From IMG/VR virus record IMGVR_UViG_3300024520_000165, positions 1-42,216 of that record: a DNA stretch of 42,216 bases, one strand, 5' to 3'. The position numbers were made by a program, and so were the translations under genes. Below, one piece after another: positions 1 through 42,216 of this stretch. The notes beneath the pieces were generated by a model. That model saw only the letters and a program-made list of their open reading frames with translations. It searched no databases and had not been told where the DNA came from. How positions within the stretch are numbered: position 1 is the stretch's first letter; each line of letters starts with the position of its first letter. Origin of the DNA: a virus.

Positions 1-129
1 TATGATGAGCCCGTCAACAGCAGTGGCGACACGGTACCGCCTCTCGCCGGCTCCCGCTAGCGAGGGGCGGTTTCCGTTTCAGGCTCCGGGTTCCCGCACG
101 AGGTGGCATTCCAGTCGGTGTCGACCAGG
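1..129. repeat. Terminal direct repeat, left copy
   Basis: Bases 1-129 recur at 42088-42216. Bases 4-129 match exactly; base 3 is T here and C at 42090. The sequence carries the last 24 codons of the small gene ending at 57 and its 3' flank. The simplest reading is a contig overlap from a circular or circularly permuted molecule, since about 127 bp is a common assembler overlap. A true short terminal repeat cannot be excluded. Confidence 0.95.
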
Positions 130-251
130 CCGTCGCCGTCCGTGTCCTCCCCCGCGTACTCGCAGACCGTCCCGCCCTCGTCTCCCCAGCAGCACCAGAG
201 CTGCGAGGGCTCCGCGAGCAGGATCGGGGCCAGGATCCAGAGCCACCTCAT
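57..251 (-). CDS. Small exported Cys-rich protein with Ca-binding-like acidic loop
   Basis: A 64-residue protein. It begins with a hydrophobic Sec-type leader (residues 1-17), followed by Cys20, Cys21, Cys30 and Cys52. Residues 36-46 form an acidic DxDxDG loop like those in calcium-binding thrombospondin type-3 or EF-hand repeats. The ATG overlaps the stop of the upstream gene by one base (TGATG), the same coupling used throughout this strand, which fixes the start. The product is probably exported to the periplasm and disulfide-bonded. The 3' end lies inside the terminal repeat. Function is unknown; calcium binding is inferred from the motif alone. Confidence 0.6.
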   Translation of the reverse strand: MRWLWILAPILLAEPSQLWCCWGDEGGTVCEYAGEDTDGDGLVDTDWNATSCGNPEPETETAPR

Positions 252-427
252 CAGCGCCCGAACTTCGACTTCTTCTTCGTCACGCGCGGCGCGGGCGGTT
301 GGTGGGTCGGCGGCTCTGCCCGCTTCGCAAGCGCGAGCTTCGTCTTGGCGATGATCCGCTCCTTCGTGCGGTAGTGGATCCCTGAGTTGGCGAGAACGCC
401 CTCGAGCACTTCGAGAAATTCGTCCAT
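251..427 (-). CDS. Small basic hypothetical protein
   Basis: A 58-residue protein with an acidic/hydrophobic N-terminus (MDEFLEVLEGVL), a Lys/Arg-rich middle and a basic tail (KKKSKFGR). The start is supported by a GGGAGGA ribosome-binding site seven bases upstream. The stop overlaps the ATG of the next gene (TGATG), so the two are probably translationally coupled. It starts back to back with the plus-strand gene at 464. No family is recognised; the basic C-terminus could contact nucleic acid, but that is a guess. Confidence 0.6.
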   Translation of the reverse strand: MDEFLEVLEGVLANSGIHYRTKERIIAKTKLALAKRAEPPTHQPPAPRVTKKKSKFGR

Positions 428-448
428 GATGGTTCCTCCCGGCCAGGA

Positions 449-457
449 TGGTACGCT
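449..457 (+). promoter_or_regulatory. Candidate extended -10 promoter element
   Basis: TGGTACGCT has the TGn extension plus a TAnnnT hexamer. It ends six bases before the ATG at 464, so transcription would start at or within a base of the start codon and give a leaderless mRNA. The same motif occurs at 9453 and 32725, before other plus-strand genes. No -35 match is visible and the motif is short, so this is tentative. Confidence 0.3.
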
Positions 458-463
458 GCATCC

Positions 464-850
464 ATGCGACTCGCCCTCCTCGTGGTCCCGCTGGCGCTCC
501 TCGGCGCCGCCATCTTCCCGCCCCAGGTCGGCGGAGACTTCCGCTTCGCCGTGCAGCAGCCCTGCCCGGTCCTCGATGCCGGCGGAGTCCCCGAGGTGCC
601 GCCCGGCCTCTCGGTGGGGATCGAGCCACAGGCTGGCGGGGTGGCGATCCTCTGCATCCCGACCCCAACCTGCGGCCCGGAGACCCGCCACGAGGGTGTG
701 GTGAAGCTGACCGGGAACGCGAAGCGGCAAGCGTACATCGGCCGCGCCTTCACCGAGCTGACCTGCCAGGGGGCAGCCTCCGAGCCGAGTCTCGAGACGG
801 CCTACACCTACCCGGGCATGAAGCCGAAGAAGGCCATCCTCACCGACTGA
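464..850 (+). CDS. Exported four-cysteine hypothetical protein
   Basis: A 128-residue protein with a clear signal peptide (MRLALLVVPLALLGAA) and a mature part with four cysteines (34, 64, 70, 101) that could form two disulfides. It is the only plus-strand gene in the otherwise minus-strand left arm, and it is divergent from the gene starting at 427. No Shine-Dalgarno sequence is visible, and a promoter-like element sits directly before the ATG. It resembles the other exported phage proteins of this genome in design (leader plus Cys pairs) but not in Cys spacing. Function is unknown. The antisense frames are open but lack ribosome-binding sites. Confidence 0.6.
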   Translation: MRLALLVVPLALLGAAIFPPQVGGDFRFAVQQPCPVLDAGGVPEVPPGLSVGIEPQAGGVAILCIPTPTCGPETRHEGVVKLTGNAKRQAYIGRAFTELTCQGAASEPSLETAYTYPGMKPKKAILTD

Positions 851-920
851 TCCGCCGGATCGCCTCGTCGGCCCACGGCGCGGCGGCCTGGATGGCGCAG
901 CGGATCCGAGCGCGCAGCAC
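840..920 (-). CDS. Possible 26-residue peptide
   Basis: A short frame starting at GTG, rich in Ala, Arg and Ile, that could form one amphipathic helix. A TAGAGGA sequence (partly the stop of the preceding gene) lies about eight bases upstream and could serve as a ribosome-binding site. Its end overlaps the end of the convergent plus-strand gene by 11 bases. No family is recognisable at this length. It may equally be a chance frame. Confidence 0.25.
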   Translation of the reverse strand: MLRARIRCAIQAAAPWADEAIRRISR

Positions 921-931
921 CGCGCGGTCCT

Positions 932-1159
932 CTAGCGGGACGGGCGCACACTGAGCTTGCGGGTGTCCGGCTGCACGACTGGCGGCCGGAACCCCCACGC
1001 TTTCAGCGCCGCCGCCACCAGCGGCTCCAGCTCGTCCATCAGCGCATGGCACGAAGGGCAGAAGTATGATGCCCCCAGGTCGATCCACTCCGGGGTGTAG
1101 AGGGACACGTCTACTTCCGCGATGCTGTGACACTGGAAGCACGCCCACGTTCTAGTCAC
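932..1159 (-). CDS. Small zinc-finger protein (two CxxC)
   Basis: A 75-residue protein with two CxxC pairs (CFQC at about 7-10 and CPSC at about 34-37), spaced as in a zinc ribbon. GTG is the likely start; it overlaps the previous gene's stop by eight bases. Such proteins are common among phage early genes and usually bind nucleic acid or host proteins, but the partner cannot be read from the sequence. It lies directly downstream of the capsid-linked-protein paralogue and is probably co-transcribed with it. Confidence 0.7.
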   Translation of the reverse strand: MTRTWACFQCHSIAEVDVSLYTPEWIDLGASYFCPSCHALMDELEPLVAAALKAWGFRPPVVQPDTRKLSVRPSR

Positions 1160-1715
1160 CGGCGAGGTAGGTCATCTCCACCGTCATCCACAGCGGGGCC
1201 TGGACCCCCATGTCGACGATCGTGAAGGCGAGGATGTACTCGGTGAAGGGGTCACGCGGCAGCCCGAGCAGCTCCCATATCGGCTTGTGAGCATTCTCCG
1301 GCCCGTGGAGCGGCGCAAACGTCAGCGGGTTGATGGTGTCGCCCCGGTAGGAGATCTCGAATACGCGCTTGGCGACGAACGAGTGCGAGTCGTTCATGAA
1401 GAGAGCACTGTTCACGTCCGAGCCGTTCATCGCGTAGAGGCCGAGGTCGCTCAACGAGATCTCGGTAACGCCAGGAGGATCGCTGTGCGGGATCGCGTCG
1501 CAGGAGACGAGGATCTGGTCGATCACCCAGTCGGACTGGACGATGAACAGGTCGACCCGGTCCCCGATCGCTTCGATCGCACCCCAGTCGAGCTCGAGCA
1601 CGGCAGAGATCCGGCGGAGGCGCCCGCCTCCCCACGTCACCCGGTTGAGGGGCTTCGAGGAGGAGGCGAACTGCTCCATCCAGTCTGACCTGACGACCTT
1701 CACGCCGTAGTCCAC
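1152..1715 (-). CDS. Paralogue of the capsid-linked protein at 9543-10085
   Basis: A 187-residue protein beginning at GTG. Its C-terminal half aligns by eye with the 180-residue product encoded just after the major capsid gene. Shared blocks, in order, are DLGLY (90-94 versus 81-85), NAHKPIWE versus NAHQPLWE (141-148 versus 127-134), DPF, and a TYLAGD versus LYVAGD C-terminus ending at the last residue in both. The N-terminal halves differ. It sits in the minus-strand array, far from the structural genes and on the opposite strand. It may be a second decoration or head-associated protein, or a decoy or inhibitor of assembly; neither is shown. The paralogy itself is visible in the sequence. 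Confidence 0.75.
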   Translation of the reverse strand: MDYGVKVVRSDWMEQFASSSKPLNRVTWGGGRLRRISAVLELDWGAIEAIGDRVDLFIVQSDWVIDQILVSCDAIPHSDPPGVTEISLSDLGLYAMNGSDVNSALFMNDSHSFVAKRVFEISYRGDTINPLTFAPLHGPENAHKPIWELLGLPRDPFTEYILAFTIVDMGVQAPLWMTVEMTYLAGD

Positions 1716-1900
1716 TCCCTGCGCCGCATCGCGCGCCGCTTGAGCTTAGTGCGCTGCGAGCGTGGCAGCCCGTACCAGTAGGACCGCCACGCATGTCGAC
1801 GCACACGCCCGCGCCGGGCGAAGCTCGAGTCGCTGTGGTTCGGCTCGACATACTCGCCTTCCAGCCAGCGAGCTTCCTTCCGGCGCGGGCGCTTCCTCAC
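1700..1900 (-). CDS. Small arginine-rich hypothetical protein
   Basis: A 66-residue, strongly basic protein (Arg/Lys-rich, with tryptophans in RRHAWRSYWYG). It starts at GTG inside a GTGA overlap with the preceding stop, which sets the start. It overlaps the next gene by 16 bases. The composition fits nucleic-acid binding, but no domain is recognised. It lies in the chain of overlapping early genes between the zinc-knuckle protein and the capsid-linked-protein paralogue. Confidence 0.6.
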   Translation of the reverse strand: MRKRPRRKEARWLEGEYVEPNHSDSSFARRGRVRRHAWRSYWYGLPRSQRTKLKRRAMRRREWTTA

Positions 1901-2145
1901 AGCTTCTGCTCGTCGATCTTGTGGTCCCCGCACCAGTCCGACGTGAAGACCGCCGGCCAGCCCGCCATCCCCGGCGCGCGTCGCCTGCACCTCCCGATCG
2001 AGGGCGATATGTCGCCGCGCTCGGTCAGCTTGAGGACGAAGAACATGCAGGTCACGCACTTCATCGTCATGCCGCGATGCCGCCAGTTGTCCTCGCTAGT
2101 CGTGAGGGGAGTCGGGACCGGCTCTGCGTAGCTTCCGGCCCCCAT
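1897..2145 (-). CDS. Small Cys-motif protein (CxxC...WCGxH type)
   Basis: An 82-residue protein. The core has CVTC, then GRCRRRAP, then a WPAV segment and WCGDHK. This order of cysteines, arginines and the WCG motif recurs in many small phage and bacterial proteins of unknown function and looks like a zinc knuckle. The ATG overlaps the preceding stop (TGATG), favouring this start; an internal ATG before the MKCVTC segment is possible. Probably an early accessory protein. Confidence 0.7.
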   Translation of the reverse strand: MGAGSYAEPVPTPLTTSEDNWRHRGMTMKCVTCMFFVLKLTERGDISPSIGRCRRRAPGMAGWPAVFTSDWCGDHKIDEQKL

Positions 2146-2417
2146 CAGAGCAGCGCCATCTGGCCGTTGTCCCACCGGATCGTGTGGGCCGCGAACTTCT
2201 CTTCCGGCAGGTTGAGCTTCGCCTTCACCTGGACCTCGTTGCGGCGGGCCTTCGTATCGCTCCCCGGATCGTCCACCATCTCGATGGTGACGACCAGCTT
2301 GCAGACCGTCTTCTCCTCCGGGTCCGCATCCTTCATGGCCTGCGCCATCGTGGCCACGTTGCGCTCGATCAGGCCGGCTGCGTCTTCGACCAGAACCTTC
2401 CGTGATACCTCGTCCAT
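2145..2417 (-). CDS. Conserved-looking hypothetical protein
   Basis: A 90-residue protein, with an alpha-helical N-terminus (VLVEDAAGLIERNVATMAQA) followed by an alternating hydrophobic segment (KLVVTIEMV) and a second one (EVQVKAKLNL), suggesting a small alpha/beta fold. Start and stop both sit in one-base TAATG/TGATG overlaps with neighbours. No family can be named. The position next to the sigma-like protein suggests an early role. Confidence 0.65.
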   Translation of the reverse strand: MDEVSRKVLVEDAAGLIERNVATMAQAMKDADPEEKTVCKLVVTIEMVDDPGSDTKARRNEVQVKAKLNLPEEKFAAHTIRWDNGQMALL

Positions 2418-2638
2418 TAGGATCCCCCTGCTTCCAGCGCGGTGAGTCGCGCGTGGACTGCTTCGAGTGCCTCCTGCTGGGCCTCGACCGTAGCGAGTAG
2501 CGACCGGACCACCTTCCGGTTCGCGTTCACACCCTCGATGATCTTCTGCTCGCGGAACGTCTCGATCATCCTCGGATGGAGCTTCGCGTTGCGCTCTATC
2601 TTCTTCGCCTGACCGGGCGGGACGACGGGCTTCGCCAT
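2417..2638 (-). CDS. Small helical hypothetical protein
   Basis: A 73-residue protein. A basic N-terminus (QAKKIERNAK) leads into a long predicted helix from about residue 38 (RKVVRSLLATVEAQQEALEA) with heptad-like spacing, so it may form a coiled-coil dimer. The ATG overlaps the stop of the HTH gene upstream. Function is unknown; co-expression with the HTH protein is inferred from the overlap. Confidence 0.65.
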   Translation of the reverse strand: MAKPVVPPGQAKKIERNAKLHPRMIETFREQKIIEGVNANRKVVRSLLATVEAQQEALEAVHARLTALEAGGS

Positions 2639-2979
2639 CAGTAGAGCCCCGAGTCGGTGAGGAAGGTGTGGAGGCACGAACTCGATCCGCTGTGGTGGTG
2701 CGACCCGTCGCAGATCGTGCAGCGCTTCCACGCTCGCTCCGTCCTCGTGACGTAGCGGACCTCCTTGATCGCGTGCCTCTCCGCGTGCGCTGCGCGCCGC
2801 AGGGCAGTCTCTTCCACCTCGCTACTGCGTGCCGGGCTCCCGGCTCTGGCAAGGATCTGCCGAGTGCGCTCGCGCGAGAGGCCAAACTCGTTCCCGACCT
2901 CCTCGAGCGTCATCCCGCAGAACTCGCGCAGATACGTCATCGCGTAGTCGCGCCGATCCGGGGGACGCCGCCGGCTCAC
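2638..2979 (-). CDS. Sigma-70 region 4-like HTH protein with Cys/His tail
   Basis: A 113-residue protein. Residues 23-46 read like the region-4 helix-turn-helix of sigma-70 factors (MTLEEVGNEFGLSRERTRQI), the part that reads -35 boxes. No region 2 is present, so it is not a full sigma factor. The C-terminal part has CTICDG followed by a His/Ser/Cys segment that may bind zinc. It sits near the promoter-proximal end of the minus-strand array and is the best candidate for an early-to-late transcriptional switch, as no phage RNA polymerase is visible. Its DNA target is not known. Confidence 0.8.
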   Translation of the reverse strand: MSRRRPPDRRDYAMTYLREFCGMTLEEVGNEFGLSRERTRQILARAGSPARSSEVEETALRRAAHAERHAIKEVRYVTRTERAWKRCTICDGSHHHSGSSSCLHTFLTDSGLY

Positions 2980-3074
2980 GTCCGGTCCTTGAAGAAGTCG
3001 CGCTCGAGCGGCGTGGCGACAGGCATCCCCCGGGCCTCCCGCTCTTCGACCTGTTGAGGGGGAACGTCGGGCAA
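2976..3074 (-). CDS. Possible 32-residue peptide before the HTH gene
   Basis: A short frame ending in an ATGA overlap with the HTH gene. TTG at 3074 has a GGGGA about seven bases upstream and lies directly after the stop of the preceding small gene. The product would be acidic, then basic (VEEREARG ... ERDFFKDRT). The frame is open further up to a GTG at 3245, but that longer reading would cover the better small gene at 3076-3180. The exact start is uncertain. Confidence 0.35.
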   Translation of the reverse strand: MPDVPPQQVEEREARGMPVATPLERDFFKDRT

Positions 3075-3075
3075 G

Positions 3076-3180
3076 TCAACGTCCCCGATCGTAGAGCGTC
3101 CTGGCCCAGGGGATGTGCAGCGGCATGGCGATCTCCGAATGACGAGAGCCGTCCTTCGGATCGCGTTGCCGCAGCAGCAT
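3076..3180 (-). CDS. Small hypothetical protein, first gene of leftward array
   Basis: A 34-residue frame from ATG with non-random composition (RHSEIAMPLHIPWARTLYDRG). The ribosome-binding site is weak: GGAG lies too close and GGAGGG about 18 bases upstream. It is the promoter-proximal candidate of the minus-strand array and starts 67 bases from the divergent terminase gene. Function is unknown. Confidence 0.45.
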   Translation of the reverse strand: MLLRQRDPKDGSRHSEIAMPLHIPWARTLYDRGR

Positions 3181-3247
3181 GTCTCCAACGGCTTGCCCTC
3201 CGTGAGACGTCGCGCCCTCACCGCGCGACTGGGGTAGGGTATCACCG
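3181..3247. promoter_or_regulatory. Divergent intergenic region between early and late blocks
   Basis: These 67 bases separate the leftward array from the rightward terminase-to-lysis block. Both directions must be initiated near here unless transcripts come from further away. I see no good -35/-10 pair. TAGGGTAT at 3235-3242 is the most AT-rich spot and the only -10-like stretch for the plus strand. Confidence 0.4.
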
Positions 3248-4225
3248 ATGCCCGGACCCCTCAAGAACACGCTGTGGGAGATGTACGCCCAGGCCCGCGC
3301 GGTTGACTGCTTGGATCAGGCGGAGGCGTACCGCGCCACAGGGCGTAAGGGAGATCCCGTAGATCAGGGCTACCGGCTCTCCAGACGCCCCGAGGTCCAG
3401 TCGCGGATCGCAGAGCTTCAGGCCGAGATGCTCGAAGCCCGCATGAAGAAGGCCCTCTACACCCGAGAGGATGTGATCGAGGGACTGCTGACGAACATCC
3501 GAGAGGCCCGTACCTGCAAGAAGTTCACCGCGCAGGGGCAGCCCGTCACGGATCCGCTGACCGGGCTGCAAGCAACGCTCCTCGACGCGAAGGCAGTCAA
3601 CCAGGGGTGGCATCTGCTGGGCCTGGAACTAGGCATGTTCCCCAAGCAGGCAAACCTCACCCACACGAAGGCCGAGCCATTGGAGGGGTTGACGATCCCC
3701 GAGATGCTAGGCCACATCCAACGAGCTCTGCTGGAGGCCAGTGATGGCGCGATCTCCCTCGACACCGACGACCTCCTCACCCTTATCGAAGGAGGAGAAG
3801 GTCCGGCACGCAGCCCGGCAGCTCATGCGGATCACGGAGCGGAAGATCGCGCTCTACCGGCCCTACCCGAAGCAGCTCCGGTTCCACCAGCAGGGGAAGG
3901 AGAAGCACGAGAGAGCCTTCCTGGCGGGGAACCAGCTGGGGAAGACGACCTGTGGAGCGGCGGAGATGACCTATCACCTGACGGGGATGTACCCGAGCTG
4001 GTGGAAGGGGCTCCGGTTCGAGACGGCGATCAAGGCATGGGCGTCGGGGCCGACGAACCGGAAGACGCGGGATGTGGTGCAGACGAAGCTCGTCGGGAAG
4101 CGGGGCCGATACGGGACTGGGCTGATCCCCAAGTCCTCGATCGCCACGGAGCCGTCGATGAGCCGAGGGCTATCCGGCCTGATCGACACGCTCGAGGTGA
4201 AGCACGCGAGCGGGGGGATCTCTAG
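3248..4225 (+). CDS. terS: Terminase small subunit (frame runs 482 bases into terL)
   Basis: The first ~165 residues look like a genuine small terminase. They contain an N-terminal helical region ending in SRRPEVQSRIAELQAEM, as in other small terminases, then a helical oligomerisation-type part. The gene lies directly before terL. Beyond about residue 172 the frame continues for roughly 150 residues as low-complexity Gly/Ala/Asp/Arg sequence that is simply the +1 shadow of terL. Either the C-terminus really extends, a stop was lost by mutation or sequencing error, or a frameshift occurs. Usual family length is about 150-190 residues. The identity of the N-terminal part rests on weak similarity plus position. 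Confidence 0.65.
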   Translation: MPGPLKNTLWEMYAQARAVDCLDQAEAYRATGRKGDPVDQGYRLSRRPEVQSRIAELQAEMLEARMKKALYTREDVIEGLLTNIREARTCKKFTAQGQPVTDPLTGLQATLLDAKAVNQGWHLLGLELGMFPKQANLTHTKAEPLEGLTIPEMLGHIQRALLEASDGAISLDTDDLLTLIEGGEGPARSPAAHADHGAEDRALPALPEAAPVPPAGEGEARESLPGGEPAGEDDLWSGGDDLSPDGDVPELVEGAPVRDGDQGMGVGADEPEDAGCGADEARREAGPIRDWADPQVLDRHGAVDEPRAIRPDRHARGEARERGDL

Positions 4226-5213
4226 CCTCGCCTTCATGTCCTACGACATGGACGTCGACGCCTGGGCGTCCGACACCCTGCACCTGATCTGGTTCGACGA
4301 AGAGCCCCCGCAGCCACTCTACGACGAGGGCCTCGCGCGCCTCACCGCGACCGGCGGCTCCACCTACATCACCGTCACCCCGCTGCTGGGGATGACGGAC
4401 GTGATGCTCCGCTTCTACCCTCGCCCCGTGAACCCCGACCGGGGCATCACGATGATGGGCATTCGGGACGCCGGCCACATCAAGCCCGAGCACGTCGAGC
4501 GGATCCTGGCCCGCTACCCGGACTACGAGCGCACCGCGCGCGCCGAGGGCATCCCGATCCTGGGGTCGGGGCTCGTGTTCCGCACCCCCGAGGACGCCGT
4601 CAAGATCCCGTCGTTCGAGATCCCCGGCCACTTCGCCCGCATCATCGGGCTCGACATCGGCGGCGGCGACCACCCCACCGCGTGGGTCGATCTGGCGTGG
4701 GACCGTGATGCGGACGTCGTCTACGTCACGGCGTGCTACCGGGTCCGCGATCCCCGGATCCCCCTCCATGCCTCCGCGATCCGGCGGCGCGGCGCGATCC
4801 CGGTCGCGTGGCCCCACGACGCGGCCGCGAAGTCGCACGGCGACGGACGCACCTACGCGCAGATGTACCGGGACGAGGGGTGCAACATGCTCCCCACCCA
4901 CGCCCAGCACGCGGACGGCTCCAACCACCTCGAGCCGGGGATCGCTATGATGCACGAGCGGCTCGCCGGGGGGCGGCTCCGCGTCTTCGAGCACCTGGTC
5001 GAGTGGTTCGAGGAGTACCGGATGTACCACCGCAAGGAGGGGCAGATCGTCAAGCTGGTCGACGACCTCATGTGCGCGACCCGGTACGGGCTGATGATGC
5101 TCCCGCGTGCGGGCTCGGCAAAGCCCGCCAACATCCGGTTTCCTGCTACGGTGGGGATGGACTACGATCCCACCAACCCGGGGCAGCCCGACGGGATGGA
5201 GGAACGCTTGTGA
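3744..5213 (+). CDS. terL: Terminase large subunit (packaging ATPase/nuclease)
   Basis: A 489-residue DNA-packaging motor. Walker A is GNQLGKTT (about residues 61-68), and Walker B is IWFDEEP (about 187-193). The nuclease half shows the expected acidic residues in LDIGGGDH, in WPHDAA and in VDDLMCATRYG near the C-terminus. ATG 3744 has GGAGG six bases upstream, a good site; GTG 3741 and ATG 3825 are alternatives. It overlaps the small subunit frame by 482 bases and the next gene by four (GTGA). It acts at the portal vertex to fill the prohead. Confidence 0.93.
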   Translation: MARSPSTPTTSSPLSKEEKVRHAARQLMRITERKIALYRPYPKQLRFHQQGKEKHERAFLAGNQLGKTTCGAAEMTYHLTGMYPSWWKGLRFETAIKAWASGPTNRKTRDVVQTKLVGKRGRYGTGLIPKSSIATEPSMSRGLSGLIDTLEVKHASGGISSLAFMSYDMDVDAWASDTLHLIWFDEEPPQPLYDEGLARLTATGGSTYITVTPLLGMTDVMLRFYPRPVNPDRGITMMGIRDAGHIKPEHVERILARYPDYERTARAEGIPILGSGLVFRTPEDAVKIPSFEIPGHFARIIGLDIGGGDHPTAWVDLAWDRDADVVYVTACYRVRDPRIPLHASAIRRRGAIPVAWPHDAAAKSHGDGRTYAQMYRDEGCNMLPTHAQHADGSNHLEPGIAMMHERLAGGRLRVFEHLVEWFEEYRMYHRKEGQIVKLVDDLMCATRYGLMMLPRAGSAKPANIRFPATVGMDYDPTNPGQPDGMEERL

Positions 5214-5608
5214 GACGCGAGCACGACTACGAGCGCGAGCACGGTCCCCACCTCCATTGCGAGATCCTCGCCGCCCTATCGGGGATCGGCGCAGCCCTCG
5301 GCGTCGGAACGGCCGGGACCGTAACGGCCGCTGGGGTGGTCGCGGGCGGCCTCGCGGTCGGCACCGTGGCGGGCTCCCTGGCTTCTACCGGCCTCTCGAT
5401 CTCCCAAGCGGTCAACCGGCCCGAGATCCCGCAGGCCCCCACGGTCCTCGACGGCGGAGCCAAGGCGCGGCAGCGCGGCGCGCAGCGGCGCTTCGCCGGA
5501 GCCCGCACCCGCAACGTCGTAGCCCCTCGCCCCACCCTGGGCGCGAGCGCGGGCACCACCGCAGCCCCCACCACGCTCGGGGCGAGTGACCTGCCGAGTA
5601 TTCCGTGA
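5210..5608 (+). CDS. Small Gly/Ala-rich membrane-like protein
   Basis: A 132-residue protein beginning at GTG in a GTGA overlap with terL. After a charged N-terminus it has a long Gly/Ala/Val segment (about residues 20-65) that could span a membrane once or twice. This is followed by a basic stretch (KARQRGAQRRFAGARTRN) and a Thr/Ala-rich tail. Small proteins with such glycine-rich hydrophobic stretches occur between terminase and connector genes in several podoviruses and may be virion or ejection proteins. No domain is recognised. Confidence 0.7.
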   Translation: MRREHDYEREHGPHLHCEILAALSGIGAALGVGTAGTVTAAGVVAGGLAVGTVAGSLASTGLSISQAVNRPEIPQAPTVLDGGAKARQRGAQRRFAGARTRNVVAPRPTLGASAGTTAAPTTLGASDLPSIP

Positions 5609-7254
5609 GCCTGTTCGAGGATCCCAACGGCATCATCGCCTGGTTCGATCGAATGCGGTCCAACCGCCACAACACCGAGAACACCTGGCAGGAGATCTCG
5701 GACCACTGCCTGGGGATGCGGGACTTCACCACCGAGCGGTCCCCTGGCCGGATCCGCAACGAGTACATCTACGACACCACGTCGATGTTCTCCCACCAGC
5801 TCCTCGCGGGCGCGCTCCACGGGATGCTGACGAACCCCGCCACCGACTGGTTCGACATGGAGACCGACGACCCCCGGATCCTCATGGACCCGGACGCGAA
5901 GTTCTGGATCGCCGACGCCAAGCGGAAGATGCTCACGATCTTCCAGAGCCAGTCGAGCAACTTCGTCACGCAGGCCGCCGAGTCCTACCTCGACATCAGC
6001 GGCTTCGGGATGGCGGGCTTCAGCGCGATGCCCGCGATGCGTGGCAACTCGGGGATCAGCCGGGGGGTGAAGTTCGCCACCCACCCGCTCCGCGAGCTCT
6101 ACGTCGACGTGAACGACGAGCGCGAGGTCAACACGATCTTCCGCGAGATCCCGTTGACTGCGCGCCAGTGGGCGATGCGCTTCCCGAAGGACAACGACAA
6201 GGACGTGTCGAAGGCGCTCGAAGGCGGCAACTCCGAGTCGACCTTCCGCGCAGTCCACTGCATCGCGCCGAGCGATGACGCCTTCGCTGGCAAGTCACCC
6301 TTCTCGATGCCGTGGACCTCCACCATCGTCGCCAAGGACAACCCCCGCATCCTCGACACGGGCGGGTTCCGCGAGCTACCGATCCTCACCCCCCGATGGA
6401 CGGTGGAGCCGGGAGAGATCTACGGTCGGGGGCCGGCCTGGCTCGCTCTGGCAGAGCAGAAGATGCTCAACCAGATGGCCCGAACCATCCTGACGGCAGC
6501 ACAGAAGGCTGCGGATCCGCCCCTCCTCGTCACGAACGAGGCAGTGCTGAGCGGCATCAGGACACGCCCGGGTGGCGTCAACATAGTCCAGCAGCTCTTT
6601 GGTCAGGCTGGGGCAGGGGAGCCCATTCGCCCACTCGCCAACAACGCCAACCACCAGCTCTCCGTAGAGATGCTCCGGCAGCGTCAGCAGCAGGTCCAGA
6701 ATGCCTACCACTCCCATGTGCTTCAGCTCTTCCAAGACCCGAGGATGACGGCTACCCAGGTGCTCGAGCTGTCGAACCAAGCCCAGCGGCTGATGGCTCC
6801 CATGCTGGGCCGCGTTCAGCGAGAATTTCTGGAACCCGTCATCAACCGGACCTTCAACATCCTGTTCCGCCAAGGCGTGTTCCTCCCCGTCCCCACTGTA
6901 CTGAAGGGCGTCCAGCTCAACATCACCTACGTCTCCCCCGTGTCGCGCGCACAGCGTGCCGCCGAGGCGCAAGCCATCGTCCAGACCTGGCAGGAAGTCG
7001 CCATGATCGCGCAGGCCAAGCAGGATCCCGCCGTGTTCGACAACTTCGACGCGGACGAGAGCGCCCGGTTCATCCACGCCGCGCGAGGCGCACCGAGTCA
7101 GACGCTCGCGGACGCCGACTCGATGGCGCAGATGCGCGAGGGCCGCGCCCAGCAGGCGCAGGAGGCCGGGGCGCTCGAGCAGCTCGGCGCCGGGGCCGAC
7201 ATCGTGAACAAGCTCGCGCAGGCGCAGGCCACCGAGGCGGCCGTTGCCGCTTGA
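5605..7254 (+). CDS. Head-tail connector (portal) protein
   Basis: A 549-residue protein of the T7 gp8-like head-tail connector family. The N-terminal WFDRMRSNRHNTENTWQEIS segment, the YDTTSMFSHQLLAGALHGMLTNP segment and the helical C-terminal half are typical, and the length agrees with the family (about 520-560). GTG 5605 lies in a GTGA overlap with the previous stop. Twelve copies form the ring at one capsid vertex, through which DNA enters and leaves. The C-terminal AQQAQEAGALEQL region is helical, as in other portals. Confidence 0.93.
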   Translation: MSLFEDPNGIIAWFDRMRSNRHNTENTWQEISDHCLGMRDFTTERSPGRIRNEYIYDTTSMFSHQLLAGALHGMLTNPATDWFDMETDDPRILMDPDAKFWIADAKRKMLTIFQSQSSNFVTQAAESYLDISGFGMAGFSAMPAMRGNSGISRGVKFATHPLRELYVDVNDEREVNTIFREIPLTARQWAMRFPKDNDKDVSKALEGGNSESTFRAVHCIAPSDDAFAGKSPFSMPWTSTIVAKDNPRILDTGGFRELPILTPRWTVEPGEIYGRGPAWLALAEQKMLNQMARTILTAAQKAADPPLLVTNEAVLSGIRTRPGGVNIVQQLFGQAGAGEPIRPLANNANHQLSVEMLRQRQQQVQNAYHSHVLQLFQDPRMTATQVLELSNQAQRLMAPMLGRVQREFLEPVINRTFNILFRQGVFLPVPTVLKGVQLNITYVSPVSRAQRAAEAQAIVQTWQEVAMIAQAKQDPAVFDNFDADESARFIHAARGAPSQTLADADSMAQMREGRAQQAQEAGALEQLGAGADIVNKLAQAQATEAAVAA

Positions 7255-7606
7255 GCCCGCGCTAGGCGATCTCGAGGCCCTCAAGGCCGCGTACCAGCAG
7301 ATCCCGCCCCTCGTCCTCGCCGATCTCGCCCTGTTCATCAACCCGCACGAGCTCTCATTCGTCACCGACGATCCTTCCGGTAGGCTCTCGGCGTACAACG
7401 AGGGCCTGCGGGCTGTCTGGATCCACGTAACCAAGCGGCGAGAGCAGCTCCCCGAGCTGATCGCCACACTCAGGGGGAATGAAGATGAGCGCACCGAACC
7501 CGCCGACCGAGACACACCTGGGGACGGCACCGCCGAGCGATCCGTCGCAGACGCCGCCGAGCCCCCCGAGTACGACCCCTTCTCCTACACCGCCGACCCC
7601 GACTGA
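7244..7606 (+). CDS. Hypothetical protein between connector and scaffold
   Basis: A 120-residue protein. The folded part (1-75) contains TDDPSGRLSAYNEGLRAVWIH, faintly like the conserved end of Bbp19-type phage proteins, which occupy this place in some podoviruses; I hold that loosely. The last 40 residues are acidic and disordered, and their DNA also encodes the Pro/Thr-rich N-terminus of the scaffold (128-base overlap). TTG 7244 overlaps the connector gene and has GAGG upstream. Function is unknown, probably head-related. Confidence 0.65.
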   Translation: MPLEPALGDLEALKAAYQQIPPLVLADLALFINPHELSFVTDDPSGRLSAYNEGLRAVWIHVTKRREQLPELIATLRGNEDERTEPADRDTPGDGTAERSVADAAEPPEYDPFSYTADPD

Positions 7607-8444
7607 GCCGCCCGCTCCGGCCGGGCACTTCGCCGATGCGTTCGAGAGCAACGACCTTCGCGCGAACCCGGCGGTCCGCAAGTTCGACAGCCCGCAAGCG
7701 TTGGCTGCGAGCTACGTGGAGCTGGAGCGGAAGATCGGGCAGAAGGGGATGGTCGTTCCTGGCGAGACGGCAACTCCTGCCGAGGTCCGCGCGGCGATGA
7801 AGCAGCTCGGCTGCCCCGACGAGCCCGACCACTACCCCACCAACATCGAGCTGCCGCAAGGCGTCAAGATCGACGACAAGCTCCTTGCCACCATGAAGCA
7901 GCGCGCATGGGACTCCGGGCTCTCCACGACCCAGTGGACCCAGCAGTTCGAGACGTTCGCCGGGGCGCAGATCGCGCAGCACCAGGCGCAGGCAGAGGCG
8001 TGGAACACCCATCTCGCCGCCACCACGGAGAAGCTGAAGGCGGAGTACGGCCCGGCCTACGAGGGGAAGGTGGAGGCGGCCGCCGCCGCAGCCAACGCGA
8101 TCTTCGGCGAGGAGGCTGCCGGGATCCGGGGCCTCCCGCTCCCCAACGGCACGGTGATGGGCAACCACCCCCTCTTCGTGAAGGCGCTCGCGGAGCTGGG
8201 CGAGAAGCTCTCCGAGCACGACCTGATACCGGGCATCCCGACCCGAACCACCATGACGGCCGAGGAGGCGAAGCGCGAGCTCGACGCCCTCAACGCCGAC
8301 AAGGAGCACATGGACGCCTACATGGACGGCAACCACCCCGGCCACAAGGTGGCCCTCCAGAAGCGCGACACCCTCTACCGCTACATCCACCCCGGCGAGC
8401 AGACCGGGGCGACTGGGAGTGCAGCCGGGAACATGGTGGGGTAG
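7479..8444 (+). CDS. Capsid assembly scaffolding protein
   Basis: A 321-residue protein placed directly before the major capsid gene. It has a Pro/Thr/Ser-rich disordered N-terminus (1-48) and then an acidic, helix-rich body with EPDHYPTNIELPQGVKIDD and a long helical region. This matches scaffold-type proteins of T7-like and related phages (T7 gp9 is about 310 residues). GGGGG lies before ATG 7479 and ATG 7485; either may start. It would line the prohead and leave before packaging. Confidence 0.85.
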   Translation: MKMSAPNPPTETHLGTAPPSDPSQTPPSPPSTTPSPTPPTPTEPPAPAGHFADAFESNDLRANPAVRKFDSPQALAASYVELERKIGQKGMVVPGETATPAEVRAAMKQLGCPDEPDHYPTNIELPQGVKIDDKLLATMKQRAWDSGLSTTQWTQQFETFAGAQIAQHQAQAEAWNTHLAATTEKLKAEYGPAYEGKVEAAAAAANAIFGEEAAGIRGLPLPNGTVMGNHPLFVKALAELGEKLSEHDLIPGIPTRTTMTAEEAKRELDALNADKEHMDAYMDGNHPGHKVALQKRDTLYRYIHPGEQTGATGSAAGNMVG

Positions 8445-8563
8445 CTTTTCCCCATCGCGCCGGATCTGGAGGCCGAGGGGCAACCGCATAGCGGTCCCGA
8501 GGAAAAGCCGGATCAGGGTCCAGAGCTCCTGGGCAACCCACGACGCAAGTGAAAAACCACTTG
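8444..8563 (+). promoter_or_regulatory. Structured segment upstream of the capsid gene
   Basis: The 138-base gap between scaffold and capsid holds nested inverted repeats. GCTTTTCC (8444-8451) pairs with GGAAAAGC (8501-8508). Inside it, ACCGC and GCGGT (8483-8495) close on a 3-base loop. CCGGATC occurs at 8460 and 8508. A separate CAAGTG/CACTTG hairpin (8546-8563, loop AAAAAC) stands seven bases before the GGAGGG ribosome-binding site of the capsid gene. The outer stem begins at the last base of the scaffold stop codon. It probably governs processing, stability or translation of the capsid message. Confidence 0.55.
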
Positions 8564-8582
8564 TAACTCGGAGGGTTGCTCA

Positions 8583-9455
8583 ATGAGCTTCCAAGTAACC
8601 GAAGCCTTCGTAAACCAGTTCAAGGACGGGATCACCGTCCGGGCTGCTCAGAAGGAAAGTCGGGTCCGGTCGTTCTTCACGATCGACTCCGGCATCACGG
8701 GCACCAGCGTGTCGAGAGACTTCGTTGGCGCCCGCAGGCCCGCGCAGCGCACCAGTCGGCATGGCGACACGGTGCTGCGCGACACCCCGCACGACCGGCG
8801 CTGGGTCGACATCAAGGTCTACGACGACGCAGACATGATCGACGACCCGGACAAGGTGCGGACCCTGACCGACCCGTCCAACTCGTACTCGAAGGCGATG
8901 AGCGAGGGCTTCGGCCGCCTCATCGACGAGATCGCGCTGGCCGGAGCGATCGGGACCACCCGGACGGGCCAGGACGGCTCGACCACGAGCACCGGCCCGA
9001 CCGCCACGATCACGGAAGGCGGCTCGGTCGGCATGAGCTTGGGCAAGATGACCCAGGTCAAGCGGACCTTCGATGCGGCTGAAATGATGCCGGACCGCTG
9101 CTGGGCCATCACGGCCATTCAGATCGAGGACATGCTCGGTCTGACCGAGGTCACGAACGTGGACTACAACACGGTGCGTGCCCTCGCGGACGGGGCCATC
9201 AACACGTTCATGGGGTACAAGTGGATCCGGGTCGAAGACCCGATCGTTGGCACCAACCCCGCAGACGCGACCCAGCGTCGGACGATCGCGTGGACCCAGG
9301 ACGCCGTCTGGATCGCCTTCGGATCGGACGTGAAGGCGTCGATCGACCGCCGGCCCGACAAGAACAACAGCACCCAGATCTTCTACTCGATGGACATGGG
9401 CGCGGCCCGCCTCGAGGATCGCGGAGTGATCTGGGTGGACTGCGACGAGAGCTGA
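8583..9455 (+). CDS. Major capsid protein
   Basis: A 290-residue protein directly after the scaffold, with a strong GGAGGG ribosome-binding site. The sequence (RSFFTIDSGITGTSVSRDFV, a DIKVYDDADMID block, an Ala/Gly-rich middle, ALADGAINTFMGYKWI and IAWTQDAVWIAFGSDVKA near the end) reads like the HK97-fold capsid proteins of non-T7 podoviruses. The DVKA and DRRPDK segment near the end is typical of that family. Hundreds of copies would form the icosahedral shell. Confidence 0.9.
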   Translation: MSFQVTEAFVNQFKDGITVRAAQKESRVRSFFTIDSGITGTSVSRDFVGARRPAQRTSRHGDTVLRDTPHDRRWVDIKVYDDADMIDDPDKVRTLTDPSNSYSKAMSEGFGRLIDEIALAGAIGTTRTGQDGSTTSTGPTATITEGGSVGMSLGKMTQVKRTFDAAEMMPDRCWAITAIQIEDMLGLTEVTNVDYNTVRALADGAINTFMGYKWIRVEDPIVGTNPADATQRRTIAWTQDAVWIAFGSDVKASIDRRPDKNNSTQIFYSMDMGAARLEDRGVIWVDCDES

Positions 9456-9461
9456 TACGCT
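9453..9461 (+). promoter_or_regulatory. Candidate extended -10 element before capsid-linked gene
   Basis: TGATACGCT begins at the capsid stop codon (TGA 9453-9455) and matches the TGnTAYGCT pattern also seen at 449 and 32725. It would give a transcript of the next gene with a leader of about 75 bases. The intervening 9462-9542 contains a G-run and a short GGGCG/CGCCC hairpin. The assignment is tentative, as no -35 is visible. Confidence 0.3.
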
Positions 9462-9542
9462 GACCGAAACGGAGTAGGTGCCGGGGGGGGCGGGTGTCGC
9501 CCTCCTCGGTGCGGTCCTCCAACACGATAGAGAGAACACGTC

Positions 9543-10085
9543 ATGGCCCGCGACTCCAAGAGCACACTGCTCACGAACCTCGACCGAGCGGAAGCACCGC
9601 ATCTCGCCAACGTCAACCTGGGACACGGGCGGGTCCGTCGGAAGGCGGTCAGCCACACGATCCCGCTCGCGGGTACGCCGGCCATCGGCGACCGCCACGC
9701 GCTGATGCGCTTCAACTCGGGCGACCACATCGTCCACATCAACGTCAGTGCGCCGGCCGACGCGGCAGCCGTCATCACCGCCGATCTCGGCCTCTACCTT
9801 GCCAATGGCGGGGCAGAGCTCGACGACGACTGCTTCGCCAGCGCGATGGTGCTCAACACGACCATCAACGCACTGACCAACCTGAACCAGAAGTACGAGT
9901 CCGGCATCACGATCTGGTCGAATGCCCATCAGCCGCTCTGGGAGGCGTACTCGGCAACCGGACCGGGCGCGACCCTGACCGCTGACCCGTTCGTCCAGTA
10001 CGACCTCGAGTTCACCGAGACGGCGGCCCTCACCACGGCGGACTGCAACGTGTTCGTCGAGGTGCTGTACGTCGCGGGCGACTGA
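9543..10085 (+). CDS. Capsid-linked (decoration-type) protein
   Basis: A 180-residue protein immediately after the major capsid gene, the usual place for decoration or head-stabilising proteins. It is rich in beta-prone segments (HALMRFNSGDHIVHINVSAP, FVQYDLEFTETAAL). GAGAG lies before the ATG. A paralogue sits on the opposite strand at 1152-1715 with matching DLGLY, NAHQPLWE, DPF and VAGD blocks. A strong terminator follows, so this gene and the capsid are likely expressed at high level as a unit. The decoration role is inferred from position only. Confidence 0.7.
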   Translation: MARDSKSTLLTNLDRAEAPHLANVNLGHGRVRRKAVSHTIPLAGTPAIGDRHALMRFNSGDHIVHINVSAPADAAAVITADLGLYLANGGAELDDDCFASAMVLNTTINALTNLNQKYESGITIWSNAHQPLWEAYSATGPGATLTADPFVQYDLEFTETAALTTADCNVFVEVLYVAGD

Positions 10086-10107
10086 TCGCAGCCGCTCTCT
10101 GACCACG

Positions 10108-10138
10108 GGGGCGGCTCCACTCGGGGCCGCCCCTTCTT
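10108..10138 (+). terminator. Intrinsic terminator after the capsid-linked gene
   Basis: GGGGCGGCTCC (10108-10118) and GGGGCCGCCCC (10123-10133) form an 11-bp stem with one G-U pair and a four-base ACTC loop, followed by TTCTT. It lies 22 bases after the stop codon. It should end or reduce transcription beyond the head genes, so tail genes may be made at a lower level. Confidence 0.8.
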
Positions 10139-10152
10139 GCAGGAGGCATCCC

Positions 10153-10431
10153 ATGTCTGACACCTACGCGAACTGCCAAGCGGAGATCACGCGCGTCATC
10201 GGACTCGCCAACAAGGGCCTCAACGCGCGCCTGGTCGAGATCGACGCGGCAGGAGACGACTACGACATCGAGGTGCAGGACTCCCGCATCACATCCCAGC
10301 GCGACGCCGCGCTCCCCTACCCGTCCATCAACCAAGCGGAAGAGACAGACGGCTTCACGCCGGGATCGTGGAACCGCTACGAGGTGGGGTCGGCGGTGAC
10401 GTTCCCCGACGCACAAGTCACGTTCGTCTAG
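10153..10431 (+). CDS. Small hypothetical structural-block protein
   Basis: A 92-residue acidic protein with an AGGAGG ribosome-binding site. Its N-terminal half is helical (ANCQAEITRVIGLANKGLNARLVEI). The second half has short beta-prone pieces and ends TFPDAQVTFV. It stands between the capsid unit and the tail tubular A gene, so a head-completion or tail role is plausible. No family is recognised. Confidence 0.65.
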   Translation: MSDTYANCQAEITRVIGLANKGLNARLVEIDAAGDDYDIEVQDSRITSQRDAALPYPSINQAEETDGFTPGSWNRYEVGSAVTFPDAQVTFV

Positions 10432-10434
10432 CCG

Positions 10435-11073
10435 ATGCCTGCGATCACGAGCGAGGTCAAGATCGTCAACCTGGCGCTCCTGCATCTGGGGCATCAGGAG
10501 ATCCTCGCCTTCGAGGACCAGACGAAGGAAGGCCAGCTCGCGCGGTCCACCTACTTCAGCCACCGCGACTCGCTGCTCCGTGGGTTCACCTGGAACTTCG
10601 CGCTCAAGCGCACCACGCTGACACAGCGCACCGTCGCGGACGAGGAGTGGGGGTACGACTACGCCTACAACAAGCCGGCCAACTGCCTCCGGGTGGTACG
10701 GATCGACCAAGACCGCGACGTCGCGTGGGCGGTCGAGGGCCAGTCGATCGTCACCGACCTGCCGCCCCCGCTCAAGATCAAGTACATCCGAAGCGACGTG
10801 GCTGTCGGGCACTACGACGCCTTCTTCGTGCAGGCCCTCGCCGCCAAGCTGGCCGCCTTCTGGGCAGAGCCACTGGGCAAGGCGAGCACGTTGCAGGAGA
10901 CGATGGCCAAGCTCTTCGCCCAGGTGCTCGGCGAGGCGGTGAGCGTGGACTCGGTCGAGAAGACGCCCGAGGTCATCGACGCGTCGGAGTGGCTGCTCTC
11001 GCGCATCGGCGCGGGTAGCACGCGCTGGGGCACCGTGACGGGCCAGCTCTACGGTAGTCCCGGTGTCCCGTAG
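10435..11073 (+). CDS. Tail tubular protein A (T7 gp11-like gatekeeper)
   Basis: A 212-residue protein. The N-terminal block VKIVNLALLHLGHQEI, followed by ARSTYFSHRDSLLRGFTWNFA, is the signature of T7 gp11-like adaptor proteins that ring the connector and receive the nozzle; length fits (about 195-215). It directly precedes the tail tubular B gene, as in T7. It starts three bases after the previous stop; no clear ribosome-binding site is seen, so translation may be coupled. Confidence 0.9.
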   Translation: MPAITSEVKIVNLALLHLGHQEILAFEDQTKEGQLARSTYFSHRDSLLRGFTWNFALKRTTLTQRTVADEEWGYDYAYNKPANCLRVVRIDQDRDVAWAVEGQSIVTDLPPPLKIKYIRSDVAVGHYDAFFVQALAAKLAAFWAEPLGKASTLQETMAKLFAQVLGEAVSVDSVEKTPEVIDASEWLLSRIGAGSTRWGTVTGQLYGSPGVP

Positions 11074-14000
11074 TGCCGCAGGTCTTCGATAGCCAAAACG
11101 CCTTCAACGCGGGCGAGCTGTCCCCCCGCGTCCTCGGACGCTCGCTCGTCCCCGCCTACAAGGCTGGGCTGCGGCTCTGCGAGAACATGGTGGTCCTCAC
11201 CCCGGGCGGCATGGAGCGGCGGCCCGGCACCATCTACGTTGCGGCCGCCTGCGACGAGACGAAGAAGAGCCGGCTGATCTCGTTCCGCTTCTCCCAGCAG
11301 GAAGCCTTCATCCTCGAGCTCGCCGAGGGCCGGCTGCGCGTCTTCAAGGGCGACGCCCCGGTGTACTTCCAGGGGTTCTCGGAGCGGAGCCCCTCGAACG
11401 TCGACTTCGCCAGCAACCAGCTCATCGTCGACCGCAACGGCTGGCCTAACTCCTTCCGCGTCCTCGTCACCGATGGCACTGGAACGCTCCCCAGCGGACT
11501 CGTAACCGGAGCCGTCTACACAACGGCGAAGGCCCCCAGCTTCGCGCTCGACCAGGCGGCCGACGTGGCCCCGGCGACCGACATCCTCACCTCAGTCGCC
11601 CACGGCCTCACCACGGAGATGGGACCGTTCCGCTTCACCTCCACGATCCTCATGCCCACCGGGCTCTCGGTCGATACCGACTACTGGGTGCGAGACATCA
11701 CGGCCGACACCTTCAAGGTCGCGCTGACGAAGGGCGGAGCCGCGCACAACATCACGGCCGCCAACACCGGCACGCTCACGATGGCCCCCACCGCAGCGTA
11801 CCTCCGGTCCAGCTTCCGCCTTGTCGATGGCGCTGGCGTAGTCGTGGCGCTCGCAGATGCCGGCACGGCAGGCTGGACGATCCACCCGGTCAACCTCACA
11901 GAGCCCTTCTACGCCACGCACCCCTACATCGAGAGCCAGCTCTTCGACATCCAGTACGCGCAGGACAAGGACATCGTCTACCTCGCCCACGAGGGCCACG
12001 AGTTCGCACGCTTCGTCCGCTACGCCGATCACGCCTGGGAGTGGGAGTCGTTTCCGCTCCTCGATGGCCCGTACCTCGATCTCCAAGAGGTCGCGCCAGG
12101 AGACGCCCGCACCTCGGTGCAGGTCCAGATCAGCGCCGTGGCGGTGGGGGCCGACCGTACCGCAACTGCCTCGAGCGCGATCTTCCAGGGCTCCGACAAG
12201 GGCCGCGCGATCCGGCTCGGCGACGATGGCGACGCGGCCGAGTGGGGATGGGGCCTCATCACGGGCGTCAACCCGTACACGGTGCAGCCCGGTGCGGCGG
12301 GCGTACCGATCTTCTCCAACCTCTTCTGCTCTGCGTGGTCGGGCACCACGACGTTCAACCAGCAGATCACATGGACGACAGGCATCCCGCTGACCGTCAA
12401 CCGGATCGCAGTCGGCTACGTCTGGTCGAGCAGCGTGGCTGGCATCTCGATCGGCGACACTATCTACGCCACCAGCGACGCGGGAGCCTTCTTCGGCAAG
12501 GTCTACCCCACGCACGCAGACGCCGTCGCGGACACCAATGCGATCTTCTTCGCCTCGGGCTCGATCGGATGCTGGACCTCGATGGTGCATGACCCGGGAG
12601 GCCACGGCTTCACGGACCTCCCCGGCCCCGTCACCCTCAGTGCCGCCGGCACACTCCCTGCAGGATGGTCGGCCGGCACCGAGTACGCACTCCGGGTGGT
12701 GGACTCCGACACCGACTTCTTCTCGATCGCAGACCTCACGACCAACATCGAGATCCCGCCGCAAGCCGACCCCAACCTCGTCGCGCCGGTCACGATCGAC
12801 GGCGGGCTCCCCTCCACGACGTGCAAGGTCCACGTCAAGGAACCGATGCCGGCTGCGGCGACTGGGCTTCAGGATGCCTGGAAGCTGGGGGCCTTCGGCT
12901 CGTCCACGCTGCTCGGCTTCCCCGTCGCGGTGGGGCTCCACGAGCAGCGGCTGGTCCTGGCCGGGGCGATCGGAACCCCCCAGACGGTCTACGGATCCTT
13001 CTCGGGCCAGCAGCAGAACTTCGCCCCGGACGAGATCGAGATCGGTGGCACCACGACGAGCTCGCGCGTCCTCACCGAGTCGAGCGGCTACTCGTTCCGC
13101 CTCGTCTCCGAAGACCTCAACTCCATCGGCTGGCTGCGCCCGGCCCGCGCGCTCTTCGCGGCCGGCCTCGGCGGGGTGTTCCACCTCACCGGAGCCACCG
13201 TGACCGACACCCTGACGCCCGCCAGCGTGAACGCCCGGCGCGGCACGACGAAGGGAGCCGCGAACGTCTCGCCCATGATGCTCGGTAGCGCGGTGATCTT
13301 CGTCGACGAGGCGCAGCGCCGCCTCCAGCACGGGGAGTTCCGACCCGACATCGAGGCCATCCAAGTGGACGACCTGATGCAGCTCGCCGACCACCTCTCC
13401 TACGGGTTCACGATCAACCAGATCGCCCGGACCGAGACGCCGCTCCCGCTCCTGTGGGCCGCACGCTCGGACGGAACCCTCCTGGCCTGCACGCTCGAGC
13501 AGCGGCAGAACGTGCTCGCATGGGCGCGGCACCTGATCGGCGGAACCGACGCAGTGGTGGAGTCGGTCGCCACGCTCCCCGATGCGCAGGGCGGGATCCT
13601 CTGGATGGTGGTCCGACGCACCATCAACGGAGTGACGCGCCGCTACATCGAGCACTTCGCAGATCGCATCGACGAGATCGCCGACCACGAGCTCTTCCAG
13701 AACGGCGACTCGGGCCTGCCCCCCTACGACGGCGCGACGATCCCCGCCGGCACCCCCATCACCGGACTCAGCCACCTCGTGGGCGAGACGGTCGAGATCA
13801 TCGCCGACGGCGGAGCGCACCCCAACGAGGTCGTGAGCGCAGCCGGCACCGTGACGCTGGACCGGGACGCCGCGAAGGTCGTGGTGGGGCTGCCTTTCCA
13901 GGCCCGTGCAAGACTCCTTCCCCCGGAGATCGAGCAGCCCGGCCAGCATCTTGCCATGCGGACCATCCGCTCCATCACAGCCGCGATCCGGCTCAACCGA

Positions 14001-14225
14001 TCGCTTGGGCTCAAGATGGGGCCGGCCCTCGAACGCCTCACGGAGCTGGAGTTCCGCACCCAGCTCGGCCCCATGAACGCGCCGCCCCCGCTCTTCACCG
14101 GCATCACCGAGATCGCGGTCCCTGGCGGCTACGAGCGAGACGGGGGACTCTGGCTCGTGAGCGAGCAGGGCTTCCCGCTCCAGATCCTCTCGGTCCTCCA
14201 GCGCATCGAGGTAGTGCAGCGATGA
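11073..14225 (+). CDS. Tail tubular protein B (T7 gp12-like nozzle)
   Basis: A 1,050-residue protein. The N-terminus (SQNAFNAGELSPRVLGR, then YKAGLRLCENMVVLTPGGMERRPGT) is the hallmark of T7 gp12-like nozzle proteins. Most of the rest is beta-rich, with HLTGATV and AVIFVDEAQRRLQ segments also usual in the family. It is longer than T7 gp12 (794 residues), with extra repeated-looking beta material around residues 130-260 and 390-580. GTG 11073 overlaps the previous stop by one base. It forms the tail tip with the A protein. Confidence 0.92.
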   Translation: MPQVFDSQNAFNAGELSPRVLGRSLVPAYKAGLRLCENMVVLTPGGMERRPGTIYVAAACDETKKSRLISFRFSQQEAFILELAEGRLRVFKGDAPVYFQGFSERSPSNVDFASNQLIVDRNGWPNSFRVLVTDGTGTLPSGLVTGAVYTTAKAPSFALDQAADVAPATDILTSVAHGLTTEMGPFRFTSTILMPTGLSVDTDYWVRDITADTFKVALTKGGAAHNITAANTGTLTMAPTAAYLRSSFRLVDGAGVVVALADAGTAGWTIHPVNLTEPFYATHPYIESQLFDIQYAQDKDIVYLAHEGHEFARFVRYADHAWEWESFPLLDGPYLDLQEVAPGDARTSVQVQISAVAVGADRTATASSAIFQGSDKGRAIRLGDDGDAAEWGWGLITGVNPYTVQPGAAGVPIFSNLFCSAWSGTTTFNQQITWTTGIPLTVNRIAVGYVWSSSVAGISIGDTIYATSDAGAFFGKVYPTHADAVADTNAIFFASGSIGCWTSMVHDPGGHGFTDLPGPVTLSAAGTLPAGWSAGTEYALRVVDSDTDFFSIADLTTNIEIPPQADPNLVAPVTIDGGLPSTTCKVHVKEPMPAAATGLQDAWKLGAFGSSTLLGFPVAVGLHEQRLVLAGAIGTPQTVYGSFSGQQQNFAPDEIEIGGTTTSSRVLTESSGYSFRLVSEDLNSIGWLRPARALFAAGLGGVFHLTGATVTDTLTPASVNARRGTTKGAANVSPMMLGSAVIFVDEAQRRLQHGEFRPDIEAIQVDDLMQLADHLSYGFTINQIARTETPLPLLWAARSDGTLLACTLEQRQNVLAWARHLIGGTDAVVESVATLPDAQGGILWMVVRRTINGVTRRYIEHFADRIDEIADHELFQNGDSGLPPYDGATIPAGTPITGLSHLVGETVEIIADGGAHPNEVVSAAGTVTLDRDAAKVVVGLPFQARARLLPPEIEQPGQHLAMRTIRSITAAIRLNRSLGLKMGPALERLTELEFRTQLGPMNAPPPLFTGITEIAVPGGYERDGGLWLVSEQGFPLQILSVLQRIEVVQR

Positions 14226-14665
14226 TCCACCGGCGCGCAACGCTTGAAGACGTCGTCAGCTTCGACAACGGAGCGATGCAGGACGCCGGCTGGCGCGACA
14301 TGATCCTCAACGATCCGCACGCCGAGGAGTACCTGGCCCGCTACGCCCGCACGCTGATCTGCGCGGATAGCCGGGTCTGCGCGCTCGGGGGCGTGATGCC
14401 GCTCCGCCCCGGCGTGGGGGAGTTCTGGGTTGCATTCAGCAGCGCGGCCACCATCCACCCCGTCGTCACCCTGCGCCTCCTGCGCGAGCTCGTCCTCGAG
14501 GCCGAGACGTGCGGCGAGTTCCACCGTCTCCAGGTGGTGATCGACGTGGAGGAGGACCGCTTGCAGAACTTCCTCGGGCCGCGAGGCTATCTCTTCGAGG
14601 GCAGGCACCTCGGCTACTACGCTCCGGGCAAGGACTACGCGATGTACGCAAAGGCGATCCAATGA
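14222..14665 (+). CDS. GNAT-like internal virion protein A (gp13-type position)
   Basis: A 147-residue protein that starts in an ATGA overlap. The order of elements (MIHRRATLEDVVSFDN, then LICADSRVCALGGVMPL, GVGEFWVAF, LLRELVLEAE, GPRGYLFEGRHLGYYAPGKDYAMYAK) follows the GNAT acetyltransferase-like fold seen in gp13-type proteins of T7-like phages. No clear acetyl-CoA Arg/Gln-x-x-Gly-x-Gly/Ala loop is visible, so enzymatic activity is doubtful. Its place right after the nozzle gene supports a role in assembly of the internal core. Confidence 0.75.
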   Translation: MIHRRATLEDVVSFDNGAMQDAGWRDMILNDPHAEEYLARYARTLICADSRVCALGGVMPLRPGVGEFWVAFSSAATIHPVVTLRLLRELVLEAETCGEFHRLQVVIDVEEDRLQNFLGPRGYLFEGRHLGYYAPGKDYAMYAKAIQ

Positions 14666-14910
14666 ACCAGTGGATCCGACTCGGCATCGACCTCGTGGCG
14701 ATCTTCATCGTCACGCTCAGCTCGCTCGCCTACTTCGACAACCGCTTCGACACGATCGAGGAGGCGCTCAAGGACCGCTGGAAGGGCTCCCACATGATGG
14801 CGTGGGTGGCCGGCGCGGAGCGCGCCCACGAGGAGGCGGAGAACCCCAAAGAGGTGACGCTCCCTGACCCCTACAAGGTCCGCTCGCAGGTCGAGGAGAG
14901 GAGCCAATGA
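14662..14910 (+). CDS. Small single-span membrane protein
   Basis: An 82-residue protein from ATG in an ATGA overlap. Residues 5-25 (WIRLGIDLVAIFIVTLSSLAYF) form one transmembrane helix; the rest is charged and helical. It could be a virion-associated or ejection-channel component, given its place among internal virion genes, or a misplaced holin; the former is likelier from context. Confidence 0.7.
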   Translation: MNQWIRLGIDLVAIFIVTLSSLAYFDNRFDTIEEALKDRWKGSHMMAWVAGAERAHEEAENPKEVTLPDPYKVRSQVEERSQ

Positions 14911-15434
14911 CCACCGCAGTCATCGGCGGGCAGCTCCTCAACTCATTCGCAGGAGCAGGGCTGGGGATCGCCCAGGGCATCATCGGTCGCAACCAGTCCG
15001 AGGACTTCGCCGAGCAGATCGAGGCAGCCGCACTGCTCGATGCCGCCGAAGCCAGCCGTGCGTTCACGAAGCGGCAAGGCGCGGTCCAGCAAGCGTTCGC
15101 GGGCGGTGGTGTCGACGTCACCCGTGGCACGCCGCTCAACTTCCGCCGCGAGAATGCCCAGCGTACCCATGAAGCGATCGCGCGGATCAAGTGGAACGGG
15201 GCAATGCGGGCCTACCGGGCTGAGCGCGAGGGCGATGCCACCTTCGCGGCCGGGATCAGCGCCGCCACGACCTCGGCAGCCAGAGGCTTCCGCACCCTGC
15301 TCGACATGCCCTTCGGCTCCAGCCTGCCGAGCAGCGCTCCTCAGCTTGGCTTCGGAGCCGAGATCAGCAACACCCCAGTTGCCCTCACACCGCGCGCCGG
15401 ACCCTCATCGGATCCGTTCGCACTGGACTTCTGA
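14907..15434 (+). CDS. Internal virion protein B (gp14-like)
   Basis: A 175-residue protein with a Gly/Ala hydrophobic N-terminus (VIGGQLLNSFAGAGLGIAQG) and then a long helix-rich part (AEQIEAAALLDAAEASRAF). This hydrophobic-then-helical plan and size match T7 gp14-type ejection proteins that insert in the outer membrane. It is encoded immediately before the two giant ejection proteins, as in T7. The start is set by an ATGA overlap. Confidence 0.8.
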   Translation: MTTAVIGGQLLNSFAGAGLGIAQGIIGRNQSEDFAEQIEAAALLDAAEASRAFTKRQGAVQQAFAGGGVDVTRGTPLNFRRENAQRTHEAIARIKWNGAMRAYRAEREGDATFAAGISAATTSAARGFRTLLDMPFGSSLPSSAPQLGFGAEISNTPVALTPRAGPSSDPFALDF

Positions 15435-18400
15435 TGCCGAAGATCCCCGCCGACATCGGCCTGCCGCCCCTCCAACCTGGCACTGACCCCACAGTCAGCC
15501 CGTCCCGCTCCATCATCCGGTCGACCGCCAACACGCTCTCGACCACCGACGAGCTGATCCAGAACGAGAAGGACGAGGCGGACCGGCTGGGCTTCCTCAA
15601 CTCCATGAGCGCGCTCGAGCGCGAAGTCGGCGAGTTCATGGACGGCCGGCAGAACGACCTCAAGGCGCGCGGCAACGCGGCCGCCTTCGAGGAGACGTTC
15701 AAGAAGCACCCCGACGCGGTAGTGCGTGGCATCCCGTTCTCCCGGCGCGCGCAGCAGCAGGGCAACCTCAAGGCACGCGCCACCCTGAACCTCGCCCGCT
15801 CCAAGATGAACCGACTCGACTTCGAGCGGAACCGCCTCGATGCCATAACGACGGCCACGACGTGGATCGACTCCTCGTCCCAGCTTGCCGCCCGCTCCGG
15901 GCTGGAGCTTGAGGAGTACGAGGCCCAGGTCGACGACGAGCTCCTCAAGGGCTCCGACACCCGCACCTACGACAAGAACGACGAGATGGTGCTGAAGCGG
16001 CTCGCGCTGGGGAAGTACGAGCACTCCGTCCTCACCCTCATGGATCAGCAGGGCCTGTACGGGCCGATGGAGCAGCGCCTCAAGACCACCTTCACCCACA
16101 TGGATCCGCAGGTGGCCGCCAACTGGCGCGCGAAGGCGCTCGCTGGCAAGCAGCGTGTGGCCGAAGCCGACGGCACGCAGCAGATCGTCACGCAAGCCGA
16201 GGCGACCTCTGGCAATGCGTTCGGCGACCCCATCCTGCGCCCTGAAACACGCCGCCGGCTCGCCACCAACGCCTTCACGGCCCGCAGCGCGATCGCCATG
16301 AAGTCCCTCGTCAACGGCCTGCGCCACCTCGAGAGCGGCCAGAGGCTGGAGAAGCAGGAGGTGCTCGACCGCGCCGAGCTGGACCCCGACGTCACCGCCG
16401 AGGGGTTGGAGATCCTCTACGGGATCGCCAACGCAGAGGGTGAAGCCGAACGGATCCGCCGCATCCGTGCCGCAGATACAGGGGCCGACGCTGCGCTCTA
16501 CGAAGACAAAGAGCTTCAGGATGAGCTGATGTCCATCTCGGTCCTCAACCTCGCCAAGTACAACAAGGCGCTCGCAGAAGGGCGACCCGATGCCGCCCGC
16601 GAGCTGGGCCACGTCAGCGAGCCCTGGGTCGACATCGCAGTGCGGACCCACACGCTCCGCCCCGAGCAGGGCGCGCGCCTCCTGAACCTCCTCACTCCGC
16701 CCAAGAGGCGGGAGCCCACAGCCTCCGAGCTGGCCCTCCAGCGCCGTGTGGGACTCATCCGAGCCGGCCAGGAGTTGAACCCCACCAACCCGCTCGACAA
16801 GAAAGCCGGCGAGCTGTTCTACCGCGAGCGCATGATCGAGTTCCTCCACGGCGACGTGGCGCTGTTCAACTCGGGCCAGGAGGATCCGAAGCTCAAGTTC
16901 GAGGTGGGCCGCTTCATCTTCAACGAGCACGGCTACATGCCCGACGACGTGGTTGCAGCCATCGTGGGCCTGTCGAAGAGCAAGGACGCGCAGGACCAGA
17001 TCGAAGCCGGCGAGATGTTCTCCTACTTCCGCAACGCCAACCGATCCGGCTACTCGGATGGACCGTTCCTCGCCAAAGGCGCAACGGTCAAAGAGCTGTC
17101 CCTCCTCAAGTCGCAGGCGGCAGCCGCCCTCAACCGGCCCGCAGACCAGCGCCGTGCAGCAGATCTGGCGCTCGCGCAGTCCAACCAGTTCACGCTGGAA
17201 CAGCCCGAGCTGGGTCAGCGGATCGCCACGAACGTGAAGCTGGGCCTCAGCCAGCCCACCATCCTCGCCAGTGGCGAGAAGGCCATCATGGTGGGGGAGC
17301 AGCGCTTCCCCGTCCCCGACGACGTAGAGCCGCAGGGCTTCATCAAGCTCTTCCACAACCGCATCGGCAAGCGCATGGATGCCTCCAGCGAGGCCGACGA
17401 CCCGAAGGCCCTCACCCTGCTGGAGTGGATCGACGACAACCTGATCCGCACCGGCGACATCGACGTCCTCGTGGACCGAGGCCACGACGACCTCGACGCC
17501 TTCGTCGTGGATCTGCGCGAGCACATGCGGAACGGGATCCGGGTCCACGGCGACGAGACGACGGCAGCCGACAACGCCATCCACGACCTCCTGCTCTCGG
17601 GTAAGTACCAGCTCGAGACAGTCTTCTCGGCCCCCGGCAAGCCGCGCTTCACGAAGTTCGCCACCCGGGGCACCTACAGCGACTTCCAGCTCAAGTATCA
17701 GGAGTCCATCCCGCTGCGGAAGTGGGCCTGGGAGGACATGAACTCCGTCATCATGCCCGGCTACGCCCGACTCTTCACCGAGCCCCACTTCCTGGCCCAG
17801 ATCACCTCCAAGGGGATCGAGCTGGAGGCGCGCGAGCCCGGCTACGACAAGCAGGTCGCAGACTTCATCTCCAAAGACCCGGATGGTGGCTTCGTCGCAG
17901 ACCTCCAGGCGTGGGTCTACGCCGGCATGGACCTGGGCGACCCAGACGTGCGCGAGAACCTCGCCGCCATGACGATGATGAGTATCGACATGGCCGACTG
18001 GACGACAGGAGAGGGCCCGCAGCAGGCGTGGCACTTCATCGCCGGCCAGACGATCCAGATGCTGGAGCGCAACGATATGTTGGTGAGCGCAGAGCTGCGC
18101 TCATACTGGCAAGACGGCCAGGGGAAGGACATCACGCAATTCCACGGTGCCCGGGACGCGCTCCGCACCGCGCGTGCCAACCTCGAAGCCCGAGGGCGCT
18201 GGCCCGTGCAGTGGAAGCCCGTCCCCACACAGCAGCCCGGCCAGCCCTACGTCTACCACCCCGTCTTCCAGAGCCAGTCGATGCCCGGCAACGCGCCGAT
18301 CGAGTGGCTGGAGGAGATGCGGTTCGACCAGACCGACCAGCGCTGGAAGGGGACCGGCCAGCCTCTCGGCTTCGAGCTGGATCCGATGGGCTCCACCTCG

Positions 18401-18823
18401 GTGCGACGTGCGATAGCGATGGACCAACGGTTCTTCCTCTCCGAGCAGGCGGAAGCCAAGGGGTTCTACGACGGCCGCCACACCCGCATGGCGGACCGCT
18501 TCGCCAAGTTCCCCGGCCTCTCCACAGAGGCCCGGGAGGATCCGGCGCTGCGGAAGTTCCTCGCCCGCGACCTGGCGAACAAGACGCGGAACGTGGAGGC
18601 CCGGGACCACGGCGACCCGGGGGACGACGACGACCTGACACTCCTCGAACGCGGCTATCTGCGCCAGATCGACGCCCACCTCGTCACCACGACCGAGATC
18701 CCGCAGGACCAGACGCAGGAGACGATCGACCGGATGTCGGGCTACTACAACGCGATGGGTCGCTGGGTCCGAGACACAGCAGACCGGATCACGGGCGGCG
18801 ATCTCCCGCGCGAGCTCCAGTAA
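15434..18823 (+). CDS. Internal virion protein C (gp15-like ejection protein)
   Basis: A 1,129-residue, almost wholly helical and charged protein. The position between the gp14-like and gp16-like genes fits T7 gp15, which lines the periplasmic ejection tunnel; it is longer than T7 gp15 (747 residues). No enzymatic motif is visible. The ATG overlaps the previous stop by one base, and its own stop overlaps the next ATG (TAATG). Antisense frames of up to 897 codons exist here but are GC-driven shadows. Confidence 0.82.
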   Translation: MPKIPADIGLPPLQPGTDPTVSPSRSIIRSTANTLSTTDELIQNEKDEADRLGFLNSMSALEREVGEFMDGRQNDLKARGNAAAFEETFKKHPDAVVRGIPFSRRAQQQGNLKARATLNLARSKMNRLDFERNRLDAITTATTWIDSSSQLAARSGLELEEYEAQVDDELLKGSDTRTYDKNDEMVLKRLALGKYEHSVLTLMDQQGLYGPMEQRLKTTFTHMDPQVAANWRAKALAGKQRVAEADGTQQIVTQAEATSGNAFGDPILRPETRRRLATNAFTARSAIAMKSLVNGLRHLESGQRLEKQEVLDRAELDPDVTAEGLEILYGIANAEGEAERIRRIRAADTGADAALYEDKELQDELMSISVLNLAKYNKALAEGRPDAARELGHVSEPWVDIAVRTHTLRPEQGARLLNLLTPPKRREPTASELALQRRVGLIRAGQELNPTNPLDKKAGELFYRERMIEFLHGDVALFNSGQEDPKLKFEVGRFIFNEHGYMPDDVVAAIVGLSKSKDAQDQIEAGEMFSYFRNANRSGYSDGPFLAKGATVKELSLLKSQAAAALNRPADQRRAADLALAQSNQFTLEQPELGQRIATNVKLGLSQPTILASGEKAIMVGEQRFPVPDDVEPQGFIKLFHNRIGKRMDASSEADDPKALTLLEWIDDNLIRTGDIDVLVDRGHDDLDAFVVDLREHMRNGIRVHGDETTAADNAIHDLLLSGKYQLETVFSAPGKPRFTKFATRGTYSDFQLKYQESIPLRKWAWEDMNSVIMPGYARLFTEPHFLAQITSKGIELEAREPGYDKQVADFISKDPDGGFVADLQAWVYAGMDLGDPDVRENLAAMTMMSIDMADWTTGEGPQQAWHFIAGQTIQMLERNDMLVSAELRSYWQDGQGKDITQFHGARDALRTARANLEARGRWPVQWKPVPTQQPGQPYVYHPVFQSQSMPGNAPIEWLEEMRFDQTDQRWKGTGQPLGFELDPMGSTSVRRAIAMDQRFFLSEQAEAKGFYDGRHTRMADRFAKFPGLSTEAREDPALRKFLARDLANKTRNVEARDHGDPGDDDDLTLLERGYLRQIDAHLVTTTEIPQDQTQETIDRMSGYYNAMGRWVRDTADRITGGDLPRELQ

Positions 18824-21800
18824 TGCCGATCGTACGCTCCGCCACGCGGCCCTTCGACGTGGACCCCGCCGGCCACGCCCAGACCCCGATGCCCGCCTAC
18901 CAGCCGGGCGCAGGAGCGCGGGCGCTGCGGGGCGCGCTCCGCCGCGAGATGGTGGGCGGCAACCTGCCCGACCTCCTGCGCGTCCGGGTCGCCCAGCTCG
19001 ACGCAGAGCTGATGGGAGAGGCGGGCTTCGACCCCTACGAGAGCGGCTTCTTCGAGCAGAACCCGCACATGATCGACCACCAGCAGGCCCTGTTCGACGT
19101 GCAGAGCGAGCGCCACGCGGACGCCATCTCGGCCAAGGTGCGACGCGAGCTGGAGGACGAGAAGGCGATCCGCGACGGCGGGGTGCCCGGGATGCTGTTC
19201 GCCTTCGGGGCCGGGGTGCTGTCCCCGGAGAACGCCATCCCGATCGGCGTCGTGCTGGCGCGCGCGCGCGGCTTCGCCTCCACGGTGCGCCGGGCTGGCC
19301 TCGCAGGCGGCCTGGGTGCCACGGCGGGCGAGCTGCCCCTCCAGGCCACGCAGGAAACCCGCACCGCGCTGGAGTCTGGTGCCAACGTCGCAGGCTCCGT
19401 GATCCTGGGCGGCTTCCTGGGCGGAGCGGTGGGGGCGCTCAACAAGACCGGCCGCGCCCTCATCAGCCGCCAGCTCGATCTGGCCGGCAAGGAGATGAAG
19501 TCCGACCTCGCCAACTTCACGGAGTCGGGGAAGGCGTACGTCACGGAGTTGGACGTCAGGGGCCGCGCACGAGCCGCTGAGCGGCGTCTGAGGGGCCTCG
19601 TCACTGAGGAGCGTGTGACGGCAGCCTCCGCCCGGGTACGCGAAGCACGCGCCCATGCAGAGAGCCTCGCTCAAACGGCACGAGCGCGCGTTACAGACGG
19701 GATCGCGCAGGCCAAGAAGGCCGCCGTCGAGGGGCGCGAAGCAGCGCGCGCGGCAGCGGAGGAAAGGACGCAGATCGAGCCCGAAACTGCGACTACTCGT
19801 ACGCGGGCGGAACCGCCGGAACCTGCTACGCGCGATCTGATCGCCCAGGAGGCCGACGAGGCTTCGATCGAGGGCATCGCCCCGGAAAGGCCCACCTCTG
19901 CCGAGCTGGCAGAGCGCCCCGCTTCCGAGATCATCGAGCAACTCGAGACAGAAGCCCCGATCGCGCCCCGGCAGCGCATCCTCAACGAGATCCTCAAGGG
20001 CAACGCCGAGGTGATGGAGGCCGCCGGCCTCACCGCCAAGCAGATCCAGGGCATCCAGGCCCGGCTCGCGCAGGGACCGATCGACTCCGTTGACGACCTG
20101 CTCGACGTGAAGGGGATCGGCCCCAAGACGCTGGAGAAGCTCGACACCTTCGCAGCGCGGCCCCTCAAGGACGTGCCGGACGAGGTGCTGCTGGGAGACC
20201 CCGAGGGTCTGACCCCCCTCACCGAGCAGCTCCCCCTCGACGGCGACGCATTCCAGCTCGAGGTGGGCCTGCGCCAGACGGAAGCAGCCGAGCGCGTCAC
20301 CCAAGCGATCGACGAGTCCATCGAAGCGCAGTCGGCCCACATCGAGCAGCTCGACACCGAGGCCAAGAAGACCGAGACGAAGCTCAAGCGCGCCCGCAAG
20401 AAGAAGGAGAAGGCCGAGGAGGTGGCGGCCCAGGAGCGCGGCAAGGGAGAGGCAGAGGCCGAGCCCGCCGAGGAAGCCCTGTTCAACGCCGAAGACGAGG
20501 TGCTCTCCTACGAGCAGGAGATGGAGGTGATCCGCCGGGAGCGCAACCGCTTCAAGCTCACCCGTGGCCTCGGCATGTCGATGCGGCGCAAGATCGTGAT
20601 GGAGCCCGGCCCCACCTCGCCCGCCTCCACCGGCCCGCCCCTGCTCCCTGATCTCCGCGCGGCCCAGCGCGCCCCCACGAAGGTCAGCGCCGTAGAGCGC
20701 CCGGTGGGTGCCCGCGCGCCGATGGAGCGCCCGCGTGCGCCCGGCGACCCGCTCCCCGTCACCGTCTCGCGCCCCCTCGTAGGCGACGCGGACGAGATGA
20801 AGCGCCTCAAGCGGCTGGGCATCACGGAGTTCCAGTCCGAGTTCCCCGCGATCCGCACCCTGCGCCAGGAGCAGGCCCATCAAGTGCAGCGTGCCGCGAC
20901 CGAGCAAGCGGCCCGCGAGGCCACGTCCCGCCAGATGGAACCCACCAGCGGCCAGGACAGGCTGGGCACCCTGGACGAGCAGCGCGCCGACCTCGTCTTC
21001 AGGGGGGAGGATCCGGCCCGCACGATCGGGAGGCAGCGCTTCGAGGAAGCGATGCAGCGCGACATGGAGCTGATGGACTACATCGAGGACGCGATCGAGA
21101 CGACCTCCGATCCCGACCAGCTCCGCGAGCTCTTCGAGGCCCGCGAGAGCGCTCTCTCTCGCTTCACCCAGAACGAGTCCATCTACGCCGAGCGGTTCGC
21201 AGACGTCCGCCGCACCGTCGAGGTGGCAAAGCGGGAGTCTCGGACGGCCATCAAGAAGCGGATCGACGCCCGACGCGACTACCTCCTACAGGAGCTGAAG
21301 AACGAGAAGGCCCGCTACCACAAGCCGGCCGGGGCACCCGAAACGAACCCCCTGATCGCCAAGCTCGAGCGCGAGCTGATGGTGTTGGAGGCCCACGACC
21401 GCCCCGCGCAGGGAGCCGTGGTGATCCGGGGTCTCGGAGTCGCGGTGGGGGAGCTGGACGACATCCACCTCACCGAAGCCAAGCGGGTGCTGTTCGAGGA
21501 TCGCGCGCTCGACAAGCTCTCCGACCTCTACCAGCGCCGCATCGGAGGCGACCCCACGGCCCGCGCCGAGCTGCCCGCCGACAACGCCATGTACCACCGT
21601 GAGCTGGAGATCATGGAGCGACTCGCGGAGGTGAACGACGAGATGAACGTCGCCACCGGCCAGCGCTACCACGACCTCAACGCCGAGCGCGACGGACTCC
21701 TCCGGGCCCAGCAGGATCCCGACCTCGGGCTCTCCGAATACGAGGTGGTGGCGTACACGGACATGATGGAGCAGGCCACGGAGCGGTTCGGCGACGTGGA

Positions 21801-24447
21801 GCAGGGCCGGCTACGCAACCGCAAGGGCTCGCTGATCGACCGCGACGAGCTGACGATCGAGGAGCTCCAGAACATCAGCGCCGGCCTCGAGGACGTCGAT
21901 GCCGAGGACATCGCCGAGCTGCTCGACGACCTCGACGGCCCCGTCGCAGGCGGCATGGCGGTGGAGGACGTGATCCCAACGGGCGTGTCGGTGATGCGCG
22001 ACAAGATCACCCGCATCCTGGGCCTCCCCGACCGCCTCGTGCGGAAGCTGCTCCGCTTCAACCCCATCCTCCGCATGTCGCTCTCCGATCTGGACTCCAA
22101 CCGCATGATGATCCAGCTCTTGACCGATACCGGACTCGACTGGCAGCGGTTCGGGAAGGGCTACTCGTCCTTCGAGAGCGTGTTCGACCGGGTCCAGCGG
22201 CGGTGGGGCTCCAAGGAGTTCGAGATCCTCAAGAGCATCCCAGACTTCTACTTCGAGGACTTGGCCGCGCTCCGTGGCATAGACCCGGAGACCCTCAAAG
22301 GCTTCATCACCCGCAAGTCGATCCTCGCCGGAGAGGCTGCGGGACAGAAGCTGGGCATCACCAAGGCATCCGTGACCGAATGGTACCGGGGCGTCACCCG
22401 CGCGGTGCGGAACAACGGGATCGACGTCAACTCCAAGCGCAGGGTCGGGATCGAGAAGGCCGCCAAGGCGGTGAAGGAGCTGTTCGACGAGAGCCTGACC
22501 GAGATGGTGAACCTCAAGATGCTGCCCGTCGACCTGCGCGAGCAGTACACGGGCGGCTACATGACGCGCGTCTGGAACATCAACAAGCTGATGGAAAACC
22601 AAGAGGAGTGGATGAACATCGTTGCCGGCAAGCTCCAGATCGACGAAGGCATCACGCTCGACGAGGCTGACGGGATCGCGGCTCGCATGTTTGACTCCAT
22701 CACGGCCGGCCCCACCGGACGCCTCGACGACGTCAACTTCATGGAGCGCACCACGCGCGTGACGAAGAAGCGGCGCGTGCCTGGCACCGACAAGGAGTGG
22801 AGCGACGAGGGTTGGCTCACCGACGACATCGACGTGATCCTCCGATACTGGTTCCGCACCGTCCCGCCCGACCTCGAGCTGGCCCGCCTCGACACCATGC
22901 TGACGCCGGCGAACGTCCAGATGCGGGAGGGCTGGGCTCCTGACCCCTCCCTGCGCCGCACGCTACGCCGCGCCCGCCTCCATGCCGAAGAGCAGATCCG
23001 TACCGAGACGACGCCCGACAGCCCCGAGCGCGCCGCCATGCAACGCCAGCTTGCGCGGGCCTACGGGACACGCACCAAGCCCGGCGATCTGCCCGCGATG
23101 GTGCAGATCCTGCGCCGCACCTACGGGATCCCGAAGAACCCCAACTCCCCGCTAGTACGTGGCTCTATCGCCATGCGGAACTTCAACTACCTCGTGGACG
23201 GTGGGACATTCTGGCTCAGCTCACTGCCCGATGTGGGGCGTCCTGTCATGGTGCATGGGGTGAAGCGGGTCTACGGGACCGGCATCAAGGCACTGCTGAA
23301 GGACTGGAGCACCGTCAAGCTGAACGCACGCGAGGCCCAGATCGCCGGCACCGCTGCCGACATGGTGACGAACCGGCGCGTGCAGGAGCTCTACGACCTG
23401 GGCCTGGGGTACGGGCGGGGCTCGAGGGGGGAACGGATCCTCAAGCGGTTCGCCGACGAGTATTCGATCCTCAACGGCCTCTCGATCCACAACACCTACA
23501 TCAAGCAGTGGGAGGCCACGATCGCGGGGCAGCACATCCTCGACGACATCGAGCTGTTCACCTCCGCGCGCTTCGCCGATGGCTCGCCGGGCACCTCCGA
23601 GGCCATGAGGGGTGCGGAACGCCGGCTCGCCAAGCTGGGGATCGACCTCCATGTGGCGCAGCGGATCTGGGGTGAAGTCAAAGACAACCCCGTCCCCAAC
23701 GGCATCCTCCGTGAGATCCGCTCCGAAGACTGGACCGACACCTACGCACAGGGGCTGTTCCGCACTGCGCTGCGCCGCACCATCGACAGCACGATCAACA
23801 CCCCGCACCCGGGCGTGCGGCCGCTCATCTACTCGCGCGAAATGGGCAAGTTCATCATGCAGTACAAGAGCTTCGGCTTCGCCTCTGCGATGCAGACCGC
23901 GATCCCCGGGATGCAACAGCCGAGCTGGGCGTGGCTCCACGGGGCCGCGATCGCCACCGGGTTTGGGATGATCTCCGTCTACCTCAAGAGCCAGGCCGGT
24001 GGCTGGGACGTGCCCGGCCCGGACGACATCAGTTGGTGGATCCGCAACGGCATCGACGCGAGTGGAGTGGCGGGCATCTTCGGCGACGTCCACAACACGC
24101 TGGGCTATGCGACACGCGGCGAGTCCACGATCGGCGCGGCCCTTACCGGCCAGATCGACCCCGCCTACCGCTACACGTCGAGAGGCCCGCTGGGCTCCCT
24201 CCTCGGCCCCAGCGTCTCCACCCTCACCGACATCGGACGTGTCGGCGCAGGGCTGGCCTCCGTGGCTCGAGGTGAGCAGCCGCCCACGCGCGCCTACAAC
24301 GCCGCCAAGCGCATGGTGCCCACCAACAACCACATCCTGGTGAACGCTGGCGTCTGGCAGCCGGCCTTCAAAGAGGCGGAGCGCTATGTGCGCCGCGAGT
24401 TCGTGGATCAGCTCAGCACCACGCGCGGTGTGCCCAGGCCCCGCTAG
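18823..24447 (+). CDS. Giant internal virion protein D (gp16-like ejection protein)
   Basis: A 1,874-residue protein. Residues about 120-165 are hydrophobic. Residues 423-441 form a helix-hairpin-helix (DDLLDVKGIGPKTLEKL). Residues about 500-575 are a Lys/Glu-rich coiled coil. The C-terminal third (YSREMGKFIMQYKSFGFASA, a membrane-like segment, then RYTSRGPLGSLLGPS and NHILVNAGVWQPAFKEAERY) matches gp16-type proteins of T7-like phages. T7 gp16 (1,318 residues) starts with a lytic transglycosylase; no such domain or catalytic Glu motif is apparent here. It probably forms the inner-membrane part of the ejection channel. Confidence 0.85.
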   Translation: MPIVRSATRPFDVDPAGHAQTPMPAYQPGAGARALRGALRREMVGGNLPDLLRVRVAQLDAELMGEAGFDPYESGFFEQNPHMIDHQQALFDVQSERHADAISAKVRRELEDEKAIRDGGVPGMLFAFGAGVLSPENAIPIGVVLARARGFASTVRRAGLAGGLGATAGELPLQATQETRTALESGANVAGSVILGGFLGGAVGALNKTGRALISRQLDLAGKEMKSDLANFTESGKAYVTELDVRGRARAAERRLRGLVTEERVTAASARVREARAHAESLAQTARARVTDGIAQAKKAAVEGREAARAAAEERTQIEPETATTRTRAEPPEPATRDLIAQEADEASIEGIAPERPTSAELAERPASEIIEQLETEAPIAPRQRILNEILKGNAEVMEAAGLTAKQIQGIQARLAQGPIDSVDDLLDVKGIGPKTLEKLDTFAARPLKDVPDEVLLGDPEGLTPLTEQLPLDGDAFQLEVGLRQTEAAERVTQAIDESIEAQSAHIEQLDTEAKKTETKLKRARKKKEKAEEVAAQERGKGEAEAEPAEEALFNAEDEVLSYEQEMEVIRRERNRFKLTRGLGMSMRRKIVMEPGPTSPASTGPPLLPDLRAAQRAPTKVSAVERPVGARAPMERPRAPGDPLPVTVSRPLVGDADEMKRLKRLGITEFQSEFPAIRTLRQEQAHQVQRAATEQAAREATSRQMEPTSGQDRLGTLDEQRADLVFRGEDPARTIGRQRFEEAMQRDMELMDYIEDAIETTSDPDQLRELFEARESALSRFTQNESIYAERFADVRRTVEVAKRESRTAIKKRIDARRDYLLQELKNEKARYHKPAGAPETNPLIAKLERELMVLEAHDRPAQGAVVIRGLGVAVGELDDIHLTEAKRVLFEDRALDKLSDLYQRRIGGDPTARAELPADNAMYHRELEIMERLAEVNDEMNVATGQRYHDLNAERDGLLRAQQDPDLGLSEYEVVAYTDMMEQATERFGDVEQGRLRNRKGSLIDRDELTIEELQNISAGLEDVDAEDIAELLDDLDGPVAGGMAVEDVIPTGVSVMRDKITRILGLPDRLVRKLLRFNPILRMSLSDLDSNRMMIQLLTDTGLDWQRFGKGYSSFESVFDRVQRRWGSKEFEILKSIPDFYFEDLAALRGIDPETLKGFITRKSILAGEAAGQKLGITKASVTEWYRGVTRAVRNNGIDVNSKRRVGIEKAAKAVKELFDESLTEMVNLKMLPVDLREQYTGGYMTRVWNINKLMENQEEWMNIVAGKLQIDEGITLDEADGIAARMFDSITAGPTGRLDDVNFMERTTRVTKKRRVPGTDKEWSDEGWLTDDIDVILRYWFRTVPPDLELARLDTMLTPANVQMREGWAPDPSLRRTLRRARLHAEEQIRTETTPDSPERAAMQRQLARAYGTRTKPGDLPAMVQILRRTYGIPKNPNSPLVRGSIAMRNFNYLVDGGTFWLSSLPDVGRPVMVHGVKRVYGTGIKALLKDWSTVKLNAREAQIAGTAADMVTNRRVQELYDLGLGYGRGSRGERILKRFADEYSILNGLSIHNTYIKQWEATIAGQHILDDIELFTSARFADGSPGTSEAMRGAERRLAKLGIDLHVAQRIWGEVKDNPVPNGILREIRSEDWTDTYAQGLFRTALRRTIDSTINTPHPGVRPLIYSREMGKFIMQYKSFGFASAMQTAIPGMQQPSWAWLHGAAIATGFGMISVYLKSQAGGWDVPGPDDISWWIRNGIDASGVAGIFGDVHNTLGYATRGESTIGAALTGQIDPAYRYTSRGPLGSLLGPSVSTLTDIGRVGAGLASVARGEQPPTRAYNAAKRMVPTNNHILVNAGVWQPAFKEAERYVRREFVDQLSTTRGVPRPR

Positions 24448-24468
24448 TCACCTACGCTTGGAGACGCC

Positions 24469-26091
24469 ATGACGATCTCGGTCACGACAGTCAAGGAAGA
24501 GTCCGTAGGCCCCGGCACGGCTGCACCGTTCAGCCCCCTCATCGAAGGGTGGGCGGCTTCAGAGTTCGTCGTCTACGAGCGGACTGACGCGACGGGCGTG
24601 TCCGTCCTGCTGACCGATGGTGTCGAGTACACGAGCGCGATGGCGAGCCCGCTGCCTGCCCGCATCACCATCACCCCCGCTGCCTCTCGCGCCGGGACCG
24701 TGACGTGGGTGGTGTACCGGGTCACGCCCGCCACCCAGGCGCTCGACTACGTCGCACAGGGCACCTTCCCCGCCGAGAGCCACGAGCAGGGCCTCGACCG
24801 CGCGGCCGCCCGCAGCCAGGAGCACGACTTCTACCGGGACCGCTCGATGCGGCTCGACGAGAAGGACAACGACCGGGACATGGTGCTCCCGCTCGAGGCC
24901 GCTCGCGCCACCTTCTACGCCGCCTACGATGCGAACGGGCAGCCGACCGCGATCGACCCTTCAACCCTCACCCCCACTCCCGTGAGCCTCGGGGCTCCCG
25001 CCCAGACCCTCCTCCCCTACGCGACCGAGGCCCTGTGGCGCACCTTCCTCGACCTCATCGAGGACAAGGGCGACCTCGAGGTGGTGCAAGCTGGCACCGA
25101 GGCAGCACGCGCAGCCATCGGAGCGGCCGCATTCGGCAAGGGGGTGTGGGTCACGACCGACACCAACCAACTCTGGTACTGCGACGGCGTGACGTGGCAG
25201 CAGCTCGTCATCGAGCAGCTTGCCCGGTCCGCCATTGCAACCTCGATCGCAGGCCGGATCATCCTCGACACCGACCGTCTCGAGCTCGTGTACGACAACG
25301 GCGTCACAACGCCACCGATCCGCACCCTGCCCCCCAACCACCTCGATGGGCTGTCCATGTCGTGGGTCGATGCCACCAACTTCCAGCTCGAGAGCGGGAG
25401 CTGCCGATCCAACGCAGATGTGGGGCAAGGCTCGCTCGGTGCTTCCATGAGCAAGCTCCGCAACACCGCTGGTGTCTGGACCGCTGGCGCGGCTGGCAAC
25501 ATGCTCGACATCACGGCCGGTGCCACGCTCGGAACCGATACGTGGTACTGGGTCTTCGCCCTCCTCAAGCCCGATGGCACGCTGGACTGGGGGATCGACG
25601 ACAGCGCAACCGCCGCCAACCTCCTCGCTGGTGGTAGTGGCGCGACAGTGGCCGGCTTCACCACCTACCGCCGCGTCGGTATGGTGAAGACCAACGCAAC
25701 AGGGCTCGGGGAATTCGACCAGTGGAACCAGGTAGGCGATCAGTTCACATGGCAAACGCCTCTCGTCTACGACACGGGCGCGAGCGTGAGCTGGGCGGTG
25801 GGATCCAACATCGACCTAACCACCATCGCCCCCCCGTCCATGCTGTGCGACCTCGGCTGCCACGGTGGCATCACGTCCGGGCTTGGCATATTCGCCGAGA
25901 CAGTGACGATCGCTGCTCCCAGCAAGACCGTCGTCCCAGGCTACAACGTGGAGCCCGGCGCCGAGATCGCTCGGCTTCTGCTGCGAACCAACGTATCCAA
26001 CCAAATTCGCTACCGGCACAGTGATGCCACTGTCCAACGACCGTATGTCCATTGCTACGGGTGGTTCGACCCCCGAGGCAAGGATGCCTAG
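24469..26091 (+). CDS. Tail fibre / receptor-binding protein
   Basis: A 540-residue protein. Residues 1-160 follow the T7 gp17 N-terminal anchor plan: a beta-rich domain with GVSVLLTDGVEY, ITPAASRAGTVTWVVYRVTP, a DYVAQGTFPAESHEQGLDRAAARSQ block and a short coil. A linker region follows, and from about residue 290 there is a beta-rich tip domain (TWYWVFALLKPDGTLDWGID, YRRVGMVKTNATGLGEFDQ, GDQFTW) of a type seen in other podovirus fibres. GGAG lies before the ATG. It attaches at the connector-nozzle junction and binds the host. Confidence 0.88.
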   Translation: MTISVTTVKEESVGPGTAAPFSPLIEGWAASEFVVYERTDATGVSVLLTDGVEYTSAMASPLPARITITPAASRAGTVTWVVYRVTPATQALDYVAQGTFPAESHEQGLDRAAARSQEHDFYRDRSMRLDEKDNDRDMVLPLEAARATFYAAYDANGQPTAIDPSTLTPTPVSLGAPAQTLLPYATEALWRTFLDLIEDKGDLEVVQAGTEAARAAIGAAAFGKGVWVTTDTNQLWYCDGVTWQQLVIEQLARSAIATSIAGRIILDTDRLELVYDNGVTTPPIRTLPPNHLDGLSMSWVDATNFQLESGSCRSNADVGQGSLGASMSKLRNTAGVWTAGAAGNMLDITAGATLGTDTWYWVFALLKPDGTLDWGIDDSATAANLLAGGSGATVAGFTTYRRVGMVKTNATGLGEFDQWNQVGDQFTWQTPLVYDTGASVSWAVGSNIDLTTIAPPSMLCDLGCHGGITSGLGIFAETVTIAAPSKTVVPGYNVEPGAEIARLLLRTNVSNQIRYRHSDATVQRPYVHCYGWFDPRGKDA

Positions 26092-26100
26092 GAGGATCCC

Positions 26101-26577
26101 ATGCCCCGTCTCATCATCCTGCTTGCTCTGCTCTCCGTCTTCTTCGCGCTTCCAGGCAGCGCCGTCGATGGTGGTGCGTGCGACTCCGACATCGCACCGC
26201 CCGCCGGCTCGATCTGCGTCCAGCTCTGCGATGGCAAGGCTGCGGGTGCTGGCACGTGCGCTGCCTACGGGATCGGACGCGAAGAAGCCACGCTCGTGCT
26301 CGAGATGGAGGACATGACGAACGCCTGCACCGATGCCGGCGGTCCGAAGTTCCACTTCCGCACCTCACCTCGAAGCGACGGGGACGGATCCACGGCAGGC
26401 AAGGAGTGGTACGACCTGGCCGGCTCGACCGTCACGTTGGATGCCACCACCAACCGGATCGTCATCGACATGCAGTCCGCGCAGATCGACGCCTGGCTCC
26501 ACACCGAGATGGACGCAGCGTTCGACACCAACTGCGCCGAGGTGGACGTGAGGCTCTACCGCCTCCAGAAGAGGTAG
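26101..26577 (+). CDS. Exported six-cysteine hypothetical protein
   Basis: A 158-residue protein with a signal peptide (LIILLALLSVFFALPGSA, cleavage near Ala21) and cysteines at 27, 39, 43, 53, 76 and 145. An AGGAGG ribosome-binding site precedes ATG. The mature part begins Cys-rich and then looks like a small beta-rich domain (SKEWYDLAGSTVTLD-type alternation). It lies nine bases after the fibre gene and opens the exported cassette. Fibre-linked function, envelope modification and superinfection exclusion are all possible; nothing decides between them. Confidence 0.72.
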   Translation: MPRLIILLALLSVFFALPGSAVDGGACDSDIAPPAGSICVQLCDGKAAGAGTCAAYGIGREEATLVLEMEDMTNACTDAGGPKFHFRTSPRSDGDGSTAGKEWYDLAGSTVTLDATTNRIVIDMQSAQIDAWLHTEMDAAFDTNCAEVDVRLYRLQKR

Positions 26578-26579
26578 CG

Positions 26580-27854
26580 ATGCGGCTCATCCTCCTGCTC
26601 ATCATCGCCGCCCTCTGCATGGGAACGGGGTTCGTGGGGAGCAAGGGCAGCCACACTGGTGGCAAGCCCGCGAACCTCTACGCCGTGACCTACAACCCCT
26701 ATGCGGGTGTCGACCTCACGACTGCGAACCGGCAGAAGACCTCCATCCACAGCCACCCCGAAGACACGGCCGCCGACTACGACGCTGCGGGGTACGAGGC
26801 AATGACGTGGTCCCACTACAGCGGCGGCTACTCGACAGGCGGTGGGCCTTGCGTGTGCAAGGGATGGTGCAACGGAAGGGCCTGGCCGGCCGAAGACAAC
26901 GCCATCTCGAACGCGCCCGCCATCAGCGGCATGACGAACCTGCTGTTCTACATCCTGGGCAGCGAGGAAACAGGACTCAATGCGGTCGGAGGTGGCAACT
27001 CCCACACCTACTCCCTCTTCATGGAGGAGTACATCATGGGCCCGGGCTGCCCGACCTGTAACTCAGGCGGTCCACTCGGCATCGTCGCCACATGCAACCC
27101 CACCATCGACCCTGCCAACGTGTACGTCGGCAACACCTCGAACGGCATGACGCTCGACCTGCTCGACACCGTCAAAGAGGTGGACCCTTCCGCCTTCTTG
27201 ATGATCGCCCACCCCACCAGCGTGATCGGGGCCTACACGAACCTCACCCAAGTCGGTGGCATCGCGATCTACAACAACCTCTACGGGTTGCAGGACGAGT
27301 TCAACGCCGACACCGTCTTTCAGGACGCCTTCCGCGTAGCGTGGGACGCTGTGCTCTCGACCTTCTCGCCCAAGATCTGGGGCATCTCGAGCAACGACCA
27401 CAAGGGGCCAAGCCTCCCACTCGTAGGATCTACACCGCCCTACCCCGTCATCACCACCGCCAACCGAGACGCCGGCTACATCGTGGTGCTCTCGCCGGGC
27501 ACCACCTACGCGGAGTGGGAGACATCCTTCAGAGCCGGAGCCTTCTTCTCCATGAAGGATGCTCAGTTCCCCAAGGAGGGCGGGCCAAACGTCGAGACCA
27601 TCACGGTCACCGACACCACGATCAGCCTCACCACCACGGACGACGACGAGACGCTGACGTGGCGAGCCAACAACGGTGAGATCCTCGACACAGACGTGGG
27701 TCCGGCCGGCTTCTCGTTCGACCTCTCCGCCCTGGCCCACCGCCCGGACTACACCTACGTGCGCGCCACGCTGGTCGACGCGCAGGGGCGCAAGACCTGG
27801 GTGCAGCCCTTCTCGGTCCAGACCGTGGCCCCGGGCACGAGGCACATCCGATGA
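26580..27854 (+). CDS. Exported PHP-type metallohydrolase (CehA/McbA-like)
   Basis: A 424-residue protein. After a signal peptide (residues 1-18) the PHP-like pattern appears. RQKTSIHSHPE carries the HxH pair (His57, His59), and GYEAMTWSHY supplies His79. LGSEET has an acidic residue, MIAHPTS gives a His near 209, and SSNDHKG a Asp-His pair near 273. The C-terminal part (about 330-424) is an Ig-like beta domain ending in VRATLVDAQGRKTWVQPF, as in secreted CehA/McbA-type PHP proteins. Those hydrolyse phosphate or carbamate esters using two or three metals. A substrate cannot be inferred. ATG 26580 overlaps nothing; AGAGGT lies upstream. Confidence 0.75.
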   Translation: MRLILLLIIAALCMGTGFVGSKGSHTGGKPANLYAVTYNPYAGVDLTTANRQKTSIHSHPEDTAADYDAAGYEAMTWSHYSGGYSTGGGPCVCKGWCNGRAWPAEDNAISNAPAISGMTNLLFYILGSEETGLNAVGGGNSHTYSLFMEEYIMGPGCPTCNSGGPLGIVATCNPTIDPANVYVGNTSNGMTLDLLDTVKEVDPSAFLMIAHPTSVIGAYTNLTQVGGIAIYNNLYGLQDEFNADTVFQDAFRVAWDAVLSTFSPKIWGISSNDHKGPSLPLVGSTPPYPVITTANRDAGYIVVLSPGTTYAEWETSFRAGAFFSMKDAQFPKEGGPNVETITVTDTTISLTTTDDDETLTWRANNGEILDTDVGPAGFSFDLSALAHRPDYTYVRATLVDAQGRKTWVQPFSVQTVAPGTRHIR

Positions 27855-28333
27855 AACGACTGGCCCTCATCGCCCTCGTCCTGCTGCTGGTGGGCGGAAC
27901 CCGCTTCATCCCGCAGCAGCCACGCCACAGCGAGGAGCTCTACACCTACCGCAACGCTCCCGTCTACGATGGCTTCTGCGCGCTCCAGTCCAGCGCCCAA
28001 CACATCGCAGTCTGGCGTGCGTGCAGCGACAACCGGGACACCCGCTACCGCTGGCCTCGCTCCGCCACCATCACCCACATCGGGTTCCGCATCCGTACTG
28101 CGTTCCCCGCTGGTGGCGGTTGCATCTTCAACCTCGACGTGAACGATGCGCTCCAGTACACCACGGCTGCGCTCACCAGCGCTTCGGGAACCTGGGTGGA
28201 GTTCGTTCTCCCCACCCCGGTCACGATCGCGAAGGGTGACATCACCACCGTCGAAGCCCTCAACGGGGGCGGCGAGACCTGCACCGACAACGTGGCGTGG
28301 GTGGCTCCCGCCTTCTACGGGACGTTCCAATGA
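27851..28333 (+). CDS. Exported protein with one four-Cys beta domain
   Basis: A 160-residue protein. A signal peptide (MKRLALIALVLLLVGG) is followed by one domain with Cys43, Cys58, Cys91 and Cys144 (gaps 15, 33, 53). The gaps are identical to those of the second domain of the next gene and close to the first. The body alternates in beta fashion (ATITHIGFRIRTAFPAGG, GTWVEFVLPTPVTIAKGD), like small receptor- or sugar-binding beta-sandwiches. The ATG lies in an ATGA overlap with the PHP gene. It is likely exported and oxidised in the periplasm. Function is unknown. Confidence 0.75.
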   Translation: MKRLALIALVLLLVGGTRFIPQQPRHSEELYTYRNAPVYDGFCALQSSAQHIAVWRACSDNRDTRYRWPRSATITHIGFRIRTAFPAGGGCIFNLDVNDALQYTTAALTSASGTWVEFVLPTPVTIAKGDITTVEALNGGGETCTDNVAWVAPAFYGTFQ

Positions 28334-29292
28334 AGCACGTCAGCATCCTCCTGGTCTTGCTCCTCTGCCTGCTTGGGGTCACCCGTTCGATCCCCGCCAC
28401 CGACCCCGGCCCCACCGTGGTAGTCCCTTGGGCCACCACGACCGTGGATCTCGACGGCGAGTGCGTTGGTGCTCCCTACATCACCGAGTTCGGCAGCATC
28501 TCCGATGCCTGCTCGGGTGCATCGGCACAACAGTTCCACCAGCACACCCTCGCGCGCAGCATCGTGGTCACTGAAGGCACCGCGCACGTGGGCTACACGG
28601 GCAGCGCCGGCTACGACTGCTCGGTCGTGCTCCAGACAGGCGTGACGCCCTCGGCCCATGCCGACTGGATCCCGATCTACGTCGACGGACTCGATGGCAC
28701 ACTGCACTCACAGCCCCAGCCCAACATCTTCCTACCTGCGGGCACCACGCTCACCATGCGGGTGGACAGCGGAGGGGCCGGATGCGCAGGTGCCACCGAC
28801 CCGACTCTTCGGGTGTCGCTGCTCGGCTACGAGGTGGACGACCAGTGGGAAGCGACGCGCCGCCTGCCTCCCTCGACGCAGCTTCGCAGCTACCAGTGGG
28901 CCAGGACGACGCAGAACAACAACAACGCCGACTGCCACCTCCACCGCGAGCACACCGGGAACTACTGGCATCAGGTCTGCAACGGGGCGAACGGCACGAA
29001 GGTGTGGTTCCGAGACACGTTCACCATCACGGGCCTGATCGCTGCCGTCTCGTACCCCAGCACCTCGCCGTGGCAGTGCGACTACGGGCTGCGGGTCAAC
29101 AACGTGGCGGTCGGCACCATCCTCAACCTCCCCACCGACCCGGCAGCAGGAACGATCCACTACCAGGCGCAGCCCAACATCGTCGTCACGCCCTCCGACT
29201 ATCTCGAGGTGCGAGACGAAGCGATCGGGACCGGATGCCGCAACGGAGCAGGCCCTCATCCCGACAACCAGCTCACAGTGCTGGGCTACTGA
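28330..29292 (+). CDS. Exported protein with two tandem four-Cys beta domains
   Basis: A 320-residue protein with a signal peptide (MKHVSILLVLLLCLLG). Two copies of the same domain follow. The first has Cys45, 61, 97 and 152 (gaps 16, 36, 55). The second has Cys202, 217, 250 and 303 (gaps 15, 33, 53). GTLHSQPQPNI (123-133) and GTIHYQAQPNI (274-284) are equivalent, and both copies end in LGY. The gene arose by duplication together with its neighbour; even the leader ends look alike (GTRFIP versus VTRSIP). Start is in an ATGA overlap. Function is unknown. Confidence 0.78.
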   Translation: MKHVSILLVLLLCLLGVTRSIPATDPGPTVVVPWATTTVDLDGECVGAPYITEFGSISDACSGASAQQFHQHTLARSIVVTEGTAHVGYTGSAGYDCSVVLQTGVTPSAHADWIPIYVDGLDGTLHSQPQPNIFLPAGTTLTMRVDSGGAGCAGATDPTLRVSLLGYEVDDQWEATRRLPPSTQLRSYQWARTTQNNNNADCHLHREHTGNYWHQVCNGANGTKVWFRDTFTITGLIAAVSYPSTSPWQCDYGLRVNNVAVGTILNLPTDPAAGTIHYQAQPNIVVTPSDYLEVRDEAIGTGCRNGAGPHPDNQLTVLGY

Positions 29293-29867
29293 TGGTGAAG
29301 CACCCGCATCTCGAGCTGTTCCACATCTTCGTCGAGTTGGTCTACGAGCTCGGCGCAGACTACGACGGGTCGGTCACGAGCTGGGGTCGGACCACCACCC
29401 GCAACACCAAGGTGAAGGGACACGTCTCGTCCTACCACCTGTGGCGGCGAGGCGCACTCGCTGTCGATCTGGTATTCGACAACCCGCAGGTCGCCCTCAA
29501 GGCGGCGGAGGTCGCGCGAGAGTGGGGCCTCGAGATCGAACTGGCGGACGACCACCTCCACGTGGAGCTGGATCCTCGCCACTGGAAGGGAGACAAAGCG
29601 ATGAGTCAGAAGACAGTGCTTGGCCAGTCGGTCGGAGCCACACCCGAAGGACGAGACGCCACGGCAGCAGTGCCGGGCGCGACACGGGATGCCGTCATTG
29701 CCGCCTTGGGTGGTTGGGTAGCGGCTGCGGTGATGGTGAAGACGGGGAGTCCCGAGCTGGCACACGCTGCCGATGCTGCCTTGCAGGGATGGGTGCCCCA
29801 GATCCTCGGCATCGTGTTCGGTGGCTTGACGTTGTTCCGCAAGAGCGTCGTCAACCAGATCAAGTAG
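29292..29867 (+). CDS. M15-like peptidase endolysin fused to membrane tail
   Basis: A 191-residue protein. Residues 1-100 resemble M15-type peptidoglycan peptidases: VSSYHLWRRGALAVDL carries a metal-ligand His49 and Asp59, and DDHLHVEL gives His88/His90. The His-to-Asp gap is wider than the usual SxHxxGxAxD. From residue about 120 there are two hydrophobic segments (VIAALGGWVAAAVMV and WVPQILGIVFGGLTLF), unusual for an endolysin and more like a small holin. ATG overlaps the previous stop (TGATG). It would cut cell-wall cross-links at lysis. Confidence 0.72.
   Translation: MVKHPHLELFHIFVELVYELGADYDGSVTSWGRTTTRNTKVKGHVSSYHLWRRGALAVDLVFDNPQVALKAAEVAREWGLEIELADDHLHVELDPRHWKGDKAMSQKTVLGQSVGATPEGRDATAAVPGATRDAVIAALGGWVAAAVMVKTGSPELAHAADAALQGWVPQILGIVFGGLTLFRKSVVNQIK
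29601..29867 (+). other. Possible internal translation start giving an 88-residue holin-like protein
   Basis: In-frame ATG 29601 within the endolysin gene has GGGAG eleven bases upstream. It would yield just the membrane part: a short polar head, two hydrophobic helices and a basic tail (FRKSVVNQIK), a plausible class II holin. No other holin candidate lies nearby. If used, one gene would give both the enzyme and the pore. Confidence 0.4.
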
Positions 29868-29892
29868 GTAGTCACAACCAAGGGAGGGCACC

Positions 29893-30342
29893 ATGCCCAC
29901 AGCAGCAGAGTCAGAGCAGTCGACGACGGGCGCGCACACCATCAGCGATATCGCACAGGACGAGGCGTACATCCACAACCTCAAGCGGCTGGTGGAAGAG
30001 TTCATGGCGCTCGGCTTGGAGAGCGCACGCAACTCGCAGTCCCTCGCCAACCGGGTGGCGAACAACGCCGTCTCGCATGACGAAGAGCTACGCAAGCTCT
30101 CCGTTCAGTCGCTCACCAACTCGGTGAGCACCACGAACATGACGGACAAGCAGGCGATCCGACACGCGGACCTCGCCATCGACCGTCAGTGGAACGTGGA
30201 TGAGCAGGGTCAGATGGCGACGATCGGTGCCGCCGTTCTCTCCGACATGGCGAAGCGCACGTTCGGCACGACCGAGATGGCCGAGATCGTGCGTGGCGTC
30301 GTCGCTTCCGAGCTCGCCAACATGGCGAAGGCTGGCAAGTAG
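29893..30342 (+). CDS. Helical hypothetical protein in lysis region
   Basis: A 149-residue, acidic, helix-rich protein with a good AGGGAGG ribosome-binding site. It has no signal or membrane segment. Blocks such as DEAYIHNLKRLVEEFMALGLESARNSQSLANR suggest an amphipathic coiled coil. It stands between the endolysin and the phospholipase-like lipoprotein. No family is recognised; a virion-associated or lysis-timing role is possible. Confidence 0.65.
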   Translation: MPTAAESEQSTTGAHTISDIAQDEAYIHNLKRLVEEFMALGLESARNSQSLANRVANNAVSHDEELRKLSVQSLTNSVSTTNMTDKQAIRHADLAIDRQWNVDEQGQMATIGAAVLSDMAKRTFGTTEMAEIVRGVVASELANMAKAGK

Positions 30343-30344
30343 CG

Positions 30345-30728
30345 GTGAGTCGTGGGTGGGTGGGAGGGGTACTCTCACTCGTCCTGCTCGTCTCCTGTCA
30401 GTGCGCGACTGGCGTTGGACACTGGTGGGAGGCGAGCGACACCGTGCTCATGGTGGGGGCAGGCGACGGGCAGTGCTCGAAGTCCCCGGACATCGCAGTC
30501 CATTGCTGCCTGACCCACGACCTGGCCTACGCACGCTCACCCGATCGCAGCGAGCAGTCCCGCTTCATCGCTGATGCGGAACTGCTCGCTTGCTTCGCGT
30601 ACTCGGGTGTGCCCGAGGCCGTGGCCTCCACCTACTACGCAGCGGTGAGGCAGTACGGCCAGGAGTCGTGGGAGCGGCACTCTACTTCAGCTTCAGGTTC
30701 CTCTTCTTCCGCAGACGGAAGCCCTTGA
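30345..30728 (+). CDS. Lipoprotein with phospholipase A2-like domain
   Basis: A 127-residue protein from GTG, two bases after the previous stop. Residues 5-18 form a lipoprotein signal with lipobox LVSC (Cys18). The mature part holds GDGQCS, then HCCLTHDLAY, with the phospholipase A2-type His58-Asp59 dyad, Cys54/Cys55 and Tyr62, followed by FIADAELLACF with a second Asp (77). This arrangement matches the CxxHDxxY core and distal Asp of secreted and parvoviral phospholipase A2 folds. It might attack the outer membrane during lysis, taking the place of a spanin; no spanin is visible. The tail overlaps the convergent gene by 47 bases. Confidence 0.65.
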   Translation: MSRGWVGGVLSLVLLVSCQCATGVGHWWEASDTVLMVGAGDGQCSKSPDIAVHCCLTHDLAYARSPDRSEQSRFIADAELLACFAYSGVPEAVASTYYAAVRQYGQESWERHSTSASGSSSSADGSP

Positions 30729-31194
30729 CCACCTGACCCAGCTTCAACGCTGCCTTCGCATCGGCGATCTTCGGAGCGTATGTGGTCTTCAACCACTGCC
30801 CTTCGACCAGCTCATTGAGCGGGCGGCCTTCATCCAGACTCTTCTGGATCTCGGGCGTCAGCTCACACACCTCGCTCTTCGTCCACTTCAGCTCGGCGGT
30901 GGGATCGCTGTACGCCTCGCCAGGCTCGACACGCGCAGTGATGCACGCCTCGATCCAGGCAGCCCGGCGCTCGTGGATCTTCGCACGCTCAGTGAGCTCC
31001 TTGGCCGCTTCCTTGATCCCCTTGGCCTCGGCCTCCTCGCCCTTCTTGTACCGGATCAGCTCGAGGATGAGCGTCTCCTTCTCCATCTCCAGCTTGGACA
31101 GGTAGTCGGCAGCCTCGGGCTGGATCTCCCCATACTCATCCACCTCTTGCGCGAGGATCCTCTCGATCTCGTCACTCACATAAAACAGCTTCAC
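30682..31194 (-). CDS. Siphovirus Gp157-like protein
   Basis: A 170-residue, charged, helical protein. The N-terminus (VSDEIERILAQEVDEYGEI), the LEMEKETLILELIRYKKGEEAEAKGIKEAAKELTER-type coil, and the late VKGFRLRKKRN segment fit the Gp157 family, found in phages next to recombination and single-strand annealing genes. The GTG start lies in a GTGA overlap with the nuclease gene, with AGGAGG upstream. It is the last gene of the recombination operon. The biochemical role of the family is not established. Confidence 0.7.
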   Translation of the reverse strand: MKLFYVSDEIERILAQEVDEYGEIQPEAADYLSKLEMEKETLILELIRYKKGEEAEAKGIKEAAKELTERAKIHERRAAWIEACITARVEPGEAYSDPTAELKWTKSEVCELTPEIQKSLDEGRPLNELVEGQWLKTTYAPKIADAKAALKLGQVVKGFRLRKKRNLKLK

Positions 31195-31820
31195 GCTACC
31201 TCCTGTCTTCGCTTCAAGCATTCGATGCAGCCCCGCTCCTTGCAGGGCCACGTCCCCCCACACCAAGGGCAGCGCAGGCCCGCGCCCCCGCTTGGCTGGG
31301 GTGCGGTCATGCCTGCCCGCATCAGATCGACGCTAGGCCAGAGCCACTTCGTGTCCATCACGATGCTCTCGACCTTGCGCTCCTGTACGTCCACGCGCTC
31401 CTCGAGCTCGCCGTGTGCTGCGAACGCACGTCGGTCGGCGATACCCACCAGCCCCACCATGCTGCTCTTCTTGAAGAAGCTGGCGAACGCAACGAGATCC
31501 CACTCCTCGACTGTGGTCCACGGGATCTTCACCTTCTTCGGGTTGCGGCTCGTCTTCACCTCGCACCACACCCCAGTCCGAAGCTGGAGATCTGCGGGAA
31601 GGTGATGGTCTCCTCCCCTCCCAGGGTTTTGATACCAAGGCACGCCAAACCAGCGCGCCCAACTCACCTCCCCGCAGATCCCGATGGCGTTGAGCAAGAC
31701 GAAGTCGTCCTTCACGACGGAGTCATTGATGCCCCTCGCCAGCTTCGTAGTCGTGCGGTGCTTGGCGTGTGCCCAGATCCACCGCTTGTCCTCGCTCGTC
31801 ATGCGGATCCGGGCGTCCAT
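31191..31820 (-). CDS. PD-(D/E)XK-type nuclease with C-terminal zinc motif
   Basis: A 209-residue protein. The restriction-nuclease-like core has Glu51 (GEVSWARWFG), Asp71 or Asp77 (GGDHHLPADLQL) and the E-x-K pair Glu87/Lys89 in WCEVKTSR. The C-terminus has CPWCGGTWPCKERGCIEC, likely one zinc site. It lies between the Rad52-like and Gp157-like genes, so it probably acts as the resecting exonuclease that feeds the annealing protein; a Holliday-junction or structure-specific role is the alternative. The start is in a one-base TGATG overlap. Confidence 0.72.
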   Translation of the reverse strand: MDARIRMTSEDKRWIWAHAKHRTTTKLARGINDSVVKDDFVLLNAIGICGEVSWARWFGVPWYQNPGRGGDHHLPADLQLRTGVWCEVKTSRNPKKVKIPWTTVEEWDLVAFASFFKKSSMVGLVGIADRRAFAAHGELEERVDVQERKVESIVMDTKWLWPSVDLMRAGMTAPQPSGGAGLRCPWCGGTWPCKERGCIECLKRRQEVA

Positions 31821-32710
31821 CAGAACAGATCGTCGTCGGGATGCGGCTCCTCATGCGCTGCATCAGGCGGCCCGCTGGCTGCCATCGCTTCCTTCGTCTC
31901 GCGGATCCACTCGCGGATCGCGTTCTTCACGAAGTCGACCTGGTCCTCGTAGAGATCGTCGACCCGGTTGCACCCCGCCGCTGCCACGGCGTAGTTGAGC
32001 GGCGCGAATTTCCCCTTGTTGTCCATCGCCTCGACTGCACCCTCGCTGTGCCCCACCGCTTCGAGGGCCTGGAAGTTCCCCCGATACAGGGCCTTCTTGG
32101 TGTCGGCGTCGATGATGATGGCCGGCCCCTTCGCGGGCTCGGTGCCACCACCACCCTGGTCAGCAGCCGGGTCGCACGCATCCGGGTCGGGCACGTCAGG
32201 CTGCGGTCCCACGGGTGCAGCCGACACGCGCACCTTCGCCAGCACGGCATCGAGGATGTGCTTCTGCCCCTTCGCCATGACGTGGCTCTTGCCTCGCGCC
32301 ACGATCTCGACCCACGGGCTGTCGAGGTGGTAGAGGTAGCGGCCCACCCCGAGCTGCACGGCAGCCCTCTTCAGCGAGTCGGACGCGCCACCCTTCGCAC
32401 CCTCCATGTCGGTGGCACCTGCAATGTCGGTGCGCTTGATCCACGTCGGCGGTGTCACCTCCGTCATCACCAGCACCGAGATGGTGCAGCTCGTCCGACC
32501 GTCCGGGCACATCGTCATCTCCGACTGCCAGAACCCAGGCCCGAGCACGCTGTCGAGCCTGTCCATGACGCAACGCGCGTCGATGTAGGCCAGCATCATG
32601 CCCTTGTCCTTCGCCTTGGTGGTCGACCCCACCCTCCACTTGATCTCGTGCGGTGGGAACGGAGCAGCCAGCTCCGCCCACACCGTACCCGTGTCTCGTC
32701 CTTCACCCAT
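31820..32710 (-). CDS. Rad52/Rad22-type single-strand annealing protein
   Basis: A 296-residue protein. The N-terminal 165 residues show the Rad52/Rad22 core: EIKWRVGST, LAYIDARCVMDRLDSVLG, then KGGASDSLKRAAVQLGVGRY, the last block being diagnostic. The C-terminal part is variable and acidic and ends HPDDDLF, resembling acidic tails that bind single-strand-binding protein. GAGGAGG precedes the ATG. It would anneal complementary single strands for recombination-dependent replication or genome circularisation. Confidence 0.88.
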   Translation of the reverse strand: MGEGRDTGTVWAELAAPFPPHEIKWRVGSTTKAKDKGMMLAYIDARCVMDRLDSVLGPGFWQSEMTMCPDGRTSCTISVLVMTEVTPPTWIKRTDIAGATDMEGAKGGASDSLKRAAVQLGVGRYLYHLDSPWVEIVARGKSHVMAKGQKHILDAVLAKVRVSAAPVGPQPDVPDPDACDPAADQGGGGTEPAKGPAIIIDADTKKALYRGNFQALEAVGHSEGAVEAMDNKGKFAPLNYAVAAAGCNRVDDLYEDQVDFVKNAIREWIRETKEAMAASGPPDAAHEEPHPDDDLF

Positions 32711-32724
32711 CAGAGTCCTCCTCG

Positions 32725-32733
32725 TGGTATGCT
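32725..32733 (+). promoter_or_regulatory. Candidate extended -10 element before the plus-strand island
   Basis: TGGTATGCT lies in the 71-base divergent gap between the Rad52-like gene and the plus-strand pair, and matches the TGnTAYGCT pattern seen at 449 and 9453. It would give a leader of about 42 bases. No -35 box is evident. Confidence 0.35.
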
Positions 32734-32781
32734 TCCCGTTAGACGGGGCCTACTGGTGGAGCCCCGGATAGCGGGAGCATC

Positions 32782-33141
32782 ATGGGAACAGTCACACCTC
32801 TCTTCAAGCAGCCCGAGCCTTCTCGCTCAGGCAAGACACAGATGCCGGCGCGACTCTCCATCAAGGAGATCCGCCGGCTCTTTCGTTTGGCCTCGCAGCA
32901 CGGTTACACGATCGAGCAGGTCGAGTGGGCCACGACGGTGGTGCGGAGCTGGGCGACCAGCAACCAACGCAAGCGGCACGACTGGGTGGCGGTCATCAAC
33001 AACGCGCTGATGATGGGATGGGGCAGGGCTGGCTTCCCCGACTTCGCCAAGCGTCGCCACCTCTGTGGCATGGGAACACGCATCACCGCCAAGACAGTCG
33101 AGGCTCGCATCGAACGGCTGCGCGCGAAGGGCTACGCATGA
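32782..33141 (+). CDS. Small basic hypothetical protein, likely DNA-binding
   Basis: A 119-residue basic protein with a GGGAG ribosome-binding site. Residues 26-62 (SIKEIRRLFRLASQHGYTIEQ, then VEWATTVVRSWA) form several short helices that could be a winged or plain HTH. A tail of Arg/Lys-rich helix follows (TAKTVEARIERLRAKGYA). It is coupled (ATGA) to the nuclease gene. This two-gene unit points rightwards inside a leftward region. No family is recognised. Confidence 0.65.
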   Translation: MGTVTPLFKQPEPSRSGKTQMPARLSIKEIRRLFRLASQHGYTIEQVEWATTVVRSWATSNQRKRHDWVAVINNALMMGWGRAGFPDFAKRRHLCGMGTRITAKTVEARIERLRAKGYA

Positions 33142-33443
33142 GCATGATCCGTCGCGCCAAGCAGCGAGACGAGAACGAGCCCGAGATCGTGGAGGCGCTA
33201 CAGGCTGACGGTAACATCGTCATTCGCATCGACGAGCCTTGCGATCTCCTCGTCCAGTGTCCATGCGGGGTGTGGGTGCTGCTCGAGGTGAAGAACCCAA
33301 CCGGCAAGACGGGCACGCACGATCGTGAAGGCAGGACGAAGAAGCAAGCTGACCTCAATAGAACGTTGCATCGTCAGATCCCGATCGTTCACGACAGGGA
33401 CGAAGCATTCGCTGCCATGATGTGGGATCACAACTGCGGTTGA
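33138..33443 (+). CDS. VRR-NUC-like PD-(D/E)XK nuclease
   Basis: A 101-residue protein. The compact core has Glu16 (EPEIVEAL), Asp36 (PCDLLVQC), Glu50/Lys52 (VLLEVKNPTGK) and a later KKQADLNR segment, as in VRR-NUC nucleases. An extra CPC pair (41-43) is inserted before the E-x-K strand. It starts in an ATGA overlap. Such small nucleases act on branched or broken DNA; together with the Rad52 unit it points to recombination or junction cleavage during packaging. Confidence 0.78.
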   Translation: MSMIRRAKQRDENEPEIVEALQADGNIVIRIDEPCDLLVQCPCGVWVLLEVKNPTGKTGTHDREGRTKKQADLNRTLHRQIPIVHDRDEAFAAMMWDHNCG

Positions 33444-33447
33444 CGGC

Positions 33448-33511
33448 TGACCCACCGGCAGGCGTCCCTGTCAACGGGGAAGGAGCACCCGATGCAAGGT
33501 CCGGTGGGCCA
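33448..33511. terminator. Inverted repeat between convergent genes
   Basis: Bases 33448-33458 and 33501-33511 form an 11-bp stem (one G-U on the minus strand, a mismatch on the plus). Within the loop, 33465-33470 and 33475-33480 form a second hairpin around a TCAA tetraloop. It fills the 80-base gap between the ends of the nuclease and ParB-like genes. No U-run follows in either direction, so termination would need Rho or be partial. Confidence 0.4.
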
Positions 33512-33523
33512 GCACCCCCCAGT

Positions 33524-35092
33524 CTAGCTCTTCTTCGGGAGCTTCTTCTCCTTGCTCAGTGCGATGATGGGCGCGAGCTTGATGCCCACCACCTTCGCCA
33601 CCTCCTTGATCTCCTTCGGCAGCTCCGGCCTGTACTTCGCAGGCCAGTGCGAGAAGACCACCAGCTCCAGCAGCATAGCGACCTGCTCCGTGGTGCCCTT
33701 CGACTCGATGAGCTGTCGCATCACCGAACCCCACGAGTAACGAGAGGACGACTCCCCTTCCGCCAGCTTCAGGTTGTGTGCCTTGCCGTACTTGTTCATG
33801 GCGAGCGGATCGACACAGCTCACCAGCTCACCAAGGGCGACGCACATCGCAGCATGGAAGGCATCGGGCTCGAGCTCGGCAACGGCCTGCTGCATCTGGA
33901 ACGCCACCTCAGTCACCACCTTCTGGTTCTGCTTGGCTCGGCGCTCGCCCTCCTTCTCCTTGCTCTGTCCCTCCTTGCTCTTCGGGATCGGATCACCCGG
34001 CCGGTAGTCGTCCGTGTATCCGAGCGCCGCATTGGTGGCGAGGCCCTTCTCGATCAGCACCTTCTCGATCACCAGCCGCCTCGCATGTGGGTTCAGCGAG
34101 TAGTCGTCGAGCGGGATGTAGGTCCACGGCTTCACGTCCTTGCCGACCAGCGTCTTGAGCGTCGTCCGTCCCTTCGTCGGTGCGCCCTGGTTGAAGACGC
34201 CCAGGCTCATGGACAGCGGCACCCACCCGTTGGGCTTGTACTCCCGCACCCTGCCCTTGGCATTCTTCCGGTTCATCACCGCCTCGCCAGCTTCCTCAAG
34301 CTGGATCATGCGGACGTCCTGATAGGCCCGCCCCTTCTCATCGAAGCAGCCCTGGTTGGTGCAGCGTGCCTTGTCGCCCAGCTCCTCGAACAAGAAGTCA
34401 CCCTTGTCCGTGTTGTACTGGCATTCCGAGCACGCACCGTTCGGCAAGTCGCTGTCATCCAGCTTCCACGGTGCCTTGCTCAGTAGCTTGACCTCCTTCA
34501 TCAGATCCTGACGGCACCTGTCGAGTGGGGTCGCACCGTTCCAGTCCGTCTCGCACCAGTCGTTGGCGAAGTCGACCAGCTCCTTGCTGTCCTGCACCTG
34601 AGCGAGCAGCCGCATGTGCCCCCACGTGAGGGACTCGTCCTCGTACAGCTTCTTCACCTCGGCCGGCATGTTGCTGATGGACTGGAGCTGACGGATGCGA
34701 TGCGGTGACTCACCGAGATGGTCCGCCACCGCCCGCGCCGAGCTCCGCTCGAGCATGGCGCACACCCGTTCGGCCTGGACGAGAGGATGCACGCTGCGTC
34801 GCTGCTCGTTCTCGACGAACCGGATGCCTTCGATGTCGACGCCCGTCTCGTGGCAATAGCACTCGATCTCGTCGTCGGGTGCGTACCCTGCCGAGGGCAG
34901 AGCCATCAGCCTGCGGCACCCGGCGATGACGTGATAGCCCTCCGTTCCTTCGATGGGCACGACGTGCAATGGATGGAGCAGGCCCACCTCGGTGATGGAC
35001 TGCGCCAGGTCTTCGATCCCGTCGAGCATCCGGTCCCCGTTGGGGTTGTTGGGATGCGGGACGAGTAGCCGTAGCTTGATCGACTCCCTCAA
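33524..35092 (-). CDS. ParB/Sulfiredoxin-superfamily protein with zinc motif
   Basis: A 522-residue protein. Residues 8-110 form a ParB-type domain (SITEVGLLHPLHVVP, then VIAGCRRLMAL with the GxRR motif, then ENEQRRSVHPLVQAERV); residues about 118-160 an HTH-like part (VADHLGESPHRIRQLQSI). In the middle, CSECQ ... CTNQGCF likely binds zinc, as in plasmid and integrative-element ParB-like proteins. The C-terminal 250 residues are unfamiliar. No ParA or centromere repeats are seen, so partition is unlikely; transcription control or DNA nicking is more plausible. Start is in an ATGA overlap. Confidence 0.85.
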   Translation of the reverse strand: MRESIKLRLLVPHPNNPNGDRMLDGIEDLAQSITEVGLLHPLHVVPIEGTEGYHVIAGCRRLMALPSAGYAPDDEIECYCHETGVDIEGIRFVENEQRRSVHPLVQAERVCAMLERSSARAVADHLGESPHRIRQLQSISNMPAEVKKLYEDESLTWGHMRLLAQVQDSKELVDFANDWCETDWNGATPLDRCRQDLMKEVKLLSKAPWKLDDSDLPNGACSECQYNTDKGDFLFEELGDKARCTNQGCFDEKGRAYQDVRMIQLEEAGEAVMNRKNAKGRVREYKPNGWVPLSMSLGVFNQGAPTKGRTTLKTLVGKDVKPWTYIPLDDYSLNPHARRLVIEKVLIEKGLATNAALGYTDDYRPGDPIPKSKEGQSKEKEGERRAKQNQKVVTEVAFQMQQAVAELEPDAFHAAMCVALGELVSCVDPLAMNKYGKAHNLKLAEGESSSRYSWGSVMRQLIESKGTTEQVAMLLELVVFSHWPAKYRPELPKEIKEVAKVVGIKLAPIIALSKEKKLPKKS

Positions 35093-35349
35093 TTGACTGC
35101 TCCTCCAGTCCCGGGCAGCACGAGGCCGCTGGCCTGTGCTTGCCGGGCCTGCTGGCCGGCGTTGAAGATGGCTTCGAGAACCTTCTCGGGCTCAGCCATC
35201 AAGGCCCAACCTTCGTCGCTACCTACGACGAAGACCATTGTGTCTCGACCCTCTCCACCCGTGACTGCCGTGATCGCAGTCACGCTGAGATAGATGAGAG
35301 CGGGGTGCACATCAGTGTGATGCTTCAACTTGAAGCAAACGAAGATCAT
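35089..35349 (-). CDS. Small beta-rich hypothetical protein
   Basis: An 86-residue protein with alternating hydrophobic strands (MIFVCFKLKHH, ALIYLSVTAITAV, DTMVFVVG) and a helix (EPEKVLEAIFNAGQQARQA). This plan resembles small FlbD-like phage proteins, but the match is loose. It starts in an ATGA overlap with the gene upstream and its stop overlaps the ParB start, so all three are coupled. Confidence 0.6.
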   Translation of the reverse strand: MIFVCFKLKHHTDVHPALIYLSVTAITAVTGGEGRDTMVFVVGSDEGWALMAEPEKVLEAIFNAGQQARQAQASGLVLPGTGGAVN

Positions 35350-35549
35350 GGAAGCCTCCTCTTCCCGGCCCAGACTACTGCGGGCCAGACGAGATAGCCC
35401 TCACAGGCCATCTGCTTGTAGACCTTGACCAGCACCCGCTGACCGTGGATCACCTTCCACTCCTTGGCCACGACGGGCACGGGGTTCTCCTTCCGCATCC
35501 TCACTCGGGCTGCGCTACGCCCCATGTCCGTCTTGATCATCGTCGCCAC
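35346..35549 (-). CDS. Small basic hypothetical protein
   Basis: A 67-residue basic protein starting at GTG with AGGAGGG upstream (an ATG nine bases later is an alternative start). Strand-rich pieces (VPVVAKEWKVIHGQRVLVKVY, YLVWPAVVW) follow a basic helix. A 14-bp hairpin sits only four bases before the ribosome-binding site. It is first in a coupled trio with the next small protein and the ParB-like protein. Confidence 0.6.
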   Translation of the reverse strand: MATMIKTDMGRSAARVRMRKENPVPVVAKEWKVIHGQRVLVKVYKQMACEGYLVWPAVVWAGKRRLP

Positions 35550-35563
35550 GTTCCCTCCTATGT

Positions 35564-35596
35564 GGGGTGAGGGCCGGACCATCCGACCCCCACCCC
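35564..35596 (-). promoter_or_regulatory. Leader hairpin before the 35549 gene
   Basis: Bases 35583-35596 and 35564-35577 form a 14-bp stem with a five-base loop. Two positions are G-U pairs in minus-strand RNA and would be A-C mismatches in plus-strand RNA, so the minus-strand transcript is the one shaped by this. It ends four bases before AGGAGGG and has no U-run, which fits an RNA-processing or translation-control site better than a terminator. Bases 35600-35665 hold a weaker GTGGT/ACCAC hairpin. Confidence 0.55.
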
Positions 35597-35665
35597 GAGA
35601 CACACCACCGTAGTCAGAGTGGTACCCCCCCAGGCCCCACCACTGACCACGCCTCACGGGTGTGC

Positions 35666-35869
35666 CTACTTCTTGTCGAGAGCCTCGACGATCACGCTCT
35701 CGAGATCGTTCATCGTGAGCGTGAGCTGAAGGATGGCACGCTCGACACGGTCGAGTCCGATGCCAAGCACGAGCTGGTTGTCTTCGACCATGCGGTCGTG
35801 GTTCTCGTGATCTTTGGCCTGCTCGATCCTCTGCTCGCAGTCCCGAAGCATCTCTTCGAGCTTGCTCAC
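35666..35869 (-). CDS. Small coiled-coil hypothetical protein
   Basis: A 67-residue protein beginning at GTG in a GTGA overlap with the DUF932-like gene. Its sequence (VSKLEEMLRDCEQRIEQAKD, then VERAILQLTLTMNDLESVI) has heptad spacing over two helices. It could form a dimer. It is encoded directly after the DUF932-like protein and probably acts with it. No family is known to me. Confidence 0.6.
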   Translation of the reverse strand: MSKLEEMLRDCEQRIEQAKDHENHDRMVEDNQLVLGIGLDRVERAILQLTLTMNDLESVIVEALDKK

Positions 35870-36660
35870 GACGCCACCGCCATGATCTCCGCATCCTCGG
35901 GCTCGTCGCATATACCCCCGATGAAGCCCGACTGCGGATCGCTCAGGTGGTGCTCACGCATGAACGAGTGGAGCCTGGTGTACTGAGTCATCAGCTTGCG
36001 AGGCTGTCCCTTCTTCAGCCCGTAGGTGCAAGCGTTGTAGAGGGACCACGCCGAGCGGTCCTCGTACTCCTTCACGACCGGCCGCTTCCAGTACCGCATC
36101 GCCTCGTTGAACTGCACGCTGGTGAGGATGTCTTGCCCTGCCATCAGCCCGAGCTGCTCGAAGCCCGAGTACGTGTCCACCTCCACGTCCTCGAAGTGGC
36201 CCGCCTCCTGGTCGAGCACGTTGAAGTGCTCCTCCAGCTTGGCGATGCCGCCCATGATGAGCAGCTCCAAGTCCGACCACGCATCCCCGGTGTGCTTTCG
36301 CATGATCTTGAGGAAGTCGGCGTTGAACTGGAGGTTGTCGCACACGGTGAGCGTCATGCCTGCCACCAGCCCAGGCGTGATGCTCTTGTCGTGGCTCGAC
36401 CGCAGGCCCACGTTGGGCAGCCGCTTGTCCCCATCGAGAACAGTGATGACCCCGAAGAGCTGCGTGTCCTTGGCGTTGACACCCAGCGCCACGTCCAGCT
36501 CGGTCGAGCTGCCGAACTCACGCATGATGCGCTGCTTGGTCAGCTCGACGAGGTCACTGAACGGGATCGGGGTGTACGTCTCGGTCTTGGCTGGCGTCGG
36601 GATCAGCATGAGATCGTGCTCGCTGATCCTTCGGCCGCCGCACATTATCATCAGTCCCAT
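35866..36660 (-). CDS. DUF932-like protein
   Basis: A 264-residue protein. The central block (VGLRSSHDKSITPGLVAGMTLTVCDNLQFNADF, then MRKHTGDAW) corresponds to the SHD...G...VCxN...HT pattern of DUF932-type phage and plasmid proteins. The family is often found near replication and partition genes, function unknown. ATG 36660 follows the previous stop by one base, with GGAG nine bases upstream; an ATG nine bases later is possible. The end is coupled to the coiled-coil gene. Confidence 0.7.
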   Translation of the reverse strand: MGLMIMCGGRRISEHDLMLIPTPAKTETYTPIPFSDLVELTKQRIMREFGSSTELDVALGVNAKDTQLFGVITVLDGDKRLPNVGLRSSHDKSITPGLVAGMTLTVCDNLQFNADFLKIMRKHTGDAWSDLELLIMGGIAKLEEHFNVLDQEAGHFEDVEVDTYSGFEQLGLMAGQDILTSVQFNEAMRYWKRPVVKEYEDRSAWSLYNACTYGLKKGQPRKLMTQYTRLHSFMREHHLSDPQSGFIGGICDEPEDAEIMAVAS

Positions 36661-36661
36661 G

Positions 36662-37045
36662 TCACGGTGCTCCGTAGATGTTGGAGACGCGCTCGGCACG
36701 ACGCCCTGTCATGCACCACACGTCCCCGCTGCAACGCTCGATCTTGTAGATCGTGCTCTCGTACTCCACCTCCCCTGTCTTCTTCGAGTAGAGGATCAGA
36801 ACCACGTCTTGAAACAGGGGATCCCTGTCGTAGTGCTCGATGCACTGGTCGACGTGGTCAGGCACATCGCTGTGATCCTGCTCCATCCACGCATCTCGTA
36901 GCTTTCCGACCCACGCAGACATGGCTACCTCAAGCCCAAGTCCATTGTGAGGCCGGCCGATCTTTCGATGGCGCTTGGGTGAAGGAGAGAGGTCAGCATC
37001 CCGACCCCCCTCCAACCAACGCCACACCCTGGCGATGAGGTTCAC
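36662..37045 (-). CDS. Hypothetical protein
   Basis: A 127-residue protein. The N-terminal 40 residues are basic (MNLIARVWRWLEGG, KRHRKIGRP). The second part looks like a small folded domain (DVVLILYSKKTGEVEYESTIYKIERC). The start is in an ATGA overlap with the upstream gene. An internal start at MSAWVGKLRD would give an 86-residue product and cannot be ruled out. No family is recognised. Confidence 0.6.
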   Translation of the reverse strand: MNLIARVWRWLEGGRDADLSPSPKRHRKIGRPHNGLGLEVAMSAWVGKLRDAWMEQDHSDVPDHVDQCIEHYDRDPLFQDVVLILYSKKTGEVEYESTIYKIERCSGDVWCMTGRRAERVSNIYGAP

Positions 37046-37374
37046 GCGCCGACAGTCTTCGGCATCGACTGCTTGAGCCAGCCATTGACGGAGAGCACGA
37101 CGCTGAACCCGTGCTTCTCGGTCAGCTCCTTCTGTTGCGTGAGGATCAGGTCACCCTCGTAGATGTTGCCCTCGACAGAGCGCACGAACTCGTGGTTGTC
37201 GCTGGCATACCCCGAGCCTGTCTCGATCGCAGCCCGTTGCATCTGCGTGAGGTTGACAGCGTTCACGTTCACCTTCACCCTCGTCTCGGCCATCGAGACG
37301 GTGCACTTCTCCTCGTCGAGCTCGAACAGCTCGATCACCTCCACTGCCCTGTTCGCCATCGCTACTGTCTTCAC
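37042..37374 (-). CDS. Hypothetical acidic beta-rich protein
   Basis: A 110-residue protein from GTG in a GTGA overlap, with GGAGGG just upstream. Alternating segments (AVEVIELFELDEEKCTVSMAE, RVKVNVNAVNLTQMQ, GFSVVLSVNGWLKQS) suggest a beta sheet with one helix. It lies between a small membrane protein and the 127-residue protein. No known family is recognised. Confidence 0.6.
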   Translation of the reverse strand: MKTVAMANRAVEVIELFELDEEKCTVSMAETRVKVNVNAVNLTQMQRAAIETGSGYASDNHEFVRSVEGNIYEGDLILTQQKELTEKHGFSVVLSVNGWLKQSMPKTVGA

Positions 37375-37613
37375 TTGCCCTCCTTCACCCCAACAAGGGG
37401 TGTGCCGCTCGACGGCGGCGGTCGGTTGCGGTCCGCCGACGGCGAGAACTCCTCGCCAACCAGCGTCGCTCCATGCTCTGCTCCTTTCCTCCATCCACGC
37501 CAGTACGCCTCAGTCTCGCGCTGCCTCATCACCGAGCCCTGAATGAAGGCGATGATGAAGGCACCCACCAACCCACCGATGTAGAACCACCCGAGGTGGT
37601 GCCACTCCCACAT
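37371..37613 (-). CDS. Small single-span membrane protein
   Basis: An 80-residue protein with one transmembrane helix (residues 9-26, FYIGGLVGAFIIAFIQG), then a basic amphipathic stretch (RETEAYWRGWRKGAEHGA) and a Pro/Ser-rich tail. The N-terminus probably faces the periplasm by charge distribution. ATG overlaps the previous stop (TGATG). It is paired with another membrane protein, so the two may interact. A lysis, superinfection-exclusion or membrane-anchoring role is possible. Confidence 0.65.
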   Translation of the reverse strand: MWEWHHLGWFYIGGLVGAFIIAFIQGSVMRQRETEAYWRGWRKGAEHGATLVGEEFSPSADRNRPPPSSGTPLVGVKEGK

Positions 37614-37945
37614 CAGTAGTCCTCCGCCGACACCGCCTCGGTCACGATGGTGATGGGCTGCTTCTCGCGCCGCTTCTTCATACGCTTATGCAGTAGGACA
37701 AGCCCGAGCACCACGTCGACCACGATGAACCCGTTGAACACACGGCCCAACGTTTGGCCCACGATGAGCAGGCCCACGTCCTCGCTGATCGCACTCGCAA
37801 TGGTGGTGCCCAGCGTGGCGGTGCCTGTCACCACCGCCGCCTTGGTGGTGGTGTCGACCGCCATCTCCAGCCTGTCCTCGGTGATGGCCTTGTCGAGCTG
37901 GTGTTGCAGCTCCTCGATCCTCGCTTTGATCTCTTGTCTCTTCAT
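37613..37945 (-). CDS. Small membrane protein with N-terminal coil
   Basis: A 110-residue protein. Residues 1-28 form a charged helix (MKRQEIKARIEELQHQLDKA). Hydrophobic segments are at about 36-55 (VVTGTATLGTTIASA) and 58-88 (GLLIVGQTLGRVFNGFIVVDVVLGLVLL), followed by HKRMKKRR. GAGGAG precedes the chosen ATG; an upstream start would add 17 residues. It forms a membrane pair with the next gene. Function is unknown. Confidence 0.6.
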   Translation of the reverse strand: MKRQEIKARIEELQHQLDKAITEDRLEMAVDTTTKAAVVTGTATLGTTIASAISEDVGLLIVGQTLGRVFNGFIVVDVVLGLVLLHKRMKKRREKQPITIVTEAVSAEDY

Positions 37946-38160
37946 CGCTTCGTCTCCTCTCGGAGCACCGCTAGTGCTCGCAGGTAGGGGAAGCACCGGA
38001 TCGCCCAGTCCCCCCGGTCATCGTTGCTGATGTCACGCATGAAGATGTGCTCGTCGAAGCCCTCGAGCACCGTGCGTGCCGCCTCCTTGATGATGAGCAG
38101 CTCGGTGCATTCACCCTTCTCGCTGCCCTTCCCGATGCACTCGGCCTGCGTCTCGCTCAC
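37942..38160 (-). CDS. Hypothetical protein behind a terminator-like hairpin
   Basis: A 72-residue protein from GTG, with GAGGAGA as ribosome-binding site. Content is mixed helix (CTELLIIKEAARTVLEGFDEH) then RDISNDDRGDWAIRCFPYLRALA. A strong hairpin with a U5 tail lies 19 bases upstream, so the gene is probably read by read-through or from a promoter not seen here. Four bases overlap the next gene. No family is recognised. Confidence 0.55.
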   Translation of the reverse strand: MSETQAECIGKGSEKGECTELLIIKEAARTVLEGFDEHIFMRDISNDDRGDWAIRCFPYLRALAVLREETKR

Positions 38161-38178
38161 TCTCTCTCCTCTCGTGCG

Positions 38179-38227
38179 AAAAAGGGGGCCGCCGCCCGCA
38201 CCCACTCGGATGCAGACGACGACCCCC
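38179..38227 (-). terminator. Intrinsic terminator, minus strand
   Basis: Bases 38215-38227 and 38184-38196 form a 13-bp stem, fully paired only in minus-strand RNA (three G-U pairs that are C-A mismatches on the plus strand), with an 18-base loop and then UUUUU (38183-38179). It lies 11 bases after the stop of the 38238 gene. The long loop may make it an attenuator rather than a full stop. Confidence 0.7.
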
Positions 38228-38237
38228 TCGATGTCAG

Positions 38238-38996
38238 CTAGAAGCTGATGCCACCCGCCTTCGCACCCTGCCCGGGCACCTCGACCGGCTTGCCCGCCGC
38301 CTGGCTGATGAGCCTCGGCAGCGTGTTCCGCAGTGCGAACCCCATCGGGACCAGCACGTTCTCGGTCACGAGGATGAGGGCCGTCCAGCCCAGGATCTCC
38401 ATCCGATCCTCGTGCTTGCTCACGTCGAGCTTGTCGTTCGAGAGATCGTTGCCCACCTTCTGCGCCAGCATCGCTGCCGCCTGGTTCCAGAGTCCGATAC
38501 CCAGGAACGTCTCGATCGGGGGCTTTGCTCCAGTCGCCATCACTATCTCCTTCGCACCCCCATCAGAGGTGCTGTTGTTGTGGACGCCGTCCTTCGCCTT
38601 GATGGACGGCGACCACATGCTCGTCGAGTTCACCTCGACATCAGCGGGACGCAGCTCTGCATCCCTCACTCTCTTCTCGCCTATCGTCAGTGCCACCTCG
38701 TCGATGGCCTCATCGCACCAGTCCGCATCTCGCATGGATGTGCGGACGAACCACTCATCCAGCATCACGGGCGGTGCTCCTTCTGCCCACGCCTGAGCCA
38801 TGTCGATCAGGTCGCCCGCTCCACCGTGGTGGACTGCGTGCTCCCACTCATCGAGCTGCTCTTGCGTAGGCTCGGCTGCCTTACTCAGCCGCCAACACCT
38901 GCACTGCTGCGAGAACTGGCTGCACTCGGAGCACACCATGCGTCCGAGCACCGGGATCAGAGCCCTCCCACACTGGCAAGGCTCACTGTTCTTCAT
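38238..38996 (-). CDS. Zinc-ribbon protein with possible second internal product
   Basis: A 252-residue protein. The first 40 residues hold CQCGRALIPVLGRMVCSECS and QQCRC, a zinc ribbon. The middle is acidic. The last 100 residues (from MATGAKPPIETFLGIG) look like a separate helical unit with a hydrophobic part (GWTALILVTENVLVPMGFAL). An in-frame ATG at 38540 has AAGGAG at a proper distance, so a 100-residue product may also be made. GAGGAGG precedes the main start; GTG 38999 is an alternative. Function is unknown. Confidence 0.55.
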   Translation of the reverse strand: MKNSEPCQCGRALIPVLGRMVCSECSQFSQQCRCWRLSKAAEPTQEQLDEWEHAVHHGGAGDLIDMAQAWAEGAPPVMLDEWFVRTSMRDADWCDEAIDEVALTIGEKRVRDAELRPADVEVNSTSMWSPSIKAKDGVHNNSTSDGGAKEIVMATGAKPPIETFLGIGLWNQAAAMLAQKVGNDLSNDKLDVSKHEDRMEILGWTALILVTENVLVPMGFALRNTLPRLISQAAGKPVEVPGQGAKAGGISF

Positions 38997-39017
38997 CACT
39001 CATCCTCCTCTTTCAAT

Positions 39018-39058
39018 GGAGATACACCCCCCTCGTTTTGAGGGGGGGGTGTGTCTCC
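39018..39058. promoter_or_regulatory. C6/G6 hairpin element 1
   Basis: Bases 39018-39032 and 39044-39058 form a 15-bp stem around a run of C6 and G6; the top-strand loop is GTTTTGA-like. One position is a U-G pair in plus-strand RNA and an A-C mismatch in minus-strand RNA. It lies in the gap between the SLOG gene and the zinc-ribbon gene, 10 bases before the latter's GAGGAGG site. No U-run follows. See the related elements at 39930 and 40359. Confidence 0.6.
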
Positions 39059-39067
39059 TCTCTCTCG

Positions 39068-39463
39068 TCACCAACCATGCTCTCCCTTCTCCAGCTTCCA
39101 GATCATGCGCTGCCCCGGACGCACCAGCCTGGTGTCGAAACCTCTCGCCAAGCTGATCTCGAGCATCATCTTCGTGCCTCTGCTCCCGGCTACGATGAAC
39201 CCGACCACCATGTCCGGCCCGAGGTCAGCCATCTTCGAGTTCCTGATGAAGCCAGCCCGCGTCCCGTGCCTGTCCCAGTCAGCCGGCATCTCGGTGAGCC
39301 TGATGCCCTGTGCCTTGGCCCACTCGCCGCCGTACTGGTCAGGCCCACGGCACGTGCCTTCGATCACCTGCGTGACGTGGTGCAGTGCGTGGATGGCATC
39401 GAGTGCATCGAACACCGCCTGCCTGTCGGTCCACGCCCTCGACCCGCATACCAGCAGTCTCAT
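39068..39463 (-). CDS. SLOG-superfamily (DUF2493-like) protein
   Basis: A 131-residue protein with a Rossmann-like start MRLLVCGSRAWTDRQAVFDALD and EGTCRGPDQYGGEWAKAQGI, the usual motif for binding a nucleotide-like ligand in the DUF2493/YspA branch of SLOG proteins. The MPADWDRHGTRAGFIRNSKM part and MVVGFIVAGSRGTKMML also match. SLOG proteins sense or process nucleotide derivatives; the phage role is not known. ATG is in an ATGA overlap, GAGGAGG close by. Confidence 0.85.
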   Translation of the reverse strand: MRLLVCGSRAWTDRQAVFDALDAIHALHHVTQVIEGTCRGPDQYGGEWAKAQGIRLTEMPADWDRHGTRAGFIRNSKMADLGPDMVVGFIVAGSRGTKMMLEISLARGFDTRLVRPGQRMIWKLEKGEHGW

Positions 39464-39663
39464 GCCTCCTCCTCGAGCGGACTCGCCTCGTCCGCAGCTC
39501 TGCCGGTGAGGGTGCGTGCCATGTGATGCACGGCCTGGTCCCACCCGGCGTTGTAGTTCTGCTTCGGCCACGAGTACGGCACCGGCTGCCCTCGCAGCAT
39601 CGGACGCAGCAGCGCAACGATCTTCGCCGTGCGCTCGTGGTTCTCTCGGTACTCAGCTCCCAT
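39460..39663 (-). CDS. Small hypothetical protein
   Basis: A 67-residue protein from ATG, with AAGGAG six bases upstream. It contains a helical part (RENHERTAKIVALLRPML) and an aromatic stretch (PYSWPKQNYNAGWDQAVHHMA). A 15-bp hairpin stands six bases before its ribosome-binding site. It overlaps the SLOG gene by four bases and likely acts with it. No family is known to me. Confidence 0.6.
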   Translation of the reverse strand: MGAEYRENHERTAKIVALLRPMLRGQPVPYSWPKQNYNAGWDQAVHHMARTLTGRAADEASPLEEEA

Positions 39664-39681
39664 ATCGTGCTCCTTCAACGC

Positions 39682-39720
39682 AGAAGGGAGAGCCGGACAA
39701 CGTGCCCGACCCTCCCCTCT
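39682..39720 (-). promoter_or_regulatory. Leader hairpin before the 39663 gene
   Basis: Bases 39706-39720 and 39682-39696 form a 15-bp stem with a nine-base loop. Three positions are G-U pairs in minus-strand RNA and mismatches on the plus strand, so selection appears to be on the minus transcript. It ends six bases upstream of AAGGAG and has no U-run. Confidence 0.55.
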
Positions 39721-39749
39721 GATACGCTCACGCCCCGCTCAGGGCAGCC

Positions 39750-39908
39750 TTAGCCTCTATCGTGCTCGTAGCCCTGATCCACCCAGCGTGCGTGCTGCTC
39801 ATCATCATGGTCGGCAAGCAGCGAACCGCACACGTCGCATATCTCTGCCTCCAGCACGTCGCCCTGGTCGTCCTCGCCCACGCTGGGCATGTCGATCGGC
39901 GTACTCAT
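39750..39908 (-). CDS. Small acidic CxxC protein
   Basis: A 52-residue acidic protein. It contains one CDVC pair followed by DHDDEQHARW, so zinc could be held by two Cys and His residues. GGAGG lies six bases before the ATG. A hairpin of the C6/G6 family lies 5' of the ribosome-binding site. The gap to the next gene (39664-39749) contains the leader hairpin of that gene. Function is unknown. Confidence 0.55.
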   Translation of the reverse strand: MSTPIDMPSVGEDDQGDVLEAEICDVCGSLLADHDDEQHARWVDQGYEHDRG

Positions 39909-39929
39909 CACGTTCCTCCATCTGGGTGT

Positions 39930-39966
39930 GGTCTGTCCCCCCCGCACCTTGAGGGGGGGGCAGATC
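39930..39966. promoter_or_regulatory. C7/G7 hairpin element 2
   Basis: Bases 39930-39943 and 39953-39966 form a 14-bp stem (C7 paired to G7) with a nine-base loop. Two positions are G-U pairs only in plus-strand RNA. It lies just upstream of the small CxxC gene starting at 39908. It resembles the elements at 39018 and 40359 in C/G run, loop and position. Confidence 0.6.
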
Positions 39967-39973
39967 CACGACC

Positions 39974-40132
39974 TCATCTCTGGTGGTGGTGTATCGAGTG
40001 GCAGTTGGCACAGAGGACGACGCACTTCGCCACCTCTGCTGCCTGATGGCATTCGCCTTGAAGCATCACGCTCTCCTTCGCACCACGGCCAAAGGGGAAG
40101 CGGGCCGCCTTGACCCGCCTCCCCTCTCGCAC
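39974..40132 (-). CDS. HNH-endonuclease-like remnant or mini zinc finger
   Basis: A 52-residue frame from GTG directly after the preceding stop. Its end (CHQAAEVAKCVVLCANCHSI, then HHHQR) is the C-terminal zinc half of HNH endonucleases, with CxxC and His residues. The N-terminal part with the first catalytic His and the central Asn is missing. ATG 40066, with AAGGAG six bases upstream, would give only 30 residues. It is either a decayed HNH homing-type nuclease or a reduced zinc finger. Confidence 0.6.
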   Translation of the reverse strand: MREGRRVKAARFPFGRGAKESVMLQGECHQAAEVAKCVVLCANCHSIHHHQR

Positions 40133-40135
40133 TCC

Positions 40136-40336
40136 CTACCAACCACGCACGCTCGACATCGCCACGCCTGCCTTCCGCAGAGCCTCAAGACTCTCGTTCA
40201 GGCGCCGACCCGCGTACTCGACCTGCACCATCTCGCCCTGGTGGTCCAGCTCCCGTGCCGCCGCATACTTCGCGCGCAGCTTGGCGAGCTTCGCCTCCGT
40301 GCTCTTCACCAGCGCTCCATGCTCCTTGCGTGTCAT
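40136..40336 (-). CDS. Small helical hypothetical protein
   Basis: A 66-residue charged protein (MTRKEHGALVKSTEAKLAKL, then GRRLNESLEALRKAG) that looks like a helical hairpin. AAGGAGG lies five bases before ATG. The frame is open for a further 178 codons upstream, but that part is Pro-rich and crosses a strong hairpin, so I place the start here. No family is recognised. Confidence 0.6.
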   Translation of the reverse strand: MTRKEHGALVKSTEAKLAKLRAKYAAARELDHQGEMVQVEYAGRRLNESLEALRKAGVAMSSVRGW

Positions 40337-40358
40337 CTCGACCTCCTTGCTGTGGGGG

Positions 40359-40394
40359 GTTCGTTCCCCCCGCGTTTTGGTGGGGGGGACGGAC
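40359..40394. promoter_or_regulatory. C6/G7 hairpin element 3
   Basis: Bases 40359-40371 and 40382-40394 form a 13-bp stem with loop GCGTTTTGGT. Two positions pair as U-G only in plus-strand RNA. It lies directly 5' of the AAGGAGG site of the 40336 gene. Together with the elements at 39018 and 39930 it forms a family. Confidence 0.6.
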
Positions 40395-40761
40395 TCCGAC
40401 GCCGGGATCGGGAAGGCTTGGGGCTTGCTCAGAGGAGCACGGGGTTGGGAGACTGCGTTGGTGGCATGAGCGGGGTCGGTCTGGCCTTCCAGCCCCCCCT
40501 CTACGACGTCCCCCCTCTCAGTACGGGGAAGGTCGTAGGCTCCCCTCCCTCCGGGGAGCCCATCCCGTAGCCCCGTAGAGGGCTTGGGAGGGGTGTGAGG
40601 TTGGGTTGGAGGATCCACCGTGGTGGGATGTGGACGTGAGGTAAGGCCCCCTCTTCTTCGTCCCTGCTCAGGACGGAAGAGAGGAGGCTGTAGGACAGGA
40701 TCCGCCTGGAACCACGCCGCCCTTTCGGGGATGGGCGCAGACGCTTTCGCGCGCGGGAGCC
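40395..40761. other. Non-coding stretch rich in inverted repeats
   Basis: No convincing gene is visible in these 367 bases, although one minus-strand frame is open throughout and is Pro-rich. The stretch has several inverted repeats. GGCTCCCC/GGGGAGCC (about 40538-40560) has a seven-base loop. CTACGAC/GTCGTAG (about 40501-40538) encloses CCCC/GGGG. CCC-TTTC-GGG (40720-40729) and CGC-TTTC-GCG (40742-40751) would form GAAA-tetraloop hairpins in minus-strand RNA. It could be a leader, a structured RNA or a replication region. Confidence 0.4.
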
Positions 40762-41136
40762 CTACCGCCCCTTTCGGCCAGCGGGGCCTTGACCCCGTGA
40801 CCTCTTGCTCCGCTTGCCCTGCTCGGACTTGCGGAGCTTGAAGTAGAAGGCGCGTCGAGCAGCGTTGCACTCGACGTCCGAGAACCGTTCAGCCTTGGGG
40901 GGCTCACCGAGCGTCGTTCGCCAGCCTTCAGCGCGCCACTCCGCGCACTTCGCCGGCCCGACTCCCTTGAGGCGGACCTTGTGGACGGGACACTCATGGC
41001 GGGAGGCGCGATCGTGAGGCTTCGTCCAGATCCAGATGCGGCGGCACTTCCCGCACCAAGCCCTCACCGTCGTGTCCTTGGGAGGCCCCGCCATCGGAAG
41101 CGGGTTCTTCGGGGGACACGGCGGGGTGAAGCTCAC
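40762..41136 (-). CDS. Small basic zinc-knuckle protein
   Basis: A 124-residue protein from GTG in a GTGA overlap. It has WCGKCRRIW, then HECPVHK, so one zinc site of the CxxC...CxxH type, and a strongly basic C-terminal tail (KSEQGKRSKRSRGQGPAGR). This suggests nucleic-acid binding. A later start at MAGPPKD is possible. It is the last of four overlapping genes reading from 42063. No family is recognised. Confidence 0.65.
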   Translation of the reverse strand: MSFTPPCPPKNPLPMAGPPKDTTVRAWCGKCRRIWIWTKPHDRASRHECPVHKVRLKGVGPAKCAEWRAEGWRTTLGEPPKAERFSDVECNAARRAFYFKLRKSEQGKRSKRSRGQGPAGRKGR

Positions 41137-41330
41137 GGCTTGGACGCCTCCAGCTTCGCTTTGAGGGTCTCGAGGATCTCGCGCCCGGACGGGACGCCGT
41201 GGGCATCCATCTCTGCGTGGATGCGGTCGATCTCCAGCCTCGCTTCGGGGTCGCCCGCGAACGACTTGATCGCCGTGAAGAGGACGTGCTCGCGCCACTC
41301 CGGGGTATCGAACTGCGGTCTCACCGCCAT
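41133..41330 (-). CDS. Small helical hypothetical protein
   Basis: A 65-residue protein (PEWREHVLFTAIKSFAGDPEAR, GREILETLKAKLE), mostly helical. Its start overlaps the upstream gene by ten bases and its stop overlaps the next GTG. The AAGGCGACG upstream is a weak ribosome-binding site, so coupling is likely. No family is recognised. Confidence 0.6.
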   Translation of the reverse strand: MAVRPQFDTPEWREHVLFTAIKSFAGDPEARLEIDRIHAEMDAHGVPSGREILETLKAKLEASKP

Positions 41331-41707
41331 CGTCGCCTTGCCTTGTCGCCGGGCTGGTCCGGCCCCTTGGCCTCATCCTCGGGCTCCAGCCGCCACTTCT
41401 TGCGGCCGACCGCCACGACAGGATCGCCGACCAGCTCGCCAGCGTCGAGCTTTGCTGCCGCCGCCGCGATCGACTGGACGTCGGGTGCCGGCACCTCGTA
41501 GCGTCCGGTGAGGGGGCGGGGCTTCTGGGCCGCGAACCCGTTGGTGCAGTCCTCGAGCGCGCCTTCCGCGCCTCGCTTCTGGCGGACGGCGGGGTTCCGG
41601 CCATCGGCCGGCTTCCACTCGCCGCAGTAGTCGCAGTGGTCGAGCCCCGCATCGTAGAGGCGGAGCATCTGCTTGAGCGCGACGGGGGGGAGGCGGATCT
41701 GCGTCAT
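41321..41707 (-). CDS. Small Cys-motif protein
   Basis: A 128-residue protein. The N-terminal half has LDHCDYCGEWKPADG and EDCTNGF, a CxxC plus Cys set that could bind zinc. The C-terminal part is basic (VAVGRKKWRLEPEDEAKGPDQ). ATG is in an ATGA overlap, with GGAGGTGGA upstream. It likely belongs with the two following small proteins. No family is known to me. Confidence 0.62.
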   Translation of the reverse strand: MTQIRLPPVALKQMLRLYDAGLDHCDYCGEWKPADGRNPAVRQKRGAEGALEDCTNGFAAQKPRPLTGRYEVPAPDVQSIAAAAAKLDAGELVGDPVVAVGRKKWRLEPEDEAKGPDQPGDKARRRWR

Positions 41708-42063
41708 TCCACCTCCCTCATCAGCGCGTCGTACTCGTACTGGAGCGCGGGGAGCCGGTGGGAGTAGACGTCGAGATCCCTGAGCTCGGCGCGGATCGCC
41801 TCCAGCCGTTCGTACCTCTGCTCCGTGATGCGCTCCGGGGCCATCGGGCCGGACTCCTGGCGCGCGGGCCAGACCGTGGGCGGCGGGTAGGCGGCTTCCA
41901 CCTCTTCCGGGGTGGGGCCGAGGAACTGGCCCGTCTCGGGGTCGATCCGCAGGGGGAAGGGCCGGGGCGGCGGAGTCAGTTGGAGGCGGCACCAGTCGAG
42001 GTCGTCCTGCGCCTTGGTCAGCACGCGCCAGATCCGCTCGTCGCTGATGCTCTCGTGGGTCAT
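41704..42063 (-). CDS. Hypothetical helical protein
   Basis: A 119-residue protein with helices at both ends (SDERIWRVLTKAQDDLDWCRLQ; RYERLEAIRAELRDLDVYSHR) and a Pro-rich acidic middle (TPEEVEAAYPPPTVWPAR). GGGAG lies before the ATG. It opens a four-gene overlapping unit running down to 40762, next to the contig join. Function is unknown. Confidence 0.62.
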   Translation of the reverse strand: MTHESISDERIWRVLTKAQDDLDWCRLQLTPPPRPFPLRIDPETGQFLGPTPEEVEAAYPPPTVWPARQESGPMAPERITEQRYERLEAIRAELRDLDVYSHRLPALQYEYDALMREVE

Positions 42064-42080
42064 GTTGCTCCCGTCGACAC

Positions 42081-42102
42081 GACGGGTTACGATGAGCCCG
42101 TC
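42081..42102. promoter_or_regulatory. Small hairpin upstream of the 42063 gene
   Basis: GACGGGTT (42081-42088) and AGCCCGTC (42095-42102) form an eight-bp stem with a six-base loop, one pair being U-G on the plus strand. It lies 5' of the ribosome-binding site of the 42063 gene. The one variable base of the terminal repeat (42090 C versus 3 T) falls in the loop. Confidence 0.4.
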
Positions 42103-42216
42103 AACAGCAGTGGCGACACGGTACCGCCTCTCGCCGGCTCCCGCTAGCGAGGGGCGGTTTCCGTTTCAGGCTCCGGGTTCCCGCACGAGGTGGCATTCCA
42201 GTCGGTGTCGACCAGG
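42088..42216. repeat. Terminal direct repeat, right copy
   Basis: This copies bases 1-129 with one mismatch (42090 C versus 3 T). From 42144 on it contains the 3' end of the exported-protein gene annotated at 57-251, here truncated by the end of the window. Joining the ends gives a continuous minus-strand array across the join. Confidence 0.95.

Follow-up and report, generated by a model that had tools for sequence, protein, structure and literature searches.

The Two Genes and Their Setting

The window, by which we mean the whole stretch of DNA analyzed here, is an entire virus record of 42,216 bases (66% GC), a single contig in a virus collection, with no end repeats. The late genes are on the plus strand and run from terminase (starting at 3741) through portal, scaffold, and capsid to the tail genes, and the right arm lies on the minus strand and carries recombination genes (for Gam-like, Erf/Rad52-type annealing, and ParB-like proteins). 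The inferred product of the terminase large-subunit open reading frame (3741–5213, plus strand) matches phrog_2 (E = 4.7e-24) and, by tblastn, Microcystis phage MJing1 at 48%. The major capsid gene (8583–9455, plus strand) is of the HTVC010P type, as judged by matches to PF19821 (E = 1.2e-57) and phrog_3437 (E = 9e-65), and its product matches proteins of Pelagibacter phages at 38%–41%. A DNA-level search of the GenBank phages gave no relative for the first 15 kb.

Elsewhere in the window we noted a 2,241-codon open frame in the tail/internal-virion region (17722–24447, plus strand), which overlaps the end of the preceding 1,129-codon frame, and, in the right arm of this podovirus, a 522-residue ParB-like protein with a ParB N-terminal domain and a helix-turn-helix domain (33524–35092, minus strand). 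The products of two plus-strand genes, 464–850 and 27851–28333, begin with similar hydrophobic, signal-peptide-like stretches (MRLALLVVPLALL... and MKRLALIALVLLL...); no family match was found for either product.

Directly after the capsid gene lies the gene for a 180-residue protein, P0002 (9543–10085, plus strand). A second gene, 7.8 kb away on the opposite (minus) strand, encodes a related protein, P0001 (1152–1703, 183 residues), as judged by BLASTP, start-site signals, and an AF2 model. The sequence-only reading had described a 187-residue product, and the open reading frame does indeed reach back to a GTG at 1715 (1152–1715). The GTG at 1703 is the more likely start, however, because it overlaps the stop codon of the upstream gene (GTGA) and is preceded by AGGGAG 11 nucleotides upstream. 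The GC content of P0001 by codon position (0.60/0.41/0.90) is as in the structural genes, and thus P0001 looks like a coding sequence.

P0001 is the sixth of seven minus-strand genes, running from 2979 to 932, that overlap at every junction (TGATG, TAATG, TGATG, TGTGA, GTGA, and an 8-nucleotide overlap). The first clear gene of this operon (2638–2979) encodes a 113-residue protein whose only recognizable domain is a sigma-70 region-4-like helix-turn-helix (PF04545, E = 3.8e-9; phrog_351, E = 2.6e-4), followed by a Cys/His-rich tail; tblastn with this protein gave no match among GenBank phages. There follow genes for proteins of 73 residues (2417–2638, TGATG junction), 90 residues (2145–2417, TAATG junction), 82 residues (1897–2145, Cys-rich), and 66 residues (1700–1900, Arg-rich), the last of which has a TGA that overlaps the GTG start of P0001. 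Downstream of P0001, and overlapping it by 8 nucleotides, is a gene for a 75-residue protein with two CxxC pairs (932–1159), which by eye resembles a zinc ribbon. No relatives of the other operon genes were present in the cement-family loci that we gathered.

P0001 Is a Paralogue of P0002 and Belongs to the Cement Family

The two proteins can be aligned by BLASTP over their whole length (residues 9–187 of P0001 with 6–180 of P0002; 30% identity, E = 4e-14). Their local alignment score of 126 compares with 28.8 ± 4.3 for 1,000 shuffled sequences (z = 22.6), and the next best of 376 frames of the window scored 47. With P0001 as query, matches were also obtained to the capsid-adjacent proteins of Pseudomonas prophages (E = 4e-9) and to that of contig L143 (E = 3.7e-14). 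In the whole-record search, one in-frame TGA was seen at the L143 locus (G161:C1:2748–3254), the closest of the cement-family matches to P0001.

Searches of Pfam, PHROG, and PDB with the single sequences returned no match for P0001 or P0002, and no PHROG was matched directly by P0001. Likewise, scans of viral contigs with P0001, P0002, or the capsid protein singly, or with an alignment of P0001 and P0002, yielded no relatives; alignments that included proteins of other phages were required. A seed of three sequences (P0001, P0002, and a post-capsid protein of another phage), when iterated, recruited 81 proteins of other phages encoded directly downstream of HTVC010P-type capsid genes. At 123 further family loci the gene was again the next after the capsid gene, with overlapping open frames at two of the 123. 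At one locus (L102, G010:C14:1380–1802) the cement-family domain lies within a 536-codon open frame after the capsid gene and is possibly fused to another domain.

The family matches phrog_486 and phrog_8455, both annotated as "virion structural protein," and an alignment that includes P0001 and P0002 (A4) matches the cement proteins of phages Pam1 (7eel_H, E = 8.8e-12), GP4 (8h89_J, E = 5.9e-8), and, weakly, KHP30 (7dn2, E = 0.05); a further profile (A8) reaches Pam1 cement only at E = 0.29. A post-capsid family profile from which all window proteins were left out matches P0002 at E = 9e-11. P0001 is matched weakly by HTVC010P-type profiles that exclude it, at E = 0.05–0.14 when P0002 is left out too and at E = 0.003 when P0002 is included.

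The AF2 models of P0001 and P0002 (pLDDT 76 and 79, moderate confidence) both display an Ig-like beta-sandwich fold. Cement chains rank at the top of the Foldseek results for both models, and the top PDB matches of the P0001 model are the cement proteins of GP4, Pam1, and KHP40. By VIA-align the top four structures were the same in the two cases, with Z scores to Pam1, GP4, KHP30, and KHP40 of 10.8, 10.0, 8.9, and 8.4 for P0001 and of 11.3 (7eel_H), 9.8, 9.5, and 9.1 for P0002. Both models were built on one shared family alignment, and the P0001 model therefore cannot serve as separate evidence of homology.

We conclude that P0001 is a true paralogue of P0002, as had been proposed from the letters of the DNA; the pairwise score, the independent matches to capsid-adjacent proteins of other phages, membership in the profile, and the predicted fold all point the same way. 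The alignment score is significant and the predicted folds are similar, and both the cement-family homology of P0001 and its predicted fold can be regarded as close to settled. The ordered blocks said to be common to the two proteins are real (G.GR.RR, AIGDR, DLGLY, NAH.P.WE, DPF.EY, and the AGD end). So is the matching C-terminal ending, and this "YxAGD" proves to be a family trait, as relatives end in YVVD, YVDGN, or YVAGD. What had been thought of simply as a head protein is now more sharply defined as a member of the cement (decoration) protein family.

Genes of the family customarily lie beside that for the major capsid protein, although the structure does not demand this placement; P0002 has it and P0001 does not. 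P0002 can most probably be taken as the phage's cement protein, given its match to the family profile, the matches to PHROGs for virion structural proteins, and its relatives among solved cement proteins. It would be an ordinary cement protein, expected to form trimers on the capsid at its quasi-threefold axes. The HTVC010P-type phages are among the most abundant marine podoviruses, and a likely function and structure can now be offered for a family that is mostly labeled "hypothetical protein" in them.

A Second Copy Appears to Be Rare among Relatives

Whole-record searches revealed a family match in about 225 other records, each with one copy apart from two exceptions that we dismissed, and wherever position was checked the family gene of these relatives adjoins the capsid gene. 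A second copy like P0001 in a divergent operon was not found in these related records, nor was an orthologue of the minus-strand copy; the relatives recruited by a scan seeded with P0001 were rejected as orthologues, all being ordinary capsid-adjacent cement genes. Of the two exceptions, one (G186/L168) is a 14.2-kb contig in which 76% of positions agree with its reverse complement and two mirror-image copies lie equally far from opposite ends, an assembly artifact. In the other, genome G032, the second match lies on a different contig and is weak (E = 0.009). Because many of the records are fragments (36 of the approximately 225 are virus records of at least 30 kb), the rarity of the two-copy arrangement is a less secure conclusion than the paralogy. 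What is new here is a second cement-family copy that is diverged and belongs to another operon.

P0001 Has Lost Much of the Family Consensus

To describe the divergence of P0001 we used 50 columns with at least 80% identity in 25 other family members. P0001 keeps the consensus residue at 22 of the 50 and P0002 at 34, and each of the other 25 members, in leave-one-out comparisons, keeps 35–44 of 44–49. The losses in P0001 affect 17 of the 23 conserved positions in the N-terminal arm and the GGAVVDADFFASA strand motif, compared with 11 of the 27 remaining positions (Fisher p approximately 0.02 for this post hoc split), so that these two regions contain 17 of its 28 losses; two of the losses in the arm, at its first residues, hinge on the choice of start codon. 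Core positions are retained (for example, D90, G92, Y94, W147, L152, D155, P156, and Y160). P0001 also has consensus residues that have been lost from P0002 (F106, K144, L150, and G151), and for this reason it was not copied recently from P0002 in its present form.

In trees P0001 is on a very long branch (1.9–2.4 changes per site as compared with a median of 0.4–0.5), and its grouping with P0002 as sisters is weak (37/21 in the last tree). Topology tests gave p-AU values of 0.58 for P0001 with P0002 (not rejected), 0.32 for P0002 with the Pseudomonas proteins, and 0.07 for P0001 with the Pseudomonas proteins. The trees thus fit both an old duplication in the lineage and an acquired gene as the possible origin of P0001 and cannot choose between them.

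The Operon and Its Expression

The sequence-only reading had placed P0001 in an early-type minus-strand array. The strand is correct, and the array is better described as a separate operon: the plus-strand gene at 464–850 lies between it and the minus-strand genes of the right arm. It diverges from the terminase gene, whose transcription points away from it. The case for early control of P0001 is only circumstantial, and is based on the divergent operon shared with a sigma-70 region-4-like gene and on a homologue of a neighbor, the 82-residue protein, in MW202484 (E = 6e-16), which sits near cro, NTP-PPase, and rusA genes and so hints at early expression of the operon. The synonymous codon usage of P0001, which is of the structural type (+0.07 bits per codon) and differs from that of right-arm genes (−0.03 to −0.25), points the opposite way, but it tracks local GC content and, given the GC gradient along the genome, is a confounded clue to timing. 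No promoter-like site was found in positions 1–4000.

Possible Roles of P0001

Given where the gene lies, how far it has diverged, and that its frame is intact, P0001 is likely not simply a spare cement gene. Judging from its sequence, P0001 is probably a repurposed cement-fold protein, acting either as an accessory decoration of the capsid or away from it. Our leading reading, which we hold with about as much confidence as doubt, is that P0001, strongly diverged and the phage's second member of the Ig-like trimeric cement family, serves as an accessory decoration protein. P0001 keeps the predicted beta-sandwich core, and a large share of the conserved residues has gone from the N-terminal arm and from the most strongly conserved strand motif; on this reading it would still fold and probably oligomerize, presumably as trimers, in the manner of a cement protein. 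It may then bind a subset of capsid sites or be mixed into cement trimers, and the sites bearing it would display a different outer surface.

The lost consensus of the arm also bears on a tentative alternative, namely that P0001 works off the capsid as an early protein, its cement fold co-opted as a regulator or a host-directed factor made together with the sigma-like protein. In Pam1 the N-terminal arm reaches a neighboring subunit and the E-loop of the capsid (PMC9698820), and the loss of its consensus in P0001 could mean that binding to the capsid has ceased, a point against the leading reading. The loss of the strand-motif consensus, the operon shared with the sigma-70 region-4-like gene, and the MW202484 neighborhood would fit this alternative too, as would the precedent of P4 Psu, a capsid decoration protein that also inhibits host Rho (PMC11718236, PMC7567579). 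Against it are the structural-like codon usage, confounded as it is by local GC, and the want of a promoter-like site in positions 1–4000. A fuller version, in which the cement gene was duplicated, moved to a divergent early operon, and shed its capsid-anchoring arm to yield an early nonstructural protein, we regard as rather doubtful; were it true, one phage genome would show a structural fold converted to regulatory or host-directed work.

We consider it unlikely that P0001 modulates assembly, mixing into or competing with P0002 trimers and so delaying cementing until the head expands. The predicted core fold is the same in the two proteins and the changes in P0001 are concentrated in the arm and strand-motif regions, as such a role would have it, but the approximately 225 relatives manage with a single cement gene. 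Less probable still is that P0001 is a nonfunctional, decaying extra copy or a gene of another phage that landed in the operon; the long branch and the weak sister grouping would be in keeping with this, whereas the intact frame of 183 codons, the GC content of 0.90 at third positions, the overlapping junctions on both sides, and the conserved core residues, including the four that P0002 has lost, argue otherwise. Finally, we dismiss a chance resemblance of two small beta-rich proteins, which is refuted by the z score of 22.6 and by the cement proteins of other phages that P0001 matches independently. A chimeric contig, as might be suspected of a single contig without end repeats, we regard as very unlikely, since P0001 is tightly overlapped by its operon neighbors and lacks the adjoining second capsid gene expected of a piece of another phage's head module.

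The diverged copy offers a natural test for telling the segments of a cement protein needed for capsid binding from those needed for folding, and for whether components of a capsid can be recruited to other tasks.

Comparison with Known Systems

Both models match by fold the cement proteins of cyanophage Pam1 (7EEL), Ralstonia phage GP4 (gp1, 8H89), and Helicobacter phages KHP30 and KHP40 (7DN2, 7DOU), and the family profile also matches those of Pam1, GP4, and KHP30 by sequence. P0001 and P0002 belong to the same family as the post-capsid proteins of HTVC010P-type phages and Pseudomonas prophages. P0002 has the same position as these proteins, whereas P0001 is encoded on the other strand, some 8 kb distant, and is without most of the GGAVVDADFFASA motif. 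P4 Psu shows that a decoration protein can take on a regulatory role as well, but any likeness of P0001 to it would be one of analogy only. Shigella phage Sf14 has two decoration proteins of different folds, the beta-tulip gp33 and the Hoc-like gp20 (PMC11821841); the present phage would resemble it in having two such proteins, but its cement-family pair are paralogues. In GP4, gp1 is a 157-residue Ig-like protein that forms trimers at the quasi-threefold axes, with 540 copies per head (PMC9698820). The GP4 head is described with a single cement protein, whereas the phage studied here has a second, diverged gene copy in another operon.

Follow-up and report, generated by a model that had tools for sequence, protein, structure and literature searches.

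Directly behind the tail fiber of an uncultured podovirus, two adjoining genes, P0001 and P0002, encode predicted exported proteins patterned on four cysteines. What is this domain, and what would a phage do with it outside the cytoplasm? The window that we analyzed is the whole IMG/VR virus record IMGVR_UViG_3300024520_000165 (42,216 bases). Its head and tail genes comprise a podovirus set (terminase, head-tail connector, protease, capsid, tail tubular proteins, internal virion proteins and a T7-gp17-like fiber). Among isolated phages, Pelagibacter phages of the HTVC010P type match best (capsid identity 38-41%), and the gene order of the window is theirs. By these sequence comparisons, the window is a podovirus of the HTVC010P type.

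The sequence-only reading of this DNA centered on P0001 and P0002 and overlooked two more leader-bearing genes that precede them. Sec-type leaders are present on four consecutive genes (26101, 26580, 27851 and 28330; Table 1), as judged by a simple heuristic scan for a positive N-terminus, a hydrophobic core, a plausible cleavage site and no further membrane helix. The export run as a whole, rather than the cysteine count, is the interesting part of the locus. P0001 and P0002 each have a hydrophobic N-terminus of their own, as had been claimed, and both score as Sec-exported in the scan; the cleavage site of P0001 is weak, and for this reason the protein could be a membrane anchor. Their G+C by codon position (0.60/0.52/0.85 for P0001 and 0.63/0.51/0.84 for P0002) is that expected of true genes and follows the pattern of the other genes in the window. 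The run is compact: 9 bp separate the fiber stop from the 26101 gene and 2 bp separate the latter from the 26580 gene, with ATGA overlaps thereafter. No promoter-like or terminator-like sites were seen on the plus strand inside the run, and the four genes would be co-expressed late with the tail fiber.

Table 1 Features of the export run and its neighbors (window coordinates).
Feature	Position	Strand	Basis
Tail fiber, T7-gp17-like attachment domain, directly upstream of the run	24469..26091	+	PHROGs tail families; Pelagibacter-phage fibers up to 40% identity
158-aa six-Cys protein, exported (predicted), first of the cassette; ortholog of P0008 in G001	26101..26577	+	BLASTP E 1e-7
424-aa protein, exported (predicted)	26580..27854	+	Leader; PHP-hydrolase-like motifs by eye only
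P0001: exported (predicted) 160-aa protein, leader of ~21 residues and one four-Cys domain (Cys 43, 58, 91, 144)	27851..28333	+	ORF, cysteine count, leader scan
P0002: exported (predicted) 320-aa protein, leader and two four-Cys domains	28330..29292	+	ORF, cysteine count, leader scan
P0002 first four-Cys domain, residues 35-168 (Cys 45, 61, 97, 152)	28432..28833	+	Homologous to second half, E 2e-8
P0002 second four-Cys domain, residues 191-320 (Cys 202, 217, 250, 303)	28900..29289	+	Model pLDDT 63.7, pTM 0.62; C1q/TNF-like and fiber-tip fold matches
M15-like endolysin (probable), hydrophobic C-terminus, directly downstream	29292..29867	+	Weak: PHROGs endolysin E 0.017, Pfam M15_3 E 0.18

Some neighboring genes have features of their own. 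The 26580 product contains IHSH, SHY, AHP and NDHK motifs that recall PHP phosphoesterases, followed by a beta-rich C-terminus; a PHP domain was not assigned, as the motifs were seen by eye only and the PF02811 model gave no match. The probable endolysin seems to combine, in a single frame, an M15-like peptidase (SxHxxxxAxD, HLHVE) with a tail that is hydrophobic and holin-like. Farther downstream, the gene at 30345-30728 encodes a lipoprotein-like leader (LLVSC lipobox) and then a Cys-rich domain containing CCxxHD, phospholipase-A2-like by eye, with matches to PHROGs phrog_6098 (E 9e-9) and phrog_1158 and none to Pfam.

The cysteine gaps are exactly those counted earlier, 15-33-53 in P0001 and 16-36-55 and 15-33-53 in the two halves of P0002, which has an additional Cys13 inside its leader. 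The motifs GTLHSQPQPNI and GTIHYQAQPNI are both found in the P0002 halves. LGY, described as terminal, is indeed common to both halves but is C-terminal only in the second, an E following the first. In 200,000 random placements of four cysteines, the exact 15-33-53 spacing never arose, and gaps within 3 residues at each position arose in 0.1%. Among 2,370 consecutive four-Cys windows taken from ORFs of related phage loci, none came within 3 of 15-34-54. The four-Cys spacing is far beyond chance.

A duplicated exported beta domain, as proposed from the letters, is supported for both halves of the 28330 gene. They align with each other by BLASTP at 27% over 109 aa (E 2e-8), a score that 0 of 1,000 shuffles equaled, and at the level of sequence they are homologous, internal duplicates. 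For the 27851 gene, the same proposal is plausible only. Pairwise scores of P0001 against the P0002 halves do not reach significance (shuffle p 0.18 and 0.68), a profile test with the cysteines fixed did not confirm homology to the P0002 domains (p about 0.18), and the smoothed hydropathy of P0001 has no peak at the Cys register. All three results would suit a P0001 unrelated to P0002, in which the cysteine match is a coincidence and the duplication involves two copies only; this alternative bears on the anatomy and can be combined with any of the functional readings. However, when P0001 is laid gap-free on the second half of P0002 in Cys register, its non-Cys residues beat shuffled ones (p 0.005, and p 0.019 over a longer stretch). 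A coincidence would also have to cover the exact 15-33-53 spacing, the adjoining position of the genes, the leaders, which end alike (G, then T-R-x-I-P, in both proteins), and the matching strands of the models. Because the ordinary sequence scores are null, yet the in-register comparison and the alike leader ends point to kinship, we call P0001 a probable, although unproven, third copy of the domain, and an unrelated P0001 unlikely. Two wider kinships were rejected: that of the four-Cys domain with the four-Cys exported proteins P0009 and P0010 of a related phage, G001 (unsupported, hhalign P 0.27), and that of the four-Cys domain with the six-Cys neighbor 26101 (weak, hhalign P 0.003, probability 10%).

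The domain had been called unrecognized, which is true of its sequence and untrue of its predicted fold. P0001 and P0002 fall in no Pfam, PHROGs, NCBIfam or PADLOC family, no defense-system family was found for them, and tblastn gave no match in phages. Relatives were likewise absent from the viral_contigs, genome_contigs and phages sets, the scans of viral and genome contigs being made with short peptide patterns, which miss distant relatives. A profile of the three aligned copies matched neither the solved structures nor the 48 related virus records, and the C1q model PF00386 had no match in the window at E up to 10. P0001 and P0002 are an orphan family in these collections; it occupies a known genomic slot and probably has a known fold.

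We predicted the fold with AlphaFold2 from an alignment of all three copies. When the second P0002 half heads this alignment, the model has ten strands (pLDDT 63.7, pTM 0.62); when P0001 does, confidence is lower (pLDDT 51.5, pTM 0.45). The strands of the P0001 model coincide with those of the P0002 model at an 11-residue shift, and the same shift superposes the four cysteines. The expectation that the copies would co-superpose is borne out in that the strands coincide in register; since both jobs used alignments with the same three sequences, this agreement is not independent. Foldseek matches among solved structures include the C1q/TNF-like head of F-BclA, Cbln1, EDA, adiponectin, carbohydrate-binding modules and some unrelated beta folds. 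The viral matches are to fiber proteins and collagen-like tips, with many entries common to both models and TM-scores of ~0.4-0.55 for the fold matches. The C1q/TNF class was taken to be marked by a jelly roll whose ten strands run A A' B' B C D E F G H, and ten is the strand number of the second-domain model. The four-Cys unit is probably a C1q/TNF-like ten-strand jelly roll, as judged from models of low to moderate confidence built on three sequences. In this topology, Cys3 would precede strand D and Cys4 would follow its neighbor, strand G, and Cys1 and Cys2 would flank the A'-B' turn; because of these places, disulfides Cys1-Cys2 and Cys3-Cys4 are plausible. The predicted ten-strand jelly roll is shared with C1q/TNF-like heads (the F-BclA C-terminal domain, Cbln1, EDA and phage collagen-like fiber tips), which are among the best Foldseek matches. 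Unlike those heads, the P0001 and P0002 domains have four conserved cysteines and a leader, and lack a PF00386 match and a collagen stalk.

A comparable run exists in related phages. Of the relatives found, G001 is the closest (57% in the capsid, 60% in the terminase). Its minus strand carries the fiber, next a short hydrophobic protein, and after it four leader-bearing genes in a row. The first of these, P0008, is orthologous to the 26101 gene (26%, E 1e-7), with Cys gaps of 11-4-11-21-66 against 12-4-10-23-69; the profile match of this pair is to be read knowing that the profile included the target sequence itself. Four cysteines also mark the second and third proteins, which are not demonstrably of the same domain as P0001 and P0002. 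These neighboring exported proteins (L174 9612-10439 and 8965-9615, both on the minus strand) share a Cys-Met-x-Thr near the end and are possibly another local duplication. The fiber tips differ between the window and G001, and so do most cassette members, with one recognizable ortholog. In L089, a phage contig placed in a Phycisphaerales genome bin, two predicted exported genes stand directly behind the fiber. The larger product (1,024 aa, L089 12223-15297) has a carbohydrate-esterase (SASA) domain above the cut-off (PF03629), LamG-like parts and a C-terminal region that matches a virion structural family. Of 51 related records in which the fiber is followed by 1.5 kb or more, only the window, G001 and L089 have at least two leader-like genes there; the heuristic counts three in the window, not four, as the 26580 gene is hidden within a longer open frame. 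Baldr and HTVC010P use the same genomic slot for fiber-like or virion proteins, including fiber-like beta proteins such as are predicted in the window; unlike P0001 and P0002, these lack leaders, have few or no cysteines and are not exported. The fiber-linked position and the recurrence in G001 and L089 favor a host-surface role for the exported proteins.

Precedents for such an arrangement exist. The gene order in lambda is J-lom-tail fiber, and that in N15 is tail tip fiber, outer membrane protein, membrane-associated protein, Cor and tail fiber. Like the cassette proteins, which are predicted to be exported, lambda Lom (Ail/Lom family) is an exported surface protein encoded beside the host-specificity gene (J). 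Lom is an outer-membrane barrel; P0002, in contrast, gives only a sub-threshold match to PF06316 (Ail_Lom; E 0.064, 13.4 bits vs a cut-off of 23), and an Ail/Lom identity was rejected. In T5, llp adjoins pb5, and its product acts from the periplasm to jam the receptor FhuA; an intramolecular disulfide is described for Llp and Cor (PMC9586334). As is predicted for the cassette proteins, T5 Llp and Cor (T1, phi80, N15) are exported phage proteins encoded beside a receptor-binding or tail-tip gene. P0001 and P0002 share this adjacency, standing in an operon-like run behind the tail fiber with two exported genes between. Llp and Cor are small lipoproteins, whereas P0001 (160 aa) and P0002 (320 aa) have no lipobox in the leader scan, are predicted to be jelly-roll-like and belong to a run of four genes. 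Membership among the Llp/Cor-type lipoproteins was rejected on the missing lipobox, and no sequence relation to Llp or Cor was seen in the family and phage searches.

Because lambda, N15 and T5 have exported genes beside host-specificity genes, the cassette may act on the surface structure that the fiber uses. Our best, though tentative, reading of the four genes is a fiber-linked export cassette acting on host receptors by binding or altering them, a possibility short of an expectation. Four Sec-exported proteins would be made late together with the tail fiber, each four-Cys unit being a disulfide-stabilized C1q/TNF-like jelly roll; the double domain of P0002 would derive from internal duplication, the single-domain P0001 probably being an older copy. 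The proteins would enter the periplasm or reach the outer surface of the infected cell, and bind, cap or help alter the structure recognized by the adjoining fiber. Progeny could then no longer re-adsorb to the cell that made them or to its debris, and other phages would be kept from superinfecting it, as with Llp (T5) and Cor (N15). If this is true, superinfection exclusion and receptor masking, so far known from a few coliphages with small lipoproteins, would have a large multi-gene answer of their own in uncultured phages of the HTVC010P-type lineage, by way of fiber-tip-like disulfide domains. A search for others can follow a simple rule: successive leader-bearing genes placed immediately after the tail fiber. 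Against the cassette reading, P0001 and P0002 are not lipoproteins and are far larger than Llp or Cor; moreover, the gene after the fiber in the leaderless relatives resembles a virion fiber component, which favors its main rival.

In that rival, the proteins are accessory fiber or adhesin parts of the virion, exported first so that their disulfides form, and joining virions at or after lysis. The slot behind the fiber normally holds tail-fiber-like proteins: the leaderless Baldr gene next to the fiber matches tail-fiber families and has an end that is jelly-roll-like by eye, the HTVC010P gene in the same slot is annotated as virion structural, and the exported L089 protein ends in its virion structural match. 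The fold matches of the four-Cys models are also mostly fiber tips, and a cryoconite phage has a putative receptor-binding gene with a C1q domain downstream of its tail fiber (PMC7468147). However, the profile comparison of the four-Cys domain with the Baldr slot protein is not significant, and P0001 and P0002 show neither a coiled coil nor an attachment domain. We also know of no tailed phage whose fiber parts are assembled from the periplasm. On balance, a virion role is unlikely, though to be reckoned with. Quite unlikely, in our estimate, is a combination in which accessory fiber-tip proteins, sent through Sec for periplasmic disulfide folding, either become part of the virion at lysis or, as free exported blockers, saturate the dying cell's receptors.

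The position of the cassette between the fiber and the probable endolysin, together with the exported carbohydrate esterase of L089, would suit late exported helpers of envelope remodeling or lysis, which loosen the envelope with the downstream endolysin and the lipoprotein at 30345-30728. We consider this rather unlikely: the four-Cys domains belong to no recognized catalytic family, and lysis proteins are usually more widely conserved than the cassette genes. The variable content and the lack of relatives would fit accessory cargo, that is, morons that have nothing to do with infecting the same cell, such as surface proteins that aid the host or act on predators or neighbors. Against this, no integrase was seen in the window among the families searched in a partial annotation, and the apparent late co-expression with the fiber and the conserved position point to a function in lytic growth; morons are accordingly improbable.

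Two genes elsewhere in the record also drew attention. Near its left end, a small protein (window 464-850) has a signal-peptide-like start and no Pfam match. In the early region, on the minus strand, a 522-aa protein (33524-35092) has a ParB-like domain at its N-terminus.

Follow-up and report, generated by a model that had tools for sequence, protein, structure and literature searches.

A predicted phospholipase A2-type lipoprotein near the endolysin of an HTVC010P-related phage and its possible role in lysis

How a tailed phage opens the outer membrane when its genome carries no recognisable spanin was left as a question by a survey in which this was the case for approximately 13% of phage genomes (PMC6139136). 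The question is raised again by a small open reading frame (ORF) near the endolysin of virus record IMGVR_UViG_3300024520_000165, the 42,216 bases of which are the whole stretch of DNA analysed here (the window). The first-pass annotation proposed that this ORF encodes a phospholipase A2 (PLA2)-like lipoprotein that could replace spanins. Judged from its sequence, the phage is a podovirus-type relative of Pelagibacter phage HTVC010P, with 38 to 41% identity in the major capsid protein, 33 to 36% identity in tail tubular protein B, and further matches in the terminase, connector and tail proteins. The features of the locus that bear on the question are the following.

29292 to 29867, plus strand: M15-peptidase-like endolysin with a C-terminal holin-like part (two hydrophobic segments) in one frame, from weak HMM matches
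29601 to 29867, plus strand: possible separate holin starting at an internal ATG of the frame, preceded by a strong Shine-Dalgarno sequence, AAGGGAG
29893 to 30342, plus strand: 149-aa gene between the endolysin and the PLA2-like gene, from the ORF list
30345 to 30728, plus strand: PLA2-like lipoprotein ORF, 127 aa, GTG start, from the ORF list, PHROGs and profile search
30345 to 30398, plus strand: predicted signal peptide and lipobox, MSRGWVGGVLSLVLLVS followed by C18, with Gln as the +2 residue, from the sequence and lipobox scan
30465 to 30491, plus strand: putative Ca2+-loop segment D41-G-Q-C44-S-K-S-P-D49, which pairs with DGCSKSPD in the PLA2 of Tuber borchii (4aup)
30504 to 30530, plus strand: CCxxHDxxY predicted catalytic helix (C54, C55, H58, D59, Y62), from alignment and profile
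30573 to 30575, plus strand: D77 (in RFIAD), predicted partner of the His-Asp dyad, from alignment and profile
30682 to 31266, minus strand: convergent Gp157-like gene (PF05565), from a Pfam match

The rightward block ends with the endolysin/hydrophobic frame, the 149-aa gene and the PLA2-like ORF, which is the final gene of the block because the convergent Gp157-like gene comes next; beyond it lie leftward genes of recombination and replication type. The endolysin frame scored E=0.18 against PF08291, below the cut-off, and E=0.017 against the endolysin family phrog_894. In HTVC010P the endolysin gp37 and the hydrophobic gp38 are separate genes, whereas in the window the same order is contained in one frame. 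One message from this frame may give both the fusion and, from the internal ATG, a separate holin. The ORF had been placed directly after the endolysin, which proved incorrect: since the endolysin frame stops at 29867 and the 149-aa gene follows, the ORF is near the endolysin and not immediately behind it. For the intervening gene, a transmembrane (TM) segment, a lipobox and a convincing family match were not found by TM and lipobox scans, Pfam and PHROGs. The GTG start of the PLA2-like ORF is 2 nt past the stop of this gene, and the two are probably translationally coupled. A homologue of the PLA2-like ORF was not found in HTVC010P or in Baldr, both HTVC010P-like relatives. Elsewhere in the late region, the genes at 26101 to 26577, 27851 to 28333 and 28330 to 29292 have signal-peptide-like N-termini, which is unusual in a phage tail region; a significant family match was not found for 26101 to 26577 in PHROGs, nor for 28297 to 29292 in Pfam and PHROGs.

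The product of the PLA2-like ORF reads MSRGWVGGVLSLVLLVSC up to the lipobox cysteine and continues as QCATGVGHWWEASDTVLMVGAGDGQCSKSPDIAVHCCLTHDLAYARSPDRSEQSRFIADAELLACFAYSGVPEAVASTYYAAVRQYGQESW and a Ser-rich tail. The LVSC lipobox noticed at first reading is present as L15-V16-S17-C18, behind a positively charged n-region (R3) and an uncharged h-region (VLSLVLLVS), as predicted for a lipoprotein from its sequence. A six-frame lipobox scan of the whole 42 kb gave this ORF as the only convincing lipoprotein. The proposed HCCLTHDLAY core with a distal Asp is likewise there, as residues 53 to 62 and D77.

Pfam and NCBIfam gave zero matches for the protein, including none to PF09056 (Phospholip_A2_3), whose cut-off of 29.4 bits exceeds the 16.7 bits reached by the relative L008, and none to PF07087 (DUF1353); among PDB sequences the ORF by itself reached a PLA2 at E=0.55 only. 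In PHROGs it matched phrog_6098, a family of unknown function (residues 51 to 113), and phrog_1158 (E=9.9e-6), whose Erwinia phage member matches Pfam DUF1353 at 9.5e-18, this being the only link to DUF1353 and an indirect one. Close relatives of the PLA2-like, endolysin, capsid and tail proteins of the window were not found by peptide-pattern search of IMG/VR. A tblastn search of the phage collection with the PLA2-like protein gave weak matches only, yet led to relatives in Pseudomonas and Erwinia phages; matches in the helicase of phage nickie were set aside as chance.

With relatives gathered from Pseudomonas phages, IMG/VR and bacterial genomes, a profile of 16 of them (A5) gave four matches among all PDB sequences, every one a secreted PLA2 (4aup, E=2.2e-5; 8k1w, 4.2e-4; 7ygk, 0.039; 1faz, 0.2). 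The HD and DGCS segments align in these matches, and H58-D59 and D77 fall opposite the catalytic residues of the secreted enzymes. BLASTP against Tuber PLA2 gave 31% identity over 85 positions (single-pair E=3e-7), pairing GQCSKSPD with DGCSKSPD and the C-terminal STYYAAVRQYG with NTYYDAVRTFG. In the alignment of relatives Cys44, CC54-55, His58, Asp59, Tyr62, Leu80, Cys83 and Gly105 do not vary, while Asp41 and Asp77 are almost fully conserved. The conservation of Cys54-55, His58, Asp59 and Tyr62 arises partly by construction, because these residues were required both in the motif scan and at the extraction step. Asp41, Cys44 and Asp77, absent from the DNA motif used to gather the viral relatives, are retained in 63/63, 64/64 and 63/64 unique domains, respectively. 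This retention, together with the phrog_6098 match (E=8.6e-9) and a score of E=1e-9 against an HMM built without the ORF's own sequence, indicates that the PLA2 resemblance is more than chance. Cys44 probably forms a disulfide with Cys55, by analogy with the group XIV enzymes; Cys20, once considered the equivalent of the relatives' conserved cysteine, was dropped when the addition of bacterial relatives identified Cys44 in that role. The predicted identity as a PLA2-type lipoprotein is thus strongly indicated by homology, and the protein is likely catalytic.

The AlphaFold model is confident in its core only (residues about 51 to 100, pLDDT about 90). Two PLA2s rank first for this core in a Foldseek search of the PDB, and VIA-align placed 8k1w, 7ygk and 4aup at Z 6.0 to 6.9 with rmsd of 2.0 to 3.1, values that are only moderate for a helical model; some unrelated helical chains equal them. 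Among viral proteins the best fold match bears the name phospholipase A2; DUF1353 proteins and densovirus VP1 rank lower. The structure search advised in the first-pass annotation therefore put PLA2s at the top without setting them apart from unrelated helical chains; the predicted fold is consistent with a PLA2 and not decisive. Taken with the PDB profile matches and the conserved residues, it lends good support to the PLA2-type core that had been claimed.

The closest characterised proteins are the group XIV secreted PLA2s (Streptomyces violaceoruber PLA2, 1faz/1lwb; Tuber borchii TbSP1, 4aup), which share with the window protein the DGCSKSPD-type segment, the C-x-x-H-D-x-x-Y helix, the second Asp and the terminal YYxAVRxxG motif. 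In contrast with them, the window protein is shorter, has an extra Cys at position 54, lies below the PF09056 threshold, and is a phage product with a predicted lipid anchor where they are plainly secreted. More remote is TtaP, the DUF1353 protein of the typhoid toxin islet, a biochemically proven PLA2 with the active site His70/Asp71/Asp85 and inactive when Asp85 is mutated; its authors expect PLA2 function in other DUF1353 proteins, and the domains fused to DUF1353 include a lysozyme domain (PMC11525133). The likeness here consists of the His-Asp pair and second Asp, the phage relatives and the phrog_1158 match of the window protein (1e-5), whereas TtaP has neither a signal peptide nor structural Cys residues and the window protein has no PF07087 match. 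The small phage proteins of phrog_6098, a family matched by the window protein and by 15/15 relatives in A5, differ in another way: the members first found are mostly 80 aa long, have no lipobox and lie among tail genes, while the window protein adds a signal peptide and lipobox. This family, listed as unknown, gains a likely function.

A PLA2 of the window type in a phage lysis cassette was not found in the literature searched. The nearest proposal is for Wolbachia phage WO, a putative lytic cassette with a patatin-type PLA2, which resembles the present locus in placing a phospholipase beside a holin-like gene, but patatin is an unrelated enzyme, the endolysin is missing there, and the cassette is likewise a prediction (PMC9203015).

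Support for a lysis role came from the genes that neighbour other family members. A DNA-motif scan of IMG/VR for CCxxHDxxYWxG, blind to neighbouring genes, gave 28 stretches, and an HMM that excluded the window confirmed 26 of them as family. A stand-alone endolysin was detected in seven virus records, and in four of them (L027, L073, L074 and L076) the PLA2-like gene is 100 to 270 bp downstream of it. The order is Amidase_2 endolysin, PLA2-like gene and hydrophobic holin-like protein in L027 (also in L083); M15 endolysin, PLA2-like gene and possible lipoprotein in L074; GH19-type endolysin and PLA2-like gene in L076; and Rz-like, Rz1-like, holin-like, M15 endolysin, 74-aa ORF and PLA2-like gene in L073. 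The gene is distant from the endolysin in L008, L026 and L075, and it has the terminase and small membrane proteins nearby in L078 and L084. Finding 4/7 within two gene slots downstream has P of about 5e-6 under a simple uniform gene-position model (0.7 kb per gene), which expects far less than one, with a small n and with neighbours annotated by eye before HMM confirmation. Endolysin counts are lower limits, given that endolysins outside the searched families are missed and that the PF01510 genome search missed the L027 amidase found by hmmscan. That the gene turns up next to endolysins time and again, in viral contigs that are unrelated to one another, supports a lysis role and makes it the best reading. 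L067, considered as a second viral lipoprotein PLA2, was dropped, as it has no standard start codon upstream of the signal sequence.

We thus lean, if narrowly, towards the ORF encoding an exported, lipid-anchored, Ca2+-dependent PLA2-type enzyme that acts as a late lysis factor and belongs to a broad bacterial and phage family, of which the group XIV secreted PLA2s are distant relatives and DUF1353 a more remote one. The protein would be made late, after the endolysin/holin-like frame, exported by Sec and lipidated at Cys18, by which its mature domain would face the periplasm. The +2 lipoprotein sorting rule is known from E. coli, and if the host obeys it the anchor would sit in the outer membrane. 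The His58-Asp77 dyad would cut sn-2 acyl chains of envelope phospholipids, while the Asp41 loop and Asp59 bind Ca2+, and the resulting lysophospholipids and fatty acids would weaken the membranes, so that the outer membrane fails more readily after cleavage of the wall by the endolysin. Activity, location, timing and effect on lysis are all inferred.

A stronger form of the lysis-factor reading is that the lipoprotein alone provides the outer-membrane step of Rz/Rz1 or of a u-spanin, and the likelihoods given to the two consequently overlap. Like spanins, the protein is a small lipoprotein near the endolysin with a proposed outer-membrane step; unlike them, it has an enzyme-like globular core. 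The earlier statement that no i-spanin/o-spanin pair is visible holds for lipobox and TM scans and for two Rz-type PHROG families across the window, although spanin sequences change rapidly, part of the genome may be missing from the record, and the absence of a spanin is hard to prove. Neither L074 nor L076 gave an Rz-type match in these two families, and the one match in L027 is weak (E=0.0014) and comes from a search that also picks up most control genomes. However, L073 carries an overlapping Rz/Rz1-type pair and the PLA2-like gene in one record; in L008 and L075 an Rz-type match adjoins the endolysin, with the PLA2-like gene far off. Moreover, a family member was not found in RcapMu, BPP-1, VP93 and 16-3 (first 50 of 60 kb), which are listed as spanin-less (PMC6139136). 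The proposed replacement of spanins is therefore only partly supported, with the window, L074 and L076 in its favour: given the L073 pair and the spanin-less phages without the family, the enzyme would be no more than one of several solutions, and its gene can occur together with spanin genes. A true spanin substitute is in our estimation doubtful, and that a lipid-anchored PLA2 constitutes a third, enzymatic breach of the outer membrane for tailed phages without spanins remains a tentative and rather doubtful idea. Recurring in lysis cassettes, such a PLA2 is nevertheless a concrete candidate for this step in phages without a recognisable spanin. That the protein is instead an o-spanin-like lipoprotein with a coincidental PLA2 resemblance is very improbable, for although its place and anchor fit an o-spanin, profile, fold and residues all point to the PLA2 family, the protein is by reading neither proline-rich nor coiled-coil, and neither a C-terminal TM nor an Rz-type i-spanin partner was found, a diverged i-spanin being possible.

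The PLA2-like domain is not specific to lysis, since phrog_6098 matches occur in 25/274 sampled Gammaproteobacteria (about 9%), many with a signal peptide or lipobox by reading, which places lipid-anchored PLA2-like proteins outside phages too; in the Alphaproteobacteria sample the count is 4/385. Phage lipoproteins are known exclusion factors. These observations would suit an accessory lipoprotein of host origin, an envelope PLA2 acquired from bacteria, that alters the envelope of the infected cell (superinfection exclusion being one example) and has no role in lysis. We regard this as unlikely, because the ORF ends the late block one gene past the endolysin, the family recurs right behind endolysins in four other contigs, and in a tree the window clusters with the small phage phrog_6098 type and not with the bacterial lipoproteins (local support 0.94), a hint only from a short domain and a poorly supported tree. 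Several phrog_6098 members have tail or baseplate genes as neighbours, phrog_1158 carries the label tail assembly, and densovirus VP1 turns up in the fold search, all of which would fit a virion- or tail-associated enzyme used at entry, in the manner of the parvovirus VP1 PLA2 domain. The signal peptide and lipobox of the window copy would, however, export the protein rather than pack it, and the tail-cluster members were seen without them, which makes a virion enzyme quite improbable here. Among Gammaproteobacteria, L032, L033, L042, L043 and L045 are encoded on the chromosome and combine this PLA2-like domain with a lipobox-like N-terminus; NCBIfam matches were not found for L032, L033 and L042.

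Two further observations concern the viral members of the family. In L062 (4845 to 5258) the PLA2-like ORF lies between two ORFs that by eye resemble parts of a terminase large subunit. In L058, L060, L064, L068, L070 and similar contigs a TGA interrupts the reading frame of the family member at one common position, which suggests TGA recoding in this phage group or a shared nonsense codon; reading it as Trp in L068 restores the conserved C-terminus FRWGFGWKWP.
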